Positions 1 to 62,560 of a DNA stretch of 62,560 nucleotides are shown here, piece after piece. A model generated the notes under the pieces. That model made no database searches. It had not been told where the DNA came from and saw nothing but the letters and a program-made list of their open reading frames with translations. This DNA comes from Rhodospirillaceae bacterium (GTDB lineage: Bacteria; Pseudomonadota; Alphaproteobacteria; Rhodospirillales; JABHCV01). A program made the position numbers and the translations under genes. Location of the stretch: the NCBI GenBank assembly GCA_013204045.1, contig JABMOQ010000011.1, positions 1 through 62,560 of the forward strand, read 5' to 3'. The first letter of the stretch is position 1, and every line of letters starts with the position of its first letter.

Positions 1-768
1 GGAGTACCAGGTCGGCTTGGAATCGGCCAGCCACTTGAAAACTTTCAAGGCGTTGAAACCGGGCGTGCAATAAACGCTTGCGCCCGCCGCCAGAGATGAC
101 AGCACGGTGGCAATCAGGCCGTGGATGTGAAACAGCGGCATAATATTAAGGCTGCGATCCCCCGGAACCAGCTTAAGCGTATTGCCAATGCTGACGGCCG
201 AAGCAACCAGGTTACGCTGGCTTAACGGCACCAGCTTTGGCCGTGAGGTGGTTCCTGATGTATGCAGTACCAGGCCGACATCGTCAGCCTGGGCCAGGCC
301 GGAAGACGCCGGGGAGGTGCCGGATGACAGGCCATCCCCGCCAATAATTTCAAATTCACCGGCGGCCATTTCTTCGGTCACGCGAAGCCGGATGACAGGC
401 ACGCCGAGTTCGGCGGCAACTTCAATAGCAGGCGATGTGCTATCCTCTTCGACAACCAGCACCCTGGCCTTCAGGTCTTCAAGGTAGAAGCGGTATTCAT
501 CGGCCCGGTAGTTGGGATTAAGCGGTGCCGTCGTCGCCCCGGCGGCAAAGGCCATGAAGGCAGTCGCCATTTCGGGGCCGTTGGCAAGCACGATGGCGAC
601 CCGGTCACCGCGCCCGATACCCAGATCGTTAACCGACGCCACACTACGCTCGATCAAATCAAGCAGTCCCTTGTAAGACAGATCAATCCGATCTGGCGCC
701 GACAAGGCCACGGCATTCACGTCTTTTACGGCTTTCAAAAGATCGAAGACCGTCTTGGCTTCAGACAT
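1..768 (-). CDS. AMP-dependent acyl-CoA synthetase/ligase, N-terminal part (cut by window edge)
   Basis: ANL-superfamily adenylating enzyme that would activate a carboxylate to its acyl-CoA via an acyl-AMP. Only the first 256 codons are present; the C-terminal part lies beyond base 1. The reverse-strand translation begins MSEAKTVFDLLKAV and contains the P-loop signature LHTSGTTSRPKLVPLS followed by MPLFHIHGL, the usual A3 and A4 motifs. The stretch PLNPNYRADEYRFYLEDL recalls the AAE3/Pcs60 oxalyl-CoA synthetase group, so oxalate or another short dicarboxylate is a possible substrate (inference). It lies 35 bp downstream of tctA in the same direction and may be the last gene of the tct operon. 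Confidence 0.85.
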   Translation of the reverse strand, partial: MSEAKTVFDLLKAVKDVNAVALSAPDRIDLSYKGLLDLIERSVASVNDLGIGRGDRVAIVLANGPEMATAFMAFAAGATTAPLNPNYRADEYRFYLEDLKARVLVVEEDSTSPAIEVAAELGVPVIRLRVTEEMAAGEFEIIGGDGLSSGTSPASSGLAQADDVGLVLHTSGTTSRPKLVPLSQRNLVASAVSIGNTLKLVPGDRSLNIMPLFHIHGLIATVLSSLAAGASVYCTPGFNALKVFKWLADSKPTWYS

Positions 769-803
769 GATGATTCCTCATATTTGTTGTTAGCGTTTTC
801 TGG

Positions 804-2324
804 TTACAGCGGCCAGCGCGAAGCCCGATGGCGCATCATCCGGTTGAACGAATGCAGCATCGGCAAGATCAGTAGAATTATGGCAATCACCATAATGACA
901 CCAGAAATGGGACGGAAGAAAAATATGTCAAAAGAACCGCTGGACATGAGCAGGGACTGGCGCATGGACGTTTCAGCCAACGGCCCCAGTACGATCGCCA
1001 GCACCGCCGGCGCCATGGGATAATCCAGCTTACGCATCAGGTAGCCGACAATACCGAAAATCAGCATCAGCCATACATCATGCATATCCTGGGTCGGGGC
1101 ATAGCCGCCGATGATACAAAGGACGAAAATGACCGGCGCCAGAATGGTAAACGGCATACGCAGCACCCATAAAAATGCCGGGATAAAGGCCAGGTTAATG
1201 AGGACGGCGAAGAAGTTTGCCGCATACAGGCTAGCGATCAGGCCCCAGACGAATTCCTTGTGCTCGACGAACAGCATCGGCCCCGGATCGAGGCCCCAAA
1301 TGACCATACCGCCCAGCAAAATAGCCGTGGTCGGCGAGCCCGGAATGCCAAGCGTCAGCATCGGTAGCATGGAACCTGTGCTGGCGGCGTTATTGGCCGA
1401 TTCAGGTGCCAGCACGCCGTTTACATTGCCCTTGCCGAAGCTGTCCGGGTCTTTCGACATGCCCTTGGCAACCCCATACGCCATCAGCGCCCCGGGGGTC
1501 GCGCCGGCGGCCGGCAGGATGCCGACGAAGTAGCCCAAGAACGATCCCATCACCATAGTCTTGATGCCGCTTTTCAAGCTGACCAGCGCTTCCCAGATAC
1601 GGCGGACAGTAATGTTGGCTTGGGAAATTTTCATATTCCCCTTGGTAGTTTCAATGGTCCACAGCATTTCGCCGATACCGTATATGCCGATGGCCAGCAC
1701 CAGGAAGTTGATGCCATGAAAAAATCCGGGCAAATCCATGAAAATCAGGCGCGGCTCGCCACTGATGATGTCCAGCCCGACGGCGCTGAACACCAGGCCG
1801 ATGAATATGGAAAAGAAGGTTTTCGGTATGTCATCACCGCCGAGCCCGACAAACGTCGCGAAAGCCAAAAGCATCAGCGCAAATTCTTCCGGTGCGCTGA
1901 AAGCCAGCGCAACATGGGCCAGAGGCGGCGCGAACAGGGTGAACAGCACCACTGAAATAGAGCCGCCCACGAACGATGCCGTGGCCGCTGCGACCAGGGC
2001 CCTATCGGCCTCGCCCTTCAATGCCATGGGTCGACCGTCAAACGTGGTGGCCACGGCCGTCGAAGCGCCCGGAATACCCAGCATGATAGAACTGATGGCA
2101 CCGCCATACATGGCGCCGTAATAAATGGCCCCCAGGAAAATAACGGCCGAGGTTGGTGGTACCAGATAGGTCATCGGCAACAAGATAGCGACGCCATTGA
2201 CCGAGCCCAGTCCGGGCATGGCACCGATGAACATGCCAAGAATGACGCCGGCGATGACCAGCCCAAGATTTAGTGGTTCAAATGCAAGTAAGAACCCGTC
2301 CATCAAATGCGCGAAGATTTCCAT
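804..2324 (-). CDS. tctA: Tripartite tricarboxylate transporter, large permease TctA
   Basis: Large membrane subunit (506 aa, normal length) of a TTT-family solute importer driven by an ion gradient. It is hydrophobic throughout and carries the TctA signatures GAMPGLGSVNGVAILLP near residues 34-50 and GILPAAGATPGALMAYGVAK in the middle, one per half of the internally repeated fold. The gene lies 17 bp downstream of tctB and in the same operon as the binding protein. The substrate is not readable from the permease. The linked CoA ligase and class V aminotransferase suggest a small organic acid rather than citrate itself (inference). Confidence 0.95.
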   Translation of the reverse strand: MEIFAHLMDGFLLAFEPLNLGLVIAGVILGMFIGAMPGLGSVNGVAILLPMTYLVPPTSAVIFLGAIYYGAMYGGAISSIMLGIPGASTAVATTFDGRPMALKGEADRALVAAATASFVGGSISVVLFTLFAPPLAHVALAFSAPEEFALMLLAFATFVGLGGDDIPKTFFSIFIGLVFSAVGLDIISGEPRLIFMDLPGFFHGINFLVLAIGIYGIGEMLWTIETTKGNMKISQANITVRRIWEALVSLKSGIKTMVMGSFLGYFVGILPAAGATPGALMAYGVAKGMSKDPDSFGKGNVNGVLAPESANNAASTGSMLPMLTLGIPGSPTTAILLGGMVIWGLDPGPMLFVEHKEFVWGLIASLYAANFFAVLINLAFIPAFLWVLRMPFTILAPVIFVLCIIGGYAPTQDMHDVWLMLIFGIVGYLMRKLDYPMAPAVLAIVLGPLAETSMRQSLLMSSGSFDIFFFRPISGVIMVIAIILLILPMLHSFNRMMRHRASRWPL

Positions 2325-2341
2325 AGCAGATCAGATCTCTA

Positions 2342-2839
2342 TTAAAGGAACATACTGTAAAGGGGATAAAACAACGGCTCGGTAACCCCCTTGGGCAGGG
2401 TGATTTTTAAGGCAATTTCAAAGAAGAAAAACAGCGTGACCGGTGTAAAAGCTGCAATTGAACCTGTTATTATCCAGCGATGCCGCCCCATAACGCGCAT
2501 GTAAAATGCCAGGAATAACGGAATTGCTATATAAACGCCAACCACCTCTATAAGGCCAATGGTGACGGTTAGCGAACCGGCAACAATTGCAAATAAAACC
2601 ATCGTGTGCCGGTCCATATAAGGATCTTCTGAACGGGCCGGTTCATCGGCGCGCCGGAACCAGCGAACGATAATAAGCACGCAGCAAACCAGCATGCCGA
2701 CCGCCAGCCAGAACGGAAAGGCGCCGCCGCCGGGGCCCTCTCCGGGGATCCAGCCGATTGGCAATTCGGCACTTTTCCACATGAGATAAAGAGAGAATGC
2801 CGCCATCACGGCGGCCATTATTAGTTCAGCTCGTCTCAT
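2342..2839 (-). CDS. tctB: Tripartite tricarboxylate transporter, small permease TctB
   Basis: Small membrane subunit of the TTT transporter, 165 aa, with about four predicted hydrophobic segments and the usual TctB layout. An N-terminal membrane anchor is followed by a periplasmic loop (GWIPGEGPGGGAFPFWLA), a central hydrophilic stretch and two or three more membrane spans. It sits between tctC and tctA, the standard gene order. Sequence conservation in TctB is low, so the call rests mainly on position, length and hydropathy. Confidence 0.9.
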   Translation of the reverse strand: MRRAELIMAAVMAAFSLYLMWKSAELPIGWIPGEGPGGGAFPFWLAVGMLVCCVLIIVRWFRRADEPARSEDPYMDRHTMVLFAIVAGSLTVTIGLIEVVGVYIAIPLFLAFYMRVMGRHRWIITGSIAAFTPVTLFFFFEIALKITLPKGVTEPLFYPLYSMFL

Positions 2840-2885
2840 TGATGGGGCCTTCTCTGTTTAGTGTCTTTATCTGCTATGCACTCCA

Positions 2886-2918
2886 AGCAGCTTCGGAAAG
2901 GAAATATCCGAAGCTGCT
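2886..2918 (-). other. Intra-operon hairpin between tctC and tctB
   Basis: Perfect 12-bp inverted repeat (AGCAGCTTCGGA at 2886-2897 and its complement at 2907-2918) with a 9-base loop, just after the tctC stop codon. No T-run follows on the minus strand, so it is not a classical terminator. A stem here would protect the tctC transcript and favour excess binding protein over permease, as is common behind solute-binding protein genes. The role is inferred. Confidence 0.6.
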
Positions 2919-2930
2919 CAAAGGCATATA

Positions 2931-3893
2931 TTATTTCAGCAAGCCTTCGTGAGTTTTAATGGCTTTGGCCCAATAGCTTTTCAGCCCATCACCGGTCAGG
3001 AATTCGCCTTGAAGACTTTTCTTGGCCTTGTATTCCTGCCATTCGGTCGTTTTATAGACGTCGGCGAACAGCTTCTGATAATAGGCGGCGGCTTCGGCGC
3101 TCATGCCGGGGGCACCGACAACGCTACGCTGCATGAAGTAGGAAAAATCCTTGCCCAACTCCTTGAAGGTCGGGGCGTCCGGATACATGGCCAAGCGTTC
3201 ATCCGTGAAGGCGGCAAGCGGTTTGGTCGTACCGGCCTTGAAAAACCCATCTTGTTCGGAAGGATTGTTGACCGTTGATTGGATGTGACCGCCGGCCAGC
3301 GCCTTGGCAACATCTCCACCGCCCTTGTACGGAATGTACTTGATTTTCAGGCCGTAGGTCGCATTCAGGTAATCGGTGAGAATATTATCTTCGGAGCCGG
3401 AACCGGTTCCGCCCATAAGCCATTCGCCGTCTTTCTTGGCCTTAACCGCAGCGACAAATTCATCGACATTATTGATGCCGCTGTCGGATTTGACCCACAG
3501 CAGAAACGTATCCTCGGCCATGCGGCCAATCGGGGTAAAGGTCATAACGTCAACACCAAGCCCAGACTGACGCATGGGTGTGGTGTAGAAGCTGTTCAGG
3601 GTGACCATGATCGTGTGGTCGTCACCGGTTTTCTGCTTCAGGTGAATCAGCGCCTCGGCGCCGGTACCGCCGGACTTGTTGATCGGCGTCAAAGGCATCG
3701 GTGACATGTTGTTCTTTTGAATGACGCTTTGCATCAAGCGGGCCATCTTGTCGGCGCCGCCGCCTTTACCGGCCATGATGATGAAGTCGATCGGTTTTTT
3801 CGGCGTCCATTCTGCCGATGCAGCAAAAGGCACCATCGCCGCAACCGATGCGACCGCAAGGCCTTTCGCAAATTTGGTAAATATACTTAACAT
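2931..3893 (-). CDS. tctC: TTT-family periplasmic solute-binding protein TctC/Bug
   Basis: Periplasmic binding protein (320 aa) that delivers the substrate to TctAB. A Sec signal peptide is visible: positive n-region, hydrophobic core, and an ASA cleavage motif near residues 25-27 before EWTPKKPIDF. The mature start with a glycine-rich substrate loop (MAGKGGGADKMARLMQ) is typical of Bug proteins, as is the later GTGSGSEDN segment that contacts carboxylates in this family. It is the first gene of tctCBA. The class V aminotransferase lies 81 bp upstream in the same direction. Confidence 0.93.
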   Translation of the reverse strand: MLSIFTKFAKGLAVASVAAMVPFAASAEWTPKKPIDFIIMAGKGGGADKMARLMQSVIQKNNMSPMPLTPINKSGGTGAEALIHLKQKTGDDHTIMVTLNSFYTTPMRQSGLGVDVMTFTPIGRMAEDTFLLWVKSDSGINNVDEFVAAVKAKKDGEWLMGGTGSGSEDNILTDYLNATYGLKIKYIPYKGGGDVAKALAGGHIQSTVNNPSEQDGFFKAGTTKPLAAFTDERLAMYPDAPTFKELGKDFSYFMQRSVVGAPGMSAEAAAYYQKLFADVYKTTEWQEYKAKKSLQGEFLTGDGLKSYWAKAIKTHEGLLK

Positions 3894-3974
3894 TAATTCC
3901 TCCCTAATTTGTTTGATGTAAACGGTTGAAACGATATTTTTCTACAGATTGTGGTCTCTGCTTTTTAGATTTTG

Positions 3975-5180
3975 TTATTTCACGCTGGCAAGATAATCAA
4001 AGGCCGCCTTTGCGCCGCTCTTGTCGATCGGCACACCGGCCATTTCCAATCCCATCTGAACACCGCCAAGGGCGCCACTCAGCATTATTTCATTGCAGGC
4101 ACCCATGTGACCGATACGAAACACCCGGCCCTTGAAACGGGCCAGGCCAGAGCCGAGAGCCATGTTAAATCGTTCGAGAATCTGTAACCGCATGGCATCA
4201 GCATCGAACCCTTCAGGGGTGAAAACAGCGGTTACGGAATTGCTGTATTCTTCCGGATTGGCACATACGACCTCAAGGCCCCAGGCGGTGACGGCACGGC
4301 GGGTCGCCTCGCCCATGCGGGAATGGCGGGCAAAAACATTGTCGAGACCTTCTTCCATCAGCATGTCGATAGATTCCCTGAGGCCAAACATGTGTAAAAC
4401 GGCCGGCGTATACGGGAAAAAACCGCTGGCATTATCAGCCATCATCCAGTCCCAGTCCCAATAACACTTTGGGAACTTGGCCGTTTTGGCGGCGGCCAGG
4501 GCTTTTTTGCTGATCGCGTTAAAGCTAATCCCCGGCGGCAGCATCATGCCTTTCTGGGATCCGCCAATGGCGACATCGACACCCCATTCATCCATGCGGA
4601 AATCTATTGAGCCCAGTGAGGAAATGGTATCGACAAGCAGCAGCGCAGGGTGCTTGGCATTGTCTATTGCCTTGCGGATGGCAGGGATACGCGCGCATAC
4701 GCCATTGGCGGTTTCGTTGTGAACAGCCAAAACGGCCTTGATCTTGTGCTCTTTGTCCTCAGCCAGCCTTGCCTCGATCTCATCGGGATCGGGGCCCCGG
4801 CGCCAATCGTTGGCTTGCACTTCCACATCAAGGCCAAAGTTATTGGCCATCAATATCCATACTTTTGAAAAATGCCCCGTATCGAACATCAGCACCTTGT
4901 CGCCGGGTGACAGCGTGTTGACGATAGCGGCTTCCCAGGCGCCAGTACCTGAAGACGGGAAGATCAAGACCGGCCCGTCTGTCTTGAATATTTTTTTCAT
5001 GTCTTCGAACAGGCCGAGGGCTAGCTGCGCGCTTTCCGGTCCCCGGTGGTCGATTGCCGGCCGGTCCATGGCCAGACGGATACGATCAGGAATATTAGTC
5101 GGCCCCGGAAGTTGAAGAAAATGCCAACCGGCCTTTCCGTGAACATGTTCCACGTGGCTCGCAGCAGTGCCAGCATCCAT
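3975..5180 (-). CDS. Class V PLP-dependent aminotransferase (serine-glyoxylate/alanine-glyoxylate type)
   Basis: Fold-type I PLP enzyme, 401 aa, resembling serine-glyoxylate and alanine-glyoxylate aminotransferases. The N-terminal LPGPTNIPDRIRLAM, the cofactor loop PSSGTGAWEAA (about residues 75-85), the aspartate in LLVDTISSLG and the Schiff-base lysine K210 in GGSQKGMMLPPG are all present. The start is supported by an AAGGGGGA Shine-Dalgarno 8 bases upstream. Likely work: transfer of an amino group to or from glyoxylate or hydroxypyruvate. Its position ahead of tctCBA suggests the imported acid feeds this step. 2-Aminoethylphosphonate-type transaminases are related, so the exact substrate is open. 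Confidence 0.88.
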   Translation of the reverse strand: MDAGTAASHVEHVHGKAGWHFLQLPGPTNIPDRIRLAMDRPAIDHRGPESAQLALGLFEDMKKIFKTDGPVLIFPSSGTGAWEAAIVNTLSPGDKVLMFDTGHFSKVWILMANNFGLDVEVQANDWRRGPDPDEIEARLAEDKEHKIKAVLAVHNETANGVCARIPAIRKAIDNAKHPALLLVDTISSLGSIDFRMDEWGVDVAIGGSQKGMMLPPGISFNAISKKALAAAKTAKFPKCYWDWDWMMADNASGFFPYTPAVLHMFGLRESIDMLMEEGLDNVFARHSRMGEATRRAVTAWGLEVVCANPEEYSNSVTAVFTPEGFDADAMRLQILERFNMALGSGLARFKGRVFRIGHMGACNEIMLSGALGGVQMGLEMAGVPIDKSGAKAAFDYLASVK

Positions 5181-5346
5181 TCGAGTTATCCCCCTTGTTC
5201 TTTATTATACGGCCCGGAAATCGTTCAGGGCTCGCCTATTTATTTCCGGACACGGCATAAATTTTTCATACCGTGAAAAAAATCAGCCGAACTATACGTA
5301 TCAGTACGCCTGTTTACCCACGCCCAAATGGGTGGAAAGGAAAACT

Positions 5347-5394
5347 CTTAAGTAGAGGGAAAATACTACCCTTAAGTATGGTGCATATGCATAT
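5347..5394. promoter_or_regulatory. Candidate operator upstream of the aminotransferase-tct operon
   Basis: In the 260-bp gap between the EamA gene and the aminotransferase, the octamer CTTAAGTA occurs twice in the same orientation (5347-5354 and 5371-5378). A perfect palindrome ATATGCATAT follows at 5385-5394. The gap is AT-rich and is the only place for a promoter of the aminotransferase-tctCBA transcript. Regulator binding is inferred. Nothing else coding was seen in 5181-5440. Confidence 0.3.
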
Positions 5395-5440
5395 AGAACC
5401 TGCGGTGACGTCGCCGAGATAGTTTATACAATTCTTCTTT

Positions 5441-6316
5441 TTATTTTTGGCGGAACCCACCGAACTCGGTAAAACTGGCACTAATGATAAGGGTTGCGCC
5501 AAGCATTTCACGCATCCCGAACGGCTCATCAATTAGAAAAGCTGCCGATACAAGAGAAATGGCGACTTCAAGCATTAGAAAAATTGAGGCCTGACCGGGC
5601 TGTAACCGGCTTGCCCCAAAAAGAGTGAGAAGAACTGCCGGGAGCAGCCAGATAAAGGCTAGAGCAATCAGCCAAGCCTCCCCCCCAAACACGCCGCTTC
5701 CGAATCCGCTCACGGCCAGAGAAACCCTGCTTCCAGGCACAAGGGTCAGCATATAGAAAAAAGGTCCCATAAGCGCCAGAGTCGTGAATATCAGGCCAGA
5801 AGTTGACGTAGAAACCTTCGACCGGTCCAAGAGTGTAAAAGCAAAAGCCCAGGCTATCCCGGAAATAAGGGCCATGAAATCAGCAACGCTTGAAGGCAAA
5901 GGAAATCCTGAGCCTTCATAGAAAACAACGCCCATACCGGAAATGCCCAAAAATATTCCGGAAATGCGCCGAACTGTTATGGCATTACCATTGATGACCC
6001 GCCCAAGTATCGCGCTCCATACCGGCATCAGGTAGAATAGCAATACCACTCTGGCGACGTTGCCACGGACCATGGCCTCAAAATACAGCGCGATACCAAA
6101 CCCCATAAGAAGCCCCAGGAACCAGAGTCTGGCCCCGGATATCTTTGACAGGCGGCGTTTATAGGACAGGAACCCAAATAAAACGATTGTCGCAAGAATA
6201 CAGCTTACCGTGGTTGCCAGACCTTGTGCCCAGCCAACACTATTCAATTGCCGAATGGGTATCCAGATTGTCCCCCACAGTACCGTCGATGCCACAACAG
6301 CCAGATCAGGACGCAT
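5441..6316 (-). CDS. DMT-superfamily EamA transporter
   Basis: Inner-membrane protein of about 291 aa with ten hydrophobic segments arranged as two EamA repeats, the normal size for drug/metabolite exporters. The first helix carries the characteristic STVLWGTIWIPIRQL. The ATG at 6316 is preferred over an in-frame TTG at 6322; it lies 2 bp after the alcohol dehydrogenase stop, so the two genes are probably translationally coupled. The substrate cannot be told from sequence. EamA proteins often export amino acids or related metabolites. Confidence 0.85.
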   Translation of the reverse strand: MRPDLAVVASTVLWGTIWIPIRQLNSVGWAQGLATTVSCILATIVLFGFLSYKRRLSKISGARLWFLGLLMGFGIALYFEAMVRGNVARVVLLFYLMPVWSAILGRVINGNAITVRRISGIFLGISGMGVVFYEGSGFPLPSSVADFMALISGIAWAFAFTLLDRSKVSTSTSGLIFTTLALMGPFFYMLTLVPGSRVSLAVSGFGSGVFGGEAWLIALAFIWLLPAVLLTLFGASRLQPGQASIFLMLEVAISLVSAAFLIDEPFGMREMLGATLIISASFTEFGGFRQK

Positions 6317-6318
6317 TT

Positions 6319-7350
6319 TCAACCCAATGCCAAATCAATGACAATGCGGCCATCGACCTTGCCCTGGGCAAGACGATCGAGGGCATCGTTTACTTTGCCT
6401 ATGGAAATGGCTTCAATGCCGATCTTCATATCCATGGTGGCAGCAAGATGAAGCAGGTCTCGCATTTCTTGACGCGTTCCGACCGAAGTGCCGGTGATTT
6501 TGGCACCCGTATACAATAGCCATTCCAGATTCAATTCCACCGGATCGGGAGCCTGGGCAACAGAAACAATCCATCCCCGCGCATTGATAGAATCAACCAT
6601 TGCCTGCCACGTCTTATTGGTTGGGGCAAAATTGATGCAGGCGTCAGCTCCACCCAAATCGCGAATGGCCGATGCAGGATCATCCGCGGAAAGGAATGTA
6701 TGATCAGCGCCAAGGCTACGCGAAATTTCAAGTTTCTTCTCGCTGGAATCTACGGCAACAACCATAGCCCCGGCAGCCTTGGCCAATTGAATGCCATACT
6801 GACCGAGGCCGCCACACCCAAATATGGCGCAGATTTTTCCTGGGTATAGATCCGCCTTGCGGATGGCGCCATAGGCCGTAACCCCGGCGCACAACAGCGG
6901 AGCTGCAACAATTGAATCCAACTGATCCGGTATCACTACCGTATAGGCTTCCTTGACAATGGCATACTCTGCAAATCCACCATTGATGTTGAAGCCATGC
7001 CCCCGGTGCTCACTGCAAAAAGATTCATGACCGGTCAGGCATTCCCTGCAATGCCCACAGGTATCGTGCATCCACGGCAGCCCCACCCGCGTTCCTTCTT
7101 CAATAAAATTGCATCCAGAGCCGCGCTTGACGACCCTGCCAATACCTTCATGGCCAAGAGTAATCGGGAATATTGGAGGGTTAGGTGCCGTAGACCCGGT
7201 TTTCATATCCAGGTCGCTATGACAAACACCGCAGGATTCAAGCTTGATCAGTAATTCGCCATGGCCGGGCTCCGGTATTGGTATTTCCCTGATATCGAGC
7301 GGTTTTCCAAATTCCGTCAGCACCGCCGCCCACATGGTTTTTTTCTTCAC
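6319..7350 (-). CDS. Zinc-dependent alcohol dehydrogenase (MDR family)
   Basis: Medium-chain NAD(P)-dependent dehydrogenase, 343 aa from the GTG chosen here. That GTG (MKKKTMWAAVL) follows a GAGGAGA Shine-Dalgarno by about 9 bases, whereas a longer frame reaching 7395 lacks one. Catalytic zinc ligands are seen in CGVCHSDLD and GHEGIG. A structural-zinc Cys cluster (CGHCRECLTGHESFC) and the Rossmann motif GCGGLGQYG follow. It resembles AdhA-type ethanol/primary-alcohol dehydrogenases. It sits in a colinear group with amidase, glutathione transferase and quinone reductase; the shared pathway is unknown. Confidence 0.9.
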   Translation of the reverse strand: MKKKTMWAAVLTEFGKPLDIREIPIPEPGHGELLIKLESCGVCHSDLDMKTGSTAPNPPIFPITLGHEGIGRVVKRGSGCNFIEEGTRVGLPWMHDTCGHCRECLTGHESFCSEHRGHGFNINGGFAEYAIVKEAYTVVIPDQLDSIVAAPLLCAGVTAYGAIRKADLYPGKICAIFGCGGLGQYGIQLAKAAGAMVVAVDSSEKKLEISRSLGADHTFLSADDPASAIRDLGGADACINFAPTNKTWQAMVDSINARGWIVSVAQAPDPVELNLEWLLYTGAKITGTSVGTRQEMRDLLHLAATMDMKIGIEAISIGKVNDALDRLAQGKVDGRIVIDLALG

Positions 7351-7402
7351 GATTGGTCTCTCCTCAACGCCTTGCCGCCTGTAGAAAAATTTCAAGAGTC
7401 AC

Positions 7403-8815
7403 TTATATAGCCGGACGCCAGTCAGGCCAACCGATGGCATGCTCCAACGCCTGGGCAATGCGCAGCGTGGTTACGTCATCATGGCGGTGGCCGATAATTT
7501 GCACCGCCGAGGGCATTCCCGCCGATGTCAATCCTGAAGGAACCGTCAGGGCCGGACAAGGCGCCAGATTGTTGAAAGCCAAAGTCAGTTCCAGAGCCAC
7601 GTAGCGGCCGTTATCGTCTTCATAATCAAAATCTGCATCCGATAAGGTGACCTGCGGCGCAGTGCGGGTGATGGTCGGGCAGATCAAGGCATCGTAGGTT
7701 TCAAAAACTTTGCAAAGAGAATGCCATTGTTTTGTCCTGACTTCCTCGAGGCGCTTATAGGTGACGGCATTTACCTTGAAGCCCTCATCCATCAAAGAAA
7801 CAAGATAAGGTGTCATTTTATCACGCCATTCTTCCAGATGCTGCCCGGCCCAGGCGGCCAGGGCAACCTGCCAGATGGTACCCCAGGCATCGCTGACTTC
7901 TCGCGTCCAGCCAAGATCGACTTCCTCGACAATGGCGCCCATGCTTCTTAGTTTATCGCAGGCCGACAGAGTCAGTTCGGCGACGTCTGACTCGATGGCA
8001 TAATATCCAAGGTCCGGGCTAAAGGCGATGCGAAGACCATCGAGCCCCTTGTCGATGTCTGCAAAATTTTCGATACGGCCAGGCAGCGACATGATGTCAC
8101 GATCATCCGGCCCGTGGGTTACCTCAAGGAACAATGCGGCATCACCAACGGTACGGCTTAGAGGGCCGAAATGAGAGATATTATCGAAAACGCTGGGCAG
8201 GATATCCATGGGGATACGCCCGAGGCTCGGCTTCAATCCGACAAGTCCGCAAAAGGCCGCCGGGATGCGGACCGACCCGCCCATGTCAGTCCCTTCAGCC
8301 AACGGAACGCAGCCGGAACTGACGGCGGCGCCTGCCCCGCCCGATGATCCCCCCGGCGTCATTTCGGTATTCCAAGGGTTGCGCGTAACACCCCAAAGGG
8401 GGCTATTGGTAAAGCCCGCATGGGCGAATTCGGGCGTTGTTGTTTTGCCAATGATGATGGCGCCGGCTTGGCGCAATCGTTTGACGATGATCGGGTCTTC
8501 ATCGGGTATCCAGTTTTCAAGGATCCATGAGCCACGGGTCGTCCGCTTGCCCTTCATCGGCGTAAAGTCCTTGATCGCCACCGGCACGCCGTGCAGGGGC
8601 CCGATTGCTTCCCCCTTGGCCCTTTGATCATCTGCCTGACGGGCCAGTTCGAGAGCCTCGTCGGCGTAGACAAAACAGAAGCAGTTAAGCGCCGGGTTAA
8701 CCTCGTCAATGCGCGCCAACGCGTTCTTAACGACGTCAACAGCTGAAACCTGTCCGTCGCGGATCATTGCATTGATTTTTATGGCACTCGCATATGCCAG
8801 ATCCAGGTCGCTCAT
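7403..8815 (-). CDS. Amidase (amidase signature family)
   Basis: Ser-Ser-Lys amidohydrolase of 470 aa, normal for the GatA/AmdS family. The catalytic lysine lies in VAIKDFTPMKG, the cis-serine in GTDMGGSVRIPAAFCG and the nucleophile serine region in PGGSSGGAGAAV. The start has an AAGGGGG site 6 bases upstream. It would hydrolyse an amide to acid and ammonia. Gat-complex function is unlikely because no gatB or gatC is nearby. The window has a second, non-identical amidase at 42372-43793. Confidence 0.92.
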   Translation of the reverse strand: MSDLDLAYASAIKINAMIRDGQVSAVDVVKNALARIDEVNPALNCFCFVYADEALELARQADDQRAKGEAIGPLHGVPVAIKDFTPMKGKRTTRGSWILENWIPDEDPIIVKRLRQAGAIIIGKTTTPEFAHAGFTNSPLWGVTRNPWNTEMTPGGSSGGAGAAVSSGCVPLAEGTDMGGSVRIPAAFCGLVGLKPSLGRIPMDILPSVFDNISHFGPLSRTVGDAALFLEVTHGPDDRDIMSLPGRIENFADIDKGLDGLRIAFSPDLGYYAIESDVAELTLSACDKLRSMGAIVEEVDLGWTREVSDAWGTIWQVALAAWAGQHLEEWRDKMTPYLVSLMDEGFKVNAVTYKRLEEVRTKQWHSLCKVFETYDALICPTITRTAPQVTLSDADFDYEDDNGRYVALELTLAFNNLAPCPALTVPSGLTSAGMPSAVQIIGHRHDDVTTLRIAQALEHAIGWPDWRPAI

Positions 8816-8876
8816 ATTAGCCCCCTTACTATAGCCGAACCCTTGATAAATTTTTTTCAGGAGCCGTAAAAGCCTC

Positions 8877-9497
8877 TCAGATAATCCCGGCCATCGCCTT
8901 GACTACGGATGGCCGCTCGCAAACCAGATCAAAACAACCCTGAACATTGGGAAAGTGCTCGGCTATCATATCCATGGGTTGATGCCAGGTGACCATCACC
9001 AGCACGTAGATATCAAGCGCACTAAACTGTTCGCCCAACATATAGGGCCCAGAAGCCGCCAGCCGGTCATCGACAATTTGCCATATTTTAGCCAGATCCA
9101 GATCGACCTGCGTGCGCACCCCGTCTGCTTGATCCTGCCGACTGGTAAAGCGTTCCGGGTAATACATTCTGGAATAGGCGGTTTGCAGGGTGTTCGACAT
9201 ATACATGAGCCATTGCAGGAAGGCCGCGCGTTCCGGGGTGCCCGGACCCGGTGCCAGGGCGCTGCCCGGATGCTTTTCCAGCAGATAAAAAATTATGGCC
9301 GCCGTTTCGAACACCACAAGCCCATCGTCAATCAATACCGGAACCCGGCCAGTCGGGTTAATGGCCAAAAATTCAGGTGTTTGTTGGTCGCCATCCGCAA
9401 GGTTGATGTTGCGAATGCTATATTTGGCACCGATTTCCTCGAGTAATACCTCAATAATATCCGAGGCGCTTTCCTTGGATGCAAATAGCTCGTACAT
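8877..9497 (-). CDS. Glutathione S-transferase family protein
   Basis: Cytosolic GST fold, 206 aa. The thioredoxin-like N-terminal domain shows the cis-proline motif NPTGRVPVLIDDG and the gamma-glutamyl-binding VFETAAIIFYL. An all-helical C-terminal domain with SALDIYVLVMVTWHQ follows. The first residues (MYELFASKESASDI) place a serine where many bacterial GSTs carry a catalytic Ser or Cys. Likely role: glutathione conjugation or isomerisation of a reactive intermediate produced by the neighbouring oxidoreductases (inference). Confidence 0.85.
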   Translation of the reverse strand: MYELFASKESASDIIEVLLEEIGAKYSIRNINLADGDQQTPEFLAINPTGRVPVLIDDGLVVFETAAIIFYLLEKHPGSALAPGPGTPERAAFLQWLMYMSNTLQTAYSRMYYPERFTSRQDQADGVRTQVDLDLAKIWQIVDDRLAASGPYMLGEQFSALDIYVLVMVTWHQPMDMIAEHFPNVQGCFDLVCERPSVVKAMAGII

Positions 9498-9520
9498 GGC
9501 TTTCGGCTCCGTTGTTATCC

Positions 9521-10534
9521 CTAGAGGTTAATGGAAATCACGATTTTACCCATGTTGCCGCCCGCATCCAGGCACTCATGAGCTTGGCAGATATCTTTCA
9601 GGTCAAACGTTTCAGAGATGTGAACCTGAATTTTTCCGGCGCTTAACAGCTTCATCCCTTCCTCGACCATCGCCGCCTGCGCTTCCAGGCGTTGCCGATC
9701 CTTCAGGACCATCGGCGTTAGCATCATCACGTTATGGATGGTCAGGTTGTTGACATAGGCCGTTTCATCAGCGTCGTCGGCCGGTGTTCCAATTAACGTA
9801 ACGATGCGGCCATATGGCGCCATTGCCGTATAGGTCTTTTGCATGGCCTCGGGGCCGACATTATCAAATGCTACGTCAAGGCCGCGCTCATTCGTCCATG
9901 CCTTCGATACGGCAACAAAATCCTCATCGCGGTAGAAAATCGGTTTTTCAGCCCCAAGCGCCTTGACGAAATTTGCCTTTTCCTCGCTGCTGACCGTAGC
10001 AGCAACCTTAGCCCCCCTGACGGCGGCAAGCTGTACCGCCATATGGCCGGTGCCGCCAGCTCCGGCGTGGATCAGCACATGTTCGCTGGCCTGCACATTG
10101 GTGCGCTGGTAAAGGGATTCCCAGCAGGTGATCAGCACCAGAGGCAGCGCCGCCGCCTGCTCAAAAGAAATGCCTTCGGGCTTTGCAATCAGCTGCCCCT
10201 CAGGAACGACGGCGAATTCGGCATAGGTGCCGGGGGTGTCGCCCAGTCCACCATTACAGAAGCAAACGGCATCGCCGGGTTTGAAACGGCTGACGGCGGC
10301 ACCGACTTCCTCGACGATGCCAGCCCCATCGTGGCCAAGAATAAAGGGGCTGGCAGTTTCCACATATGGGCCGAACGAGCGAAAATAACTGTCGGCGGGA
10401 TTAAGGGCGGCGGCCTTAAGGCGGACCAGAACCGCATTTTCATTACCGGGCCACGGAAGCGTCACATCCGTCATTTCGAGCACTTCCGGGCCGCCCGCTG
10501 TTGTCGTCAGAATGGCCTGCATTTTATTTTTCAT
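9521..10534 (-). CDS. NADPH:quinone oxidoreductase-like zinc-free MDR protein
   Basis: MDR-superfamily enzyme (337 aa) of the quinone oxidoreductase/zeta-crystallin type. It has the N-terminal GroES-like domain with FILGHDGAGIVEEVG and a Rossmann domain with HAGAGGTGHMAVQLA. The structural-zinc Cys cluster is absent, as expected for QORs. It would reduce a quinone or enone with NADPH. The gene follows proW by 24 bp on the same strand, so it may be read through from the osmolyte transport operon. Confidence 0.87.
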   Translation of the reverse strand: MKNKMQAILTTTAGGPEVLEMTDVTLPWPGNENAVLVRLKAAALNPADSYFRSFGPYVETASPFILGHDGAGIVEEVGAAVSRFKPGDAVCFCNGGLGDTPGTYAEFAVVPEGQLIAKPEGISFEQAAALPLVLITCWESLYQRTNVQASEHVLIHAGAGGTGHMAVQLAAVRGAKVAATVSSEEKANFVKALGAEKPIFYRDEDFVAVSKAWTNERGLDVAFDNVGPEAMQKTYTAMAPYGRIVTLIGTPADDADETAYVNNLTIHNVMMLTPMVLKDRQRLEAQAAMVEEGMKLLSAGKIQVHISETFDLKDICQAHECLDAGGNMGKIVISINL

Positions 10535-10558
10535 TATTAATAAGTTTCCCTAGTTGAT

Positions 10559-12631
10559 TTAAGATATGCCAAGTTCCTGGCGCTTGCCTTTACTCCATCC
10601 TTGGGTCATGCGGTCTGCTATCATGGCAATGATCGCCATGCCGAAGCCGGCGATCATACCGACACCAAAATCGCCGTCCCCAAGCCCGATATAAACTTGC
10701 TGACCAAGATCATTTGTGCCGACAAGGGCGGCGATGACCAGCATGGCTATTGCGTACATGATGGTCTGGTTTAATCCCAGCATAATAATTGGTAGCGCCA
10801 ATGGCAGCTTGACCTGAAATAGTAATTGTCTGCCGGTGCAGCCCATGGCTGTTGCAGCCTCGATAACATCTTCAGGCAAGTCTCGCAGGCCGTGTTCCAC
10901 ATAACGAACAGCCGGCACGATGGCATACGCTACGATCGCGATAAGCGCCGTAAACTCGCCAATCTTAAAAAGCATGACCACCGGAATCAGCAGCACGAAA
11001 AGCGGCATTGTTTGCAGGGTATCGTTGATGGGGCGCACGATTGCCGACACACGGTCGTTGTGGGCTGCCCAGATACCGATAGCGCCCCCGAGGACGAACG
11101 AAACAATAACCGCGAGCCCGCACATATAAAGCGAAAGCACGGCAACCTCCCAGGAACCGGTTAGTAACAGAAACGCTAGCCCCAGAGAGGTGCCAAGCGC
11201 CAATTTCCAGCCCCCCAGTCGCCAGCCGAGAAAGATAAAAACAACCGTCATTGCCAGCCATGGGATGTTGGTCAGCCCAAAATAATAAATAGTACCAAAC
11301 AGGGCGACGGCTATGGCGGCCCGGCTGCTGATATAGTGAAACGCAGCCCCCATAAGCCCGATAAAAAGGGCAACGTAACCAAATGTAAAGGCGGCGGTCA
11401 TCTCAAAGCCCCACGTATAGGGGCTAACTGTTTGCTCCAACCCAATACGCGTTGGCAACATTAGGTAAAAGAAACTTACCGTCTTTATGGTTTCAATAAC
11501 TTCTCGATAATTGATGATAATATAATTGATTGCATCGTTTAAATATTGAGCCGGATTGTATTGCCAGGCCTCAGGATATTTGTGAAGGGCCGGAACGATT
11601 GCCGAAAGAGAAAACAGCGCAACGAACGCTACCCCAGCGACAATCCAGTGCCGGTGACGTTGGCGCCATGTTGGCGGCTCTTCATTGTTATATTCGCTTT
11701 CCCTGATGGCCAAGCCCCAGGTTATTCGGTCCATTAACATGGCAATAAGAGCGATAACGATGCCAGCCAGCAGGCTTTCACCGAAAAGTGCCTTGCGCAT
11801 GGTCGATAGAACTTCCCACCCGATATCGTCGGTTCCACCGATAATAGAAGCAACAATAACCATGCTCAGCGAAGCCATTGTTGCCTGATTGACGCCAAGC
11901 AATATCTGGCGTTGAGCTGACGGCAGGCGTACCTGCCAGAATAGCTGGGCCCGAGTCGCCCCCGACATCAGCCCCGATTCAATAACCACGGCAGAGACGC
12001 CCCTAAGGCCAAGAACCGTATTCCGCACCATGGGTGGAAAAGAAAAAAGCAGACTCGCAATCACACCGACAACCGGACCGAAACCGAATAATAATAAGAT
12101 GGGTATCAGATAGGCAAAGGCTGGCACCGTTTGCAGCAGGTCAAGCGTCGGCATCATAACACGCTCGGCCCGTTTCGAATAAAATCCCCATACTCCGAAA
12201 CCGAAGCCGACAAGAATGGCAAGGGGCACCGAGATCGCGACCAGCGTCAATGAATTCATACTCTGATACCAGTAACCGGTTATCAGCATGTAAGACATGG
12301 ATATCAGGGCGAAGATGACGAGCCGATAGCCTTGTGCGGCGTGGGCAACGATTGCGACAAGCGCCATTGTTACAGGCCAGGGCAACCAGTGGAACAGTTG
12401 TTGAATCCACGTAAATGGCCAGGTCATCGCCCAGGATATTGCGCGGAATACAGAGCCGAAAGAATCAACAAGGGCGACCATGCCGTTGTTCATGACAGGA
12501 GCTACCGGCAAGACAAGTGCTTCAGGATAAGACTTCAGCCAATCAATGTCCCGGCTTAGAAAAACGCAGGCCAGAATATACAAAATGAGGCCAAGCCAGA
12601 TCCAGAACGTGCGATCCATCCGTGCGCTCAT
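10559..12631 (-). CDS. proW: Glycine betaine/proline ABC permease, tandem-fused ProW
   Basis: Inner-membrane permease of a ProVWX-type osmolyte importer, 690 aa, about twice the usual ProW length. It contains two complete permease domains: cytoplasmic EAA loops occur at GATRAQLFWQVRLPSAQRQ (first half) and again at MGCTGRQLLFQVKLPLALP (second half). The two permeases are therefore fused head to tail in one chain. The start at 12631 (MSARMDRTFW) is preferred because GAGGGG lies 5 bases upstream, and it follows the proV stop by 7 bp. The longer frame would overlap proV. Confidence 0.9.
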   Translation of the reverse strand: MSARMDRTFWIWLGLILYILACVFLSRDIDWLKSYPEALVLPVAPVMNNGMVALVDSFGSVFRAISWAMTWPFTWIQQLFHWLPWPVTMALVAIVAHAAQGYRLVIFALISMSYMLITGYWYQSMNSLTLVAISVPLAILVGFGFGVWGFYSKRAERVMMPTLDLLQTVPAFAYLIPILLLFGFGPVVGVIASLLFSFPPMVRNTVLGLRGVSAVVIESGLMSGATRAQLFWQVRLPSAQRQILLGVNQATMASLSMVIVASIIGGTDDIGWEVLSTMRKALFGESLLAGIVIALIAMLMDRITWGLAIRESEYNNEEPPTWRQRHRHWIVAGVAFVALFSLSAIVPALHKYPEAWQYNPAQYLNDAINYIIINYREVIETIKTVSFFYLMLPTRIGLEQTVSPYTWGFEMTAAFTFGYVALFIGLMGAAFHYISSRAAIAVALFGTIYYFGLTNIPWLAMTVVFIFLGWRLGGWKLALGTSLGLAFLLLTGSWEVAVLSLYMCGLAVIVSFVLGGAIGIWAAHNDRVSAIVRPINDTLQTMPLFVLLIPVVMLFKIGEFTALIAIVAYAIVPAVRYVEHGLRDLPEDVIEAATAMGCTGRQLLFQVKLPLALPIIMLGLNQTIMYAIAMLVIAALVGTNDLGQQVYIGLGDGDFGVGMIAGFGMAIIAMIADRMTQGWSKGKRQELGIS

Positions 12632-12638
12632 TGGCCCC

Positions 12639-13745
12639 TCACAATTTGCTGGCCGATGCGTCAACGTGCTGCGCCTCGACGCCTTTTGCGAGAGCTTCAA
12701 TCAGTCCCTTTTGTGTAACAACCCCTATGGTATCGCCATTAGCCGGGGATTTTATAACGACACCGTCATCACTTCCGCATACTACTGAAAGCAAGTCCTC
12801 GAGAGTCGTATCACCATCGACGGAAGGCAAGCCCCCTACAGGACCGGACGGCTGCTCGGCGATATCTGCTGCCGTGAGCACCCTGATCCAGGGGACATCG
12901 CTGGTAAATTCGGCAACGTATGAATCGGCCGGATGAAGGACAAGTTCATCAGGAGTCCCAATTTGCACAATAACGCCGTCACGCATGATTGCCATTCGGT
13001 CAGCGATACGAAGAGCTTCCATAAAATCGTGGGTAATGAACACAATTGACTTGTGCAGCATTTGTTGAATTCTCAGGAATTCGTCTTGCATCTGCCTACG
13101 GATCAAAGGATCAAGGGCAGAGAAAGGCTCGTCCAGAAACCAAAGCTCCGGTTCTACAGCGAGGGATCGCGCGATGCCGACCCGCTGTTGCTGGCCACCG
13201 GAAAGCTGGCTCGGATGGCTGCTTTCGCGCCCTTCCAAGCCTACAAGCTCGATAACCTGTTGAGCTTTTTCTTGCCTTTCCTTCAGTGAGACGCCCTGAA
13301 GCTTTAATGGAAAGGCTATATTTTCCATGACGGTCAGATGCGGAAGCAATCCGAAGCTCTGGAACACCATGCCCATCTTGTGGCGCCTGATATCAATCAG
13401 TTCTTTTTTAGATGCCTCCAGAAGATTTCGATCATCAAGGATGACCTCACCCGCCGTCGGCTCAACCAGCCTTGATAAACTTCTAACAACTGTCGACTTG
13501 CCGGATCCGGAAAGCCCCATAATGACAAAAATCTCTCCCACATGAACATCGAAACTGACATCACAGGCGGCAACGATATGGCCGTCGCTTCGAATTTGTT
13601 CCGCCAACCCCACGGGATCGTCGACGCGGCCCGAGCGATTGGTAAAATATTTATCGGGCGTGGCGCCATAGACTTTCCATACGTCGCGGCAGGACAATTT
13701 TACATCGCCCTTGTCGAACTCATTACTTGAAGTTTCCTGGATCAC
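12639..13745 (-). CDS. proV: Glycine betaine/proline ABC ATP-binding protein ProV
   Basis: ATPase of the osmolyte importer, 368 aa. Walker A GLSGSGKSTVVRSL, the signature [16 protein letters not shown], Walker B LWFLDEPFSALD and the switch histidine region VFITHDFMEAL are all present. The N-terminal extension before the Walker motif and a C-terminal CBS-like tail (about residues 275-360) are typical of ProV/OpuAA, where CBS domains sense ionic strength. It is followed by proW and preceded by proX, with a terminator between proX and proV. Confidence 0.94.
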   Translation of the reverse strand: MIQETSSNEFDKGDVKLSCRDVWKVYGATPDKYFTNRSGRVDDPVGLAEQIRSDGHIVAACDVSFDVHVGEIFVIMGLSGSGKSTVVRSLSRLVEPTAGEVILDDRNLLEASKKELIDIRRHKMGMVFQSFGLLPHLTVMENIAFPLKLQGVSLKERQEKAQQVIELVGLEGRESSHPSQLSGGQQQRVGIARSLAVEPELWFLDEPFSALDPLIRRQMQDEFLRIQQMLHKSIVFITHDFMEALRIADRMAIMRDGVIVQIGTPDELVLHPADSYVAEFTSDVPWIRVLTAADIAEQPSGPVGGLPSVDGDTTLEDLLSVVCGSDDGVVIKSPANGDTIGVVTQKGLIEALAKGVEAQHVDASASKL

Positions 13746-13783
13746 GATTCCTCCGGCGTGGATACTGTTTCGCCGATCTTACC

Positions 13784-13836
13784 AAAAAAAATCGGGAGAA
13801 TAAGGTTTGGGCAGTGCCGCGCCGAATTCTCCCGAT
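13784..13836 (-). terminator. Rho-independent terminator/attenuator after proX
   Basis: On the minus strand an 11-bp perfect stem (arms 13826-13836 and 13791-13801, ATTCTCCCGAT type) is followed directly by eight T residues. It lies 26 bp after the proX stop and upstream of proV. It should end most transcripts after proX while letting some continue into proVW, giving a high binding-protein to permease ratio. Confidence 0.8.
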
Positions 13837-13862
13837 ATTCCGGTTCAATACCTGATGTTAGC

Positions 13863-14819
13863 TTACATCTTGGCAGCTTTGATCCACGGTCCCCAGATCG
13901 CCTCGTTACCGTCAATCCAGTTCTTGACGACGTCTTCCAGCTTGTTACCTTTTTCATCGACCTCCAGGATCAGGGCGTTCTGGATATCATTGCTCAGCTG
14001 TATGGATTTCATAAACTTGTATGCAGCCGGCCATTTGCCTTTGAAACCTTTCCAGACGACTTTATCGACGGTAGCTTGCTGAAAACCACAGGCACTGCCT
14101 TTCTTCTGGCTGCCTTCGTCACAGTTAACACCGTTGCCGTCCCACTTGATCCAATTGAGCTTATATGATGAAAACAACCAGTGGGGCTGCCAGAACATCA
14201 TCAACATCGGCTGCTTTGCCGCGTAGGCGCTTTTCATCTCGGCGATCATCGCGCCTTCCGAGCCACCTGCAATGGCATTAAATGGCAATCCAATTTTTTC
14301 GACCAGTTCTTTCGAACGCGTTCCCCAGTCAGCGGGATACGTAATCAGTCTCCCTTTGGGGAAGGTCTCGGCAATGCCGAACGCCTGGGCGCATTTATAA
14401 AGAGCCGTATAGCTGGGCAGGCCCGGGCATTTTTCTTCCATGTAGGGCGGATAAACCCAGCCTTCCCGCGGCTGCAGTCCCAGCGAGCCGAGCACCTCGA
14501 TATCACCGGATGCAACGGCCTTCGGATAGATATCGCCGAGATTATTGGTCCAGACTTCGGGTTGGGTATGCAACGAGCCCTGGGAAATACCGGCAAATTG
14601 CGGAACGGCACCGGCCGTTACATATTCTACGTTATAGCCCATTTTTTTAAGAAGCTCGCCGGTGATATGAGCCGAAAGATGCTGACCGGTCCATTCATTG
14701 ATGGCGACCTTGATCGGATCAGTCGATTCCGGAATAGATGCGGCCTGGGCAGTGTTGGCCGAGACGGCGACCAAGGCCACAGAGGCGATCGCAACAATCT
14801 TCGCTATGCGTTTAAACAT
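13863..14819 (-). CDS. proX: Glycine betaine/choline-type periplasmic binding protein ProX
   Basis: Periplasmic binding protein for a quaternary ammonium osmolyte, 318 aa. The Sec signal peptide ends with AQA at residues 24-26. The mature protein starts with the OpuAC-type PIKVAINEWTGQHLSAHITG and has many tryptophans (for example NEWTG, EVWTNN, MMFWQPHWLF), which suits an aromatic cage for a trimethylammonium headgroup. A strong AGGGAGG Shine-Dalgarno precedes the ATG. It is the first gene of proXVW. The choline dehydrogenase homologue encoded divergently about 1 kb away makes choline or betaine a natural substrate (inference). Confidence 0.93.
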   Translation of the reverse strand: MFKRIAKIVAIASVALVAVSANTAQAASIPESTDPIKVAINEWTGQHLSAHITGELLKKMGYNVEYVTAGAVPQFAGISQGSLHTQPEVWTNNLGDIYPKAVASGDIEVLGSLGLQPREGWVYPPYMEEKCPGLPSYTALYKCAQAFGIAETFPKGRLITYPADWGTRSKELVEKIGLPFNAIAGGSEGAMIAEMKSAYAAKQPMLMMFWQPHWLFSSYKLNWIKWDGNGVNCDEGSQKKGSACGFQQATVDKVVWKGFKGKWPAAYKFMKSIQLSNDIQNALILEVDEKGNKLEDVVKNWIDGNEAIWGPWIKAAKM

Positions 14820-14953
14820 GAATAACCCTCCCTTTTATTGTTTGTTTGAATACCCCCCATGGGAATTTGGCGACAAATCTAGCAGATTTATTCTAGGTTT
14901 GAAGTGAAACAATTATGATCCGCGCTAAAATAGAGGTGAATCCAAACAAGTAT

Positions 14954-14968
14954 TTGATATTAAATCAA
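14954..14968. promoter_or_regulatory. Candidate operator between proX and the MBL-fold gene
   Basis: Perfect inverted repeat TTGAT-N5-ATCAA in the 192-bp AT-rich intergenic region separating divergent proX and the metallo-beta-lactamase-fold gene. Size and position suit a dimeric repressor or activator controlling both directions, but no regulator gene is adjacent. The functional assignment is inference. Confidence 0.3.
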
Positions 14969-15011
14969 TTTATCTTGATGGAGCGGCTAGAAACAGGGAG
15001 TCAAAAGTCCG

Positions 15012-15770
15012 GTGACAGATGAACAAGCACAGGGCGTATTCCTCCTTGAGCACCTATCCGATGGAATTATACGCATTTTGGAGCGACACGTTGATCCCTG
15101 GCTCAGGGCAAATATCTGGCTGATCCCAGGCCGGGACCGGTCTCTTTTAATTGATTCGGGCATGGGGTTATGGCCCTTGCAATCGTACATTCAGGGCCTT
15201 GTCGAAAAACCGGTTCTTTGCCTCAGCACCCATTGTCATTACGATCATGCCGGCGGTGCGTACGAGTTCAATGAACGATTGTCGCACCCGTCCGAGGCCG
15301 AGATACTAAAACATCCGAGCCGGGAAAATGTATTGATCAACCGCTTTGTTGGGGCCGATACGGTCAAGATTCTGGCGGAGGACGGCTATCGTGCCGAAAC
15401 TTACTGCATAAGGCCCTGCCCGCCGTCCCGGCCCGTCGATGAAGGCGATGTCATCGATCTTGGTGATCGTCTTTTCCGCGTCGTCCACCTGCCGGGACAT
15501 TCACCGGGCTCGATCGGCGTTTGGGAAGAGCATACCGGCATCCTGTTCAGTGGAGATGCCGTCTATGATGGCGAACTTTACGACGATTACTATCATTCAA
15601 GCCCTGAAGCCTATCAGGAAACCATGCGCCGCATGATAGAGATGCCACTCGACACAATTCATCCGGGTCATTATGCGAGCTTCGGGCGCCCTCGGTTCAA
15701 AGACATTGCCGAAGACTACCTGGCTGGGCGGCGCTCACCCACTTGCCCGGCATCGGCAGGGAAAAGCTGA
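15012..15770 (+). CDS. Metallo-beta-lactamase-fold hydrolase
   Basis: MBL-superfamily metal hydrolase, 252 aa, from a GTG start. The metal-binding HxHxDH motif is seen as STHCHYDHAGG, with further ligands in HLPGHSPGS and FSGDAVYDGE and a late HPGHYASFG histidine. This is the glyoxalase II/thioesterase-like or phosphodiesterase-like subgroup rather than a true beta-lactamase. It lies 43 bp ahead of the betA-like gene on the same strand and may share its transcript. Its substrate is unknown. Confidence 0.87.
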   Translation: MTDEQAQGVFLLEHLSDGIIRILERHVDPWLRANIWLIPGRDRSLLIDSGMGLWPLQSYIQGLVEKPVLCLSTHCHYDHAGGAYEFNERLSHPSEAEILKHPSRENVLINRFVGADTVKILAEDGYRAETYCIRPCPPSRPVDEGDVIDLGDRLFRVVHLPGHSPGSIGVWEEHTGILFSGDAVYDGELYDDYYHSSPEAYQETMRRMIEMPLDTIHPGHYASFGRPRFKDIAEDYLAGRRSPTCPASAGKS

Positions 15771-15813
15771 GCGTGGCTTGCCATATGTGCCCTGACAGGA
15801 TTAGGTTGAGCAC

Positions 15814-17472
15814 ATGAAAGATGCAGACTTCATCATAGTCGGCGCTGGCTCAGCCGGTTGCGTGCTGGCCAATCGCCTGACCGAGGATCCGGCCTGCCGG
15901 GTCGTGCTGATCGAAGCCGGCGGCAGCGACCGCAGCATCTTTATTCAAATGCCGACGGCACTTTCAATCCCCATGAACATGGCTAAATACAACTGGGCCT
16001 TTGAATCTGAGCCGGAACCGTTTCTTGACAATCGCCGGATGCATTGCCCCCGCGGCAAGGTGCTTGGCGGATCGTCATCTATCAACGGCATGGTCTATGT
16101 GCGTGGCCATGCCCGTGATTTTGATGAATGGGAAGAACATGGCGCCAGCGGCTGGAACTATTCGGGATGCTTGCCCTATTTCCAGAAGGCCGAGACCTGG
16201 ATCGGCGGCGGTGACAACTTCAGAGGGGGCAAAGGCCCCCTGCATACGTGCAACGGCAACGGAATGCAGAACCCCCTTTACCACGCCTTTATCGAAGCCG
16301 GGGCCCAGGCGGGGTACCCGGTCACCGGGGATTACAACGGCCAGCAGCAGGAAGGCTTCGGGCCGATGCACATGACGGTCCGAAATGGTGTTCGCGAATC
16401 GACGGCAAACGCCTATCTGCGTCCGGTCCGAAAAAGGCCCAACCTTGATGTTATTACCCAGGCCATGACCCGAAGGGTGATCATGGAAGGCAAGCGAGCC
16501 GTCGGCGTCGAAATCGAACGTGGTGGCAAGCGCAGCACCATAAGGGCTTCGCGCGAAGTTATCCTGTCGGCCGGATCAATCGGCTCTCCTGCCCTGCTGC
16601 AAGTGTCAGGGATCGGCCCGGCAAGCACGTTGAAATCTGCCGGTGTGGATGTGGTGCATGACTTGGCCGGTGTCGGCGAAAACCTGCAAGATCATCTCGA
16701 GGTCTATTTCCAGTTTAGTTGCAAACAGCCCATTACCCTGAACGGTAAACTGGACCCGTTTAACAAGCTTCTGATCGGGGCCCGCTGGTTTTTCTTTAAA
16801 AGCGGCCTTGGCGCGACCAACCATTTTGAATCCTGCGCCTTTATTCGATCGAAGGCCGGCATCGAATGGCCGGACATTCAATATCACTTCCTGCCGGCGG
16901 CCATGCGCTATGATGGTCAGGCCGCCTTTGACGGTCACGGATTCCAGGTACATGTCGGCCCAAACAAGCCGAAAAGCCGGGGACGGATGCATATCAAGTC
17001 CCCTGATGCCAGGGACAAGCCAAAAATCATCTTTAACTATCTGGAAGATGAAGCTGACCGGGAAGGCTTTCGTGCCTGCATTCGCCTGACCCGCGAGATC
17101 ATTGGCCAGGAGGCGATGGCCCCTTATCGGAATGAGGAAATCCAGCCGGGAGCAGATATTCTTTCCGATGCTGAAATCGATACCTGGATTCGGGCAAATG
17201 GGGAAAGCGCCTACCATCCATCATGTACGTGCAAAATGGGTCGTGATGACGACCCCATGGCGGTGCTCGATTCGGAATGCCGTGTCAGGGGAACGGAAGG
17301 TCTTCGTGTCGTCGATTCATCAATTTTCCCGACCATTCCCAACGGCAACCTGAATGCTCCGACGATCATGGTGGCCGAGCGCGCCGCCGATCTTATTATT
17401 GGACGCACCCCCCTGCCGCCTGCCGATGTAAATCCCTGGATAAACCCGGGACACAAGTCCCAACAACGTTAG
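15814..17472 (+). CDS. betA: GMC-family choline dehydrogenase-like oxidoreductase
   Basis: FAD-dependent GMC oxidoreductase, 552 aa, closely resembling BetA, which oxidises choline to betaine aldehyde at the membrane. The ADP-binding motif [16 protein letters not shown] is at the N-terminus. GMC signature 1 ([18 protein letters not shown]) and signature 2 ([18 protein letters not shown]) are present. The catalytic C-terminal histidines lie in the [12 protein letters not shown] and [17 protein letters not shown] regions. No betB was found in the window, so the aldehyde would be oxidised elsewhere, or the alcohol is different. Other GMC dehydrogenases of short alcohols remain possible. Confidence 0.85.
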
Positions 17473-17493
17473 AAAACCTCTGGGGGAAGCATA

Positions 17494-19095
17494 TTGATAA
17501 ATACCGATGCAATCATTATCGGCGCCGGTTTTGGCGGCATGTATATGCTTCACAGCCTTCGCAAGCTCGGCATATCCGTACGGGCTATTGAGGCTGGAGG
17601 CGACGTAGGTGGTGTTTGGTATTGGAATCGTTACCCCGGCGCAAGATGCGACAACGAGAGCGTAACCTACTCCTATTCCTTTAGCGACAAACTACAACAA
17701 GAATGGAGCTGGCCAGATCGATATGCCGAACAACCTGAAATATTGAAGTACGCCCGTCATGTCGCCGATAGGTTCGACCTTCGCCGGGTCATTCACTTCA
17801 ACACGCGCGTGACCTATGCAAAATTTGATGAAAATAAAAACAGGTGGCTTATCAAGACAGATGGCGAGTCAGAATTTTCTGCCCGTTTCTGCATCATGGC
17901 TACTGGCTGCCTGTCGGTACCAAAAATTCCCGACATAAAAGGCCTTAAAAATTTTAAAGGTGAACTTTATCACACGGCCGATTGGCCTGATGAAGGTGTT
18001 GATTTTTCGGGCAAAACTGTTGGCATTATTGGAACGGGATCGTCCGGCATTCAGTCAATTCCTATCATCGCAAAACAGGCCAAACACCTGACCGTGTTTC
18101 AACGCACACCAAATTTCAGCATTCCTGCGTGGAACGTCCCAATAACGCCCGAAAAGGACCAGAAACAAAAGAAAGAATACCCCGCCCTTCGGCGCAAGGC
18201 CCGGGATTCCATGGCCGGCGACTACGGAGAAGAAAATGTCATAAGGGTGTTGGACCTTACAGAAAATGAACGACAGGCCGAATTTGAAAAAAGATGGCTA
18301 CAGGGAGGATTCAATTATCAGTATGCATTTGCAGATGCACTTGAATCACATGATGCTAACGAGCTGGTTGCGGAATTTGTTCACAAAAAAATTCATCAGA
18401 TGGTCAATGATTCTGACGTAGCAGAACTTTTATGTCCTAAGGATTACCCGTTCGGCACCAAGCGGTTGTGTGTTGACACTGGTTATTATGAAACCTTCAA
18501 TAGGGATAACGTCTCTTTGGTCGATATCAAGGGCACTCCCATTAAGCAGATGACCCATAACGGCCTTCAAACAATCAATGCAGAATATACGTTTGATGTC
18601 CTGGTTTTGGCCACCGGGTTTGATGCAATGACTGGCGCCTTAACAAATATTGACATTCGGGGGAAAGAAAATATTTCGCTTAAGCAAAAGTGGGATGATG
18701 GCGCACGCTCATATCTTGGCCTCGCTATTGCGGGATTCCCAAACATGTTCACAATTAATGGCCCCGGCAGCCCCTCAGTGCTTGTGAATATGATTCTGGC
18801 TTGCGAGCAGCATGTGGAATGGATAACCAATTGCATCGCACATCTAAACGAAAGAGGAGCCGACCACATCGAAGCGAAAGTCGATGCTGAAAACGCATGG
18901 ACCTTGCATGTGAATGAACAAGCCAACCGCACGCTCTATCCACAGGCAAATTCGTGGTACCTGGGGGCGAATGTTCCCGGCAAGCCGCGCGTCTTCATGC
19001 CTTATGTCGGAGGATTCAAAGTGTATAGCGATAAGTGCGATAAAATTGCTGAAAATGGTTACGAGGGGTTTTTTCTCGAAACCAATGATCAGTAA
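17494..19095 (+). CDS. Flavin-dependent Baeyer-Villiger-type monooxygenase
   Basis: Class B flavoprotein monooxygenase, 533 aa, of the cyclohexanone/phenylacetone monooxygenase type. The FAD Rossmann motif GAGFGGMYM is at the N-terminus. The BVMO fingerprint FxGxxxHTxxWP is matched exactly by FKGELYHTADWP (about residues 155-166). The NADPH motif GTGSSGIQS follows. It would insert oxygen next to a ketone or oxidise a heteroatom. The start is TTG with GGGGGAAG upstream. It follows the betA-like gene by 21 bp, so MBL-betA-BVMO look like one operon. Confidence 0.9.
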   Translation: MINTDAIIIGAGFGGMYMLHSLRKLGISVRAIEAGGDVGGVWYWNRYPGARCDNESVTYSYSFSDKLQQEWSWPDRYAEQPEILKYARHVADRFDLRRVIHFNTRVTYAKFDENKNRWLIKTDGESEFSARFCIMATGCLSVPKIPDIKGLKNFKGELYHTADWPDEGVDFSGKTVGIIGTGSSGIQSIPIIAKQAKHLTVFQRTPNFSIPAWNVPITPEKDQKQKKEYPALRRKARDSMAGDYGEENVIRVLDLTENERQAEFEKRWLQGGFNYQYAFADALESHDANELVAEFVHKKIHQMVNDSDVAELLCPKDYPFGTKRLCVDTGYYETFNRDNVSLVDIKGTPIKQMTHNGLQTINAEYTFDVLVLATGFDAMTGALTNIDIRGKENISLKQKWDDGARSYLGLAIAGFPNMFTINGPGSPSVLVNMILACEQHVEWITNCIAHLNERGADHIEAKVDAENAWTLHVNEQANRTLYPQANSWYLGANVPGKPRVFMPYVGGFKVYSDKCDKIAENGYEGFFLETNDQ

Positions 19096-19114
19096 TTAAT
19101 TTATCTTCCGCAGA

Positions 19115-20266
19115 TTAACCCTTGATCGCAGCGATGTTCAAGGAATTGAAGTGATGTAAAAAATGCTCACTCCACTCCTTGGAACAATCGGGGTCGACCA
19201 TCAACCGCCCGGGCCGACAGCCAAGAGAATGTAACCCGCGCTGTACGCTCTCGCATAACTCGACATCTTCTGGCCCAAGCTTATCGTTGAACCAGTCTAC
19301 GGCTGAACGAGTCTGTGCATCGATTTCGCCGTCGAATGTGAAATATAGTAATGGTTCGTGCGTTGTTTCAGAACTGGTTGGATTCATAAGGAAAACCAGC
19401 AAAACGTTGGCACCTGGCAGTGTGATAAATGCCGTATTCGGCCACAGAAAGACAATATTGAAACCCTCATCTTGACCGAAAAGGGTCCGGGGCCCTGCAG
19501 TCGCATACGGGAGCTTATCGGGGGCACCGCCCTTGCCGGTAAACTGGACAATTTTATCGGATATGTCCCACTGATAACTCGATTGATCAATAACGTCAGA
19601 AAGTTTGGCGTGAGCCGGGCCGGAATAGAAGGAATGGTAATTTTCAAGAAAATTTTCAACTATGACCTTCCAGTTGGCATTGATTTCAAATTCCTGGGAC
19701 TTAGCATGATGAAGCTTCGTCGATTCTGGAGCCATGGCTAAAAATCGCTCTCGGAACGATGGCGCGGCCTCATCAAGGGATTGTGCGTTCGCATCCAAGT
19801 TCACCAGTATGAACCCACCCACTGTTTCCATGCTAACCGCCGATATGGAAAACGATTCTTTATCAAAATTCTTAACGTCATCGCATTTCGGTGCGTTGCG
19901 CAAATTTCCCTCTAGATCATAAGTCCAGGAATGATACGGGCAGCGGATAACGCTCTTGAGATTCCCATTACCGGAAAGAAGCTGGTGCGATCGATGCCTG
20001 CACACGTTAAAAAATGCACGAACGACGCCATCATTTCCGCGCAGAACATAGATCGATTGGCCGACCACGTCGCCGACCAGATAATCTCCCGGTTTTTCCA
20101 CTTGGGATTCGTGACAAAAGTACACCCAATTGCGGTAAAAAATATTTCGCCGCTCTATTTCGAATATATCAGTGCTGAAATAATATTCTGCATCAGGCGT
20201 GAATGATTGTGTCGGGTCGTCCGTAAAATTTGAGGTAAAATCAATATTAGCCGGCATCTTTATCAT
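19115..20266 (-). CDS. Rieske-type ring-hydroxylating/N-demethylating oxygenase, alpha subunit
   Basis: Oxygenase component with an N-terminal Rieske [2Fe-2S] domain (CRHRSH then CPYHSWTYDLEG, the CxH...CxxH pattern) and a C-terminal non-heme iron domain. The iron region reads ENFLENYHSFYSGPAH, with a glutamate where ring dioxygenases often have aspartate. That pattern recalls GbcA, choline monooxygenase and carnitine oxygenase CntA, which act on quaternary amines, so a trimethylammonium substrate is plausible (inference). No reductase gene is adjacent. The ATG at 20266 is chosen because AGGG lies 9 bases upstream; earlier TTG/GTG codons are weaker. Confidence 0.87.
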   Translation of the reverse strand: MIKMPANIDFTSNFTDDPTQSFTPDAEYYFSTDIFEIERRNIFYRNWVYFCHESQVEKPGDYLVGDVVGQSIYVLRGNDGVVRAFFNVCRHRSHQLLSGNGNLKSVIRCPYHSWTYDLEGNLRNAPKCDDVKNFDKESFSISAVSMETVGGFILVNLDANAQSLDEAAPSFRERFLAMAPESTKLHHAKSQEFEINANWKVIVENFLENYHSFYSGPAHAKLSDVIDQSSYQWDISDKIVQFTGKGGAPDKLPYATAGPRTLFGQDEGFNIVFLWPNTAFITLPGANVLLVFLMNPTSSETTHEPLLYFTFDGEIDAQTRSAVDWFNDKLGPEDVELCESVQRGLHSLGCRPGRLMVDPDCSKEWSEHFLHHFNSLNIAAIKG

Positions 20267-20295
20267 CACGCACAACCCTATTATTCTGTTTCATG

Positions 20296-20712
20296 TTATC
20301 GCTCGTAGCGCCCGTAGGATTCAAGAATTTCTATTTGATGACCGTCGGGATCGTAGACATAAAAAAAATTACACATAAATTCACTGTCTGCATAATATGC
20401 ATCGGGAGGATCTAGTTTATAGTCAAGTAACAAAAGGCGGCTATATTCAGCCTTAAGGTCAGTCGTACTGAAAGCCATATGCCATAAACGGCCATCAGCA
20501 ACTTCATTACCAACGCCAGCATCCGGGCTGATTAACTCTATCTCCATATCGCCTTCTGCACTTTGCATATAGACCAACATATGCCCGTCATATTTATGGC
20601 GATCAGAAATCTTGAACCCGAGCGCCTTCTCATAAAATTCTATAGAAACTTGCAAATCACGAACATGAATCATGCAATGAATGAATTTCAGCGAGGCGTC
20701 TGATATTGTCAT
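20296..20712 (-). CDS. Glyoxalase/bleomycin-resistance (VOC) family protein
   Basis: Small vicinal-oxygen-chelate metalloenzyme, 138 aa, with the two beta-alpha-beta modules typical of glyoxalase I. It begins with FIHCMIHVRDLQVSIEFYEKALGFK and ends with YVYDPDGHQIEILESYG. Putative metal ligands are the early H, the E in DMEIELI, the central H in LWHMAFST and the terminal E in QIEILE. It lies 29 bp upstream of the Rieske gene on the same strand, so the pair probably act on one pathway. The substrate is unknown. Confidence 0.88.
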   Translation of the reverse strand: MTISDASLKFIHCMIHVRDLQVSIEFYEKALGFKISDRHKYDGHMLVYMQSAEGDMEIELISPDAGVGNEVADGRLWHMAFSTTDLKAEYSRLLLLDYKLDPPDAYYADSEFMCNFFYVYDPDGHQIEILESYGRYER

Positions 20713-20827
20713 TGAAAATCCATATCCTTAAATTAGTCACTAAATCTTTCCGAACGAACAGATTATCATATCTCATGAATCGGCGGATCATACCGGCTGC
20801 CAGGCTCATCCTTATACTCTCGGTATT

Positions 20828-20856
20828 TTGACAAAAAATACAAGCACTTGAATATT
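20828..20856 (+). promoter_or_regulatory. Putative sigma-70-like promoter of the desaturase gene
   Basis: A perfect -35 hexamer TTGACA at 20828-20833 is followed 17 bases later by AATATT (20851-20856, 4 of 6 matches to the -10 consensus). It lies 65 bases before the desaturase start, inside the 208-bp AT-rich region shared with the divergent VOC-Rieske genes. This is a consensus match only. Confidence 0.35.
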
Positions 20857-20920
20857 GATAATATGAACCCAGTTTGGGTATATTTTACATACTGATTAAA
20901 TAAAGTGATATGGAAACGGC

Positions 20921-21778
20921 ATGGGTGCATCAACAATCAAGCAGGAAGTCGAAGTCGGGCGGCATAATACCCCCGACGTGGCGTGGCCGACGCTGCGCCT
21001 TGCCGCGGGAGTCTATGTGGGGCTTGCTGCTTCCATCTACGGTGTGATCAGCGGTGCGATACCCATGGTTGCCGGTGCCATCATTAATACCGTCATCCTC
21101 TACAGTACATATACGGTGCTGCATGAAGCCGTACACGGCAATATCATCAGGCGTAACCCCAAGTGGCACTGGATCAACAAAGCCGCCGGCATGGCCATCG
21201 CCGCTGTTTTGTGGATGTTTTTTTATCCCCACAAGAAATCCCACATGACCCACCATGCGAAATGCAACACCGACGCCGATCCCGATATTTATGCGCGTGG
21301 CCCCTTCGGCGTGGTCACGTTCTGGCGTATTCCGTTGGCTACCCTTAGTAACCTTAATCCTTTGACGCTTTACAAAACATGCGTGCACTTCAACCTGACA
21401 GACCGTGAACGGCGCATCAGCCTGGCCACCTATGGCGCATATGCAATGGTTCCAACAGCCCTTATCTATCTCGGCTACGGCTATGAATTCGTGATGTTGT
21501 GGTTGATTCCATATTTCATCGGCTATTCCATCATGCTGATATTTTTTACCTGGGTGCCGCACCACGATCACATGGAAACCGGACGCTACCGTGACACCCG
21601 GGCCTCGTTGTGGCTAGGTGCAGAATTTCTGACCCAAGGACAGAACCTGCATCTTATCCATCACATGATGCCAACCATTCCGTACTATCTTTATGAAGCG
21701 ACCTTTAAGGAAATTCGCCCGCTTCTGGAACAAAACCACGCACGGATTGATGGATTTTGGCCGTCCCTTAAATCCTAG
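20921..21778 (+). CDS. Membrane fatty-acid desaturase/beta-carotene hydroxylase-like di-iron protein
   Basis: Integral-membrane di-iron oxygenase, 285 aa. The three histidine boxes are HEAVH, HKKSHMTHH and HLIHH, and an additional HHDH precedes METGRYRDTR. Hydrophobic segments flank the boxes as in the FA_desaturase family. The last motif is reminiscent of CrtR-type carotenoid hydroxylases, so a carotenoid or a lipid acyl chain are both reasonable substrates. It stands alone on the plus strand between two minus-strand groups. Confidence 0.85.
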   Translation: MGASTIKQEVEVGRHNTPDVAWPTLRLAAGVYVGLAASIYGVISGAIPMVAGAIINTVILYSTYTVLHEAVHGNIIRRNPKWHWINKAAGMAIAAVLWMFFYPHKKSHMTHHAKCNTDADPDIYARGPFGVVTFWRIPLATLSNLNPLTLYKTCVHFNLTDRERRISLATYGAYAMVPTALIYLGYGYEFVMLWLIPYFIGYSIMLIFFTWVPHHDHMETGRYRDTRASLWLGAEFLTQGQNLHLIHHMMPTIPYYLYEATFKEIRPLLEQNHARIDGFWPSLKS

Positions 21779-21821
21779 AGAATAAGATTTTCAACGGGCA
21801 AGCGCCTTATTCGCCTTTTCA

Positions 21822-23879
21822 TCAGATAAAAATCTTGTCGTGACGGGTGGGGATATCTGCATCCACGGGCGCATCAAGTTCACGGGCGTAGCGGTGACCG
21901 GCAAAAACGGCCGCCGCGATGATTGCCGGTGCAAGGCAGTCCCCGAACCGCTGCACCGTCAGGGGCTTGTCTGAAGGGGTCGCTTCAAGCCGTGCCGTCA
22001 CCGCTTGATAAAGGCCATCGTTGGGCCGGCGGGCCGTGATCAGGACCAGGGAATCGGCTTCAATCTGACGATCCCGCCCCGTATAGGTGCATTGTATGGT
22101 TGCCTCGCGGCCATCGAAAGCATTGAGCCCATGGGCGATGATAATATCGACACCAAGCTCGAGCAATTTTTTCTGGGTCCGAACCTGCTCGACGGTATAC
22201 CCGCCCCAGGCGGCGACCTTATCTTCCGATGTCACAAAAGTGACGGGGATACCCTCGGCGCGCACCCTTTCAGCAATAACGGCCCCCATATAATAATGGT
22301 CATCATCGAAGATCACGGTCCTGCCCTGGGGCATACGGCCCGCCATGATGTCATCGGGGGTGAAAATCCGGTCCGATGGCGTCAGGCCCGTAAGGGGGGC
22401 CTGATTAAAACGTCCGAAACCATCGCCCCGCCAATGGGCCCCGGTAGCAATGGCCACGTGGTCGGCATCGAAGGCGAATACATCATCCGCCGTCAGATCA
22501 CTTTCCCGGTAAATGCCGACGTTGGTCATGCGTTCAAGTTGCTGGACCCGGTAATCGCGCACCCGCGCCCATTCACTTAGCCCCGGCAGATTAGCCTCGA
22601 CGGAGACCCGCCCCCCAAGTTCCCGGGTCGCTTCGGCCAGGGTGACTTCATATCCTCGCTGGCCCAAGGCACGGGCCGCTTCCAGCCCCGCAGGACCGGC
22701 CCCGACGACCAGCACTTTTGCCTCCGACGTCTTTGTCTCTATTCGTTCCGGATGCCAGCCGCGTCGCCATTCCTCGCCCATGGTCGGGTTTTGCGTGCAC
22801 CGAATGGGCACACCCTTGCCATCGCCCGAATAGCAGACGTTGCAGCCGATACACTCGCGGATATCTTCGATTCGGCCTTCTTCTATTTTTTTAGGCAAGA
22901 ACGGATCGGCGATTGACGGCCTGGCTGCACCTATAAAGTCGACGATGCCCCGTTTCACCTGAGAGACCATAGTATCGGGGGAAGTGAAGCGTCCGACCGT
23001 TACCACCGGCTTGGTTGTCACCGACTTGACGAACGACATGTAATTTTCCAGCGCGCCTTCCTTGACAAATCGTGAGTGCCCCATCTCATAACTGTAATCG
23101 TCAATATTGATGTCCCAGAGGTCTGGTAATTCGCTCAGCATTTCCAGCATATCGCGGCATTCCCCTGTCACCGGCACGCCGTCGCCCCCATCGCCTTGAT
23201 CGACGGAAAAACGCACCGCAACGGCGCACGTATCCCCCACCGCTTCCTTTGTCTCCTCGATCAGTTCTTTAACCAACCGGACCCGATTTTCCAGTGACCC
23301 CCCGTATTCATCCGTGCGGGTGTTGGTGGTCGCCGACAGGAAATGGGACAACAGGTAGCCATGTGTGGCATAGACATAGACGACATCGAATCCGGCTTCC
23401 TTGGCGCGCAGGGCGGCCAACCGATGCCAGCGCCTGAGGTCGCGGATATCGGATTTATCCATGGCCTTGGTCTGATAGGGATCGCCGGCCAAATTGGGCA
23501 TGCTGTCCACATCCATGGGAACTTCGCGCGAATACAGATTGGCCGACCGGCTGCCTCCGTGCCATAGCTCTACTCCCGCCAGGGCACCATGAGCATGCAC
23601 GGCCTCTGTCATCAGGGCGTGCGCTTTCACATCGCCATCATCCCACAAGGACGCATAAGGATAGGGCAGGTCATCGGAATTTGGATGGATTGAGCAATAC
23701 TCGGTGTTGACCACACCCCAGCCGCCTTCCGCCTTTACCCCACGCAGGTCGGCCAGCATGCGCGGCCGCAGGAACCCAAGGCCGGTACAATGGGGAACCT
23801 GATAAAAGCGGTTTTTCGCCGTCACCGGGCCGATTTTTATGGGCTCGAATAACAGATCATAGCGGGCGTCGCGTGACAT
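21822..23879 (-). CDS. Trimethylamine/dimethylamine dehydrogenase-family flavoprotein (DgcA-like)
   Basis: FMN/[4Fe-4S]/ADP-binding oxidoreductase, 685 aa. An old-yellow-enzyme TIM barrel (to about residue 340) is followed by a cluster of C-x2-C-x2-C-x11-C pattern (CIGCNVC ... CTQN) and a Rossmann domain beginning VLVVGAGPAGLEAAR. Alignment by eye with Methylophilus trimethylamine dehydrogenase shows Cys31 in QVPHCTG at the 6-S-cysteinyl-FMN position, and the Tyr/His pair in VYATHGY. Tyr60 is kept, but the substrate-bowl Trp355 after CNVC is replaced by acidic/small residues. Trimethylamine is therefore an unlikely substrate; dimethylglycine, N-methylproline or histamine-like amines are candidates. 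Confidence 0.9.
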   Translation of the reverse strand: MSRDARYDLLFEPIKIGPVTAKNRFYQVPHCTGLGFLRPRMLADLRGVKAEGGWGVVNTEYCSIHPNSDDLPYPYASLWDDGDVKAHALMTEAVHAHGALAGVELWHGGSRSANLYSREVPMDVDSMPNLAGDPYQTKAMDKSDIRDLRRWHRLAALRAKEAGFDVVYVYATHGYLLSHFLSATTNTRTDEYGGSLENRVRLVKELIEETKEAVGDTCAVAVRFSVDQGDGGDGVPVTGECRDMLEMLSELPDLWDINIDDYSYEMGHSRFVKEGALENYMSFVKSVTTKPVVTVGRFTSPDTMVSQVKRGIVDFIGAARPSIADPFLPKKIEEGRIEDIRECIGCNVCYSGDGKGVPIRCTQNPTMGEEWRRGWHPERIETKTSEAKVLVVGAGPAGLEAARALGQRGYEVTLAEATRELGGRVSVEANLPGLSEWARVRDYRVQQLERMTNVGIYRESDLTADDVFAFDADHVAIATGAHWRGDGFGRFNQAPLTGLTPSDRIFTPDDIMAGRMPQGRTVIFDDDHYYMGAVIAERVRAEGIPVTFVTSEDKVAAWGGYTVEQVRTQKKLLELGVDIIIAHGLNAFDGREATIQCTYTGRDRQIEADSLVLITARRPNDGLYQAVTARLEATPSDKPLTVQRFGDCLAPAIIAAAVFAGHRYARELDAPVDADIPTRHDKIFI

Positions 23880-23903
23880 GATGCTCCTTAACTTTAATGT
23901 TTC

Positions 23904-25298
23904 TCAGCCTTCCCAGATGCCCTCTTTACGGACATCTTCCATGGCCATCTCGATACCCTTGTGAAGGATGTCCATCATCTCGTCGATTTGCCCACGCGTT
24001 ATCGTTAAGGGAGGTGACATGACGCACATATTGATCATCGGTCGCACCAACAGGCCCAATTCCTGGCAGTGCTTATCGATACGGTTGCCAATCTCATAAT
24101 CAAGAATTAGCGGATTTTTTTTATCCTTGCTAATAACGCATTCGACGCACCCCATCAGGCCCTTCCCGCGAACATCGCCGACAATGGGGATGTCGAGCAT
24201 GTCTTTCAGGCGTTCTTGAAAATAGGGTCCGACTTCGCGGACATGTTCCATCAGGTTCTCACGCTCCATAATTTCGATGTTCTTCAATGCCGCTGCGCAG
24301 GCGACCGGATGACCGGAATAGGTGAACCCGCTGGAGAAAATAGCACTTTTAGCGCCTTCGCCTGACAGCCGGGACAACACGCGATCAGAGATCAACACCG
24401 CCCCCAATGGCTGATAGCCCGAGGTCAGGCCCTTGGCCGACGTTATGATATCCGCATCAACGCCGAAAACTTCCTTACTGGCGAAAAAGTGGCCTAAACG
24501 GCCAAAGCCTGTGACCACTTCGTCTGATATATAAAGGATATCGTGGCGCCGACATACATCAGCACACTTGGCCTGGTAACCGTCCGGCGGCACGATCACG
24601 CCACCGGACGCCAAAATAGGTTCGGCAATGAAGGCGGCTACCTTGTCGGGGCCAAGGTCCTTAATTTTATCTTCAAGGTCCTTAATTTTTGCGTCGCAAA
24701 AATCTTCAACACTCATGCCTTCCGGGCGGCGGAAAGGATTGGGCGACGGCAGGAGATGGACGAGCTTTTCCTCGAAATCCATGTAGTTTTTATCGCGTTC
24801 CTTGCCCGAACACGAAGACGAGAGAAAGGTGCTGCCGTGATAGGCGTCATGGCGGGAAATAATGTGCTTCTTTTCCGGCCGACCGAGAACATTGTTGAAA
24901 AACATTGCAAAACGCAGCGCCGAATCTACTGAGGTCGACCCGCCGGTGGTAAAAAATACATGGTTAAAACTATCCGGCGCGATACTGACGATCTTATCGG
25001 CCAGCTCTGCTGCCGGGGCGTTGGTCACACCCCACGGGCTGAAATAGCTCATGCGACGCGCCTGTTCGGCGATCGCATCGGCCATTTCTCCGCGGCCGTG
25101 GCCAATATTGACGCACCACATACCGGCCGGGCCATCGATCATGCGGTTGCCGTCGGAATCATAGACGTACACGCCATCTCCGCCGGTAATCACTGTACGT
25201 TTCTGCTGGCCAAGGGCCGACAAGTCTTCCCACGGGTGAATCCACTTGTTGTCCTTGGCGCGCAGGTCTTCCGTATCAAAGGGGATGTTGGGAATCAT
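23904..25298 (-). CDS. Class III omega-aminotransferase (polyamine/beta-amino acid:pyruvate type)
   Basis: PLP-dependent class III aminotransferase, 464 aa. Asp259 in [13 protein letters not shown] and the Schiff-base lysine K289 in [16 protein letters not shown] are present, as is the [16 protein letters not shown] phosphate loop. The N-terminal [11 protein letters not shown] and overall length resemble SpuC-type putrescine:pyruvate and taurine/omega-amino acid:pyruvate aminotransferases. It lies 24 bp upstream of the TMADH-like gene. Together they could deaminate and dealkylate one amine substrate. The exact amine donor is uncertain. Confidence 0.9.
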
Positions 25299-25331
25299 GA
25301 TGTCTCCTTAAAGGGTGGGTTGCGTTGGGGG

Positions 25332-26519
25332 TCAACGGTCCCCGGCCGGCGTCGCCCAGCGGCGCGGCGGGTTAAAGAATTGCTTGTCCACGACCTTACA
25401 CGATGCATGGATTCTTTCCCATTTCAATTCTCTGTAAACGTAAACATCAACCCATAATCCATGATTATCCTTATGGTAGGGTGTCTTCAGAGAGGCAATG
25501 GCAATGTTGCGCTTGCAGGTGGGTGACCACATGGCCGAAGCGACAATGCCGACCTCGGTATCCTTGCCCTGATAAACAAAGGAATGAAGGGCCGGCTTGT
25601 TGCCTTCAATATCCAGACCGACCAAGGCATAGCGAGAACCGGTCTTTTTTTCCTGCAACAAGGCCCTGCGGCCGATGAAGTGGCCTTTGTCGAAATCCAC
25701 CAGCCATCCCATGCCGAGTTCGAAGGGTGACCGCAACCGGTCCGGTCGGGTCGGCAGATCGCCAGGGAAAAACTCGACCCCGGCCTGGATGAACCCGGCT
25801 TCGATGCGCGTCATCTCCAAGGCTTCCGATCCCATAGGCCGTAGGCCATAAAGGCTGCCCACTTCCATCAGGCGATCCCAAAGAAGTTCGGCCGCACCCG
25901 GGTCGATCCACAATTCATACCCCAGATCACCGGTGAACCCAGTTCGGGAAACCATCAGGGAATGTCCGTCCAGATCAAATTCGGTCAAGGAATAAGGTTT
26001 AAGATTTTCGATCCCGACCAAGCCCATGGCTTTTAGTACTGCCGACGAGGTTGGCCCCTGAACCGCCAAGGCGGCAATGCCACTGGTGATATCCTTGATC
26101 TCCACATTATATCCAATGGCGGAATCAAGAAGCCAGGGCAGATGCCGTTCCTGGGAACAGAGCCGATAATCGTTTTCACCCAGGCAGAAAACCGTGCCGT
26201 CGTCGATGACCATGCCAGCATCATTGCACCAGACGGCGTAGACGACGCGCCCCGGTTTCACTTTTTCCATATTGCGGGTTAGCAGCCGGTTCAGATAACT
26301 TGCCGCGTCCGATCCGGTAATGGCGTACTTGGTCATGGGCGATATGTCGAACAAGGCCGCCGTGCTGCGGGCGGCAAAATATTCCATATCTACGCTGGTA
26401 TAAGCATTGACCGAGGCAAATCCCGACCAATTCCCCCACTGCCTGGTGCTGCAGAGGGAAGATGTTCGCGCATGAAATGGCGTTTCAAGGAGTTGTGCTT
26501 CATAGGGTTCGGGGGTCAT
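25332..26519 (-). CDS. GcvT/DmdA-like folate-dependent aminomethyl- or demethyltransferase
   Basis: Tetrahydrofolate-binding GCV_T family enzyme, 395 aa. Features are the N-terminal RSTAALFDISPMTKYAITG, the Asp-containing folate motif SRTGFTGDLGYELW, and ALEMTRIEAGFIQAG. It would pass a one-carbon group from a methylated amine or sulfur compound to THF. The start at 26519 (MTPEPYEAQ) overlaps the upstream flavoprotein stop by 4 bp (ATGA), so the longer reading frame is rejected. No gcvH or gcvP is nearby, so this is a dedicated catabolic paralogue, not glycine cleavage. Confidence 0.88.
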   Translation of the reverse strand: MTPEPYEAQLLETPFHARTSSLCSTRQWGNWSGFASVNAYTSVDMEYFAARSTAALFDISPMTKYAITGSDAASYLNRLLTRNMEKVKPGRVVYAVWCNDAGMVIDDGTVFCLGENDYRLCSQERHLPWLLDSAIGYNVEIKDITSGIAALAVQGPTSSAVLKAMGLVGIENLKPYSLTEFDLDGHSLMVSRTGFTGDLGYELWIDPGAAELLWDRLMEVGSLYGLRPMGSEALEMTRIEAGFIQAGVEFFPGDLPTRPDRLRSPFELGMGWLVDFDKGHFIGRRALLQEKKTGSRYALVGLDIEGNKPALHSFVYQGKDTEVGIVASAMWSPTCKRNIAIASLKTPYHKDNHGLWVDVYVYRELKWERIHASCKVVDKQFFNPPRRWATPAGDR

Positions 26520-28102
26520 CGGCTTTTCCCGTCTTTCAGTATCCGGTCGGCGGCATTCTTGCCTGCTATACCCATAACGCCGCCACCCGGGTGACCGCCT
26601 GCGCCGCATGTATACAAACCGGGAAGCGGGGCCGCGTACTGGGCGGCGCCGGGAACCGGGCGCATCATGTACAGTTGATCGAGGGCCAGTTCTCCATGGT
26701 GCCAATGGCCACCGGGCATCCGGTATTTTTCTTCAATGTCCCGTGGAGTCAATAATTCACGGGCAATAATCCTGCCTTCCAGGCCAGGGGCATAGGCGGA
26801 AATGGTTTTGATTGCGGTGTCGATAAATTCATCTCGGGCGTTCTCCCAGCCGCCCTTCAATTCATAGGGCGCATACTGTACGACCGCAGACAATATGTGT
26901 TTTCCCTGCGGCGCAAGGGCCGCATCATTGACCGTTGGAATGATCATTTCGATGGCCGGGGCGGTGGAATATTCTCCGTATTTACAATGATTGAAGGCTC
27001 GCTCCACATAATCCAGACTGGGGGCAATAAGCAGCCTTTGGCCAAGTTCTTTTGCATCAAGACCGGTGAATTCAGGCAGCCCGTCAAGCGCCAGATGCAA
27101 TTTGGCCGCGGTTCCCCGGGTGCGAATGTTTTTTACCCTGCGGACAAATCCCGTATCAAGATATTGGGGGCCCAGCAGTTTCAGGTATGTGGTCTTGGGA
27201 TCGGCGTTGGACACCACAATATCCGCGTGAATAACCTCGCCCGTTTCAAGCGCCACCCCCATGGCCCGGTCATTTTCAACCAGTATTCTTGCCACCGGTG
27301 ATCCGGTGCGGATGTCCGCCCCGGCGGCCTCGGCGGCGGCGGCCATGGCCCGGGTCACGGCACCCATACCGCCTTCGGGCAGGGCCAGCGCCCCCGGAAT
27401 GCCGTTGGCTTCGCCCGTCAGGCGATGAAGCAGGCTAAAGACGCTGTTGGGAGAGCGTGGCCCAAGCTCGGTACCGAGCACGGCATCGAAGCCGATGGCG
27501 CCCTTCAGAAGATCCGATTCCAGTTCGTCATTGAGCACATCGGCGATATTGCAACCGGCGATGCGAAGCATCTCACGCATGTCATTTCGCCCCAGACGCC
27601 TGATCGCCCACCCCAGCTTGGCCAGAGCGATGCGGTCGGACCAGGATTCGGTGCCCAGCCTGGGTGGCACGGTGCCGTAAAAATCTTTCAGCAATTTCCC
27701 GATACGCAAAAGAAGGCGTCGGAGATCGGCCAGGTTGGCCTTATCGGTTTTCGAATATACCTGAAGAGAATCATTGGTGGCGAGAGCGCCATCAAAGGTG
27801 ATGTGCCTGCCATCTTCTGCCAGAGCAATTGTTTTCAAATTGGGCAAAGATAATTTCAATCCATGACTGGCGAGGTTCAGGTCGCGGGAAACCTTCGGGT
27901 CAAGCATATTGAGAATATGCGCACAGCCGGAAACCGTGAAGCCGGGTGAAAACTCGACGTTCGCCGCAGCACCCCCCGGCGCAGCGGCGGCTTCCAACAC
28001 CAGCACGCGCTGCCCGGCGCTGCCCAGATAAGCTGCGCAAACGAGGCCGTTATGCCCGCCGCCGATAATGATGGCATCGTACCTGTTGGCCGCCGGGGTC
28101 AT
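26516..28102 (-). CDS. CrtI/phytoene-dehydrogenase-like FAD oxidoreductase (second of pair)
   Basis: FAD-dependent amine-oxidase/phytoene-desaturase superfamily protein, 528 aa. The dinucleotide motif IIIGGGHNGLVCAAYLG is at the N-terminus with LVLEAAAAPGGAA next. The C-terminal flavin motif LYTCGAGGHPGGGVMG is present. It overlaps both neighbours by 4 bp (ATGA), and is a distant paralogue of the next upstream gene. No carotenoid genes accompany it, so carotenoid synthesis is unlikely. Oxidation of an amine or N-methyl group in concert with the GcvT-like enzyme is the more probable role (inference). Confidence 0.85.
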   Translation of the reverse strand: MTPAANRYDAIIIGGGHNGLVCAAYLGSAGQRVLVLEAAAAPGGAAANVEFSPGFTVSGCAHILNMLDPKVSRDLNLASHGLKLSLPNLKTIALAEDGRHITFDGALATNDSLQVYSKTDKANLADLRRLLLRIGKLLKDFYGTVPPRLGTESWSDRIALAKLGWAIRRLGRNDMREMLRIAGCNIADVLNDELESDLLKGAIGFDAVLGTELGPRSPNSVFSLLHRLTGEANGIPGALALPEGGMGAVTRAMAAAAEAAGADIRTGSPVARILVENDRAMGVALETGEVIHADIVVSNADPKTTYLKLLGPQYLDTGFVRRVKNIRTRGTAAKLHLALDGLPEFTGLDAKELGQRLLIAPSLDYVERAFNHCKYGEYSTAPAIEMIIPTVNDAALAPQGKHILSAVVQYAPYELKGGWENARDEFIDTAIKTISAYAPGLEGRIIARELLTPRDIEEKYRMPGGHWHHGELALDQLYMMRPVPGAAQYAAPLPGLYTCGAGGHPGGGVMGIAGKNAADRILKDGKSR

Positions 28103-29688
28103 GTTTTGATCCTCATATCCAGGAGAATCTCCCGCGCGGCATTAGCACCCGGTGCCCCCATCACACCGCCACCGGGATGAGTGCTGGACCCGCACATATA
28201 AAGGTTCTTCACCGGCGCGCGGTATTGGGCATAACCAGGGACCGGTCGGTTGAACATGAGTTGGTCCATGGTTAATTCGCCCTGGAAAATATTACCCTCT
28301 GTCAACCCGGTTTCGTTTTCAATATCCCATGGGGTGCGCACTTCAGCGTGAAGAATCAGGTCCTTGAAGTTCGGGCTGTACTCGGCAATTTTATCAATCA
28401 CCGTCTTACCGAAGGCGGCGCGCTTTTCATCATTCCATTGGCCGTCGGCCAGATACGGCGGCACGTACTGCACGAACACCGACATGTAGTGCTTGCCCGG
28501 CGGCGCCATGGTGGGGTCAGTCAGGCTGGGGATCATCATGTCGATGTAAGGCTCGCGCGACCAAGTGCCGTCTTTCCAATCATCGTATCCGCGCTCCAGA
28601 TACTCCATGCTGTCGCTGACGTGCATGTCGCCGGTGCGCCCCCGGCAGCCGTCGGGAATGGATGGGAAGTCAGGCAGACCGTCGAGGGCTATGTTGAGTT
28701 TCCCCGATGAGCCCCGAATCTTGAAATTGCGCACCCGGTGCAGGAAATCTTCGGGAAGGTCCGCCGGGTCCATGGATTTATCGAACGTGCGTTTGACGTC
28801 CATGTTGGAAATGACCATCTTGCCAAGGACTTCTTCTCCCCCGCTGAGCGCCACACCGACCGCGCGGTTGTTCTTGACGATGATCTGTTCCACTTCCGCC
28901 GCGGTGCGAATTTCCCCACCATAAGATTGGAACGAATTTGCCAATGACCCGGACACGGCGCCCATGCCGCCACGGGCATAGCCCCAGGAACCGATGGAGC
29001 CGTCCACCTCGCCCATATAATGGTGGAGCAAAACATAGGCGCTGCCTGGCGAATAAGGCCCCAGCGCGGTACCAATAATCGAGGTTCCGGCCAGATGTCC
29101 TTTGACGACCTCTGATTCAAAATATTGATCCAGAAAATCGGCGCAGCTCATGGTCCAGAAGCGGATGGTGTCATACATCCATTCCTCGCCCAGGCCATGG
29201 AACCGGCGGGCGATATCAAGCAAGCCAAAAAGATCGCGGGGCTTGAACGACGTGGGGTCTGGCGGCGTGGTCAGCAGCATTTTTTTGATGAACCGGCACT
29301 GCCGTAAGGTTTCTGCGCCAAAGTAGTCATAAGCTTCCGCATCATGAGCCGAATGCCGGGCAATTTCGCGGCGGTTCTGGTCATGGTTGGGGTAGGTGGC
29401 AAAATAATCGCCATTGCGCATCATGGTGACGCCGCCTTCGTAGGGAATCACCTGCAATCCATGGCGGGGCAGTTCCAGGTCGCGCATGATTTCCGGGCGC
29501 ATCAGGCTGCAAACATAGGAACAGTTGGAATAGGTGAAGCCGGGATAAAGCTCGCGGCTGACGGTAGCGCCGCCGATATAAGGCTGGCGCTCCAGGACAA
29601 TGACGTCCATGCCGGCCTTGGCCAGATAGGCCGCCGTGGTCAGCCCATTATGACCAGCGCCAATGACAATTGCGTCGTAGACCTTCAT
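28099..29688 (-). CDS. CrtI/phytoene-dehydrogenase-like FAD oxidoreductase (first of pair)
   Basis: Paralogue of the following gene, 529 aa. The FAD-binding VIGAGHNGLTTAAYLAKAG is followed by the ERQPYIGGATVSRELYPG segment, and the C-terminal flavin region is LYMCGSSTHPGGGVMGAPG. Matched lengths and translational coupling (4-bp overlap) suggest the two proteins form a heteromer or act in sequence. It is the first gene of the minus-strand group CrtI-CrtI-GcvT-aminotransferase-TMADH, divergent from a PotFABC importer. Confidence 0.85.
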   Translation of the reverse strand: MKVYDAIVIGAGHNGLTTAAYLAKAGMDVIVLERQPYIGGATVSRELYPGFTYSNCSYVCSLMRPEIMRDLELPRHGLQVIPYEGGVTMMRNGDYFATYPNHDQNRREIARHSAHDAEAYDYFGAETLRQCRFIKKMLLTTPPDPTSFKPRDLFGLLDIARRFHGLGEEWMYDTIRFWTMSCADFLDQYFESEVVKGHLAGTSIIGTALGPYSPGSAYVLLHHYMGEVDGSIGSWGYARGGMGAVSGSLANSFQSYGGEIRTAAEVEQIIVKNNRAVGVALSGGEEVLGKMVISNMDVKRTFDKSMDPADLPEDFLHRVRNFKIRGSSGKLNIALDGLPDFPSIPDGCRGRTGDMHVSDSMEYLERGYDDWKDGTWSREPYIDMMIPSLTDPTMAPPGKHYMSVFVQYVPPYLADGQWNDEKRAAFGKTVIDKIAEYSPNFKDLILHAEVRTPWDIENETGLTEGNIFQGELTMDQLMFNRPVPGYAQYRAPVKNLYMCGSSTHPGGGVMGAPGANAAREILLDMRIKT

Positions 29689-30093
29689 TTGGTGCTCTTT
29701 ATGCCGCCCACAATAGCCCGGTAAATCCGGTTTTTGATTGAATGTTCAGCCAATAATTGACCATAATTCATTGTAGATATTGCCAGAAATGAATCAAGTC
29801 ATTATCATCTGATCCAATAATTACTTCGAAGGGGGGTACTCCAAAGCACGAAGCAGCTGGTTGAACTGACGCTCAACCGCTCAACAGATTCTCAAATGAT
29901 CATATTACTCGGCTGTTGGGATTTCGTGGACAATATCCTTTAGTGCAGGTTTAAATAATCACAGTAATTTTAATCATGCATTGAATACTTACCTCGCCCC
30001 CCTTGGTTTGTTTAAGGAGTGACTAACGTAAGCCGCCACCCCGGCAATAAGGGGTGGCTAGAACGCACAGAAACATCAACAGGGAGAAAAAAT
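29689..30093. promoter_or_regulatory. Divergent intergenic region (405 bp) with 5' UTR hairpin
   Basis: Non-coding region between the divergent CrtI-like and potF-like genes. It should hold both promoters, and the BetI-like repressor at the end of the pot operon is a natural candidate to bind here. The one clear structure is an 8-bp stem (GCCACCCC at 30035-30042, complement at 30051-30058) with an 8-base loop, in the potF leader 22 bases ahead of its AGGGAG ribosome site. No convincing -35/-10 pair was identified. Confidence 0.45.
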
Positions 30094-31251
30094 ATGATGT
30101 GCTTCAAGGACACGATCAAACAAATGCGACACCGCTATTTTGGCGGCCTTGGCCTTTACAAGGCGCTTGCTGCCGGCGTCGCCGTCGGCGTTTTGATGAC
30201 CGGACAGGCGTTGGCACAGGAAAGAGTGCTGAAAGTCACCAACTGGGCGGAATATATTGGCGAGGAAACCATCGCTAATTTCGAGAAAGAATACGGCATC
30301 AAAGTCATTTACGATACTTACGAATCGGTCGAAGCGATCGATGCTAAACTGTTGGCAGGTGACAGCGGTTACGATGTGGTCTCGCACGCTTCGTCAGCGA
30401 TTGCCCGCCTGATTCCACCTGGCGGCATCCTGCGACCGCTCGACAAATCGAAACTCGGCAATTTCAGTCACATAGAACCTTCTTTGATGTCCCAATTGGA
30501 CGCCAAATGGGATCCGGGCAATAAGTATATCGTCCCATTCATGTGGGGCACCCAAGGCGTGACCTACAACAAGGCCTTGGTTCTGGAGACCTATCCAAAA
30601 GCACCAATCGGCTCCATGGACATGGTCTTCAAGCCGGAACACATGAAGGAAATCGGAAAGTGCGGTGTGTCGTTCCTTGATTCGCCGACCGACATCATCC
30701 CGCTTGCGTTGGCTTACCTTGACCTGCCGCCGGATTCGACCAATCCTGGCGACTATAAGAAAGTTGGCGAAATGCTGGCCGAGATCCGCCCTTACATCAA
30801 GACGTTCGACAACTATGCTTACCAGAAGATGCCGCAGAAAGAGTTCTGTGTCTCTTTGACATGGGGGCCGGACGGCCTGCTCGCCATGTCAGGAGCCGAG
30901 GAAGCCAACACCGGCGTCGTGCTCGACTTCTTTATGGCGGAAGGGAAGGGCAAGTCCAACCTATGGGTTGACGGCTGGGTCATTCCGGCCGATGCCACTA
31001 ATATCGAGGAAGCGCATCTGTTTCTGAACTACATGATGCGCCCGGAAGTCGCGGCCGCCGACAGCAACTTCACCTGGTATGCGACAGCGAACAAAACGGC
31101 GAAACCTATGGTCGATGAAGCCGTGACCTCCAGTTCGGCCGCATACCCGACCGCGAAACAGGTTGCCAATATGTACACCCTGAATCCGCTTCCTCCGAAA
31201 ATCGAAAAGATCAGGACCCGGACTTGGACCGACTTCAAGGCCGGCAACTAG
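30094..31251 (+). CDS. potF: Spermidine/putrescine-type ABC periplasmic binding protein (system 1)
   Basis: PotD/PotF-family binding protein, 385 aa. The start at 30094 is chosen because AGGGAG lies 7 bases upstream; an earlier ATG-less extension reads as leader. The signal peptide ends with ALA near residues 39-41. The mature start RVLKVTNWAEYIGEETIANFE is the polyamine-binding family hallmark. The binding cleft segments FMWGTQGVTYNK and TWGPDGLLAM follow. It heads an operon potF-A-B-C-betI. Putrescine or another small amine is the likely ligand. Confidence 0.92.
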   Translation: MMCFKDTIKQMRHRYFGGLGLYKALAAGVAVGVLMTGQALAQERVLKVTNWAEYIGEETIANFEKEYGIKVIYDTYESVEAIDAKLLAGDSGYDVVSHASSAIARLIPPGGILRPLDKSKLGNFSHIEPSLMSQLDAKWDPGNKYIVPFMWGTQGVTYNKALVLETYPKAPIGSMDMVFKPEHMKEIGKCGVSFLDSPTDIIPLALAYLDLPPDSTNPGDYKKVGEMLAEIRPYIKTFDNYAYQKMPQKEFCVSLTWGPDGLLAMSGAEEANTGVVLDFFMAEGKGKSNLWVDGWVIPADATNIEEAHLFLNYMMRPEVAAADSNFTWYATANKTAKPMVDEAVTSSSAAYPTAKQVANMYTLNPLPPKIEKIRTRTWTDFKAGN

Positions 31252-31265
31252 ACGATACTAGTCTT

Positions 31266-31299
31266 CGACGACGGCATTCCTGAGCGGATGCCGTCGTCG
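31266..31299 (+). other. Strong hairpin between potF and potA (system 1)
   Basis: Perfect 12-bp inverted repeat (CGACGACGGCAT at 31266-31277, complement at 31288-31299) with a 10-base loop, 15 bp after the potF stop. No proper T-run follows, so it is more likely an RNA-protecting or partially terminating structure that raises binding-protein output relative to potABC. Confidence 0.65.
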
Positions 31300-31336
31300 T
31301 CGCCTTTACAGCAGTTTCACACAGACGAGGCCCGCC

Positions 31337-32476
31337 ATGACCGGTGATCCGGCATCCAGCGACACCCCTTGGCTTGATCAGGGCGCTGAGCCTCTGATCA
31401 AAATCAGGGGCGTTACCAAGAAGTTCGGCGATTTTACTGCGGTCAACAACGTCGACCTCGACATCTTCCAAGGCGAACTGTTTTGCCTGTTGGGCGGGTC
31501 GGGTTGTGGCAAAAGCACCCTGCTCAGAATGCTGTCCGGATTCGAAACCACATCAACCGGGACCATCAGCATCGACGGAATTGATATGTCCAACGTGCCG
31601 CCGTACGAGCGACCAACCAACATGATGTTCCAAAGCTATGCGCTTTTCCCGCATATGACGGTCGAAAAAAATGTAGCTTTCGGCCTGAAGCAGGACAAAA
31701 TTCCAGCCGCCCAGGTCGCCGAGCGGGTCGATGATATTCTCAAGCTGGTCGAATTGCAGGATTACCACAAGCGTAAACCCCATCAGCTTTCAGGCGGCCA
31801 GAAACAGCGCGTGGCGCTTGCCCGCGCCCTGGTCAAGCAACCAAAAGTCCTGCTGCTCGACGAGCCGCTAGCAGCCCTCGATAAGAAACTGCGCGAACAG
31901 ACCCAGTTCGAACTCATGAACATTCAGGAAAAGGTGGGCATTACCTTTATCGTCGTCACCCACGATCAGGAAGAGGCGATGACCCTTTCTTCCCGGATTG
32001 CCGTGATGGATGAGGGTGAGTTTGTGCAGATCGGGACACCAACAGAGATTTACGAATTCCCGGAAACACGCTTTGTCGCCGGTTTCATCGGCTCTGCAAA
32101 TATGTTCGAAGGCCGGGTTGTCGAGGACGGCCCGGACCATGTCAGGGTCATGACCGACCTTGGCGAGATTTATATCGATCACGGTCAATCGGTTAGGGAG
32201 GGCAACCGGGTTTGGGTCGCAATCCGGCCCGAAAAAATTCACCTCAGCAAGGAGCCCCCGACCGAACCGGGGCCAAATCAGGCGATCGGCATGGTCGACG
32301 ATATCGGCTATCTGGGGAATACCTCAATCTATAAGATTAAGCTTGAAAATGATCGGATTATCGACGTCACCGCACCCAATCAGATCAGACCGAAAACAAG
32401 GACACACCGCATCACCTGGGAAGAAAAAGTTTACCTTCACTGGGACGCCTCAAGCGCGGTGTTGCTAAATAAATGA
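31337..32476 (+). CDS. potA: Polyamine-type ABC ATP-binding protein (system 1)
   Basis: ABC ATPase of 379 aa. Walker A is GGSGCGKSTLLRML, the signature [15 protein letters not shown], Walker [13 protein letters not shown], and the H-loop [12 protein letters not shown]-terminal TOBE domain (about residues 270-375) is the usual PotA regulatory part. It overlaps the next permease gene by 4 bp. With the adjacent permeases and PotF-like protein it makes a complete importer. Confidence 0.95.
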   Translation: MTGDPASSDTPWLDQGAEPLIKIRGVTKKFGDFTAVNNVDLDIFQGELFCLLGGSGCGKSTLLRMLSGFETTSTGTISIDGIDMSNVPPYERPTNMMFQSYALFPHMTVEKNVAFGLKQDKIPAAQVAERVDDILKLVELQDYHKRKPHQLSGGQKQRVALARALVKQPKVLLLDEPLAALDKKLREQTQFELMNIQEKVGITFIVVTHDQEEAMTLSSRIAVMDEGEFVQIGTPTEIYEFPETRFVAGFIGSANMFEGRVVEDGPDHVRVMTDLGEIYIDHGQSVREGNRVWVAIRPEKIHLSKEPPTEPGPNQAIGMVDDIGYLGNTSIYKIKLENDRIIDVTAPNQIRPKTRTHRITWEEKVYLHWDASSAVLLNK

Positions 32477-33435
32477 CCGACCGTTCTGTCAGTGCCGCCG
32501 TCGATGTCGCACCCCACCATGCGAGTGCATTGTCGCGATTGATGCGGCGCATGCAATCTGGATGGCGATCCATCGTTGTCTTTATTCCTTACGTTTGGCT
32601 GCTGCTCTTTTTCCTGCTGCCGTTCTTCATCGTCGCCAAGATCAGTGTTGCCCAACTTGTGATCGCCAGCCCACCCTTTACGGACATGATCAAATGGACC
32701 GATGACGGGGTCATGTCCATTCGCCTGGCCTTCGACAACTTTGCCTATATCTTTGAAGATGACCTCTATGTGAAGACCTATATCAACTCACTCAAGATTT
32801 CATCGATCTCGACTATTTTATGCCTTTTGATCGGATACCCAATCGCCTATGGGATCATCCGCTCGGGTCCAGTGACTAGAAAACTGCTCCTGTTTGCAAT
32901 CATTCTGCCGTTCTGGACATCGTTCTTGCTGCGTGTTTATGCGTGGATGGGCCTGTTGGCCGATCAGGGAAATATCAACAACCTGCTGATCTGGCTCGGC
33001 CTGATCGATGAACCGATCCGTTTAATGTACTCGGAATTCGCGGTCTATGTCGGCATCGTCTATACGTACCTGCCGTTTATGATCCTGCCGCTCTACGCCA
33101 ACATGGAGAAGCTGGACGCAACCCTGAACGAAGCCGCTGCCGATCTGGGCTCGCGGCCGACAAACACATTTCTGAAGATTACCTTGCCGTTGACCATGCC
33201 CGGAATTATCGCCGGCTCCCTACTCGTCTTCATCCCGGCAACCGGTGAGTACGTAATCCCGGATTTACTCGGCGGTGGCAACGTGTTGATGATCGGGCGC
33301 CTTCTTTTCAACGAATTCCACCAGAACGTCGACTGGCCGACCGCTTCAGCCGTCGCCATCGTGCTGCTCTTCCTGCTGGTTTTACCGATGATTATCTATC
33401 AGTACTACCAGGCCAAAGCCACGGAGGAACCGTAA
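32473..33435 (+). CDS. potB: Polyamine-type ABC permease PotB-like (system 1)
   Basis: Inner-membrane permease, 320 aa, with six hydrophobic segments. The EAA loop NEAAADLGSRPTNTFLKITLP contacts the ATPase and marks the family. An N-terminal hydrophilic extension of about 35 residues precedes the first membrane span. It is coupled to potA by a 4-bp overlap and followed 4 bp later by potC. The segment TGEYVIPDLLGGG is characteristic of PotB/PotH. Confidence 0.94.
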   Translation: MTDRSVSAAVDVAPHHASALSRLMRRMQSGWRSIVVFIPYVWLLLFFLLPFFIVAKISVAQLVIASPPFTDMIKWTDDGVMSIRLAFDNFAYIFEDDLYVKTYINSLKISSISTILCLLIGYPIAYGIIRSGPVTRKLLLFAIILPFWTSFLLRVYAWMGLLADQGNINNLLIWLGLIDEPIRLMYSEFAVYVGIVYTYLPFMILPLYANMEKLDATLNEAAADLGSRPTNTFLKITLPLTMPGIIAGSLLVFIPATGEYVIPDLLGGGNVLMIGRLLFNEFHQNVDWPTASAVAIVLLFLLVLPMIIYQYYQAKATEEP

Positions 33436-33439
33436 CGCC

Positions 33440-34282
33440 ATGTACGGAAGACGATCCCGCTTTTTGACTTTCATGCTTGGCGCAGGTTTGGCATTTCTCT
33501 ACGTGCCGATGATCATGCTGGTCATTTATTCGTTCAACTATTCGAAAATTGTGCCGGTGTGGGGTGGCTGGTCGCTGCGCTGGTATGAGTCCTTGTTCAA
33601 ATCCGAAGATGTGTGGAACGCGGTTGTCCTGAGCCTGAAGATTGCCGTCGTCAACGCGACTTTCGCAACCCTGCTGGGAACCCTTGCCGGACTTGCCATG
33701 GTGCGCTTCGGAAAGTTCCGCGGGCGCACCCTGTTCGGCGGTATGCTGGTCGCGCCCCTGGTTATGCCCGAGGTGATAACCGGCCTGTCGCTTCTGGTGC
33801 TGTTCATTACGCTTAAAAAATTGATTGGCTGGCCCGAGGACCGTGGTTTTACGACTATTACCATCGCCCATATCACCTTTTCGCTGGCCTACGTCGCTGT
33901 CATCATCCAGTCACGTTTAACGGGGATGGGCGAAACACTCGAAGAAGCCGCACTCGATCTCGGCGCCAAACCTTTCCGAGTGCTGACGGACATTACATTG
34001 CCGCGCCTGGCGCCCGGCATGGTCGCCGGATGGCTGCTCGCGTTTACGCTGTCTCTCGACGACCTGGTGATCGCTAGTTTTGTCACCGGGCCCGGCGCTA
34101 ACACGCTGCCAATCCTGATTTTTTCGCGTATCCGGCTCGGCTTGCGTCCCGACATCAATGCCCTCGCGACGATCATAATCCTCGTCGTCGCTACCGGTGT
34201 GGCTATTGCAGCATTCATTATGTACCGCCAACAAAAACAGTTTCAGCGAGATATGCAGATCGCATTTCAGGAAGAAAAATGA
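33440..34282 (+). CDS. potC: Polyamine-type ABC permease PotC-like (system 1)
   Basis: Second permease subunit, 280 aa, six hydrophobic segments, EAA loop EEAALDLGAKPFRVLTDITLP. Late SLDDLVIASFVTGPGANTLP is the PotC/PotI hallmark. Its last four bases overlap the start of the TetR-family gene, so the regulator is translated with the transporter. Confidence 0.94.
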   Translation: MYGRRSRFLTFMLGAGLAFLYVPMIMLVIYSFNYSKIVPVWGGWSLRWYESLFKSEDVWNAVVLSLKIAVVNATFATLLGTLAGLAMVRFGKFRGRTLFGGMLVAPLVMPEVITGLSLLVLFITLKKLIGWPEDRGFTTITIAHITFSLAYVAVIIQSRLTGMGETLEEAALDLGAKPFRVLTDITLPRLAPGMVAGWLLAFTLSLDDLVIASFVTGPGANTLPILIFSRIRLGLRPDINALATIIILVVATGVAIAAFIMYRQQKQFQRDMQIAFQEEK

Positions 34283-34923
34283 AGAACGGTACGCAGAGAA
34301 AACTTGACAGCGATCGAACCGCAACCAAGGAGGCGCGCCGCCAGCAATTAATTAATGCGACGATGGTTTCAATTTCAAAGCGAGGATTCTCCGGAACTAC
34401 CATGGCTACGGTTACAAAAGGCGCAAGCCTTTCGCATGGAATCGTAAACTTTCATTTTAAAAACAAAGAAGATCTGTATGAGAAAACGCTTGGATACCTG
34501 GCCCGAGAACACTTCGATCACTGGTCAGAAGCTATGGCAAAGGCTGACCCTGATCCCAGCGCGCAATTAGCAGCAATCCTTGAGACGGATTTTGAAAGAA
34601 CCATCTGCTCGCCAAAAAAACTGGCCGTCTGGTTTTCCTTTTGGGGTCAAGCAAAGCATCGGCCTACCTATCTGGAAATTCATAGCACCTATGATGATCA
34701 ACGTAGCGTTGAGATAAAGAGACTATGTGCGGAACTCGTTGAGGTTGGCGGGTATGGCCATATTGATCCGATTGAAGCAGCGCAAAACATAGAGGCAATA
34801 ATTGACGGTCTATGGCTGCAACTTCTTTTATACCCAAAAAAACTTAAACGAACTAAAGCACGCGACAGTTGTTTTAATTTATTAGCGCAGATGTTTCCGA
34901 AGCACTTCTCACACTGCGGTTGA
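34279..34923 (+). CDS. TetR-family regulator, BetI-like
   Basis: DNA-binding regulator, 214 aa. The N-terminal helix-turn-helix (about residues 14-65: ARRQQLINATMVSISKRGFS ... HGIVNFHFKNKEDLYEKTL) and the C-terminal helical ligand domain with KLAVWFSFWGQAK match the BetI subgroup, which senses choline in betaine pathways. It ends the potFABC transcript (4-bp overlap with potC). Autoregulation of the transporter and of the divergent amine-oxidation genes is the natural inference; the inducer may be the imported amine. Confidence 0.88.
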   Translation: MKNGTQRKLDSDRTATKEARRQQLINATMVSISKRGFSGTTMATVTKGASLSHGIVNFHFKNKEDLYEKTLGYLAREHFDHWSEAMAKADPDPSAQLAAILETDFERTICSPKKLAVWFSFWGQAKHRPTYLEIHSTYDDQRSVEIKRLCAELVEVGGYGHIDPIEAAQNIEAIIDGLWLQLLLYPKKLKRTKARDSCFNLLAQMFPKHFSHCG

Positions 34924-34993
34924 TTATATAGTTATAAAAGAGTTTCAAGTGGGCCGCCGGGGGCCGGCTATCCTGCTCCGTGACTGAATTCCT

Positions 34994-35770
34994 CTAAAGC
35001 GGTTTGTGTGCGCGAAAGCGTGCCGGGCGCAACTCGCCGCTATCAAGAACGACGGTCATGGCGCGCCAATTCTCGATAAAATACGCCTGCTTTTCTTCCC
35101 CCAAACTATCCGCCATTTGTTGTTTAAGCGGCCCCTTCATATTGGCGTATTCCTGATGGGACTGGGCGCGGTATTGCTCGGCAACATCATCAAGTGAAAT
35201 ATCGACAAACCCACACTGGTGGAGAATATCGCCGTAAATTTCGAGTGTCTCCATATGATACGTCAGGCCTTCCATTTCGAAAAAATATTCCATGTCCTTG
35301 CCGTAAGGCTTGGCAGAGCGCATCCAGTCCCCAGCGGTAAGAATTCCGCCGGGCTTTAGCACGCGAAAAACCTCGGTGAAGAACGCCCGCTTATCCTCAA
35401 CGTGTATCCAACTGTCTTTGCCAAATACAATGTCGATTTCATTATCTGCTTGTGGCAAGGGGCCGGGCTCGCAATGCTGCAAGGTTATACGATCTGAAAG
35501 TCCGGATTTTCCAATTTTTTCGACAGCCCGCCGAACAAGATCAATCTCCACGTCAAGGCCAATAACCCGCGCCCCGAACTCGCTGGCCAAAATTATGTCC
35601 AGCCCCCCCAGGCCGCAACCTATGTCGAGAACCAACTTATCTTCCAAATCGAGCCCGCTGACGATCTCGCGGACAGCTTGTGGCCCCCCCGGGGAAAGGA
35701 ACCCCTCGCCCCATATCAGTTCGAGCATAGCGACTAGAGCGTGGTCGTATTCTTCTTCGTTCTGGCTCAA
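34994..35770 (-). CDS. SAM-dependent methyltransferase (phosphoethanolamine N-methyltransferase-like)
   Basis: Class I methyltransferase, 258 aa. SAM motif I is VLDIGCGLGGLDIILA, with an acidic residue after GARVIGLDVE, then IDIVFGKDSWIHVEDK and RVLKPGGILTAGDW. The last three resemble the catalytic domain of plant/protist phosphoethanolamine N-methyltransferases (Asp-Ser-Trp/Ile-His segment). It would methylate an amine or phosphobase. It is convergent with the pot operon and lies 89 bp from the deacetylase-like gene. The substrate is a guess from family likeness. Confidence 0.82.
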   Translation of the reverse strand: MSQNEEEYDHALVAMLELIWGEGFLSPGGPQAVREIVSGLDLEDKLVLDIGCGLGGLDIILASEFGARVIGLDVEIDLVRRAVEKIGKSGLSDRITLQHCEPGPLPQADNEIDIVFGKDSWIHVEDKRAFFTEVFRVLKPGGILTAGDWMRSAKPYGKDMEYFFEMEGLTYHMETLEIYGDILHQCGFVDISLDDVAEQYRAQSHQEYANMKGPLKQQMADSLGEEKQAYFIENWRAMTVVLDSGELRPARFRAHKPL

Positions 35771-35859
35771 GCGCTGCTCTCCTCCTGCAATATGGATAAC
35801 AATGGGCCTTCAATCATGGGCAAGAGATGGAGGCAACTAAGGATGGCCTTCTCAAAGCC

Positions 35860-36888
35860 TCAATCTTCGAAGCCACTTAACACATTTACCGTATTTACTC
35901 CGATTTCGGAAACAGCATAACCGCCTTCCATCACAAAAAGCGTCGGCAGGTTGAGCCGACTGAGCCGCGCACCGCAGTCGATAAAATCCTCGCTGCGGAT
36001 TTTGAAAAAGCTGATCGGGTCTTTCTCATAAGCATCAACGCCGTGTGAAACCACCAAAAGATCGGGGCTATAATTATGAATACGTGCACACGCATCGTCC
36101 AATGCCTCGGACCAGCTGCTATAATCCGACCCAGGGGGTAGCGGGTAATTTTTGTTAAACCCTTCGCCCTTCCCTTCTCCAGGCTCATCTGAATAGCCAA
36201 GATAATAGGGGAAAGCCTCCGCCGGGTCGCCGTGGATAGAAAGATAAAACACATCGTCGCGCTGATAAAATATATGCTGTGTGCCATTCCCGTGATGAAA
36301 ATCTATATCAATAATTGCGACGCGCTGGGCTCCCTTGTCGAGTGCGTACTGCGCGGCTATGGCGGCATTATTCAAAAAGCAATACCCCCCGAACTGATCA
36401 ATGGCCGCATGATGACCTGGTGGACGACAAAGGGCGAAGGCTGCCCTTTCACCGTCTAGAACCATATCCGTTGCCGTCAGGGCTACATTCTTACTGGCCA
36501 AGGCCGCTTCCCAGGTGCCGCCCGAGATAGAAGTTTCCGAAGCAAGAGCGTAATACCCGAGCTTTCCTTCAATTTCTGTAGGGATGCGATCCCCACGCAT
36601 GGTTCGGGTCGGCCATACGGATGTGATGGCCTCGCCACCGTACCCGGCAGCCTGCCATTCATCCCAACAACTGGCCAGAAAGTCTACGAGCCCCTTATCA
36701 TGCGTGCGCAGTACCGGATCCAACCCGTAACCTTTTTGCCCTAAAACGTCGCCCAGCTTGACCTCGTTTATGCGCGCCAGAATGATTTCGGCGCGTTCCG
36801 GGCATTCAAACGGCGGTACTAAAGCGCCGTGATAAAGTTCGGTTTTGGAATCTCGAAGACGATGATCTGCTGTGTAAACGGTCCGCAT
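35860..36888 (-). CDS. Histone-deacetylase-family acetylpolyamine amidohydrolase
   Basis: Zn-dependent deacetylase, 342 aa from the ATG at 36888 (MRTVYTADHRL), which has a GAGG site 5 bases upstream. Zinc and catalytic residues lie in ALCRPPGHHA, IIDIDFHHGNGTQ and SHGVDAYEKDP. The early loop YHGALVPPFECPERAEII is typical of bacterial acetylpolyamine amidohydrolases. It should release acetate from N-acetylated putrescine or cadaverine, which suits its place between two polyamine-type importers. A general class II HDAC-like function cannot be excluded. Confidence 0.88.
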   Translation of the reverse strand: MRTVYTADHRLRDSKTELYHGALVPPFECPERAEIILARINEVKLGDVLGQKGYGLDPVLRTHDKGLVDFLASCWDEWQAAGYGGEAITSVWPTRTMRGDRIPTEIEGKLGYYALASETSISGGTWEAALASKNVALTATDMVLDGERAAFALCRPPGHHAAIDQFGGYCFLNNAAIAAQYALDKGAQRVAIIDIDFHHGNGTQHIFYQRDDVFYLSIHGDPAEAFPYYLGYSDEPGEGKGEGFNKNYPLPPGSDYSSWSEALDDACARIHNYSPDLLVVSHGVDAYEKDPISFFKIRSEDFIDCGARLSRLNLPTLFVMEGGYAVSEIGVNTVNVLSGFED

Positions 36889-36978
36889 GGTTGCCTCGCG
36901 ATAGTTGCTCAATACGTCAATGGGGCCACAATGGTTTGGTGTTTTGCCTAAGCTATTCCACGTGTATGCGTTTCCCAA

Positions 36979-38151
36979 TTAAAGGGCTGCAGCAATAGCC
37001 TCGTAGGCCCGGATTAAACTGAAGTCGGCTGGATCATCAACGGGGTCCGGTTGGGCGGCCACCCGGGCGATGACCACTTCCCGAACCGGGTCGACCCACA
37101 GCCATTGACCGTGGATGCCGATGGCACAGAACGCACCCGTCGAATTTCCCGTCTGGTACCACTTTGTCCGGTAGCGGCCTTCAGGGAAAGTAGCCTTCAT
37201 CCCACCTTTTCGCCAAGGCCCGGCGTCGCCACCCCGGGTGATATCGTCCACCCACGCGGCAGGCAGGACGCGGCGGCCATTGACGGTGCCGCCAAGCCGC
37301 ATCAATTCACCCAGACGCGCCAGATCGCGGAGGCGGACACACAGCCCGCCGCCGGTGCGCGGCGTGCCTTCGGCGTCGACCGTGATCTGTGCCGCGGCTT
37401 CTGCTCCCATCGGTTGCCAGATGTATTGCGACAGAGCGTCGGTGTAGGGCATCCCCGAGGCGCGCTCGATGATCCAGCCAAGCAGGTCCGAATTCGGTGA
37501 AAGGTAATGAAAAATTTCGCCATGAGGTTCCTTGCCGTGCGGCATGGTGATCAGGAATTGATGTAAGGTCTCGGCGGTCTCGCCCTCGGGCAGCGGGTTC
37601 CAAAGCGTCGAGCGTCGGTAGCGCGCATAGCCGCCAGAAGAATCGGTATAGTCCTCGATGAAGGACGAACTCACTGTCATGTCCAGAACGTGTCGCACGG
37701 TGCAATCGCCGTATGCCGATCCTGCCACCTCCGGAATGTAGCGTGTGACGGGGGCGGATTCCTCCAACTCGCCGCGTTCTATCAGAGCCCCCGCCAGCGC
37801 ACCGCCAAACGACTTGGTGACCGAAAACAGAATATGGGGCTTCAGGCCGTCATACCCATGCCAATAACGCTCGGCCGCTAGGTGCCCCGATTTCAACACC
37901 ACCAGCCCGGTCGTAGTAGTGGCCTCCATGATGTCGTCTATTCTGCGCATTTCGCCGTCAGGGTCGATGAACGTGATGTCATCAACGGACTGTGGGCTGG
38001 CGGGCAAGTCCCAAGGGGAGCCGCCGGCCGGGATTGCGGCAACGGGCACCAACGTCTCGACGTTGTGGAACGACCACTTGCTGAAAGGGGCAAGCCGCCA
38101 GTTGGCAAGGGTGACCGGTTCGGACGTTGTATCTGATGGTTTCAATGCCAT
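36979..38151 (-). CDS. Class C beta-lactamase-fold serine hydrolase (NylB/EstB-like)
   Basis: Serine hydrolase of 390 aa with the SxxK motif in SVTKSFGGALAGAL and a Tyr-containing loop FHYLSPNSDLLGWIIERASG. That loop matches 6-aminohexanoate-dimer hydrolase and family VIII esterases rather than true cephalosporinases. No signal peptide is evident, so it is probably cytoplasmic and not a resistance enzyme. It could cleave a linear amide or ester, for example an acylated amine imported by the adjacent Pot system. A terminator separates it from potD upstream. Confidence 0.85.
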   Translation of the reverse strand: MALKPSDTTSEPVTLANWRLAPFSKWSFHNVETLVPVAAIPAGGSPWDLPASPQSVDDITFIDPDGEMRRIDDIMEATTTTGLVVLKSGHLAAERYWHGYDGLKPHILFSVTKSFGGALAGALIERGELEESAPVTRYIPEVAGSAYGDCTVRHVLDMTVSSSFIEDYTDSSGGYARYRRSTLWNPLPEGETAETLHQFLITMPHGKEPHGEIFHYLSPNSDLLGWIIERASGMPYTDALSQYIWQPMGAEAAAQITVDAEGTPRTGGGLCVRLRDLARLGELMRLGGTVNGRRVLPAAWVDDITRGGDAGPWRKGGMKATFPEGRYRTKWYQTGNSTGAFCAIGIHGQWLWVDPVREVVIARVAAQPDPVDDPADFSLIRAYEAIAAAL

Positions 38152-38160
38152 GTCATCTAA

Positions 38161-38200
38161 AATAGATAAATACGAGGGCCCGGAAAATACCGGGCCCTCG
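38161..38200 (-). terminator. Rho-independent terminator after potD (system 2)
   Basis: Perfect 11-bp GC-rich stem (CGAGGGCCCGG at 38173-38183, complement at 38190-38200) with a 6-base loop. On the minus strand it is followed by the T-rich tract TATTTATCTATT. It lies 18 bp after the potD stop and should end the potABCD transcript before the serine hydrolase gene. Confidence 0.75.
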
Positions 38201-38218
38201 CAATGGTGGGAGGGGGTG

Positions 38219-39256
38219 TTATTTCGTCAGTTCTGTCCAGATAGCCGTGTAATAATCGTTGGCTTCCTTCGAGCATGCTGGCGGGAAAACGCCCATGGAC
38301 TTGAATTCGTCTGGGACGATAACTTCAGGTGCGGTCGCCATCTCTTCAGGCATGAACTTTTCCGAACCGGAAATGCCGTTGGCATACTTCGCGAAGCTGG
38401 AAATCAGCGCCGCGTTTTCCGGGTCCATGACGAAGTTCTGGAACAGCTTGGCGTTTTCGACGTTCTTGGCGTCTTTCAGAACCATCGCGTTGTCCATCCA
38501 CACGGTGTATCCTTCGCGGGGATAGCCGTACCGGATGGACGATTTCGCCAGTCGCGCGCGCATAGCCGCACCGTTCCAGTAGATGGCGGCGGCATAGTCG
38601 CCACGCGGCATCTTCTCGACCAGACCATAATCCATGGACAGCCATTTCGGTTTGGCCGCGACCAGAACGTCCCGCGCTTTTTTCAGCGCCGCCTTGTCGG
38701 TACTGCAGGGCTCACTACCAACATACATCATGGCCGTGTTCATGATATCGAGCATTTCCGGCGCAATGTTGATCTTGCCGACCAGTTCGGCGGGCGGATC
38801 GAAGACAATGGCGGACGTATTGATATCACCCTTGTAAACATCGGTATCAACGACCATGCCGACGGTGCCCCACTGCCAGGGAACGCTGTAACGACGGCCT
38901 GGATCGAAGAACGGATTGCGCCATTCGGGGGCGACGTTCTTGAAGTTCGACATCTGGTCGGGGCGAGATTCTATTACCAACCCTTCCTCAATAAAGATCT
39001 TCACATGGCTGGCCGACGGCACAACCATGTCGAAGCCGTGACCACCAGCCTTGATCTTGGCGAGCGCGGTAGAGTTAGAGTCATAGTCCGTAACCGTAAC
39101 CTTGATGCCGGTTTCTTTTTCAAATTTGGCAAGAAGATCAGGGTTGGTGTAGTTGCCCCAGTTATAAAGCTGCAATTCGCCGCCCGCATGGGCCGCGCCC
39201 GATGCCAGCAGCATCATGATACCCGCCAGTCCGGCGGCCAGTTTTCGCATATTCAT
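38219..39256 (-). CDS. potD: Spermidine/putrescine-type ABC periplasmic binding protein (system 2)
   Basis: PotD-family binding protein, 345 aa, with a Sec signal ending AHA (residues 22-24). The mature start GELQLYNWGNYTNPDLLAKFE is characteristic, with VPWQWGTVGMVVDTDVY and NGAAMRARLAKS in the ligand cleft. It is the last gene of potA-B-C-D on the minus strand. The cleft residues differ from system 1, so a different amine is likely. Confidence 0.93.
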   Translation of the reverse strand: MNMRKLAAGLAGIMMLLASGAAHAGGELQLYNWGNYTNPDLLAKFEKETGIKVTVTDYDSNSTALAKIKAGGHGFDMVVPSASHVKIFIEEGLVIESRPDQMSNFKNVAPEWRNPFFDPGRRYSVPWQWGTVGMVVDTDVYKGDINTSAIVFDPPAELVGKINIAPEMLDIMNTAMMYVGSEPCSTDKAALKKARDVLVAAKPKWLSMDYGLVEKMPRGDYAAAIYWNGAAMRARLAKSSIRYGYPREGYTVWMDNAMVLKDAKNVENAKLFQNFVMDPENAALISSFAKYANGISGSEKFMPEEMATAPEVIVPDEFKSMGVFPPACSKEANDYYTAIWTELTK

Positions 39257-39323
39257 CGCTACCTCCCTTTTTTCTACTCCGGTTATAAATTATTTACCCT
39301 GAATACAAGTTCCAAGATTAGCC

Positions 39324-40142
39324 CTAATCCCGCTTATGGGAAACAACAAAGAAGAACGAAACCACCAGCAAGGATATGGCCAGCAGGACCGTTGAAATGG
39401 CGTTGATCTCGGGCGTTATGATGCGCCTCAGTTGCCCAAGCATGTAGGTCGGCAAAGTTTCCTGTCCCGCAGATTTAACGAATTCTGTTATGACAATATC
39501 ATCCAACGAAATGACGAAGGCCAGCATTGCTCCTGCGATAATGCCGGGCCACATCAGCGGCAGCGTGACGCGGCGGAACGTCATCCACGGCGTCGCGTAC
39601 AGATCGGCGGCGGCGGTCTCCAGGGTCAAATCCATCCCTTCCAGTCGCGCGCGGATCGGCAGGTATGCAAACGGGATGCAGAACGCGGTGTGCGCAGCGA
39701 CAAGGTAGAATAACCCCTGCACCCCTGTCGCCACCTTGATCATCGCAAACAGGATCAGCAACGCCACCGCGGTGACAATTTCGGGCACCATTAACGGTTG
39801 GTTGATCATGGCGTAAATCGCTGTCAATCCCCGGAACGGACGAATTCTTGTCGTCCCCAACGCCGCCATCGTCGCCAGCACCGTCGAATAAAGAGATGCC
39901 TGCAACGCCAGCACCAGGGAACGGATCGTCGCATCTTGAACAATCTCGTTATTCCAGGCAGAGACATACCACTGCAACGAGAATCCCTCCCAGATGGAGA
40001 TATATTTCCCGGCGTTGAAGGAATAGATCACCAGTGTCACGATCGGTGCATACAGCATGAAAAAGCACGCAAGCGCGATTATCGTGAAACCGGGCTGATA
40101 CCGAAGTGAGAAGGTTTTGGGTTTCATGCTAAGGATGTTCAT
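39324..40142 (-). CDS. potC: Polyamine-type ABC permease PotC-like (system 2)
   Basis: Permease of 272 aa. The start at 40142 (MNILSMKPKT) overlaps the potB stop by 4 bp (ATGA); the longer open frame extends into potB and has no family likeness. EAA loop ETAAADLYATPWMTFRRVTLP and SLDDIVITEFVKSAGQETLP identify the PotC/PotI subunit. The stop is 67 bp before potD. Confidence 0.93.
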   Translation of the reverse strand: MNILSMKPKTFSLRYQPGFTIIALACFFMLYAPIVTLVIYSFNAGKYISIWEGFSLQWYVSAWNNEIVQDATIRSLVLALQASLYSTVLATMAALGTTRIRPFRGLTAIYAMINQPLMVPEIVTAVALLILFAMIKVATGVQGLFYLVAAHTAFCIPFAYLPIRARLEGMDLTLETAAADLYATPWMTFRRVTLPLMWPGIIAGAMLAFVISLDDIVITEFVKSAGQETLPTYMLGQLRRIITPEINAISTVLLAISLLVVSFFFVVSHKRD

Positions 40143-41065
40143 CGTTGTAGTTCCGCATTCTTCTGGACAGTGCGGACGTAAACCAGCAGCGCAACCATAA
40201 CGACCGCCAGCAGTGTGATCGATAGCGCCGCCCCCAACGGCCAGTTGCGCCCGGCGCCAAATTGCAGTTCGATCAGGTTGCCGAGCATCATCTTCTTGCC
40301 GCCGCCCAAAACCCGTGGTGTGACGAAGGCTCCCAGCGCGGGAATAAATACCAGAATCGAACCGGCGACAACACCCGGCCGGACCAAGGGAATAATCACC
40401 CGCCACAACACCTTGAGCCGCGTTGCATAGAGGTCGTAGGCGGCCTCGACCAGGCTGAAATCCAGCCGTTCCATCGCCGCGTAAAGCGGCAGAACCATCA
40501 ACGGCAGATAGACATAGGTCATACCGACCATGATGGCGAAGTCCGTGTTCATCATCTGGACGGGCGCATCAATGACGCCAATAAAAATAAGCAGAGTATT
40601 GATCATGCCCTCGTTACGGATCACTTCCATAATCGCGAAGGTGCGGATCAGCAGGTTGGTCCAGAACGGGACGGTCACCATGAACAGCCAGATGTTTCGT
40701 GAATTCTGTGGGCGGGTGGCAATGAAATACGCGGTCGGGAAGCCAAGAATCAGAGTCGTTATCGTAGTGAAAAAAGACAACCGCATCGACCGCCAGAGAA
40801 TTTTCAGATGTGCATCAGCCAGCGAAAGGGTGTCATCAAAAATGTCGCGTTGAAAAACAACTCTGAACCATGCGTCAACCGATGGTTTCCACACTACGCC
40901 GCCGTACTCACCTGATTCCAGAAACGAATAAACGAGAACGATCAGCAGCGGCCCGGACGCCGCGAGAAAAAGTACCGTCAACGCAGGCGCGCACAACAGC
41001 CAATGACGACGAACCGCCAACTGCTCCGCAAAGACCGATGGATCGTTGTTGGACGAGGAAGTCAT
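40139..41065 (-). CDS. potB: Polyamine-type ABC permease PotB-like (system 2)
   Basis: Permease of 308 aa, six hydrophobic segments. The EAA loop is VEAAYDLYATRLKVLWRVIIP, followed by the FIPALGAFVTPRVLGGGK segment. It starts 1 bp after the potA stop and is coupled to potC, so the system 2 genes form a tight operon. Confidence 0.93.
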   Translation of the reverse strand: MTSSSNNDPSVFAEQLAVRRHWLLCAPALTVLFLAASGPLLIVLVYSFLESGEYGGVVWKPSVDAWFRVVFQRDIFDDTLSLADAHLKILWRSMRLSFFTTITTLILGFPTAYFIATRPQNSRNIWLFMVTVPFWTNLLIRTFAIMEVIRNEGMINTLLIFIGVIDAPVQMMNTDFAIMVGMTYVYLPLMVLPLYAAMERLDFSLVEAAYDLYATRLKVLWRVIIPLVRPGVVAGSILVFIPALGAFVTPRVLGGGKKMMLGNLIELQFGAGRNWPLGAALSITLLAVVMVALLVYVRTVQKNAELQR

Positions 41066-41066
41066 G

Positions 41067-42191
41067 TCAGTCCCTCAGCACCTGAAGGGAATCGGATTCA
41101 AGGGCAATGCCGACGGTTTCCCCAACGGCGAACACCTCGTCTTCGTTCCTCTGATTTTGGCTGCGCACAACGAATGGCGCGTTGTCGGAAAGCTTCAAGT
41201 GATAGTGCGTGTCGGTGCCCAGATAGACGACATTTTCCAACATGCCGTCGAGTTCCCCCTCGCCCGGCGTGACCAAAGTCGCATGTTCGGGTCGGACCAC
41301 CGCCGTTACCCGACCGCTGGGCGTCATGCCTTCAGGCAAGTCGGCGTTAACCTCGCGTCCCGAGGAAAGAAGCAGCCGCGCCTTCCCGCCCGCCGACGAG
41401 GTCACATCGGCTATCAGGAAATTGGTATCGCCGATGAAGTCTGCTACGAAGCGTTCCGCCGGGTGGTCGTAGATCTGTCGGGGCGAACCTATCTGTAGTA
41501 TCTGCCCCCGGCTCATCACCGCGATCCGATCCGACATGGTTAGGGCTTCTTCCTGGTCGTGAGTGACAAAAATGAAGGTGATCCCGGTTTCATGTTGGAG
41601 GCGCTTGAGCTCGATTTGCATATCCTTGCGCAGCTTGTAGTCGAGCGCGGACAGGGGTTCGTCGAGAAGCAGGACCTTCGGGCGCGGTGCCAGCGCGCGG
41701 GCGAGCGCGACGCGCTGCTGCTGGCCGCCGGAAATCTGGTCGGTACGGCGATCGCGGAGTTCCCCCATGCGGACCAGGGCCAGCATCTTGTCTACGACAT
41801 CTGCAACGTCCGAGTTCGATCGGCCCAGCATTTCCAGACCGAAACCAATGTTCTGGGCGACGGTCATGTGGGGGAAAAGCGCGTAATTTTGAAAGACGGT
41901 ATTGACTGGTCTCTTGTAGGGAGGCAGGTGCGAAATATCCTGCCCCTCCAGACGGATGGTCCCGCTGGTCGGATGATCGAATCCCGCGATCAGGCGCAGA
42001 AGCGTTGTCTTGCCGCAACCTGAAGGCCCAAGCAGGGTGAAAAATTCGTTTTCGTGGATCGTCACCGAAACATCGTCGAGGGCGCGGACCTGACCAGCGC
42101 CCTCACCGAAAATCTTGACGACATTCTGGGCGATGATATCAACGCCAGGTGCATGCGCATTCGCAGGCGCATCGTTCACGTTATCTTGCAC
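41067..42191 (-). CDS. potA: Polyamine-type ABC ATP-binding protein (system 2)
   Basis: ABC ATPase of 374 aa. It has Walker [15 protein letters not shown], signature [16 protein letters not shown], Walker [14 protein letters not shown]-loop [10 protein letters not shown], and a C-terminal TOBE domain. The start is GTG preceded by an AAGGGGGG site. It is first in the potABCD order. The 180-bp gap upstream (42192-42371) is AT-rich and presumably carries the promoter; no clear motif was found there. Confidence 0.94.
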
Positions 42192-42371
42192 CGGACGCCC
42201 CCCCTTGGTTCGTTTTTTTTATGAATTATTTATACCGTAGTATAACCATCACACCCAACAATGGACAAGGTAGATTCCGGTTTCAATCCACCCGAACAAA
42301 AGGAAAAGATATATATTTTTCATAATACTAATATCATCCTAGGTCAGAACAGCGAGGACCGACTGAAACGG

Positions 42372-43793
42372 TCAGGCAGCCCCCTTTTCCTGTGGCAAGA
42401 TCGGGGCGAGATCCAGTCCCAATGCTTCTTCCAACAAAAGTGCAGCACCCAGCAAACCTGCTTCATCGCGCGGACGGCCGATCATTTGCAGGCCGACCGG
42501 CAGTCCCGAAGCGGTAAAACCACACGGCAGCGAAAGTGCCGGTAGGGAAACAAACGTGATCGCATAAACGATCGCAAGCCAGTCAATATAAGTGTCGAAC
42601 GTCACACCGTTGCACTTTTCGACGTAGCGTTGCTCAACCGGAAACGGCGGCACAATCGTCGTCGGGCACAGCAAAAAATCAAAATCGTCGAAGAACCGGA
42701 TAACGCGATTCCTGATTTTGGCGCGATCCCGCGTCGCCCGAATCACATCCCCGACCGCGAGCCCCAATCCGCGCTCGATGTTGCCAATGATTTCAGATCG
42801 CAGCACATTCCTGTGGGTTTCTAGCAGGCCGCCCAGACCAACCGCATAATCGAACGCCCGCAGAACCTGATAGGCTTCGTGCACACCTGAAAAATCCGGG
42901 TGCGCTTCTTCCACCGGCACACCCATATCTTCGAAACCAAGGGCGGCTTTTTTGCAGATCGCCGCGATTTCGGGTTCGACCGGCGTAATGCCGAGATCGG
43001 GACTGAAGGCGATTCGTACCGGTCGAGTCCGCTTGCGCGCGCTTTCCAGGAACGACCTTTCCGGGTTCGGCAGGGACAACGGATCAGCCGGGTGCCAGCC
43101 ACTCATAGCATCCAGCAACAATGCCACATCCTCAACGTTGCGCGCCATCGGCCCCAGAACCGCATGGGTCTGGTAGGGATTTTCCGACGGGTCCAGCGCC
43201 ACCCGCCCGGGCGAGGGCCTGAGGCCGACAATGCCACAAAAGCTGGCCGGGCTGCGCAGCGACCCGGCATTGTCCGACCCCTGCGCCAGCCACGCCGTGC
43301 CCGAGGCCAGCGCCGCCGCAGCCCCGCCCGACGACCCGGCGGCTGACATCCGGGTGTCCCACGGGTTGCGTGTCGCCCCGAAAACCTCGTTGAAGGTGTT
43401 GGCACCAGAGCCGAATTCCGGCGTGTTGGACTTGGCATAGACGATCGCGCCTTCGGCCTCCAGATGCTCTACGGGAATATCGCTGTGCCGGGAAATATGA
43501 TCGGCGTAGATGGTCGAACCGAACGTGGTTCTGACACCTTCGACCTGTTCCAGGTCCTTGATCGGCACCGGCAGACCGCAGAGCAGGCCGCGCTCATCCA
43601 CCGGGCGTGTCAACAAACGGTCGGCGTGCAACCGCGCGCGTTCAAAACAAAGCGTCGGCAGGGCGTTGACTGCGGGCTCAACCCGGTCGATGCGCGCTTC
43701 CAGGGCGTCTAAAAGGTCGTGCGGCGTAACCCTGCCCTGGCGCAGGGCATCCACCAAATCGACGGCTCGTTGTTCAATCAAATCGCTCATCAA
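42372..43793 (-). CDS. Amidase (amidase signature family), second copy
   Basis: Ser-Ser-Lys amidase of 473 aa. The lysine lies in PIKDLEQVEGVRTTFGS, the cis-serine in SDNAGSLRSPASFCG and the nucleophile region in AAGSSGGAAAALASG. Family length and motif order are complete. It stands upstream of the system 2 pot operon on the same strand and may cleave an amide imported by it. It is clearly divergent from the amidase at 7403-8815. Confidence 0.92.
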   Translation of the reverse strand: MMSDLIEQRAVDLVDALRQGRVTPHDLLDALEARIDRVEPAVNALPTLCFERARLHADRLLTRPVDERGLLCGLPVPIKDLEQVEGVRTTFGSTIYADHISRHSDIPVEHLEAEGAIVYAKSNTPEFGSGANTFNEVFGATRNPWDTRMSAAGSSGGAAAALASGTAWLAQGSDNAGSLRSPASFCGIVGLRPSPGRVALDPSENPYQTHAVLGPMARNVEDVALLLDAMSGWHPADPLSLPNPERSFLESARKRTRPVRIAFSPDLGITPVEPEIAAICKKAALGFEDMGVPVEEAHPDFSGVHEAYQVLRAFDYAVGLGGLLETHRNVLRSEIIGNIERGLGLAVGDVIRATRDRAKIRNRVIRFFDDFDFLLCPTTIVPPFPVEQRYVEKCNGVTFDTYIDWLAIVYAITFVSLPALSLPCGFTASGLPVGLQMIGRPRDEAGLLGAALLLEEALGLDLAPILPQEKGAA

Positions 43794-43825
43794 TGTGCCC
43801 TTGAATTGCCAGCGTTGATATCACC

Positions 43826-44160
43826 TCAGAGCGTCTTTTTGTTTTTCAGGTAGCTCTCCATTGAATCGTCAAGAGCATCGATCCATGGCGTGTGATGCTT
43901 TGGCGACATATTGCCTGTCATCAGGGATCGATATGAGTTGTTGCGGAAGCCCATGATATCTTCGTGCTTGTGGTGCTCCCACTCCATGAATGTCTTGTTG
44001 ACGCCTTCGACATCAAAACTTGGATAATCCGTGTCTGCTATCAGGTCAAGAACGTAATCGCCCTGGAAGTAGATCATGTCCTCATCCGTTTCCAGTGCTT
44101 CCTCACGCTTGCGCCATTCTGCGCTATGCTTCGTCATCTCGGCCTTGGATGGCAGCCCGG
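43826..44160 (-). pseudogene. Relic of trimethylamine monooxygenase (tmm), C-terminal quarter only
   Basis: A 103-codon frame from an ATG at 44137 contains FQGDYVLDLIADTDYP, FMEWEHHKHEDIM and SLMTGNMSPKHHTPWIDA. This is the pattern of the end of bacterial flavin-containing trimethylamine monooxygenases (about 450 aa) as I remember it. Reading upstream in the same frame gives GLPSKAEM, still Tmm-like, then a stop at 44183-44185 with unrelated sequence. The FAD and NADPH domains are missing altogether. It is therefore a truncated remnant, not a working enzyme, and marks a deletion or insertion breakpoint near 44160. A small independent hypothetical protein is the less likely alternative. Confidence 0.7.
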
Positions 44161-44422
44161 ACGACGCGGGGGCCTCAAGCGGTTAAAAGTGGGCACAGGC
44201 GTACCTGTCATTAAAACCTATATACAGAAACAAATCCTATTTATCAAGCTGTAATTTCTGTTCGGGTAGGGACTTGGCTCACTTTCGTATGAATCCACTC
44301 TTCTGACATCCCTGATAATTTGGGGAAAACACAATCAGGAGCGGGTAAAATGACGATTGAAATAATGAGTGGTGGCGGACGCAGTCTGGAGCGAACCCGT
44401 CTCTGGTGTTCCTGTGGCGGAT

Positions 44423-44591
44423 TTCCCTGTTAAACAGGGAATTTACAGGGAAAATTTTCAATTCTAATGCGGATCGTGCCGAAACCGCCTGTTGAGACGC
44501 AGGTTTTGTGCGGTCTTGATACCGAATTCCCTAAAAAAAGAACAGGGAATTTATATGAAAAAACAGGGAACTTGCATGAGAGAACAGGGAA
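44423..44591. repeat. Cluster of short AACAGGGAA repeats in a gene-free patch
   Basis: Within the 523-bp gap 44161-44683 the nonamer AACAGGGAA occurs at 44433, 44541, 44562 and 44583. ACAGGGAA occurs at 44445, and inverted copies (TTCCCTGTT, 44423-44431) make the perfect 19-base palindrome 44423-44441. Spacing among the last three is 21 bases, which fakes a coding-like TGNLYEKTGNLHERTG repeat. The patch resembles dispersed non-coding repeats seen in alphaproteobacterial intergenic scars. The rest of the gap shows no gene or RNA that I can recognise. Confidence 0.6.
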
Positions 44592-44683
44592 AGAGAATCT
44601 TAAATCAGGTGACGATTCAAGAGCGTTGATATCTACCCAGGCCGAGTACATTGGCCTTAAGCTTAGGTTGGCTACTATTTAAC

Positions 44684-45313
44684 CTATTTCGATCGCCCCT
44701 TAATTCCTTGCAGCGTTTTTTCGATGGCCTGCTGGGCGATCTTGAGGTCGCTTGTCGATCCGGCCATGAAGACACGGCCTGTGGCCCCCATCATCTGGAT
44801 ATCGACGATGGTGGTTTCAGGAGCCACTTTTTCGGCTTCGTTAGCGGCGACGGCGGCAAACAGGGCAGGGGCCATCTCGTAAAGCAGCATGGATTGGCCG
44901 GGTAGGATCATTGAAGCGTTGCGCATGCGGTTGAGGATAATGGCGTGCTGGTCGGCAATATCCTCAATAATATCCGTATAGAGTGTTGACGGTGCAAGTT
45001 GATCGGTGGCCTTGGCGTTGATCCCTTGTAGAATTGCTTCACCGGCGGCGTCCAGTTCATCACGGTCCGTCGAATGAAGTTCCAGCAAGCCGAATTGGCG
45101 TTCCGTAAACAGGATGCCTGGCTCCATATCCGGCGCCGCCTTCAGCGCCAGATCAACAACCCGGTGAATGGAAAGCGCCGGCGCCACCTCGATGATCAGG
45201 CTGTTATCGCCCTGCATGGGGGGGTAGCCACGCGCCCGTACAGGCGTCGACATGTACGCTGAGAATTGAGGTTGCAAATCCTCAATAGGAAGATAGACAC
45301 GAAGTTCGGTCAT
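44684..45313 (-). CDS. BMC-T shell protein (tandem BMC domains), copy 1
   Basis: Trimer-forming bacterial microcompartment shell protein, 209 aa, with two BMC domains (about residues 1-100 and 105-205). The second domain ends with VDIQMMGATGRVFMAGSTSDL and KIAQQAIEKTL, typical of the fold. It resembles the other BMC-T gene of this locus in layout and in EVAPxL and ERQFGxLExHSxD segments. In the mycobacterial RMM compartment two such proteins (MSM0271, MSM0275) form double-ringed or strip-forming edge pieces. It is the last gene of the shell operon, 86 bp after the BMC-H gene. Confidence 0.88.
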   Translation of the reverse strand: MTELRVYLPIEDLQPQFSAYMSTPVRARGYPPMQGDNSLIIEVAPALSIHRVVDLALKAAPDMEPGILFTERQFGLLELHSTDRDELDAAGEAILQGINAKATDQLAPSTLYTDIIEDIADQHAIILNRMRNASMILPGQSMLLYEMAPALFAAVAANEAEKVAPETTIVDIQMMGATGRVFMAGSTSDLKIAQQAIEKTLQGIKGRSK

Positions 45314-45351
45314 TTATTAACCAGTCATTATTGCTCGTGCAGGACCGCCGC

Positions 45352-45377
45352 TTCCCTGCGCAAGAGCGCGCAGGGAA
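45352..45377 (-). other. Hairpin between BMC-H and BMC-T genes
   Basis: Perfect 10-bp GC-rich inverted repeat (TTCCCTGCGC at 45352-45361, complement at 45368-45377) with a 6-base loop, 22 bp after the BMC-H stop. No T-run follows. A stem behind the BMC-H gene would stabilise its mRNA and partly uncouple the BMC-T below it, matching the need for many more hexamers than trimers. The role is inferred. Confidence 0.6.
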
Positions 45378-45399
45378 CGGATGCCCAGAACAGAGAGAG

Positions 45400-45681
45400 T
45401 TATTTAGTTGTCGACGTGAAGTGTTTGCTTAGGTCCTGATGGGGCCGCGGAATAACGTGGACCGAAACAAGTTCGCCAACCTGGCCAGCGGTTTCTGCAC
45501 CCGCCTCGGTCGCCGCCTTTACCGCGCCAACGTCGCCCGATATAACAACCGCGATCAGGCCATCGCCGACTTCTTCACGTTTGACGATGGTGACGTTGGC
45601 AGCTTTAACCATAGCGTCAGCAGCCGCGAGTGCGGCAACGTAGCCTTTTGTTTCGATCATGCCCAGTGCTTGATTAGCCAT
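45400..45681 (-). CDS. BMC-H hexameric microcompartment shell protein
   Basis: Single-domain BMC shell protein, 93 aa, that aligns without gaps to Pdu[43 protein letters not shown] and [10 protein letters not shown] are canonical. The central-pore loop reads EEVGDGL where PduA has EKIGSGL. Pore residue Ser40 is therefore Asp40 and Lys37 is Glu37, an acidic pore. It should form the facets of the compartment. A strong GAGGAGAAG site precedes the ATG, as expected for the most abundant shell part. Confidence 0.96.
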
Positions 45682-45732
45682 TTTTCTTCTCCTCTACAGT
45701 GCTTCAAATTTAACAAAATATAACGGACCCAC

Positions 45733-45978
45733 TCAGGTGTGTTCGTCTATGGAACCTATGATCAAGGCGTCAATTGGTGCCTTGATTCCTTCAAATTGCC
45801 CGGCGGCGACAGAACCTTGAGTGATCAAAACTTCTTCGCCGTCTCCACATCCCAGGGGATCAAACGCGATAACCCGGGAACCGCCATCAATCTCTACCTC
45901 CAGCAAAGCGCCTTGAGGCAGCGAGTCGGTTCTTTTTGTCGACCAGATACGACCAATAACCCTTCCTCTAATCATCAC
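45733..45978 (-). CDS. BMC-P pentameric vertex protein (EutN/CcmL family)
   Basis: Small beta-barrel vertex protein, 81 aa, the usual size. Family marks are MIRGRVIGRIWSTKRTDSL at the N-terminus, the EVEID strand and the GEEVLITQGSVA loop near the pore, and IDALIIGSID at the end. Five copies would cap each vertex of the polyhedral shell. Its ATG overlaps the stop of the upstream gene by 4 bp. Confidence 0.93.
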   Translation of the reverse strand: MMIRGRVIGRIWSTKRTDSLPQGALLEVEIDGGSRVIAFDPLGCGDGEEVLITQGSVAAGQFEGIKAPIDALIIGSIDEHT

Positions 45979-46427
45979 TTCATCCTTTCAATCGAAATTC
46001 CGCGCTGGCGCAACCTGTCTCGCGCCAGTGGCGTTGTGTGGGCCTGCTTGCCGAGCAGCAACGTTTTAGTCTGCATTGGAAGCTGGTCTACGATGCGTTC
46101 TGACAGCAGCCCACTATCAAATCGTTCCGTATTTCCACCGGCAACATGCGTGCCGGTGGCAGGAGCCATGGCCCGAGTGCCCCCCGGGCCGGCCTCAAGA
46201 CGAAAAACGATTTTACCCTCCATCAAGTCGCGGCGCTCTTCCGGCTTTGCGGCCATGGAAAGAATACGCCTTACGAACGCCTGAAGATCGGAGTCGTTAG
46301 ATATTGTCACCTGCTCTTCCTTGACCGACGCCGAAGCGGCGGCATTTCCTTTGCTTGCCTTAATACGGGCAAGTTCCTCGCCTAGGATTTCGCGGACAAG
46401 TGCGGCAATCATGGGATCGGCCATCAT
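45975..46427 (-). CDS. BMC-associated protein of unknown function with encapsulation-like N-terminus
   Basis: About 150 aa; start ATG at 46427, with GGGAG 5 bases upstream, preferred to a GTG at 46433. The first helix, DPMIAALVREILGEELARI, has the amphipathic pattern of BMC encapsulation peptides and is followed by an Ala/Ser-rich linker. The middle (about residues 40-110) has no motif I recognise. The C-terminus reads LGKQAHTTPLARDRLRQRGI, a motif I associate with other BMC accessory proteins. In the M. smegmatis RMM locus an uncharacterised gene (MSMEG_0274) holds the same place between BMC-P and BMC-T. Function unknown. Confidence 0.8.
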   Translation of the reverse strand: MMADPMIAALVREILGEELARIKASKGNAAASASVKEEQVTISNDSDLQAFVRRILSMAAKPEERRDLMEGKIVFRLEAGPGGTRAMAPATGTHVAGGNTERFDSGLLSERIVDQLPMQTKTLLLGKQAHTTPLARDRLRQRGISIERMK

Positions 46428-46429
46428 CG

Positions 46430-47047
46430 TCACTCCCGTTCCGCGCCAAGTAACTGGAGCGCATTTTCGGCTGCATTTCGCGCGTTCGGAATATCCGCTT
46501 CGCTACCGGCCAGATAAACCCGTCCGTTAGCCCCAATCATGCGAAAATCAATGACCTTGATATTCGCCGCCTTTTCAGCCTCGTTAGCGGCCAGAATTGC
46601 ATAGGAGGCGGGCTGCATCTCAAGCGTATAGAGGGTGTCGCCGGCAATAATCATTGAGCCCAGCTTGTTTCGGTTGATCAAAAAGGCATGTTGATGATCG
46701 ATATTGGTAATCACCTTGGAGCCGAGAATTTTAGGACGGGTCGCGTCGCCAGCGGATGCACCAAGAGCATCCATGACCGCCGATGCTGACGCCTTAACCG
46801 CAGATGTGTCCCGGGAATGAAATTCAAGATATCCAAACTGCCTTTCGACGACAAGAATACCGGCCTTTACACCTGTGTGCTTGATCGCAATATCGGTTAA
46901 CGCTTCAATATCAAGGCCCGGTGCAACCTCGATAATTTGAGCAGCCATGTTGGCACGCGGCAGGGAGCCTCGCATCCATGAGCTCATGTAGCACATCGTT
47001 TGCGGCTGAAGCTGGTCGATAAAGATTGATGATCGTAATTCGGCCAA
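46430..47047 (-). CDS. BMC-T shell protein (tandem BMC domains), copy 2
   Basis: Second BMC-T protein, 205 aa, TTG start with AAGGA 8 bases upstream. Two BMC domains are joined near residue 105; the C-terminal one contains VIDFRMIGANGRVYLAGS. Sequence divergence from copy 1 is large (N-terminal loop SSWMRGSLPRANM versus STPVRARGYPPMQGD), so the two should form separate homotrimers with different positions in the shell, as proposed for the RMM pair. It lies 3 bp after the aldehyde dehydrogenase gene. Confidence 0.9.
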   Translation of the reverse strand: MAELRSSIFIDQLQPQTMCYMSSWMRGSLPRANMAAQIIEVAPGLDIEALTDIAIKHTGVKAGILVVERQFGYLEFHSRDTSAVKASASAVMDALGASAGDATRPKILGSKVITNIDHQHAFLINRNKLGSMIIAGDTLYTLEMQPASYAILAANEAEKAANIKVIDFRMIGANGRVYLAGSEADIPNARNAAENALQLLGAERE

Positions 47048-47050
47048 GGC

Positions 47051-48628
47051 TTAATCCTTCAAAATATCGCGAAGTTCTTCCGCAATGATCAGGCGAATTT
47101 GTTCGCGCAAATCATCACGGGCCGCAGGCGCCGCGGCACCTGCTGCGGTTGATGTGACTGAGACTGGCCGTCCTTGGCCGGGAACACCATCGGCAGGCGC
47201 TTTGGGCAGGGGGCCAGGATGTTTCAATTGCCCTATGTCATCTGCGCTCAAAGCAGGGCCGTTCTTATGCCAAGCGATTCGAGTCCAGTTAACCAGATGC
47301 TGCGGGCCAACGTTCTCGCCGACGGACGAGCGACCAAAGAAACCGGTGCCGATGGTAAACGTCGGTGCCAGATTGGTAACAAAACCCGCTGCCCCCTGGC
47401 TGCAGGGCGCATTGACAACGACCCGGTAGGCTTCGACGGCGCTGGCATAATCTGTGATCGTCTGGTTGTCGTTGGAATGGATAGCCGCGGAATGACCGGC
47501 ACCTGACAGGCGAAGCAAGGCACGAGCCTGTTTCATGGCTTGATCGACACTATTAGCGACGTAGTAGCCCAGTACGGGGCAGAGTTTTTCGCGGGACAGT
47601 TCTTCACCAACACCAATCATGCTGATCGGTGCGACAAGTATTTTCGTATTCCGGTTGACCTTGAAGCCGGCCTGTTCGGCAATCCAGGTGGCATCACGGC
47701 CCAGAGACTCGACGTTGAAGCCACGCTCGTGGAATAAATATTTGCGTAGCGAATCGACTTCGCCTTCCTTGCAAATATGTGCGCCGGCCCGCGTTAATTC
47801 ACGCTCCAGAGAAGCTGCCACTTCGCTCACCGTAATCAGAACTGATTCATTAGTGCAAAGAACTGAATTATCAAACGACTTGCTTTCGACGATATATCCG
47901 GCGGCGGCCTTTAGGTCGGCGGTGGCGTCAACAAATACCGGTGCATTGCCGGGGCCGACTCCGATCGCCGGATTTGAGGACGAATAAGCCGCGCGGACCA
48001 TGGGTGCGCCGCCGGTCGCCAGAATAACATCCGTTTTATCTGATTTCATAAACTCGTCGACCAGTGGCAAACTGATTTCTTCCAGAACCTGGATAACGCC
48101 CTCTGGTGCGCCTGCCGACATGGCGGCCTCGGCAAGTGTTTTGGCCGCGTCTATACAGCACTTTTGAGCCGCCGGATGGGGGCTGATGACAATTGCGTTG
48201 CGTGTCATCAGCGCCGACAGGACCTTGAAATAAAGGGTCGATATGGGATTGGTCGACGGAACAAGAGCAAATATAACACCTGCCGGTTTGGGTATTTCAA
48301 TCACGCCCGTCCGCTCATCCATGTTTGGGTCGACAAAATTCCAGTCACGGTAGTAATCAACGAGGGGAATGCTGCTCAGCTGGTTCTTTATTGTTTTGTG
48401 TTCCGCGACGCCGAATCCCGTTTCACGAACAGCCCACTCGCCATACTCGGCAGCTTTCGCGTGGGCCGCCTGGGCCACGGCGTCGGCAATGGCCATGGTC
48501 TTCGCCCGGTCGTAGCGATGAAAAACCTGGGAGGCCCAACGGGCACGCTCCAATACCATTTCTGCGCGGGCCTGCATGGCGACCTGCGTCTTGCTGATAT
48601 CGACAAGTTGGGCAATTTGCGGGTCCAT
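47051..48628 (-). CDS. CoA-acylating aldehyde dehydrogenase, BMC-encapsulated (PduP/EutE-like)
   Basis: NAD- and CoA-dependent aldehyde dehydrogenase, 525 aa, converting propionaldehyde or acetaldehyde to acyl-CoA inside the compartment. The nucleophile C258 lies in SFDNSVLCTNE, and the NAD-loop GVGPGNAPVFVD and VPSTNPISTLYFK are present. The catalytic body ends near residue 460. It is followed by a Pro/Ala/Gly linker (about residues 470-504) and a terminal amphipathic helix LREQIRLIIAEELRDIL, a classical C-terminal encapsulation peptide. It overlaps the upstream aminotransferase by one base (TGATG). Confidence 0.94.
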   Translation of the reverse strand: MDPQIAQLVDISKTQVAMQARAEMVLERARWASQVFHRYDRAKTMAIADAVAQAAHAKAAEYGEWAVRETGFGVAEHKTIKNQLSSIPLVDYYRDWNFVDPNMDERTGVIEIPKPAGVIFALVPSTNPISTLYFKVLSALMTRNAIVISPHPAAQKCCIDAAKTLAEAAMSAGAPEGVIQVLEEISLPLVDEFMKSDKTDVILATGGAPMVRAAYSSSNPAIGVGPGNAPVFVDATADLKAAAGYIVESKSFDNSVLCTNESVLITVSEVAASLERELTRAGAHICKEGEVDSLRKYLFHERGFNVESLGRDATWIAEQAGFKVNRNTKILVAPISMIGVGEELSREKLCPVLGYYVANSVDQAMKQARALLRLSGAGHSAAIHSNDNQTITDYASAVEAYRVVVNAPCSQGAAGFVTNLAPTFTIGTGFFGRSSVGENVGPQHLVNWTRIAWHKNGPALSADDIGQLKHPGPLPKAPADGVPGQGRPVSVTSTAAGAAAPAARDDLREQIRLIIAEELRDILKD

Positions 48629-49899
48629 CAGGATGCCTTGCGCCCGCGTTCGTTCAACATATCTTCTCGCGCTTGGCCAATTGAAATTTCCATCCGGCGC
48701 AACACGTCTTCTGTCAGGCTCTGTGTCATCAAAATACCCAGCTTGAATTGCAACACGCGTGGATCAAGGGTCGAGAAAATAGCCCACACGCCGTTTTCAT
48801 AAATGCGCCGCATCACCAGTTTGGCCCCTTCCGGGTGATTGAATTCAAGGCCCATGATCACGCCGTTTTGCCGAATGCCGCTAAAGAAGTCAGGGTACAT
48901 CGCCTGAATTTCATCGAGCCCGGCACGGGCAAAGTCGGCGACATAGCGAACCATGGAGGCGACTTCCGGTCGTTGCGTGATTTCAAGAACCTTTAGGGCA
49001 ACAATACAGCCAAGTTCGGCGCCACCGGCGGTTGACATATGAGCGAAGCCATCCTGCTTCAGCCAGGCGCCGGCGCGTTCGTTTACAACGCAGCACGAAA
49101 TTGGGTACATGCCCCCGGTAATCCCTTTGCCGATCACCATGATGTCCGGAATGACGCCGTATTTGTTAACGCCCCACATTTCACCCGTCCGCATCAGCCC
49201 TGTCTGTACCTCGTCGGCTATGTAGAGGGCGTCATAACGCTCGCAAAGCTGTTTGACGGAGGGTAAATATCCCTCGTGTGGCATGGGAAATCCGTAGGTC
49301 GCCGGAATGGTTTCCATAATGACGGCGGCTACATCGCGGCCCTTGAGGGCGTCTTCCATTGCGGTCAGGTCGTTGAAGGGAACCTGGATGAATTCCCCCA
49401 GCGTATCTTCCGACAGAAAAGTCTTTGAAAACCGCTCGTCGCCGGTTTTCAGCGCCAACCCGGAATGGCCGTGATAAGCCTTGATGATCGATACGATTTT
49501 GCGCTTCTGGGTCGCGTGACGGGCCGACTTAAGGGCCAGTTCGATCGCTTCTGCGCCTCCCGCGCCGTAGATCGTATATTGAAGCCCCTCCGGCGTGCAT
49601 TCAGCCAGTTCTTCGGCCAGCGCCGTGCGGGCGAGAGCCGGAAAATGGTGGTTGCCCATGTCGAAGCGTTTGGCACCAGCATTCAGAACTTCAATCAGTT
49701 CCGGGTTCCGATGTCCCAGGTTATAGGTCCCGCCATTAAGGTGGAGGTCGATCAGGCGCCGGCCATCCATGTCGTAGAAGCAATATCCCTCGCGCTTGTC
49801 GATAACCAGATCGATACCGGCATCTGACCAGAACTCCGTTTTATTGGGGTTCCAGAAGGTTTTCGAGGCTTCGAGAAAATCGAGTTTTGCCTGACTCAT
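48628..49899 (-). CDS. Class III aminotransferase-fold phospholyase of the BMC locus
   Basis: PLP enzyme of 423 aa with Asp229 (LYIADEVQTG) and Schiff-base K258 (VIGKGITGGMYPIS). In RMM loci and in the ethanolamine-phosphate phospholyase branch of this family such enzymes split an amino-alcohol phosphate into aldehyde, ammonia and phosphate instead of transaminating. Here the adjacent kinase gene and the aldehyde dehydrogenase make 1-amino-2-propanol phosphate (giving propionaldehyde) the best guess. Phosphoethanolamine (giving acetaldehyde) is the alternative. It is the first gene of the seven-gene shell operon. Confidence 0.85.
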   Translation of the reverse strand: MSQAKLDFLEASKTFWNPNKTEFWSDAGIDLVIDKREGYCFYDMDGRRLIDLHLNGGTYNLGHRNPELIEVLNAGAKRFDMGNHHFPALARTALAEELAECTPEGLQYTIYGAGGAEAIELALKSARHATQKRKIVSIIKAYHGHSGLALKTGDERFSKTFLSEDTLGEFIQVPFNDLTAMEDALKGRDVAAVIMETIPATYGFPMPHEGYLPSVKQLCERYDALYIADEVQTGLMRTGEMWGVNKYGVIPDIMVIGKGITGGMYPISCCVVNERAGAWLKQDGFAHMSTAGGAELGCIVALKVLEITQRPEVASMVRYVADFARAGLDEIQAMYPDFFSGIRQNGVIMGLEFNHPEGAKLVMRRIYENGVWAIFSTLDPRVLQFKLGILMTQSLTEDVLRRMEISIGQAREDMLNERGRKAS

Positions 49900-50242
49900 A
49901 GCGACTTCTACCTACGGATTAACAGGATCAGGCAAAAAGACTATCATTTATTGTGTCATATACAACATTTCTTTTTTTACATATCAGATAATTATTGAAA
50001 ATATGAGGCCATCCATATCCTGATGGCTTCATGTATTTAGAAAACCTCAATATTTATTATTTAATATCAAATAGTTATTTGCAATATGCATTGACCCTAT
50101 CTGGGGAATGGCACTTTGCCAGCTTTGGGATAGTGCGTGAAAATAAATAATGCCATATGCGACATTTTCTGAATATTTCTGGACTTTTTAGGGCTCAGCG
50201 TTCATGACTTTGACAGGCAAGGAACAAAAGGGCAGATAATCC
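49900..50242. promoter_or_regulatory. Divergent control region of the BMC locus with repeated motif
   Basis: This 343-bp, strongly AT-rich region separates the phospholyase-shell operon from the DeoR gene. The 17-mer TGTCATATACAACATTT (49954-49970) recurs as TGCCATATGCGACATTT (50151-50167) in the same orientation with 14 of 17 identical bases. A shorter relative TGCAATATGCA is at 50080-50090. One copy lies close to each divergent gene, so they are good candidates for the DeoR-type operator. No coding sequence was seen. Confidence 0.5.
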
Positions 50243-51019
50243 ATGGCGGGCCTCGGTGCACAAAAAAAGGCTGACCGGCGAAACAAGCTGCTTGAACAGA
50301 TTGTTCAGGATCCGGGCATCATGATCCGTGACCTGGCCGAAAAACTGAACGTTTCCAGGGAAACCATCCGACGTGATTTTGATGCGCTCTGTGACAGCGG
50401 CCAGTTGCAACGCCGCTACGGCGGGGCTGTGGTCGTTCCCGTTGGCAATATTCTCAGTTTTGAAGCGCGTCAGGACAAACATGTGCCGGAGCGCAAGGCC
50501 ATCGCGCGTCTGGCCCATGATCTGCTGCGCGATGATCAGGTTATCATGCTTGCCCCGGGAACAACGGCTTTGTTGTTCGCATTGGAACTGTCTGAAACGA
50601 AAAAGCACCTGACGGTTATCACCAACGGCATTCGCGAAGCCCTGACACTGGTCAACAACGATAATCTGCGGGTTGTTTTGGCGCCGGGAGATGTTGATCG
50701 ACTTGAAGGGTTCGCCTGGGGACATGAGGCGACGGAGTTCCTGTCTAGATATAACGCTGATCTGGCTGTATTTTTTGCCGATGGGCTGGCACTTGGCGGG
50801 GTGTCGGAAGCCGATTCCAGGACGGCCGGAATGGTAAAAACCATGCTTCGGCAATCGGAAAAAAACATGTTGCTGATCGATCATTTCCGGTTCGGACAAC
50901 AGGGTCTGTTACAGATTTGCAGCCTCGCTGATCTGGATGTTGTCGTTAGCGATTGCGAGCCCGACCCTGAACTAAACCAGCAATTATTGAATAATGATGT
51001 TGCGTTTCATTGTCCCTAA
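50243..51019 (+). CDS. DeoR-family transcriptional regulator
   Basis: Regulator of 258 aa. The N-terminal winged helix-turn-helix (about residues 10-62) has the DeoR signature DLAEKLNVSRETIRRDFDAL followed by RYGGAV. The C-terminal sugar-isomerase-like domain has VIMLAPGTTALLFA and LTVITNGIREA and normally binds a phosphorylated effector. Divergence from the phospholyase-shell operon makes it the likely local repressor. A phosphorylated amino-alcohol made by the neighbouring kinase would be a fitting inducer (inference). Confidence 0.92.
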   Translation: MAGLGAQKKADRRNKLLEQIVQDPGIMIRDLAEKLNVSRETIRRDFDALCDSGQLQRRYGGAVVVPVGNILSFEARQDKHVPERKAIARLAHDLLRDDQVIMLAPGTTALLFALELSETKKHLTVITNGIREALTLVNNDNLRVVLAPGDVDRLEGFAWGHEATEFLSRYNADLAVFFADGLALGGVSEADSRTAGMVKTMLRQSEKNMLLIDHFRFGQQGLLQICSLADLDVVVSDCEPDPELNQQLLNNDVAFHCP

Positions 51020-51162
51020 CCCTGAGATAAAAGGTGGAAAGAGCGGTCAAATCCTCGCGCCCTGATGTCAAGCAACCCATTGCTCACAGCATATAAGGTA
51101 ATTTAAGCATTATTCTAGGGCGCTACCGCCGGTTAAGATTAACTCTCAAGGGTCGTATTTAA

Positions 51163-52176
51163 ATGTCTGATTTTGAACATTTGCCATACGAGGAGCAACT
51201 CCACCGATTACGGGACTTGGCCTCTCAAGCCCTTAGCCATTACAACCTGCCTTCTGGCGCTGAAGTCACCCTCATTAATCTTTCGGAAAATGCCACGTAT
51301 CGCATTGATGATCCTGTTGCCGGCGGGCGCTGGGCGTTGCGTGTTCACCGGGAAGGCTATCACAGCAAGGCCGCTATTGCTTCGGAACTGGCATGGTTGA
51401 CGGCTTTGCGAGAGGGCGGCTCGGTCGTAACGCCGACGGCCATTGCAGGCAAAGACGGAGAACTGATCCAGGTTGTCAGCCACCCTGGCGTGCCGAACCA
51501 GCGCCATGTTGTTTTATTCGCCTGGGAAAATGGCGAGGAACCGGACGAACAGCAACATGACCTTAGGCGGCCCTTTGAAGTGCTGGGAGAAATTACCGCA
51601 CGCATGCACATGCATGTCCGCAGCTGGCAAAAACCACCTTTTTTTGAACGCCTTATATGGGATTTCGACACCAGCCTGGGTGATAATCCGCATTGGGGAA
51701 AATGGCGTAACGGCATGGGATTGACGCCGGAAATTGAGGTTATTTTTGGCAAGACGGTTGACTTGATCGGTCGCCGACTGGAGCGGTTCGGGAAATCCCC
51801 CGAACGTTTCGGACTGATTCACTGTGATATGCGTCTTGCCAACCTGCTGATGGATGGAGACGTCACCAAGGTTATCGATTTTGACGACAGTGGTTTCAGT
51901 TGGTTGCTCTATGATTGCGCAACCACCGTATCGTTCTTTGAAGACCGGCCCGAAGTCCCCGAACTGCTGGAATCCTGGGTTCGCGGGTATCGAAAGGTAA
52001 TTGACCTGCCAGAGGAGGATGTGGCGGAAATCCCGACCTTCGTGATGTTGCGCCGATTGCTCCTGGTAGCCTGGATTGGCTCGCATTCAGAGACTGATCT
52101 GGCCCAATCCATGGGGGTTGAATACACCCGGGGAACCGTGCCTTTGTGCGAGGATTACCTGTCCCGCTTTGGCTGA
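51163..52176 (+). CDS. APH-fold kinase, probable amino-alcohol kinase of the BMC pathway
   Basis: Aminoglycoside-phosphotransferase/choline-kinase fold, 337 aa. The catalytic loop is LIHCDMRLANLL (H220, D222, N227), the metal-binding aspartate is in VIDFDDSG (D239-D241), and the nucleotide-binding part starts ENATYRID. In the mycobacterial RMM locus the homologous-family kinase phosphorylates (S)-1-amino-2-propanol. The same role is proposed here, feeding the phospholyase. True aminoglycoside resistance is unlikely from this context. Ethanolamine or homoserine kinase activity is an alternative. It lies 143 bp after the DeoR gene. Confidence 0.85.
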   Translation: MSDFEHLPYEEQLHRLRDLASQALSHYNLPSGAEVTLINLSENATYRIDDPVAGGRWALRVHREGYHSKAAIASELAWLTALREGGSVVTPTAIAGKDGELIQVVSHPGVPNQRHVVLFAWENGEEPDEQQHDLRRPFEVLGEITARMHMHVRSWQKPPFFERLIWDFDTSLGDNPHWGKWRNGMGLTPEIEVIFGKTVDLIGRRLERFGKSPERFGLIHCDMRLANLLMDGDVTKVIDFDDSGFSWLLYDCATTVSFFEDRPEVPELLESWVRGYRKVIDLPEEDVAEIPTFVMLRRLLLVAWIGSHSETDLAQSMGVEYTRGTVPLCEDYLSRFG

Positions 52177-52264
52177 TATATCGCCCGCTTGATACTTTGG
52201 GCATCCTCATGCAATGATCTCTGCCAATCGCGCTATCAAAGAACGCGACAGCAGGGATAGATAT

Positions 52265-53335
52265 ATGGGAGAGATTTGGCAATCCGCAAAATTTGTTCCG
52301 CCGAGTTCCACGAATGACCCTTCGTCTCCGGTCATTCTGGCGTCGGCGGCGACCGGTATTGTTGGTCATATTTGCGCCCAGCATGGCGATATAGACGGCA
52401 TTTTTGGAAATTCAGGGCTGGCGCCTTCAATGACAGGCGAGCCAACCTTGCAGTTGAGGCTTTCTTCATTTTGCCGCCTGTTCGAGGAATCTGCACGGCA
52501 GACAGAAAACCCGAATTTTGGCCTGTGGTTCGGCAATCAGTTCAAACCCCACGATCTTGGAATGTGGGGGTACGTTGGCGTGACGTCATCTACCTTGGGC
52601 GCGGCACTGGAAAACCTGGTTAATTATTTTCCGTATCATCAGGAAAAATCGATGTTTCAACTGAAATCCCGCAAAGACGGGATGATGATGCTGGAGTATC
52701 AGATATTGGCGCCCGATATTGTCGAAAGGCGGCAGGATGCCGAGCTGTCACTTGGCATGTTTCTCAACGTTTTCCGTGAGTGTCTTGGCAATGAATGGAC
52801 CCCCGAAGAAGTTTTCTTCGAGCATCCCAAGCCGGAGGCCGCAGAGGAGCATGAAATAGCATTTGGGGCGCCGACCTATTTCTCGCAGCCAACAAATGCA
52901 CTGGTGTTCCGTCCGGAAACTCTGGAACACAAGATGCCGAGGCGCGACCTCAGGCTGATGACCATGATGCAAACTTGCCTCGAGCGGCTCGGTTCCGGTC
53001 GCAATGGATGTGAATCACTGATCGACCGTGTTCGTTCAGTCATCCGAATGAAATTACCGGAGGGCTGCCCATCTCTGGAAGTGGTCGGCAACGCGTTACA
53101 GTTATCATCGGTTAGTATCCAGCGAGAACTTTCTCTTGCCGGCCTGACATATAAAGAGCTCATCCAGGCGACACGCAGCGACCTGGCTCATGCCTACCTG
53201 AAGCAACGCCATTTGCCGTTATCGGAGATTGCTTTCTTGCTTGGCTATTCAGAACTTTCTGCGTTTTCACGCGCCGTTCGCCGATGGACAGGCGAGAGCC
53301 CAAGGGCCATACGAAACCGCCTGCTTCACGGCTAA
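52265..53335 (+). CDS. AraC-family transcriptional regulator (OruR-like N-terminal domain)
   Basis: AraC/XylS activator of about 356 aa. The C-terminal double helix-turn-helix ends LPLSEIAFLLGYSELSAFS and RAVRRWTGESPRAIRN. The N-terminal part (about residues 30-210) resembles the arabinose-binding-type domain of OruR/ArgR-like regulators (for example NFGLWFGNQFKPHDLGMWGY). The ATG at 52265 has AGGGA upstream and is preferred; an in-frame ATG at 52214 would add 17 residues. It faces the transporter-dehydrogenase operon and may activate it or the dehydratase. Confidence 0.87.
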   Translation: MGEIWQSAKFVPPSSTNDPSSPVILASAATGIVGHICAQHGDIDGIFGNSGLAPSMTGEPTLQLRLSSFCRLFEESARQTENPNFGLWFGNQFKPHDLGMWGYVGVTSSTLGAALENLVNYFPYHQEKSMFQLKSRKDGMMMLEYQILAPDIVERRQDAELSLGMFLNVFRECLGNEWTPEEVFFEHPKPEAAEEHEIAFGAPTYFSQPTNALVFRPETLEHKMPRRDLRLMTMMQTCLERLGSGRNGCESLIDRVRSVIRMKLPEGCPSLEVVGNALQLSSVSIQRELSLAGLTYKELIQATRSDLAHAYLKQRHLPLSEIAFLLGYSELSAFSRAVRRWTGESPRAIRNRLLHG

Positions 53336-53351
53336 TTCTCGATGCCGGCTT

Positions 53352-54116
53352 CTATTCAAGAGCTTCCAGGGATTCCGGCAATATCTGTCCGCCATCGACA
53401 ATGATTGTCTGGCCGGTGATGTAATTTGCCTCTTTCGATGCCAGGAACAAGGCCGCATTGCCGATATCTTCGACGACACCAATTTTTTTAAGCGGAATGG
53501 ATGCTGCCATGGTCGCGATATAATCTGCGCCAAGCTCGTCCAGGCCTTCGGTACCGATGTTGCCTGGCATCACCGCATTCATGGTGATGTTATATTTGGC
53601 AAGTTCGATGCATGCCGTTCGCAAAAAGCCAAGCTGACCTGATTTTGATGCCCCATAATGGGACCATCCAGGAAAGCCCGTTACCGGTCCCGTAATGGAA
53701 GACGTCAACACGACTCGCCCCTGGTCGGATTTTTTCAGCGCCGGCAGGCACGCCTTCACGCTAAGGAAATTGCCTTTCAGGTTGGTATTCATCACCAGAT
53801 CCCACTCGGCCGGCTCCATTTTTTCAATGGTGGTCTGTGGAAAGATGCCCGCATTGGCACACAGGATATCGAGGCCGCCATGTCGTTCCACGGCGGCGGC
53901 AGCCATTGCCTGGCTCTGTTTCCAGTCAGATACGTCGGCTGAAAACGCGCTGGCCCCATTGCCTATCTCTTTGGCGCAGGATTCAGCATCAGACAACGTG
54001 CGCCCTACAACCAGGACTTTGGCGCCCTGATTTGCAAATACACGTGCAATTCCTTTTCCAATCCCCTTGCTTCCGCCTGTCACGATAACGGAACGTCCAC
54101 TGATGGATGTCAACAT
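53352..54116 (-). CDS. Short-chain dehydrogenase, candidate 1-amino-2-propanol/aminoacetone dehydrogenase
   Basis: Classical SDR of 254 aa. The NAD(P) motif is TGGSKGIGKGIA (residues 13-24), CANAG follows at 86-90, and the catalytic triad is Ser139/140 in LTSSITG, Tyr154 and Lys158 in WSHYGASK. The C-terminus IVDGGQILPESLEALE is typical. RMM loci carry an SDR that interconverts aminoacetone and 1-amino-2-propanol. Here the gene follows the Pot permease by 10 bp with a strong GGAGG site, so import and first oxidation/reduction are co-expressed. No encapsulation peptide is visible. Confidence 0.88.
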   Translation of the reverse strand: MLTSISGRSVIVTGGSKGIGKGIARVFANQGAKVLVVGRTLSDAESCAKEIGNGASAFSADVSDWKQSQAMAAAAVERHGGLDILCANAGIFPQTTIEKMEPAEWDLVMNTNLKGNFLSVKACLPALKKSDQGRVVLTSSITGPVTGFPGWSHYGASKSGQLGFLRTACIELAKYNITMNAVMPGNIGTEGLDELGADYIATMAASIPLKKIGVVEDIGNAALFLASKEANYITGQTIIVDGGQILPESLEALE

Positions 54117-54126
54117 ATCACGCCTC

Positions 54127-54954
54127 CTAGTCTGCTGATTTTACTTTAATTTGCGCGGTCTTATATCGAATAGCAAGCCAGCCAAAATAACCAACAAGCA
54201 ACATTATGGCTGCGCTACCCATGGTTAAGGAGCCAAGGGTCGGCACCATTGGTGTGTAACCGGAAACCATCTTGGCATAGAGCCATTCCGGTACGGTCTG
54301 GTCGGCACCGGTGGTAAACATCGAAAGTGGAAAATTTCCCCAAGAGAGAAGAAATGCAAAAAGCCCGCCAGAGACAATTCCCGGAGATAAAATGGGAAGG
54401 GTAATTTCTCGCAAGACCTGCAGGCGAGTCGCCCCAAGGTCGAAGGCGGCCTCTTCGAGAGCCGGGTCAAAGCTGTAAACCTGGATGGATATAATCAGAA
54501 TCACGATGGGAACGATCCACACCATATGGGCGAAGACAGCAGTTTGCCAACTGGGGATGATGCCGAGCGATGAAAACCACAGCAGAAGGGCAAGTCCAAG
54601 GACTGCTTGCGGGAAGAAAATTGGCAACAGGACAAGGCGCTGGTAAAGTTTTCGACCGCTCCATTCATAGCGCGCGAATGCCAGGGCACCGAAGAAGGCC
54701 AGTATCACTGAGAATATGGTGACCAGCAAAGCAACCGTCAGTGATGTCCACAACAAATCACGCACCGAAAGGGATGTGCTTGCTTTTTCATACCATCGCA
54801 TTGTCCATGCCGCGATTGGAAACTGGAAGTATCGTTGTTTCGAAAATGAAGCCAACACCACCGCTACCATGGGGATGTACAGGAACCCGATGACACATGT
54901 CGTCCAAATGACAATAAGGTTTCTGGCAAGTCGGCGTTTGCGCTGTTCGTTCAT
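54127..54954 (-). CDS. potC: Polyamine-type ABC permease PotC-like (system 3, BMC-linked)
   Basis: Permease of 275 aa with six membrane segments, EAA loop EEAAFDLGATRLQVLREITLP and SWGNFPLSMFTTGADQTVP. It starts 3 bp after the potB stop. The system 3 operon order is potD-A-B-C followed by the SDR, linking import to the BMC pathway. Confidence 0.92.
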   Translation of the reverse strand: MNEQRKRRLARNLIVIWTTCVIGFLYIPMVAVVLASFSKQRYFQFPIAAWTMRWYEKASTSLSVRDLLWTSLTVALLVTIFSVILAFFGALAFARYEWSGRKLYQRLVLLPIFFPQAVLGLALLLWFSSLGIIPSWQTAVFAHMVWIVPIVILIISIQVYSFDPALEEAAFDLGATRLQVLREITLPILSPGIVSGGLFAFLLSWGNFPLSMFTTGADQTVPEWLYAKMVSGYTPMVPTLGSLTMGSAAIMLLVGYFGWLAIRYKTAQIKVKSAD

Positions 54955-54957
54955 TTT

Positions 54958-55827
54958 TTACCGCCGACCGATAATCTGATCTAGATCAATTCTACGAAAC
55001 AATAAAAAGACGACGACACCTGAGAGTCCAATCAACATAACGGAAAGAACGGAACCCTTGGGCCAATTCTGGGCGAAGGTGAATGCGCTTTCAATATCAT
55101 CGGCGATCATGACCACGGCTTGCCCACCAAGAATTTTTGCCTCCGCAAGTGAGCCGAGCGACAGAATAAACGTCAAAATTCCGCCAATCATAATGCCGGG
55201 CATAGAGAGCGGCAATTCGACTTCCCAGAATATTTCCCATCGGGAAGCGCCAAGATCTGATGCCGCATCTTTCAGGCTTTCAGGCACCATGGAAATGCCA
55301 GAGACAAGGGGAAACAGCATGAACGGAAGGTAAACGTAAACGAGGCCAAGAACGATTGACGGAACCGTATACAATAATCCGGAAGCCGAAACATCGAACA
55401 GATATTTGAGCGAACCATCGAGAATACCGTTCTTAAGCAGGATCAAGACCCAACCAAAAAGACGAATGTTTTCCGAAATCAGCAAGGGCAGAATGATAAG
55501 CGCCGTAACAAGATTGGCCCAAGGCCCAAAAATTTTTGCCATCCCATAAGCCATCGGGTAGCAGACCAGAAATAATATAACCACGGCTGTGGATGCCAGG
55601 AAAAGAGACCAGAAAAATGAGATATAATAGCTATCAGCAACGACTGAAACGTAATTTTCTAGGCTCGGGACTTGAAGCAGAGAGAACGTATGAGCCGGCA
55701 TGAAACTGTAGCCAATCACCATCGCTAATGGGCCGGCAAAGCCAATAAGCAAAAACACGGAAGCGGGGATGGCCGCTAGCCTGCCCGGATTTATCCGCCA
55801 TATACTTGATTTATTACCCGTAGCCAT
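54958..55827 (-). CDS. potB: Polyamine-type ABC permease PotB-like (system 3, BMC-linked)
   Basis: Permease of 289 aa, six membrane segments, EAA loop KDAASDLGASRWEIFWEVELP with the SLGSLAEAKILGGQ segment after it. It starts 5 bp after potA and is tightly packed in the operon. Confidence 0.92.
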   Translation of the reverse strand: MATGNKSSIWRINPGRLAAIPASVFLLIGFAGPLAMVIGYSFMPAHTFSLLQVPSLENYVSVVADSYYISFFWSLFLASTAVVILFLVCYPMAYGMAKIFGPWANLVTALIILPLLISENIRLFGWVLILLKNGILDGSLKYLFDVSASGLLYTVPSIVLGLVYVYLPFMLFPLVSGISMVPESLKDAASDLGASRWEIFWEVELPLSMPGIMIGGILTFILSLGSLAEAKILGGQAVVMIADDIESAFTFAQNWPKGSVLSVMLIGLSGVVVFLLFRRIDLDQIIGRR

Positions 55828-55832
55828 GGAAT

Positions 55833-56906
55833 TTATTCACTCACCAAGATTGAATCTTCCGGTCGCCAGCCAAGCGCAACGGTATCCCCAAAGGTTCCGT
55901 CGAAAACCTCGTCCTGCAAACGTTCGACCAGCCATTGGTCACCAGAAGGCGAGCGTATCTGGTATTGCATGCGCGAGCCTAGCGCATAGTCATTAAAAAA
56001 TTTCCCATGCATGATATTTGGCAGTCCGGACGCAGCCGGGCCCAACTTCATAACTTCGGGCCGCACGATCAGGTAACCCCGGCTGAATTGATCGGGCATA
56101 GACTTAACTTCGAATGTGCCTTCTCCTTTAATGTCGCGCACGGTCATATCTCCGGCGGCTTCAACTTCAAGCGTGTTTACCTCGCCCATAAACTGGGCGA
56201 CAAACTTGTTTATAGGTTTGTTATAAATTTCATTGGGGGTGCCGATCTGGACAAGAGCGCCGTCCTTCATGATGCCTATACGGTCGGACATCACCATTGC
56301 TTCTTCCAACGAGTGTGTAATATAGACAAATGTTTTTCCGGTCTCCCGATGAATATCCTTAAGTTCTTTTTCAAGTGCTTTTCGCAGCCTGAAATCGAGT
56401 GCCGAAAGTGGCTCGTCGAAGAATAAAATTTCCGGGTCAAACGCCAAGGCCCTGGCAAGCGCGACACGCTGGCGCTCTCCGCCTGAACATTGGTTGACAC
56501 CCTTGTCATAAAAATCTAGCGGAAGGTGTAGCTGTTCAAGCAGGGCCATTGCCCGTTCACGCCTAACCGCAGGCGCGACTTTTGCAATCTTCAAGGGGAA
56601 TTCGATATTTTCGCCAACGTTGCGATGAGGGAATAGGGCTAAATTCTGAAACACCATGCACGTCGGGCGTTTATTGGCGGGAACATCGTTAAGCCGCGTT
56701 CCCTTAAGTATGATATCGCCGCTGGTGGGCAGGTCCATACCCACCAGCAAGCGAATCATCGTTGTCTTTCCCGACCCCGAAGGGCCGACAAGGGTGAAAA
56801 ACTCTCCTTCGGCTATCTGTAAATCAACCTCGCTTACAGCGGTAAATTCACCGAACTTCTTTGTGAGTCCTTTTAGCTCAAGAAACGTCTCAGCCTTGTC
56901 TTTCAT
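55833..56906 (-). CDS. potA: Polyamine-type ABC ATP-binding protein (system 3, BMC-linked)
   Basis: ABC ATPase of 357 aa. Walker A is GPSGSGKTTMIRLL, signature [16 protein letters not shown] (Cys before SGGE is unusual but tolerated), Walker [14 protein letters not shown]-loop YITHSLEEAM, with a C-terminal TOBE domain. It lies 47 bp after potD, the usual gap behind a binding-protein gene. Confidence 0.93.
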   Translation of the reverse strand: MKDKAETFLELKGLTKKFGEFTAVSEVDLQIAEGEFFTLVGPSGSGKTTMIRLLVGMDLPTSGDIILKGTRLNDVPANKRPTCMVFQNLALFPHRNVGENIEFPLKIAKVAPAVRRERAMALLEQLHLPLDFYDKGVNQCSGGERQRVALARALAFDPEILFFDEPLSALDFRLRKALEKELKDIHRETGKTFVYITHSLEEAMVMSDRIGIMKDGALVQIGTPNEIYNKPINKFVAQFMGEVNTLEVEAAGDMTVRDIKGEGTFEVKSMPDQFSRGYLIVRPEVMKLGPAASGLPNIMHGKFFNDYALGSRMQYQIRSPSGDQWLVERLQDEVFDGTFGDTVALGWRPEDSILVSE

Positions 56907-56953
56907 ATATCCTCCCGAATCGGTAAAGCCAATTTACTGCTAACCAGCAGGCA

Positions 56954-58108
56954 TCAGCTTTCGCGCTCGCGCTTGGCTGCGGAATAGATATCGTACATTT
57001 CCGCATAATCCGGGTTGATGTCGTAATCGGTTGAATTGGACATTTCTTCTTCAAGGGTATCCCACTGGATAGCGTCCAGCTCTTCCTTGTTGAATTGTGC
57101 CAATACCTTCGACGACCCCATCTGGGTTACCGGATTGTAGGTACCTTCAGCGAATGCCACTTTCTTCGAGACATCAGCCCGTTGCACGTAGGCCAGGAAT
57201 TCTTCAGCAAGTGGTGACGGATCGGGATTATTGACGACCGAAGTCAGCTCGATCCAGACGATGCCGCCCTTGCCGTTCATCGGACCCGACTTAGGCGTGA
57301 TGCCACGGACCTGCTTGGCGCCATCGAAGCGAGCCGGAGACGCCGTGTAGGTGCCGCCAGTGAAGTAGGCATCAATTTCACCATTGATGAGGGCCAGATT
57401 CATCTGAACCAGATCATCCGTAAGCAGTTTAGCGCCATTGAATATCTGCTTACACACCTTGGCATAGGCTGCAACTTCCGCCTTCGAGTGCTTCTTGAAA
57501 GGATCGACGCCGGCAGTAACGCACATGTGATAAATGTTCCAGTTATCGTATGTCAGAATGCCGTACTTGCCCTTCATCTTGGGGTCCAGGAACACATTGA
57601 AGCCTTGGTCTTCGCCCATGGCCCGCGAGATTTTGTTGGTGTTGACGACGAAGTTGAAGGGGCCGAACCGCTGGGTCATGCCGAGCAGATCTTTGCCTGC
57701 CTTGTCCATGGCCCACGAATAAGGCGGGTGAAACTCCGACATCATGTCTTTGTACATGGGCTCGAACCGTTCGCGCGAAATCGGCTTGATGAGTCCTTCC
57801 GGATACATCATTTCCCGGGCCCACGGATTGTTAAGGTTGATCAAATCCCAGACTTTTGTTTCACCGGCCCTGAGGCGGTTAACGGCATCAGGATCAGAAG
57901 TCAGGCCTTCGGCACGAACTTTAGCGCCAAACTCGCGGCGGAATGGGTCAAGAACATCATCTGAGTTGTAACCTTCCCAACAATAAATGTTGAGTTCCTT
58001 ATCTCGCGCGGCGTGGGCAAGTCGGGGTAATGTTCCGGCTGCAGCAGCGGCGGCCCATACACCTGTTTGCTGCAAGAAGTTTCGACGATTAATGCGATTT
58101 TTAAACAT
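56954..58108 (-). CDS. potD: Tat-exported PotD-like binding protein (system 3, BMC-linked)
   Basis: Binding protein of 384 aa. The leader has a twin-arginine motif INRRNFLQ (Arg8-Arg9), a long alanine-rich core and a cleavage site AHA near residues 31-33, indicating Tat export; the other two PotD proteins of this window use Sec. The mature protein starts ELNIYCWEGYNSDDVLDPF, the polyamine-binding family hallmark. The ligand is probably the amine that feeds the compartment (inference). GGGAG precedes the start. The 256-bp region 58109-58364 upstream is AT-rich; no motif recognised. Confidence 0.92.
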   Translation of the reverse strand: MFKNRINRRNFLQQTGVWAAAAAAGTLPRLAHAARDKELNIYCWEGYNSDDVLDPFRREFGAKVRAEGLTSDPDAVNRLRAGETKVWDLINLNNPWAREMMYPEGLIKPISRERFEPMYKDMMSEFHPPYSWAMDKAGKDLLGMTQRFGPFNFVVNTNKISRAMGEDQGFNVFLDPKMKGKYGILTYDNWNIYHMCVTAGVDPFKKHSKAEVAAYAKVCKQIFNGAKLLTDDLVQMNLALINGEIDAYFTGGTYTASPARFDGAKQVRGITPKSGPMNGKGGIVWIELTSVVNNPDPSPLAEEFLAYVQRADVSKKVAFAEGTYNPVTQMGSSKVLAQFNKEELDAIQWDTLEEEMSNSTDYDINPDYAEMYDIYSAAKRERES

Positions 58109-58364
58109 TTTTAGTCTCCCTGTTGATTTTACCTATGTTGTTGCCTGTTTTTTTTATTTTGCCTTTTGAGTATCCGATTGGTGACCTGTTCTTGTTCCCA
58201 TTCAATCAACTGCACTCTTAAAAATCAAAGCCTAAGAGCGAGAGATGATTAGTGCTTGAAAACAAACAAAATGCCACCCCAAAGTGAACAATATGCCCGT
58301 CGAAGACACCCGTCTTGACCCTTGAAGGGCGGTTCTTGACACGAAGAAAACTGCCAGTTTCCGG

Positions 58365-59060
58365 TCAATTCAGCCCCATCATGACCTTAAGTTCCGCCGA
58401 TGACATGACGTGGCAGTAGATCATGTTAAGGATTTCAAGCTCTTTTTCGTGCAATTCCAACGAACCTGCTGCGCAACAATCCTCGAGGACAATGACGCTA
58501 AAGCTTTCATCGGCCAAACTTCGTACGGTCGAAGAGATGCATTGGTCCGTAAAGATGCCACAACAGATAACATTTTTGATGCCTATATTATTGAGGATCA
58601 GCCTCAAATTCGTTCCCGTAAGGGCTGAATCGGTGGTCTTTGTGACACAAATTTCGTCCCCCTGCGGGGCCAGAGTGTCGACCATCTGAGACGGTTGATC
58701 GTTCTTGGGCAGCAGCAAATTGTTCCAACCGGGCATTTTTTGGCTCAGCGACCTGTCGCGGCCATCTGCAGTATGGCAGGCAATACGGGCAAACAGGCAC
58801 TCGATATCATGACTGCGAAACAAATTGAGGAGCCCCTGGGTGCGGGGAATGACTTGCTGATGCATGCGTTCATGAAAGGGGTTCCAGGCATCGAAGCGGC
58901 TTTTTTCTTCATCGCTGAGGCTGTCACGGTCCGAACGTTGCAGATACGTGTTCTGTATGTCGATAACCAGCAGCGCTGTTTCCTCCGGCTTCAGAACCAA
59001 GTCTTCGGGTTCCGGGGCCCCGTCGTAATAGATCGAGCGATAATCCGTTTTCCAATTCAC
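58365..59060 (-). CDS. Isochorismatase-like cysteine hydrolase
   Basis: Cysteine hydrolase of 231 aa with the triad Asp in LVIDIQNTY, Lys in CVTKTTDSALTG and Cys in IFTDQCISSTVRSL. The cis-peptide region preceding the Cys is normal. This family contains nicotinamidases, ureidoacrylate and carbamoyl-amine hydrolases; isochorismate itself is unlikely. It follows the diol dehydratase small subunit by 36 bp, so it may release an amine or alcohol from an amide precursor for the pathway. Substrate unknown. Confidence 0.88.
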   Translation of the reverse strand: MNWKTDYRSIYYDGAPEPEDLVLKPEETALLVIDIQNTYLQRSDRDSLSDEEKSRFDAWNPFHERMHQQVIPRTQGLLNLFRSHDIECLFARIACHTADGRDRSLSQKMPGWNNLLLPKNDQPSQMVDTLAPQGDEICVTKTTDSALTGTNLRLILNNIGIKNVICCGIFTDQCISSTVRSLADESFSVIVLEDCCAAGSLELHEKELEILNMIYCHVMSSAELKVMMGLN

Positions 59061-59096
59061 GCGTATAGTCCTCCCATTCGCGGTTGTTGATTTTTT

Positions 59097-59525
59097 TCAG
59101 TATCTGGCGGCAAACAGGCCACGGCGATCATAAACATCGGCCGCTTCTTCTATAAAGGCAGCCAAAATTTCTGCCTGGAATTCATCGCGCAAGCGCTTTG
59201 CGGCGGCAATAATTGCTTGTTTATCGCTTGCTCGGCCCGGGCGTAGGATCTCGTATATTTCCATGATAATCGGTTGCGGAATACGGGCCATTTCGGATGC
59301 CCGCTCGAAATTCCGGGCCAGCTCATTGCGGCCAACTGAACTGGCGATTTCAGCCTGCTGGAGAAGAGCTTGCGGCGTGATCCGCAGATCCTCCATCGTG
59401 ACATCGCCACTGACCAGGGCGTCGAGGGTCAGTTCCTCCAGTGGCTTGCCGCGTGCGCCCCTGACCAGATCGGGGCGTTTTTCGGCAAGGGGATAGTCGG
59501 CAGCGGAAAGTGGTTTGCGGGTCAT
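59097..59525 (-). CDS. B12-dependent diol dehydratase small subunit (PduE-like)
   Basis: Small subunit of propanediol/glycerol dehydratase, 142 aa. It matches the body of PduE closely: DYPLAEKRPDLVR, DLRITPQALLQQAEIA, GRNELARNFERASE and IYEILRP. Compared with Salmonella PduE (about 170 aa) it lacks the N-terminal 30 or so residues that serve as a compartment-targeting helix. It begins right at the conserved core. Its ATG overlaps the large-subunit stop by 4 bp, ensuring balanced production. Confidence 0.92.
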   Translation of the reverse strand: MTRKPLSAADYPLAEKRPDLVRGARGKPLEELTLDALVSGDVTMEDLRITPQALLQQAEIASSVGRNELARNFERASEMARIPQPIIMEIYEILRPGRASDKQAIIAAAKRLRDEFQAEILAAFIEEAADVYDRRGLFAARY

Positions 59526-61804
59526 GGCATATCCTCGCTGAATGTTACCTCGACAGCTTCCGGGCTTGCGCCGTCTTCTGTCATTTCTGTCTCGATGGCA
59601 TAGGTTAAAGCTACGCGCGCATGAAAACGTGCGCCAAGTGCCTCGCCATGGGTCGGAACCACAATAGGGTCGGGCATATTGCCCGTGGCATAAATTGCCG
59701 CGTTTCGCCCCAAACCACGGTAATGCTCGAGAGTGGTAATCGGCGCATTAGAAAACAATTCCAGATTGTTATGGGGCAGCCGTTCTTTTTGATGAATGAC
59801 GGCGGTGCCCTTGGCCTGCAAACCAATGCCAATACCTGAGCCGGAAAGTTTTGCCGCCGTCAGGCCCAGGAAAGACGTGTCCGCCGTATGCCGGCAGCGG
59901 ATGATCCGCATGGTAGCGTTTTCAGAGGCAATGCCCGCCTGTATCTCGGCAAGAACGCGGCTTAACGGGTGTCCGGCCAGGGTTCGAAAAAGTTTGCCCC
60001 CAAATCCGGGGCTCAACGCGACCAGCACTTCGCCAGGATCCGTTCCGGCTTCTGCTGGCCCAATCGTGTGGTAGTTGATGCGCCGGGATTCATCGGGCTC
60101 ATAGATTGCTTCTGCACGCAACACGCCCTCGCGGTCAAGAACATCGCGAATAGCAGCCAGTTCCTGTCGTCGCTCCTCGCTGAGGCGGTAGCCGGTTCCC
60201 GGGCCCTGATATGAATTGGGATCGTTAATAGCGCTGATGATCCGGCGATCACGGACGATGGCCGAGGTCTGAAGATAGTCGCCCGAGACGCGAAGCTTGA
60301 CGAGAAAAAGAAGATTTTCTGCTTCTTCGACGAACCCTCCCTTGTGAAGCGATCGAATGACATCAACCACAGTGATCCCGCGATCCTTGATCTGCTCGCT
60401 GATCCCGGCCACCGCGCGTGGCAAGTAGCTTTCTGTATCGTCCGATCCGGATGCCACGGCGACCGATTGTTTCATGGTTTCGTTCGCCGTAGATAACCCA
60501 AGGTCTTCGTGCACGAAAGCCAGCGCTTCAATAGCCTGTTTGCGTAACGAAAACGCCGTAGCCTCTTCTACGGAAGTAAGGCCTCCGTCGGCCTCAAAAT
60601 CCCGTTGCAAGACTAGAAAGTCTTCCATCTCTTCACCGTTAAAGGATGATGGATTAAAAGAATTGTCGTACTTCAGAATGCTTCCGAAGCCTGAACAGAT
60701 TAAATCCGAACCCGCTATCAGGAGTGGTAGGATTTTAGCACCGACGCGGATCTCTGATTCCGAATGCCGCGCATCGTTGCCGGAGGCACATTCCAGATCA
60801 AGCCATACGGCCAGAAGGTTCTCCGCCATCAGTTCGCGAACCCCGCCGGGCATGGTCGAAGCAAGCGGTGCACCATCTATGCCACCGTTCTGGGTTCCCT
60901 GCGATCCCATACCACGCTGCACACAAAGGCATCGTGCTTCAAGATAGAGCAAAGATTTTGACTCGTGAAAGCCCATCAGCAATTCAGAAGCCGCGCCCGA
61001 CGTACAACGCATCTTGACGCCGCGCGAAGCATAAGCCGCCGCCAGCCAGGTTTTAGACCAGGGTGTGTCGTCGCCATCAACGAAGGCGCTCTCGGTGCCA
61101 TAGACGGACACGGTTTCCGCGTACGATGTGAACCCGGCCATGCCGATTTCCAGCTCTTCCGCTTCCTCGCTCGAGCACTGAAACAGGGTGCCTGCACGCC
61201 CCACAGAAGAGCCGACGCAACAAGCCAATGCATTTGACCATGCATTGCGTGAAACCCGCATTGTCGTCTCGATTTCGTCAAAACCAAAGGCAACGGCAAT
61301 GGCAGCATCGGCGCTGAGTTGCAGCGGATCATCCTTGGCATTGGTCACATGGGCCTGATTTCCGGGGGTTTGGCGGGCTCGCATTTTTGAGTAAGAAAAG
61401 CTGATTTCCATGGCGTTAAGCTGGGCAACGACTTCGGCGAGTTTTGCCGGGGTCATGCCCCTGGCCAGGCGCGTTAGTTGCGTCCGCGGAACGTTCATAT
61501 CAACCAGCATCCGCGCCAGCTCCGGCGACGGCATTGCCATTGCTTCTTCTGCGACTTCAATATCGAGATGATGACGGGCAATAAACGCGTCGATCATGTC
61601 AAAGTCCTTGGCGGCGACTCCGTCCATCGACGCGATCTCACCGTCGATGATTGAGATGCCCGGTTGGGGGTCTTGAGCACCTGAAAATGCAGAAAACCCG
61701 TTTTCTGGATCTTCAACGGCGAACTGATCGAGCCTGAGCGGCCGATCATCCCAGTCAGAAAACCGCCGCCAGCGATTGGCACCGTATGAATATGAGTCGC
61801 TCAT
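59522..61804 (-). CDS. B12-dependent diol/glycerol dehydratase, fused large and medium subunits
   Basis: Adenosylcobalamin-dependent dehydratase of 760 aa converting 1,2-propanediol (or glycerol) to aldehyde. Residues about 1-560 match PduC and 590-760 match PduD (LSGSGIGIGLQAKGTAVIHQ), fused through a short linker. All seven active-site and metal residues of the Klebsiella enzyme are kept with a +9 offset: Gln150, His152, Glu179, Glu230, Gln305, Asp344, Ser371. The fusion removes the usual N-terminal targeting helix of PduD. GGGCAGG lies upstream of the ATG. No reactivase (DdrA/DdrB) is seen in the window. Confidence 0.95.
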   Translation of the reverse strand: MSDSYSYGANRWRRFSDWDDRPLRLDQFAVEDPENGFSAFSGAQDPQPGISIIDGEIASMDGVAAKDFDMIDAFIARHHLDIEVAEEAMAMPSPELARMLVDMNVPRTQLTRLARGMTPAKLAEVVAQLNAMEISFSYSKMRARQTPGNQAHVTNAKDDPLQLSADAAIAVAFGFDEIETTMRVSRNAWSNALACCVGSSVGRAGTLFQCSSEEAEELEIGMAGFTSYAETVSVYGTESAFVDGDDTPWSKTWLAAAYASRGVKMRCTSGAASELLMGFHESKSLLYLEARCLCVQRGMGSQGTQNGGIDGAPLASTMPGGVRELMAENLLAVWLDLECASGNDARHSESEIRVGAKILPLLIAGSDLICSGFGSILKYDNSFNPSSFNGEEMEDFLVLQRDFEADGGLTSVEEATAFSLRKQAIEALAFVHEDLGLSTANETMKQSVAVASGSDDTESYLPRAVAGISEQIKDRGITVVDVIRSLHKGGFVEEAENLLFLVKLRVSGDYLQTSAIVRDRRIISAINDPNSYQGPGTGYRLSEERRQELAAIRDVLDREGVLRAEAIYEPDESRRINYHTIGPAEAGTDPGEVLVALSPGFGGKLFRTLAGHPLSRVLAEIQAGIASENATMRIIRCRHTADTSFLGLTAAKLSGSGIGIGLQAKGTAVIHQKERLPHNNLELFSNAPITTLEHYRGLGRNAAIYATGNMPDPIVVPTHGEALGARFHARVALTYAIETEMTEDGASPEAVEVTFSEDMP

Positions 61805-61858
61805 TTTTGGACCTGCCCGTTATAAAAACGAGGTCAGGGTTGAACATACCGTCCGGGC

Positions 61859-61936
61859 GCGTCAACCTAAATCGTATATATTAAGGATATCCCCCGAAGG
61901 GAGAGGTCAGAGATTCGTATCCTCTTGGACGCGCCA
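61859..61936 (+). pseudogene. Decayed tRNA-Arg(CCG)-like sequence
   Basis: A 78-base stretch has tRNA order and spacing. A 5' GCGTCAA can pair with 3' TGGACGC (6 of 7), followed by GCCA. The T-arm AGAGA-TTCGTAT-CCTCT is nearly canonical. The anticodon-loop area CCCCGAA resembles the CCG loop of alphaproteobacterial tRNA-Arg as I remember it, but U33 is C, the anticodon stem is mismatched and the D-arm has lost its stem. It is most likely a dead tRNA or an island-end duplication. It lies 54 bp upstream of the dehydratase gene start. Confidence 0.4.
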
Positions 61937-62042
61937 TTTTATCAAAGGGTTAGCATAAATACGCAAGTGATCAGCCCCCATCAGGATGGTTCAGTTCGTA
62001 AGTTAGAATCTGGCGCAAGTTTACGGCGCGGGTGGTCTGGCG

Positions 62043-62560
62043 CTGAACTTACGGATCAAGCCGAAGAAACGGCTGTATCGGGAAAGGCCAGAACCGCTTG
62101 CTATGCCGCAAACGATCAACGACATGTGGTCGGTGGATTTTATGCACGATCAACTTGGGGACGGTCGTAGCTTCAGGACCTTCAATGTCATTGATGACTT
62201 CAATCGTGAAGGGCTTGGGATCGAGGTTGATTTTTCTCTGCCCGCGACCCGTGTTATCCGGGCGCTGGATCAGATCATCGAGTGGCGAGGAGCTCCTTGC
62301 ACTATTCGGTGCGATAATGGCCCGGAATATATCAGTGAGTTGCTGGCGACCTGGGCCGAGAAACGAGGGATAGGGCTGCGCTTTATCCAGCCTGGGAAGC
62401 CACAGCAAAATGCCTATGTGGAACGCTATAACAGGACAGTCAGGTATGACTGGCTGAACCAATATAATTTTAAAACAAATGAGGAGGTACAGGAAGCAGC
62501 CACAGCATGGCTCTGGACATAAAACAACGAAAGACCCAACATGGCCATCGGCGGCAGAAC
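62043..62560 (+). pseudogene. IS3-family transposase (OrfB) relic, broken
   Basis: DDE transposase fragment with the catalytic triad in [15 protein letters not shown] and [11 protein letters not shown] and E are exactly 35 residues apart. The frame can be followed back to [18 protein letters not shown] from about 62043, but further upstream it degenerates and meets a TAG at 62004-62006. An in-frame TAA at 62520-62522 interrupts the conserved WLWTYNxxRPN end; the protein would otherwise continue NNERPNMAIGGRT to the window edge. Both lesions mark an inactive element. Confidence 0.85.

Follow-up and report, generated by a model that had tools for sequence, protein, structure and literature searches.

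A fused B12-dependent diol dehydratase with a changed substrate pocket is linked to amino-alcohol and shell genes in a putative RMM2-like locus

The stretch of DNA analysed here (the window, 62,560 nucleotides) carries a B12-dependent diol dehydratase on the same strand as the shell genes of a microcompartment, and raises the question of what such an enzyme would do in a locus whose SDR and kinase resemble enzymes of 1-amino-2-propanol breakdown, the expected product of which (propanal) would need no dehydratase. The features concerned are:

59522..61804, minus strand: fused B12-dependent diol/glycerol dehydratase large and medium subunit, 760 aa (Pfam and alignment)
59097..59525, minus strand: dehydratase small subunit (SU), 142 aa, without N-terminal extension (profile match E 1.6e-46)
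58365..59060, minus strand: isochorismatase-family hydrolase (solved relatives include putative amidases, RutB and biuret hydrolase)
54127..58108, minus strand: ABC transporter (SBP 56954-58108, ATPase 55833-56906, permeases 54958-55827 and 54127-54954)
53352..54116, minus strand: SDR, final gene of the run (best solved relatives include 6ci8/6ci9, which we take to be the M. smegmatis 1-amino-2-propanol dehydrogenase)
52214..53335, plus strand: AraC-family regulator
51163..52176, plus strand: APH-family kinase (closest solved relative 6ef6, presumably the M. smegmatis (S)-1-amino-2-propanol kinase)
48628..49899, minus strand: class-III PLP enzyme (aminotransferase or phospho-lyase)
47051..48628, minus strand: acylating-type aldehyde dehydrogenase (ALDH) with a C-terminal encapsulation-peptide-like helix
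46430..47047, minus strand: BMC-T shell protein, CcmP-like (Pfam BMC over cut-off, NCBIfam below its cut-off)
45975..46433, minus strand: 152-aa protein with an encapsulation-peptide-like N-terminus, without family match
45733..45978, minus strand: BMC-P vertex protein (EutN_CcmL)
45400..45681, minus strand: BMC-H shell protein
44684..45313, minus strand: second CcmP-like BMC-T (NCBIfam below its cut-off, no Pfam match)

The RMM2 gene set (SDR, APH kinase, class-III aminotransferase, acylating ALDH, shell proteins and diol dehydratase) is complete in the window, and by this gene content the locus may be regarded as RMM2-like. The original prediction had placed the dehydratase next to the compartment; the strand is shared, but the BMC-H gene lies 13.8 kb away, separated from it by the genes for hydrolase (36 bases after SU, on the same strand), transporter, SDR, AraC, kinase, PLP enzyme and ALDH. 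In RMM2 as described in the available sections of Axen 2014 (PMC4207490) diol dehydratase genes likewise stand near the RMM gene set, although a permease and a GntR regulator take the place of the ABC transporter and AraC regulator of the window. The aminoacetone utilization (RMM1) microcompartment of M. smegmatis (Mallette and Kimber, as cited in PMC8007038 and PMC8156839) shares the SDR, kinase, aminotransferase, ALDH and shell (gene list after Axen 2014), but comprises no dehydratase genes according to the same sections of PMC4207490.

As predicted, the large and medium subunits form one chain: a single open reading frame holds Pfam Dehydratase_LU (residues 11-558 of 760, E 1.3e-209) and Dehydratase_MU (residues 614-711, E 1e-23), overlaps the SU gene by 4 bases and, together with it, scores over cut-off for the LU, MU and SU domains (PF02286, PF02288 and PF02287). 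The alignment likewise confirmed the constant offset of +9 for all seven positions, pairing Q150, H152, E179, E230, Q305, D344 and S371 with Klebsiella Q141, H143, E170, E221, Q296, D335 and S362, which we take to be the substrate and K+ ligands of that enzyme. These seven are kept in 86/87 aligned rows (best 80 of 159 relatives), the exception being an incompletely extracted row, and the E179 column is partly selected for, as the search pattern FDEIETTM spans it. The rows comprise the window, 80 loci and L083-L088 (L083, L085 and L087 duplicate L018, L021 and L071; L076 is incomplete). Klebsiella Q141, H143, E170, Q296 and S362 appear in the accessible part of a published mutant table, and D335 is named in that of PMC9850924. 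For the medium-subunit part, the alignment begins at residue 51 of the diol dehydratase beta subunit and at residue 19 of the glycerol dehydratase one, and for SU at residue 39 of diol dehydratase gamma and residue 1 of glycerol dehydratase gamma; from these alignment starts it follows that there is no N-terminal extension, as in glycerol dehydratase. The Pdu-type extension with its targeting helix is thus absent from both MU and SU (alignment starts and motif search), in agreement with the expectation that the helices of PduD and PduE would be missing.

The enzyme shares its catalytic ligands, domain order and small subunit with Klebsiella PduCDE/DhaB, which in contrast have separate subunits and a reactivase. 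It is matched in its single chain and missing reactivation factor by the fused dhaB1-dhaB2 glycerol dehydratase of Mesorhizobium, Mycobacterium and Hyphomicrobium (PMC4777399; Liu 2010 cited in PMC7674605, both as far as accessible), and the relatives retrieved here include records from Mesorhizobium and Hyphomicrobium. A DDR-type reactivase (PF08841) was absent over cut-off from the source genome (0/1) and from each of the 49 searched genomes that carry the fused gene (from 50 of the 80 loci, minus L052), with one weak match below cut-off and 2/14 control genomes positive in the same search; the candidate explanation of a reactivase encoded elsewhere in these genomes was consequently rejected. 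Taken by itself, this absence would favour a degenerate or inactive relic kept by hitch-hiking, a reading which we hold to be highly improbable, since the seven ligands are conserved, the best matches are free of internal stops in 49/49 genomes, SU is present in 44/44 loci with adequate flanks (best 80 of 159 relatives), and fused enzymes are reported to lack a reactivase in the accessible text of PMC4777399.

The predicted activity is based on the catalytic ligands; on the side that faces C3 of the substrate, the pocket appears altered. The fused chain is changed at T304, G308, I309, D310, A345 and S382, so that the canonical S301/Q336/M373 of the Klebsiella enzymes are replaced by D310/A345/S382 (pocket residues placed by sequence alignment). 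The substitutions S301D, Q336A and M373S occur in 85/87 rows (best 80 of 159 relatives, leaving out second copies at 64-65% in G014 and G048 and one at 44% in G038), the exceptions for D310 being one incomplete row and the distant L088, which has S; the search patterns by which relatives were found cover none of positions 304-311, 345 and 382. D310 recurs in two plasmid copies (63-64% identity, with T345/K346) and in both new close copies from a separate 394-genome draw. A second fused clade (44-46% identity) has S310 in 6/6 loci read, and within about 6-10 kb of these six we found no kinase, aminotransferase, shell or SDR above 28% identity; in three cases the same genome carries a D310 copy as well. 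In the accessible part of PMC9850924, S301 hydrogen-bonds the 3-OH of glycerol, S301A/Q336A shifts chain-length preference and, with AdoCbl bound, D335 preferentially takes the place of S301 in holding the C3 hydroxyl. With its C3 side changed, the enzyme probably favours a 1,2-diol whose C3 group is polar or cationic; Asp310 could suit glycerol as well. The proposal that 1,2-propanediol is the substrate loses ground here, both through the three substitutions and through the Ser retained by a sister clade without amine genes. Subfamily-specific positions (77 full-length fused rows and two plasmid rows) are weakly enriched at 299-311 (p 0.01), but are not unusually clustered (6 in 12 residues, reached by 335/2000 random draws) and number 13 near the seven ligands versus 9.0 expected (p 0.10); an active-site hot spot of subfamily changes was rejected, the overall signal not being significant.

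The neighbourhood of the relatives (scored by tblastn of window proteins under identity thresholds of our choosing) suggests that the dehydratase belongs to a gene set for amino-alcohol breakdown. Among the 44 loci flanked on either side by 9.5 kb or more (from the best 80 of 159 relatives), an SDR, kinase or aminotransferase accompanies the gene in 42 and none of the three in 2, with a shell seen in at least 16 (the flanks span 10 kb, whereas shell genes lie up to 14.8 kb away). Furthermore, 9 of the 13 shell-less genomes among the 49 searched keep SDR, kinase and aminotransferase together (5 of these 9 use a different class-III enzyme, about 27% identical), and the remaining 4 are without kinase and aminotransferase in the stretch examined (L009, on a short contig, L024, L074 and L080). 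The plasmid operons hold the same families with no close orthologues (SDR 29%, kinase 24% and aminotransferase 25% identity to those of the window), and no actinobacterial copy stood among the plasmid matches listed (30 of 92 records).

The original prediction envisaged a compartment with two inputs, 1,2-propanediol and 1-amino-2-propanol, converging on propanal. Spelled out, the dehydratase (from 1,2-propanediol) and the kinase/PLP pair (from 1-amino-2-propanol) would both give propanal for the encapsulated acylating ALDH and then propionyl-CoA. Such a scheme is compatible with the seven conserved ligands, with the presence of one ALDH and one shell and with the two MM_CoA_mutase matches of the source genome (which also has a cobalamin adenosyltransferase). 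Moreover, Paracoccus yeei TT13, a reported RMM2 carrier, grows on propylene glycol (its authors infer a route to pyruvate), and 'bifunctional' use is offered as an alternative in the sections available of PMC4207490. We nevertheless regard it as possible but rather unlikely, since the amine-linked clade bears the D310/A345/S382 pocket while its sister clade keeps Ser310, and since the independence of the two inputs is weakened by the shell-less genomes that retain the dehydratase with SDR, kinase and aminotransferase.

Linkage to the shell itself extends beyond the window. Shell genes occur in 36/49 genomes with the fused gene and lie on the same contig in 28, at 1.4-14.8 kb, which bears out, in many genomes, the link between an RMM-type shell and a dehydratase with intact catalytic ligands; the other 13/49 have no BMC match (all counts from the best 80 of 159 relatives). 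In an even class-wide draw of 385 genomes, a close fused gene was found in 6, an RMM-type ALDH in 8 and both in 6 (Fisher p 6e-12; by genus 3, 5 and both in 3 of 277, p 3e-6), with at most 3 candidates scored per genome at E <= 1e-150, by which divergent RMM copies are missed, and with 3 of the 6 genomes shared with the 49 (G214, G086 and G352, i.e. L018, L021 and L071). The recurrent absence of the dehydratase from other copies of the locus, named at the outset as counting against the idea, is thus seen in 2 of the 8 RMM-type genomes of this draw and not in 6. On these class-draw and genome counts, a chance neighbourhood of dehydratase and shell was rejected.

Taken together, the reading that we prefer is that of an RMM2-like locus whose dehydratase has probably shifted its specificity towards a diol that bears a polar or amine group at C3. 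This AdoCbl-dependent diol dehydratase, from a distinct subfamily found mainly in Alphaproteobacteria, would join the amino-alcohol catabolic set (SDR, APH kinase and class-III PLP enzyme). Radical dehydration at the conserved Q/H/E/E/Q/D/S site would yield an aldehyde, probably from a diol other than plain 1,2-propanediol (lead candidate 3-amino-1,2-propanediol), and in loci with a shell this aldehyde would pass to the acylating ALDH that bears the targeting-type helix of the locus. The cobalamin adenosyltransferase and MM_CoA_mutase matches of the source genome speak for it as cofactor supply and sink. Points against it are the possible fit of Asp310 to glycerol, the role of D335 when AdoCbl is bound, the growth of P. 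yeei TT13 on propylene glycol and the resemblance of SDR and kinase to 1-amino-2-propanol enzymes. As a whole, we put this explanation at an even balance. A more far-reaching version, tentative and in our estimate unlikely, would make the Asp310 fused dehydratases a new B12 dehydratase specificity class acting on an amine-bearing diol (e.g. 3-amino-1,2-propanediol to 3-aminopropanal) and a second signature enzyme of RMM2-type compartments that shares a pathway with SDR, kinase and PLP enzyme; any shell present would handle the reactive amino-aldehyde. If the amine reading were true, it would add a new substrate class for B12 dehydratases and explain why dehydratase and amino-alcohol genes travel together. 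The fused gene and its missing reactivase are already in print (PMC4777399, PMC7674605); the accessible portions of this literature call the active site only 'slightly different', and neither the D310/A345/S382 signature nor the amino-alcohol gene link was found there. What is added here is the linkage to shell and amine genes, the Asp/Ser split at the C3-side residue and the motif distribution.

Whether RMM2 compartments use the dehydratase was left open in the sections available of Axen 2014 (PMC4207490), where the preferred view is that the enzyme acts only in the cytoplasm, belongs to an adjacent operon and does not feed the shell, its tie to the RMM genes being a common regulator or source of substrate. 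In line with this view, the window dehydratase stands in a gene run of its own, 13.8 kb away from BMC-H, the gene occurs in some genomes without any BMC match (the 13/49 above), and a targeting-type motif is found in 0/86 dehydratase and 0/83 SU rows (counting the duplicate L083/L085/L087 stretches and two plasmid loci), by which a hidden targeting peptide on either protein was also rejected. We consider it improbable all the same. The opposite-strand arrangement on which Axen argues does not hold in five relatives, where the dehydratase directly follows the shell genes on the same strand: L027 of Fodinicurvata fenggangensis, L071, L078 of Roseovarius litorisediminis and L081 share one co-directional run, permeases-SDR-kinase-PLP enzyme-ALDH-shell-hydrolase-dehydratase-SU, in which the hydrolase gene and the final shell gene overlap by 4 bases, and in L072 the BMC-T match ends about 11 bases ahead of the dehydratase match. 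Nor is the missing tag special to the dehydratase, because SDR, kinase, aminotransferase and hydrolase are also without a motif in the search across loci; of the eight protein families tested, only ALDH (17/18) and one small protein (7/8) share it. Under our preferred reading, a dehydratase without the motif would work at or outside the shell, or be recruited through contact with a partner protein. Whether RMM2 compartments use the dehydratase becomes directly testable through the co-directional runs of shell and dehydratase genes, the gene sets that lack a shell and the Asp/Ser divide between the two fused clades. When the small protein is taken by its position between BMC-T and BMC-P, 5/11 readable rows carry the strict motif and 6 a similar helix missing it, 4 more rows having been set aside as read in a wrong frame; in hydrophobic moment (11 loci), dehydratase N-termini (0.36-0.66) overlap ALDH C-termini (0.42-0.70).

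The fused dehydratase (large and medium subunits of the B12-dependent diol/glycerol enzyme in one chain) is a real feature and mostly of known kind; what is new is the evidence for it as a re-specified member of an amino-alcohol gene set and, in places, its inclusion in one gene run with shell genes, while its substrate, activity and location are matters that we infer. The original prediction of an active, untargeted chain stood in its structural parts: Pfam places both subunit domains in one chain, and the alignment recovers the seven ligands at a +9 offset to the Klebsiella enzyme and confirms that the Pdu-type N-terminal extensions are missing on the medium and small subunit (SU) parts, the chain starts agreeing with those of glycerol dehydratase, an enzyme without extensions of this kind on its subunits. 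Besides this gene, the source genome (2.68 Mb, 98.7% complete, 177 contigs, the window being one entire contig of 62,560 bases) has no Dehydratase_LU match; it encodes a cobalamin adenosyltransferase and has two MM_CoA_mutase matches, and a profile search of it gave no match to a DDR-type reactivase. The features of the locus are as follows:

62103-62522, plus: transposase ORF (integrase core, rve) at the contig end
61804 down to 53352, minus: eight genes, i.e. fused dehydratase (first), SU (overlapping it by 4 bases), isochorismatase-family hydrolase, solute-binding protein (preceded by a 256-base gap), ABC ATPase, two permeases, SDR (last)
51163-53335, plus: AraC regulator and APH-family kinase
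beyond the kinase, minus, in order: class-III PLP enzyme, acylating-type aldehyde dehydrogenase (ALDH), CcmP-like BMC-T, 152-aa protein (45975-46433), BMC-P, BMC-H, second CcmP-like BMC-T
42372-43793, minus: amidase, past the shell genes
41067-42191: ORF near the amidase, clustering with ABC ATPases

What lies upstream of the dehydratase operon is out of view, because the contig ends there, at the transposase ORF. The PLP enzyme, ALDH and shell genes, together with the SDR and kinase, are the gene set of an RMM (Rhodococcus and Mycobacterium microcompartment). The best solved relatives (structure-relative search) include 6ci8/6ci9 for the SDR and 6ef6 for the kinase, which we take to be the M. 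smegmatis 1-amino-2-propanol dehydrogenase and (S)-1-amino-2-propanol kinase. Papers on both M. smegmatis enzymes are cited in PMC8007038.

Passages of PMC4777399 describe such a fusion in Mesorhizobium, Mycobacterium and Hyphomicrobium, with the reactivation factor absent and a ‘slightly different’ active site; a section of PMC7674605 restates the fusion. The relevant portion of PMC4207490 defines RMM2 as RMM plus diol dehydratase genes and, because these sit on the opposite strand, prefers a dehydratase not used by the compartment, with a bifunctional compartment as its alternative. Paracoccus yeei TT13 is reported to carry an RMM2 and to grow on 1,2-propanediol (PMC8156839), and in PMC5773746 propylene glycol was inferred to go to pyruvate because no pdu operon was found.

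Regarding the shell, a genome scan found 159 dehydratase relatives, of which the best 80 were kept and 50 loci submitted for shell search (49 genomes). Among these, genomes with the fused gene had BMC matches in 36 of 49 cases (BMC-H on the dehydratase contig in 28, 1.4-14.8 kb away, and on another contig in 8) and none in 13, shell-plus and shell-minus genomes being interleaved on the tree. Sampling 385 genomes evenly from the class gave 6 with a close fused gene (identity of at least 69%) and a seventh with a distant copy; RMM-type ALDH occurred in 8 and above-cut-off BMC matches in 14. Every one of the 6 with the close gene also has ALDH and shell, and two further genomes (G212, G225) have ALDH without dehydratase. 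The association of close gene and ALDH has Fisher p 6e-12 by genome and 3e-6 by genus. These counts and those from the 49 genomes are not independent, since three of the six genomes occur in both. Moreover, four loci (L027, L071, L078, L081; L087 is the L071 stretch over again) have a single-strand run that begins with permeases, SDR and kinase, continues through PLP enzyme, ALDH and shell genes, and closes with hydrolase, dehydratase and SU; the hydrolase gene and the last shell gene share 4 bases. At L072 a BMC-T match stops ~11 bases ahead of the dehydratase match on the same strand.

Amino-alcohol genes were scored in the 44 of the best 80 (of 159) loci flanked on each side by 9.5 kb or more: SU was present in 44/44, SDR in 38, kinase in 33, an aminotransferase in 31 and any of the latter three in 42, with hydrolase or class-I amidotransferase in 34 and shell genes in 16 (the flank searched being shorter than the largest shell distance). 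At eight loci (L019-L022, L024, L045, L048, L063) a class-I glutamine-amidotransferase-like gene lies 3' of the dehydratase, either alongside the hydrolase or in its place. SDR, kinase and an aminotransferase are kept in 9 of the 13 genomes without BMC match (window-type aminotransferase in 4; another class-III enzyme, ~27% identical to the window's, in 5); L024, L074 and L080 retain of the three only the SDR, and L009, on a short contig, shows SU alone. Two Rhizobiaceae plasmids hold dehydratase, SU, UgpC, SDR, phosphotransferase and aminotransferase in one run, the last three only 24-29% identical to the window's, with no annotated shell gene within the 32 kb viewed. Transporters differ between loci (SBP_bac_8-type ABC, amino-acid permease, sugar-type ABC). 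The simplest reading is that dehydratase and amino-alcohol enzymes serve one substrate family, with a shell in some lineages.

Positions 304, 308, 309, 310, 345 and 382 of the chain read T, G, I, D, A and S in 84 or 85 of 87 aligned rows, as against L, A, V, S, Q and M in the Klebsiella enzyme. According to parts of PMC9850924, Ser301 (position 310) contacts the 3-OH of glycerol, S301A/Q336A changes diol length preference and, with AdoCbl bound, D335 preferentially assumes Ser301's contact. A second fused clade (44-46% identity; L092-L095, L107, L108) retains S310, and at all six loci kinase, aminotransferase, shell and close SDR are absent nearby; its three searched genomes (G018, G031, G040) gave no reactivase over cut-off. 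A further draw (394 genomes, the family of genome G010) added two close copies with D310, one beside aminotransferase, ALDH and shell (L105) and one beside SDR, kinase and shell (L106), and two distant copies with S310 and none of the amine or shell genes. Judged from sequence, this split between amine-linked and amine-free loci indicates that residue 310 tracks amine-gene context. Against a pocket/amine link count the overall lack of unusual clustering of subfamily-specific positions near the active site and the T345 and K346 of the plasmid copies; Asp310 could also suit glycerol, which counts against the amine reading.

With respect to targeting, a short amphipathic motif occurs in 17/18 ALDH C-termini and is common to the N-terminus of the 152-aa protein (7/8 by similarity; 5 of 11 readable taken by position, the remainder similar), and is absent from dehydratase (0/86), SU (0/83), hydrolase (0/56), SDR (0/52), kinase (0/42) and aminotransferase (0/29). 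Since ALDH and the small protein served to define the motif, only the negatives count as a test; hydrophobic moment alone did not separate motif-bearing from motif-free proteins. Motif absence is the rule for the locus enzymes except ALDH, the dehydratase not being peculiar. The 152-aa protein, encoded between BMC-T and BMC-P, has no Pfam or NCBIfam match; with its targeting-type N-terminus and recurrent TPLARDxxRxxGIxIxR-like C-terminal end, it could be a cargo adaptor.
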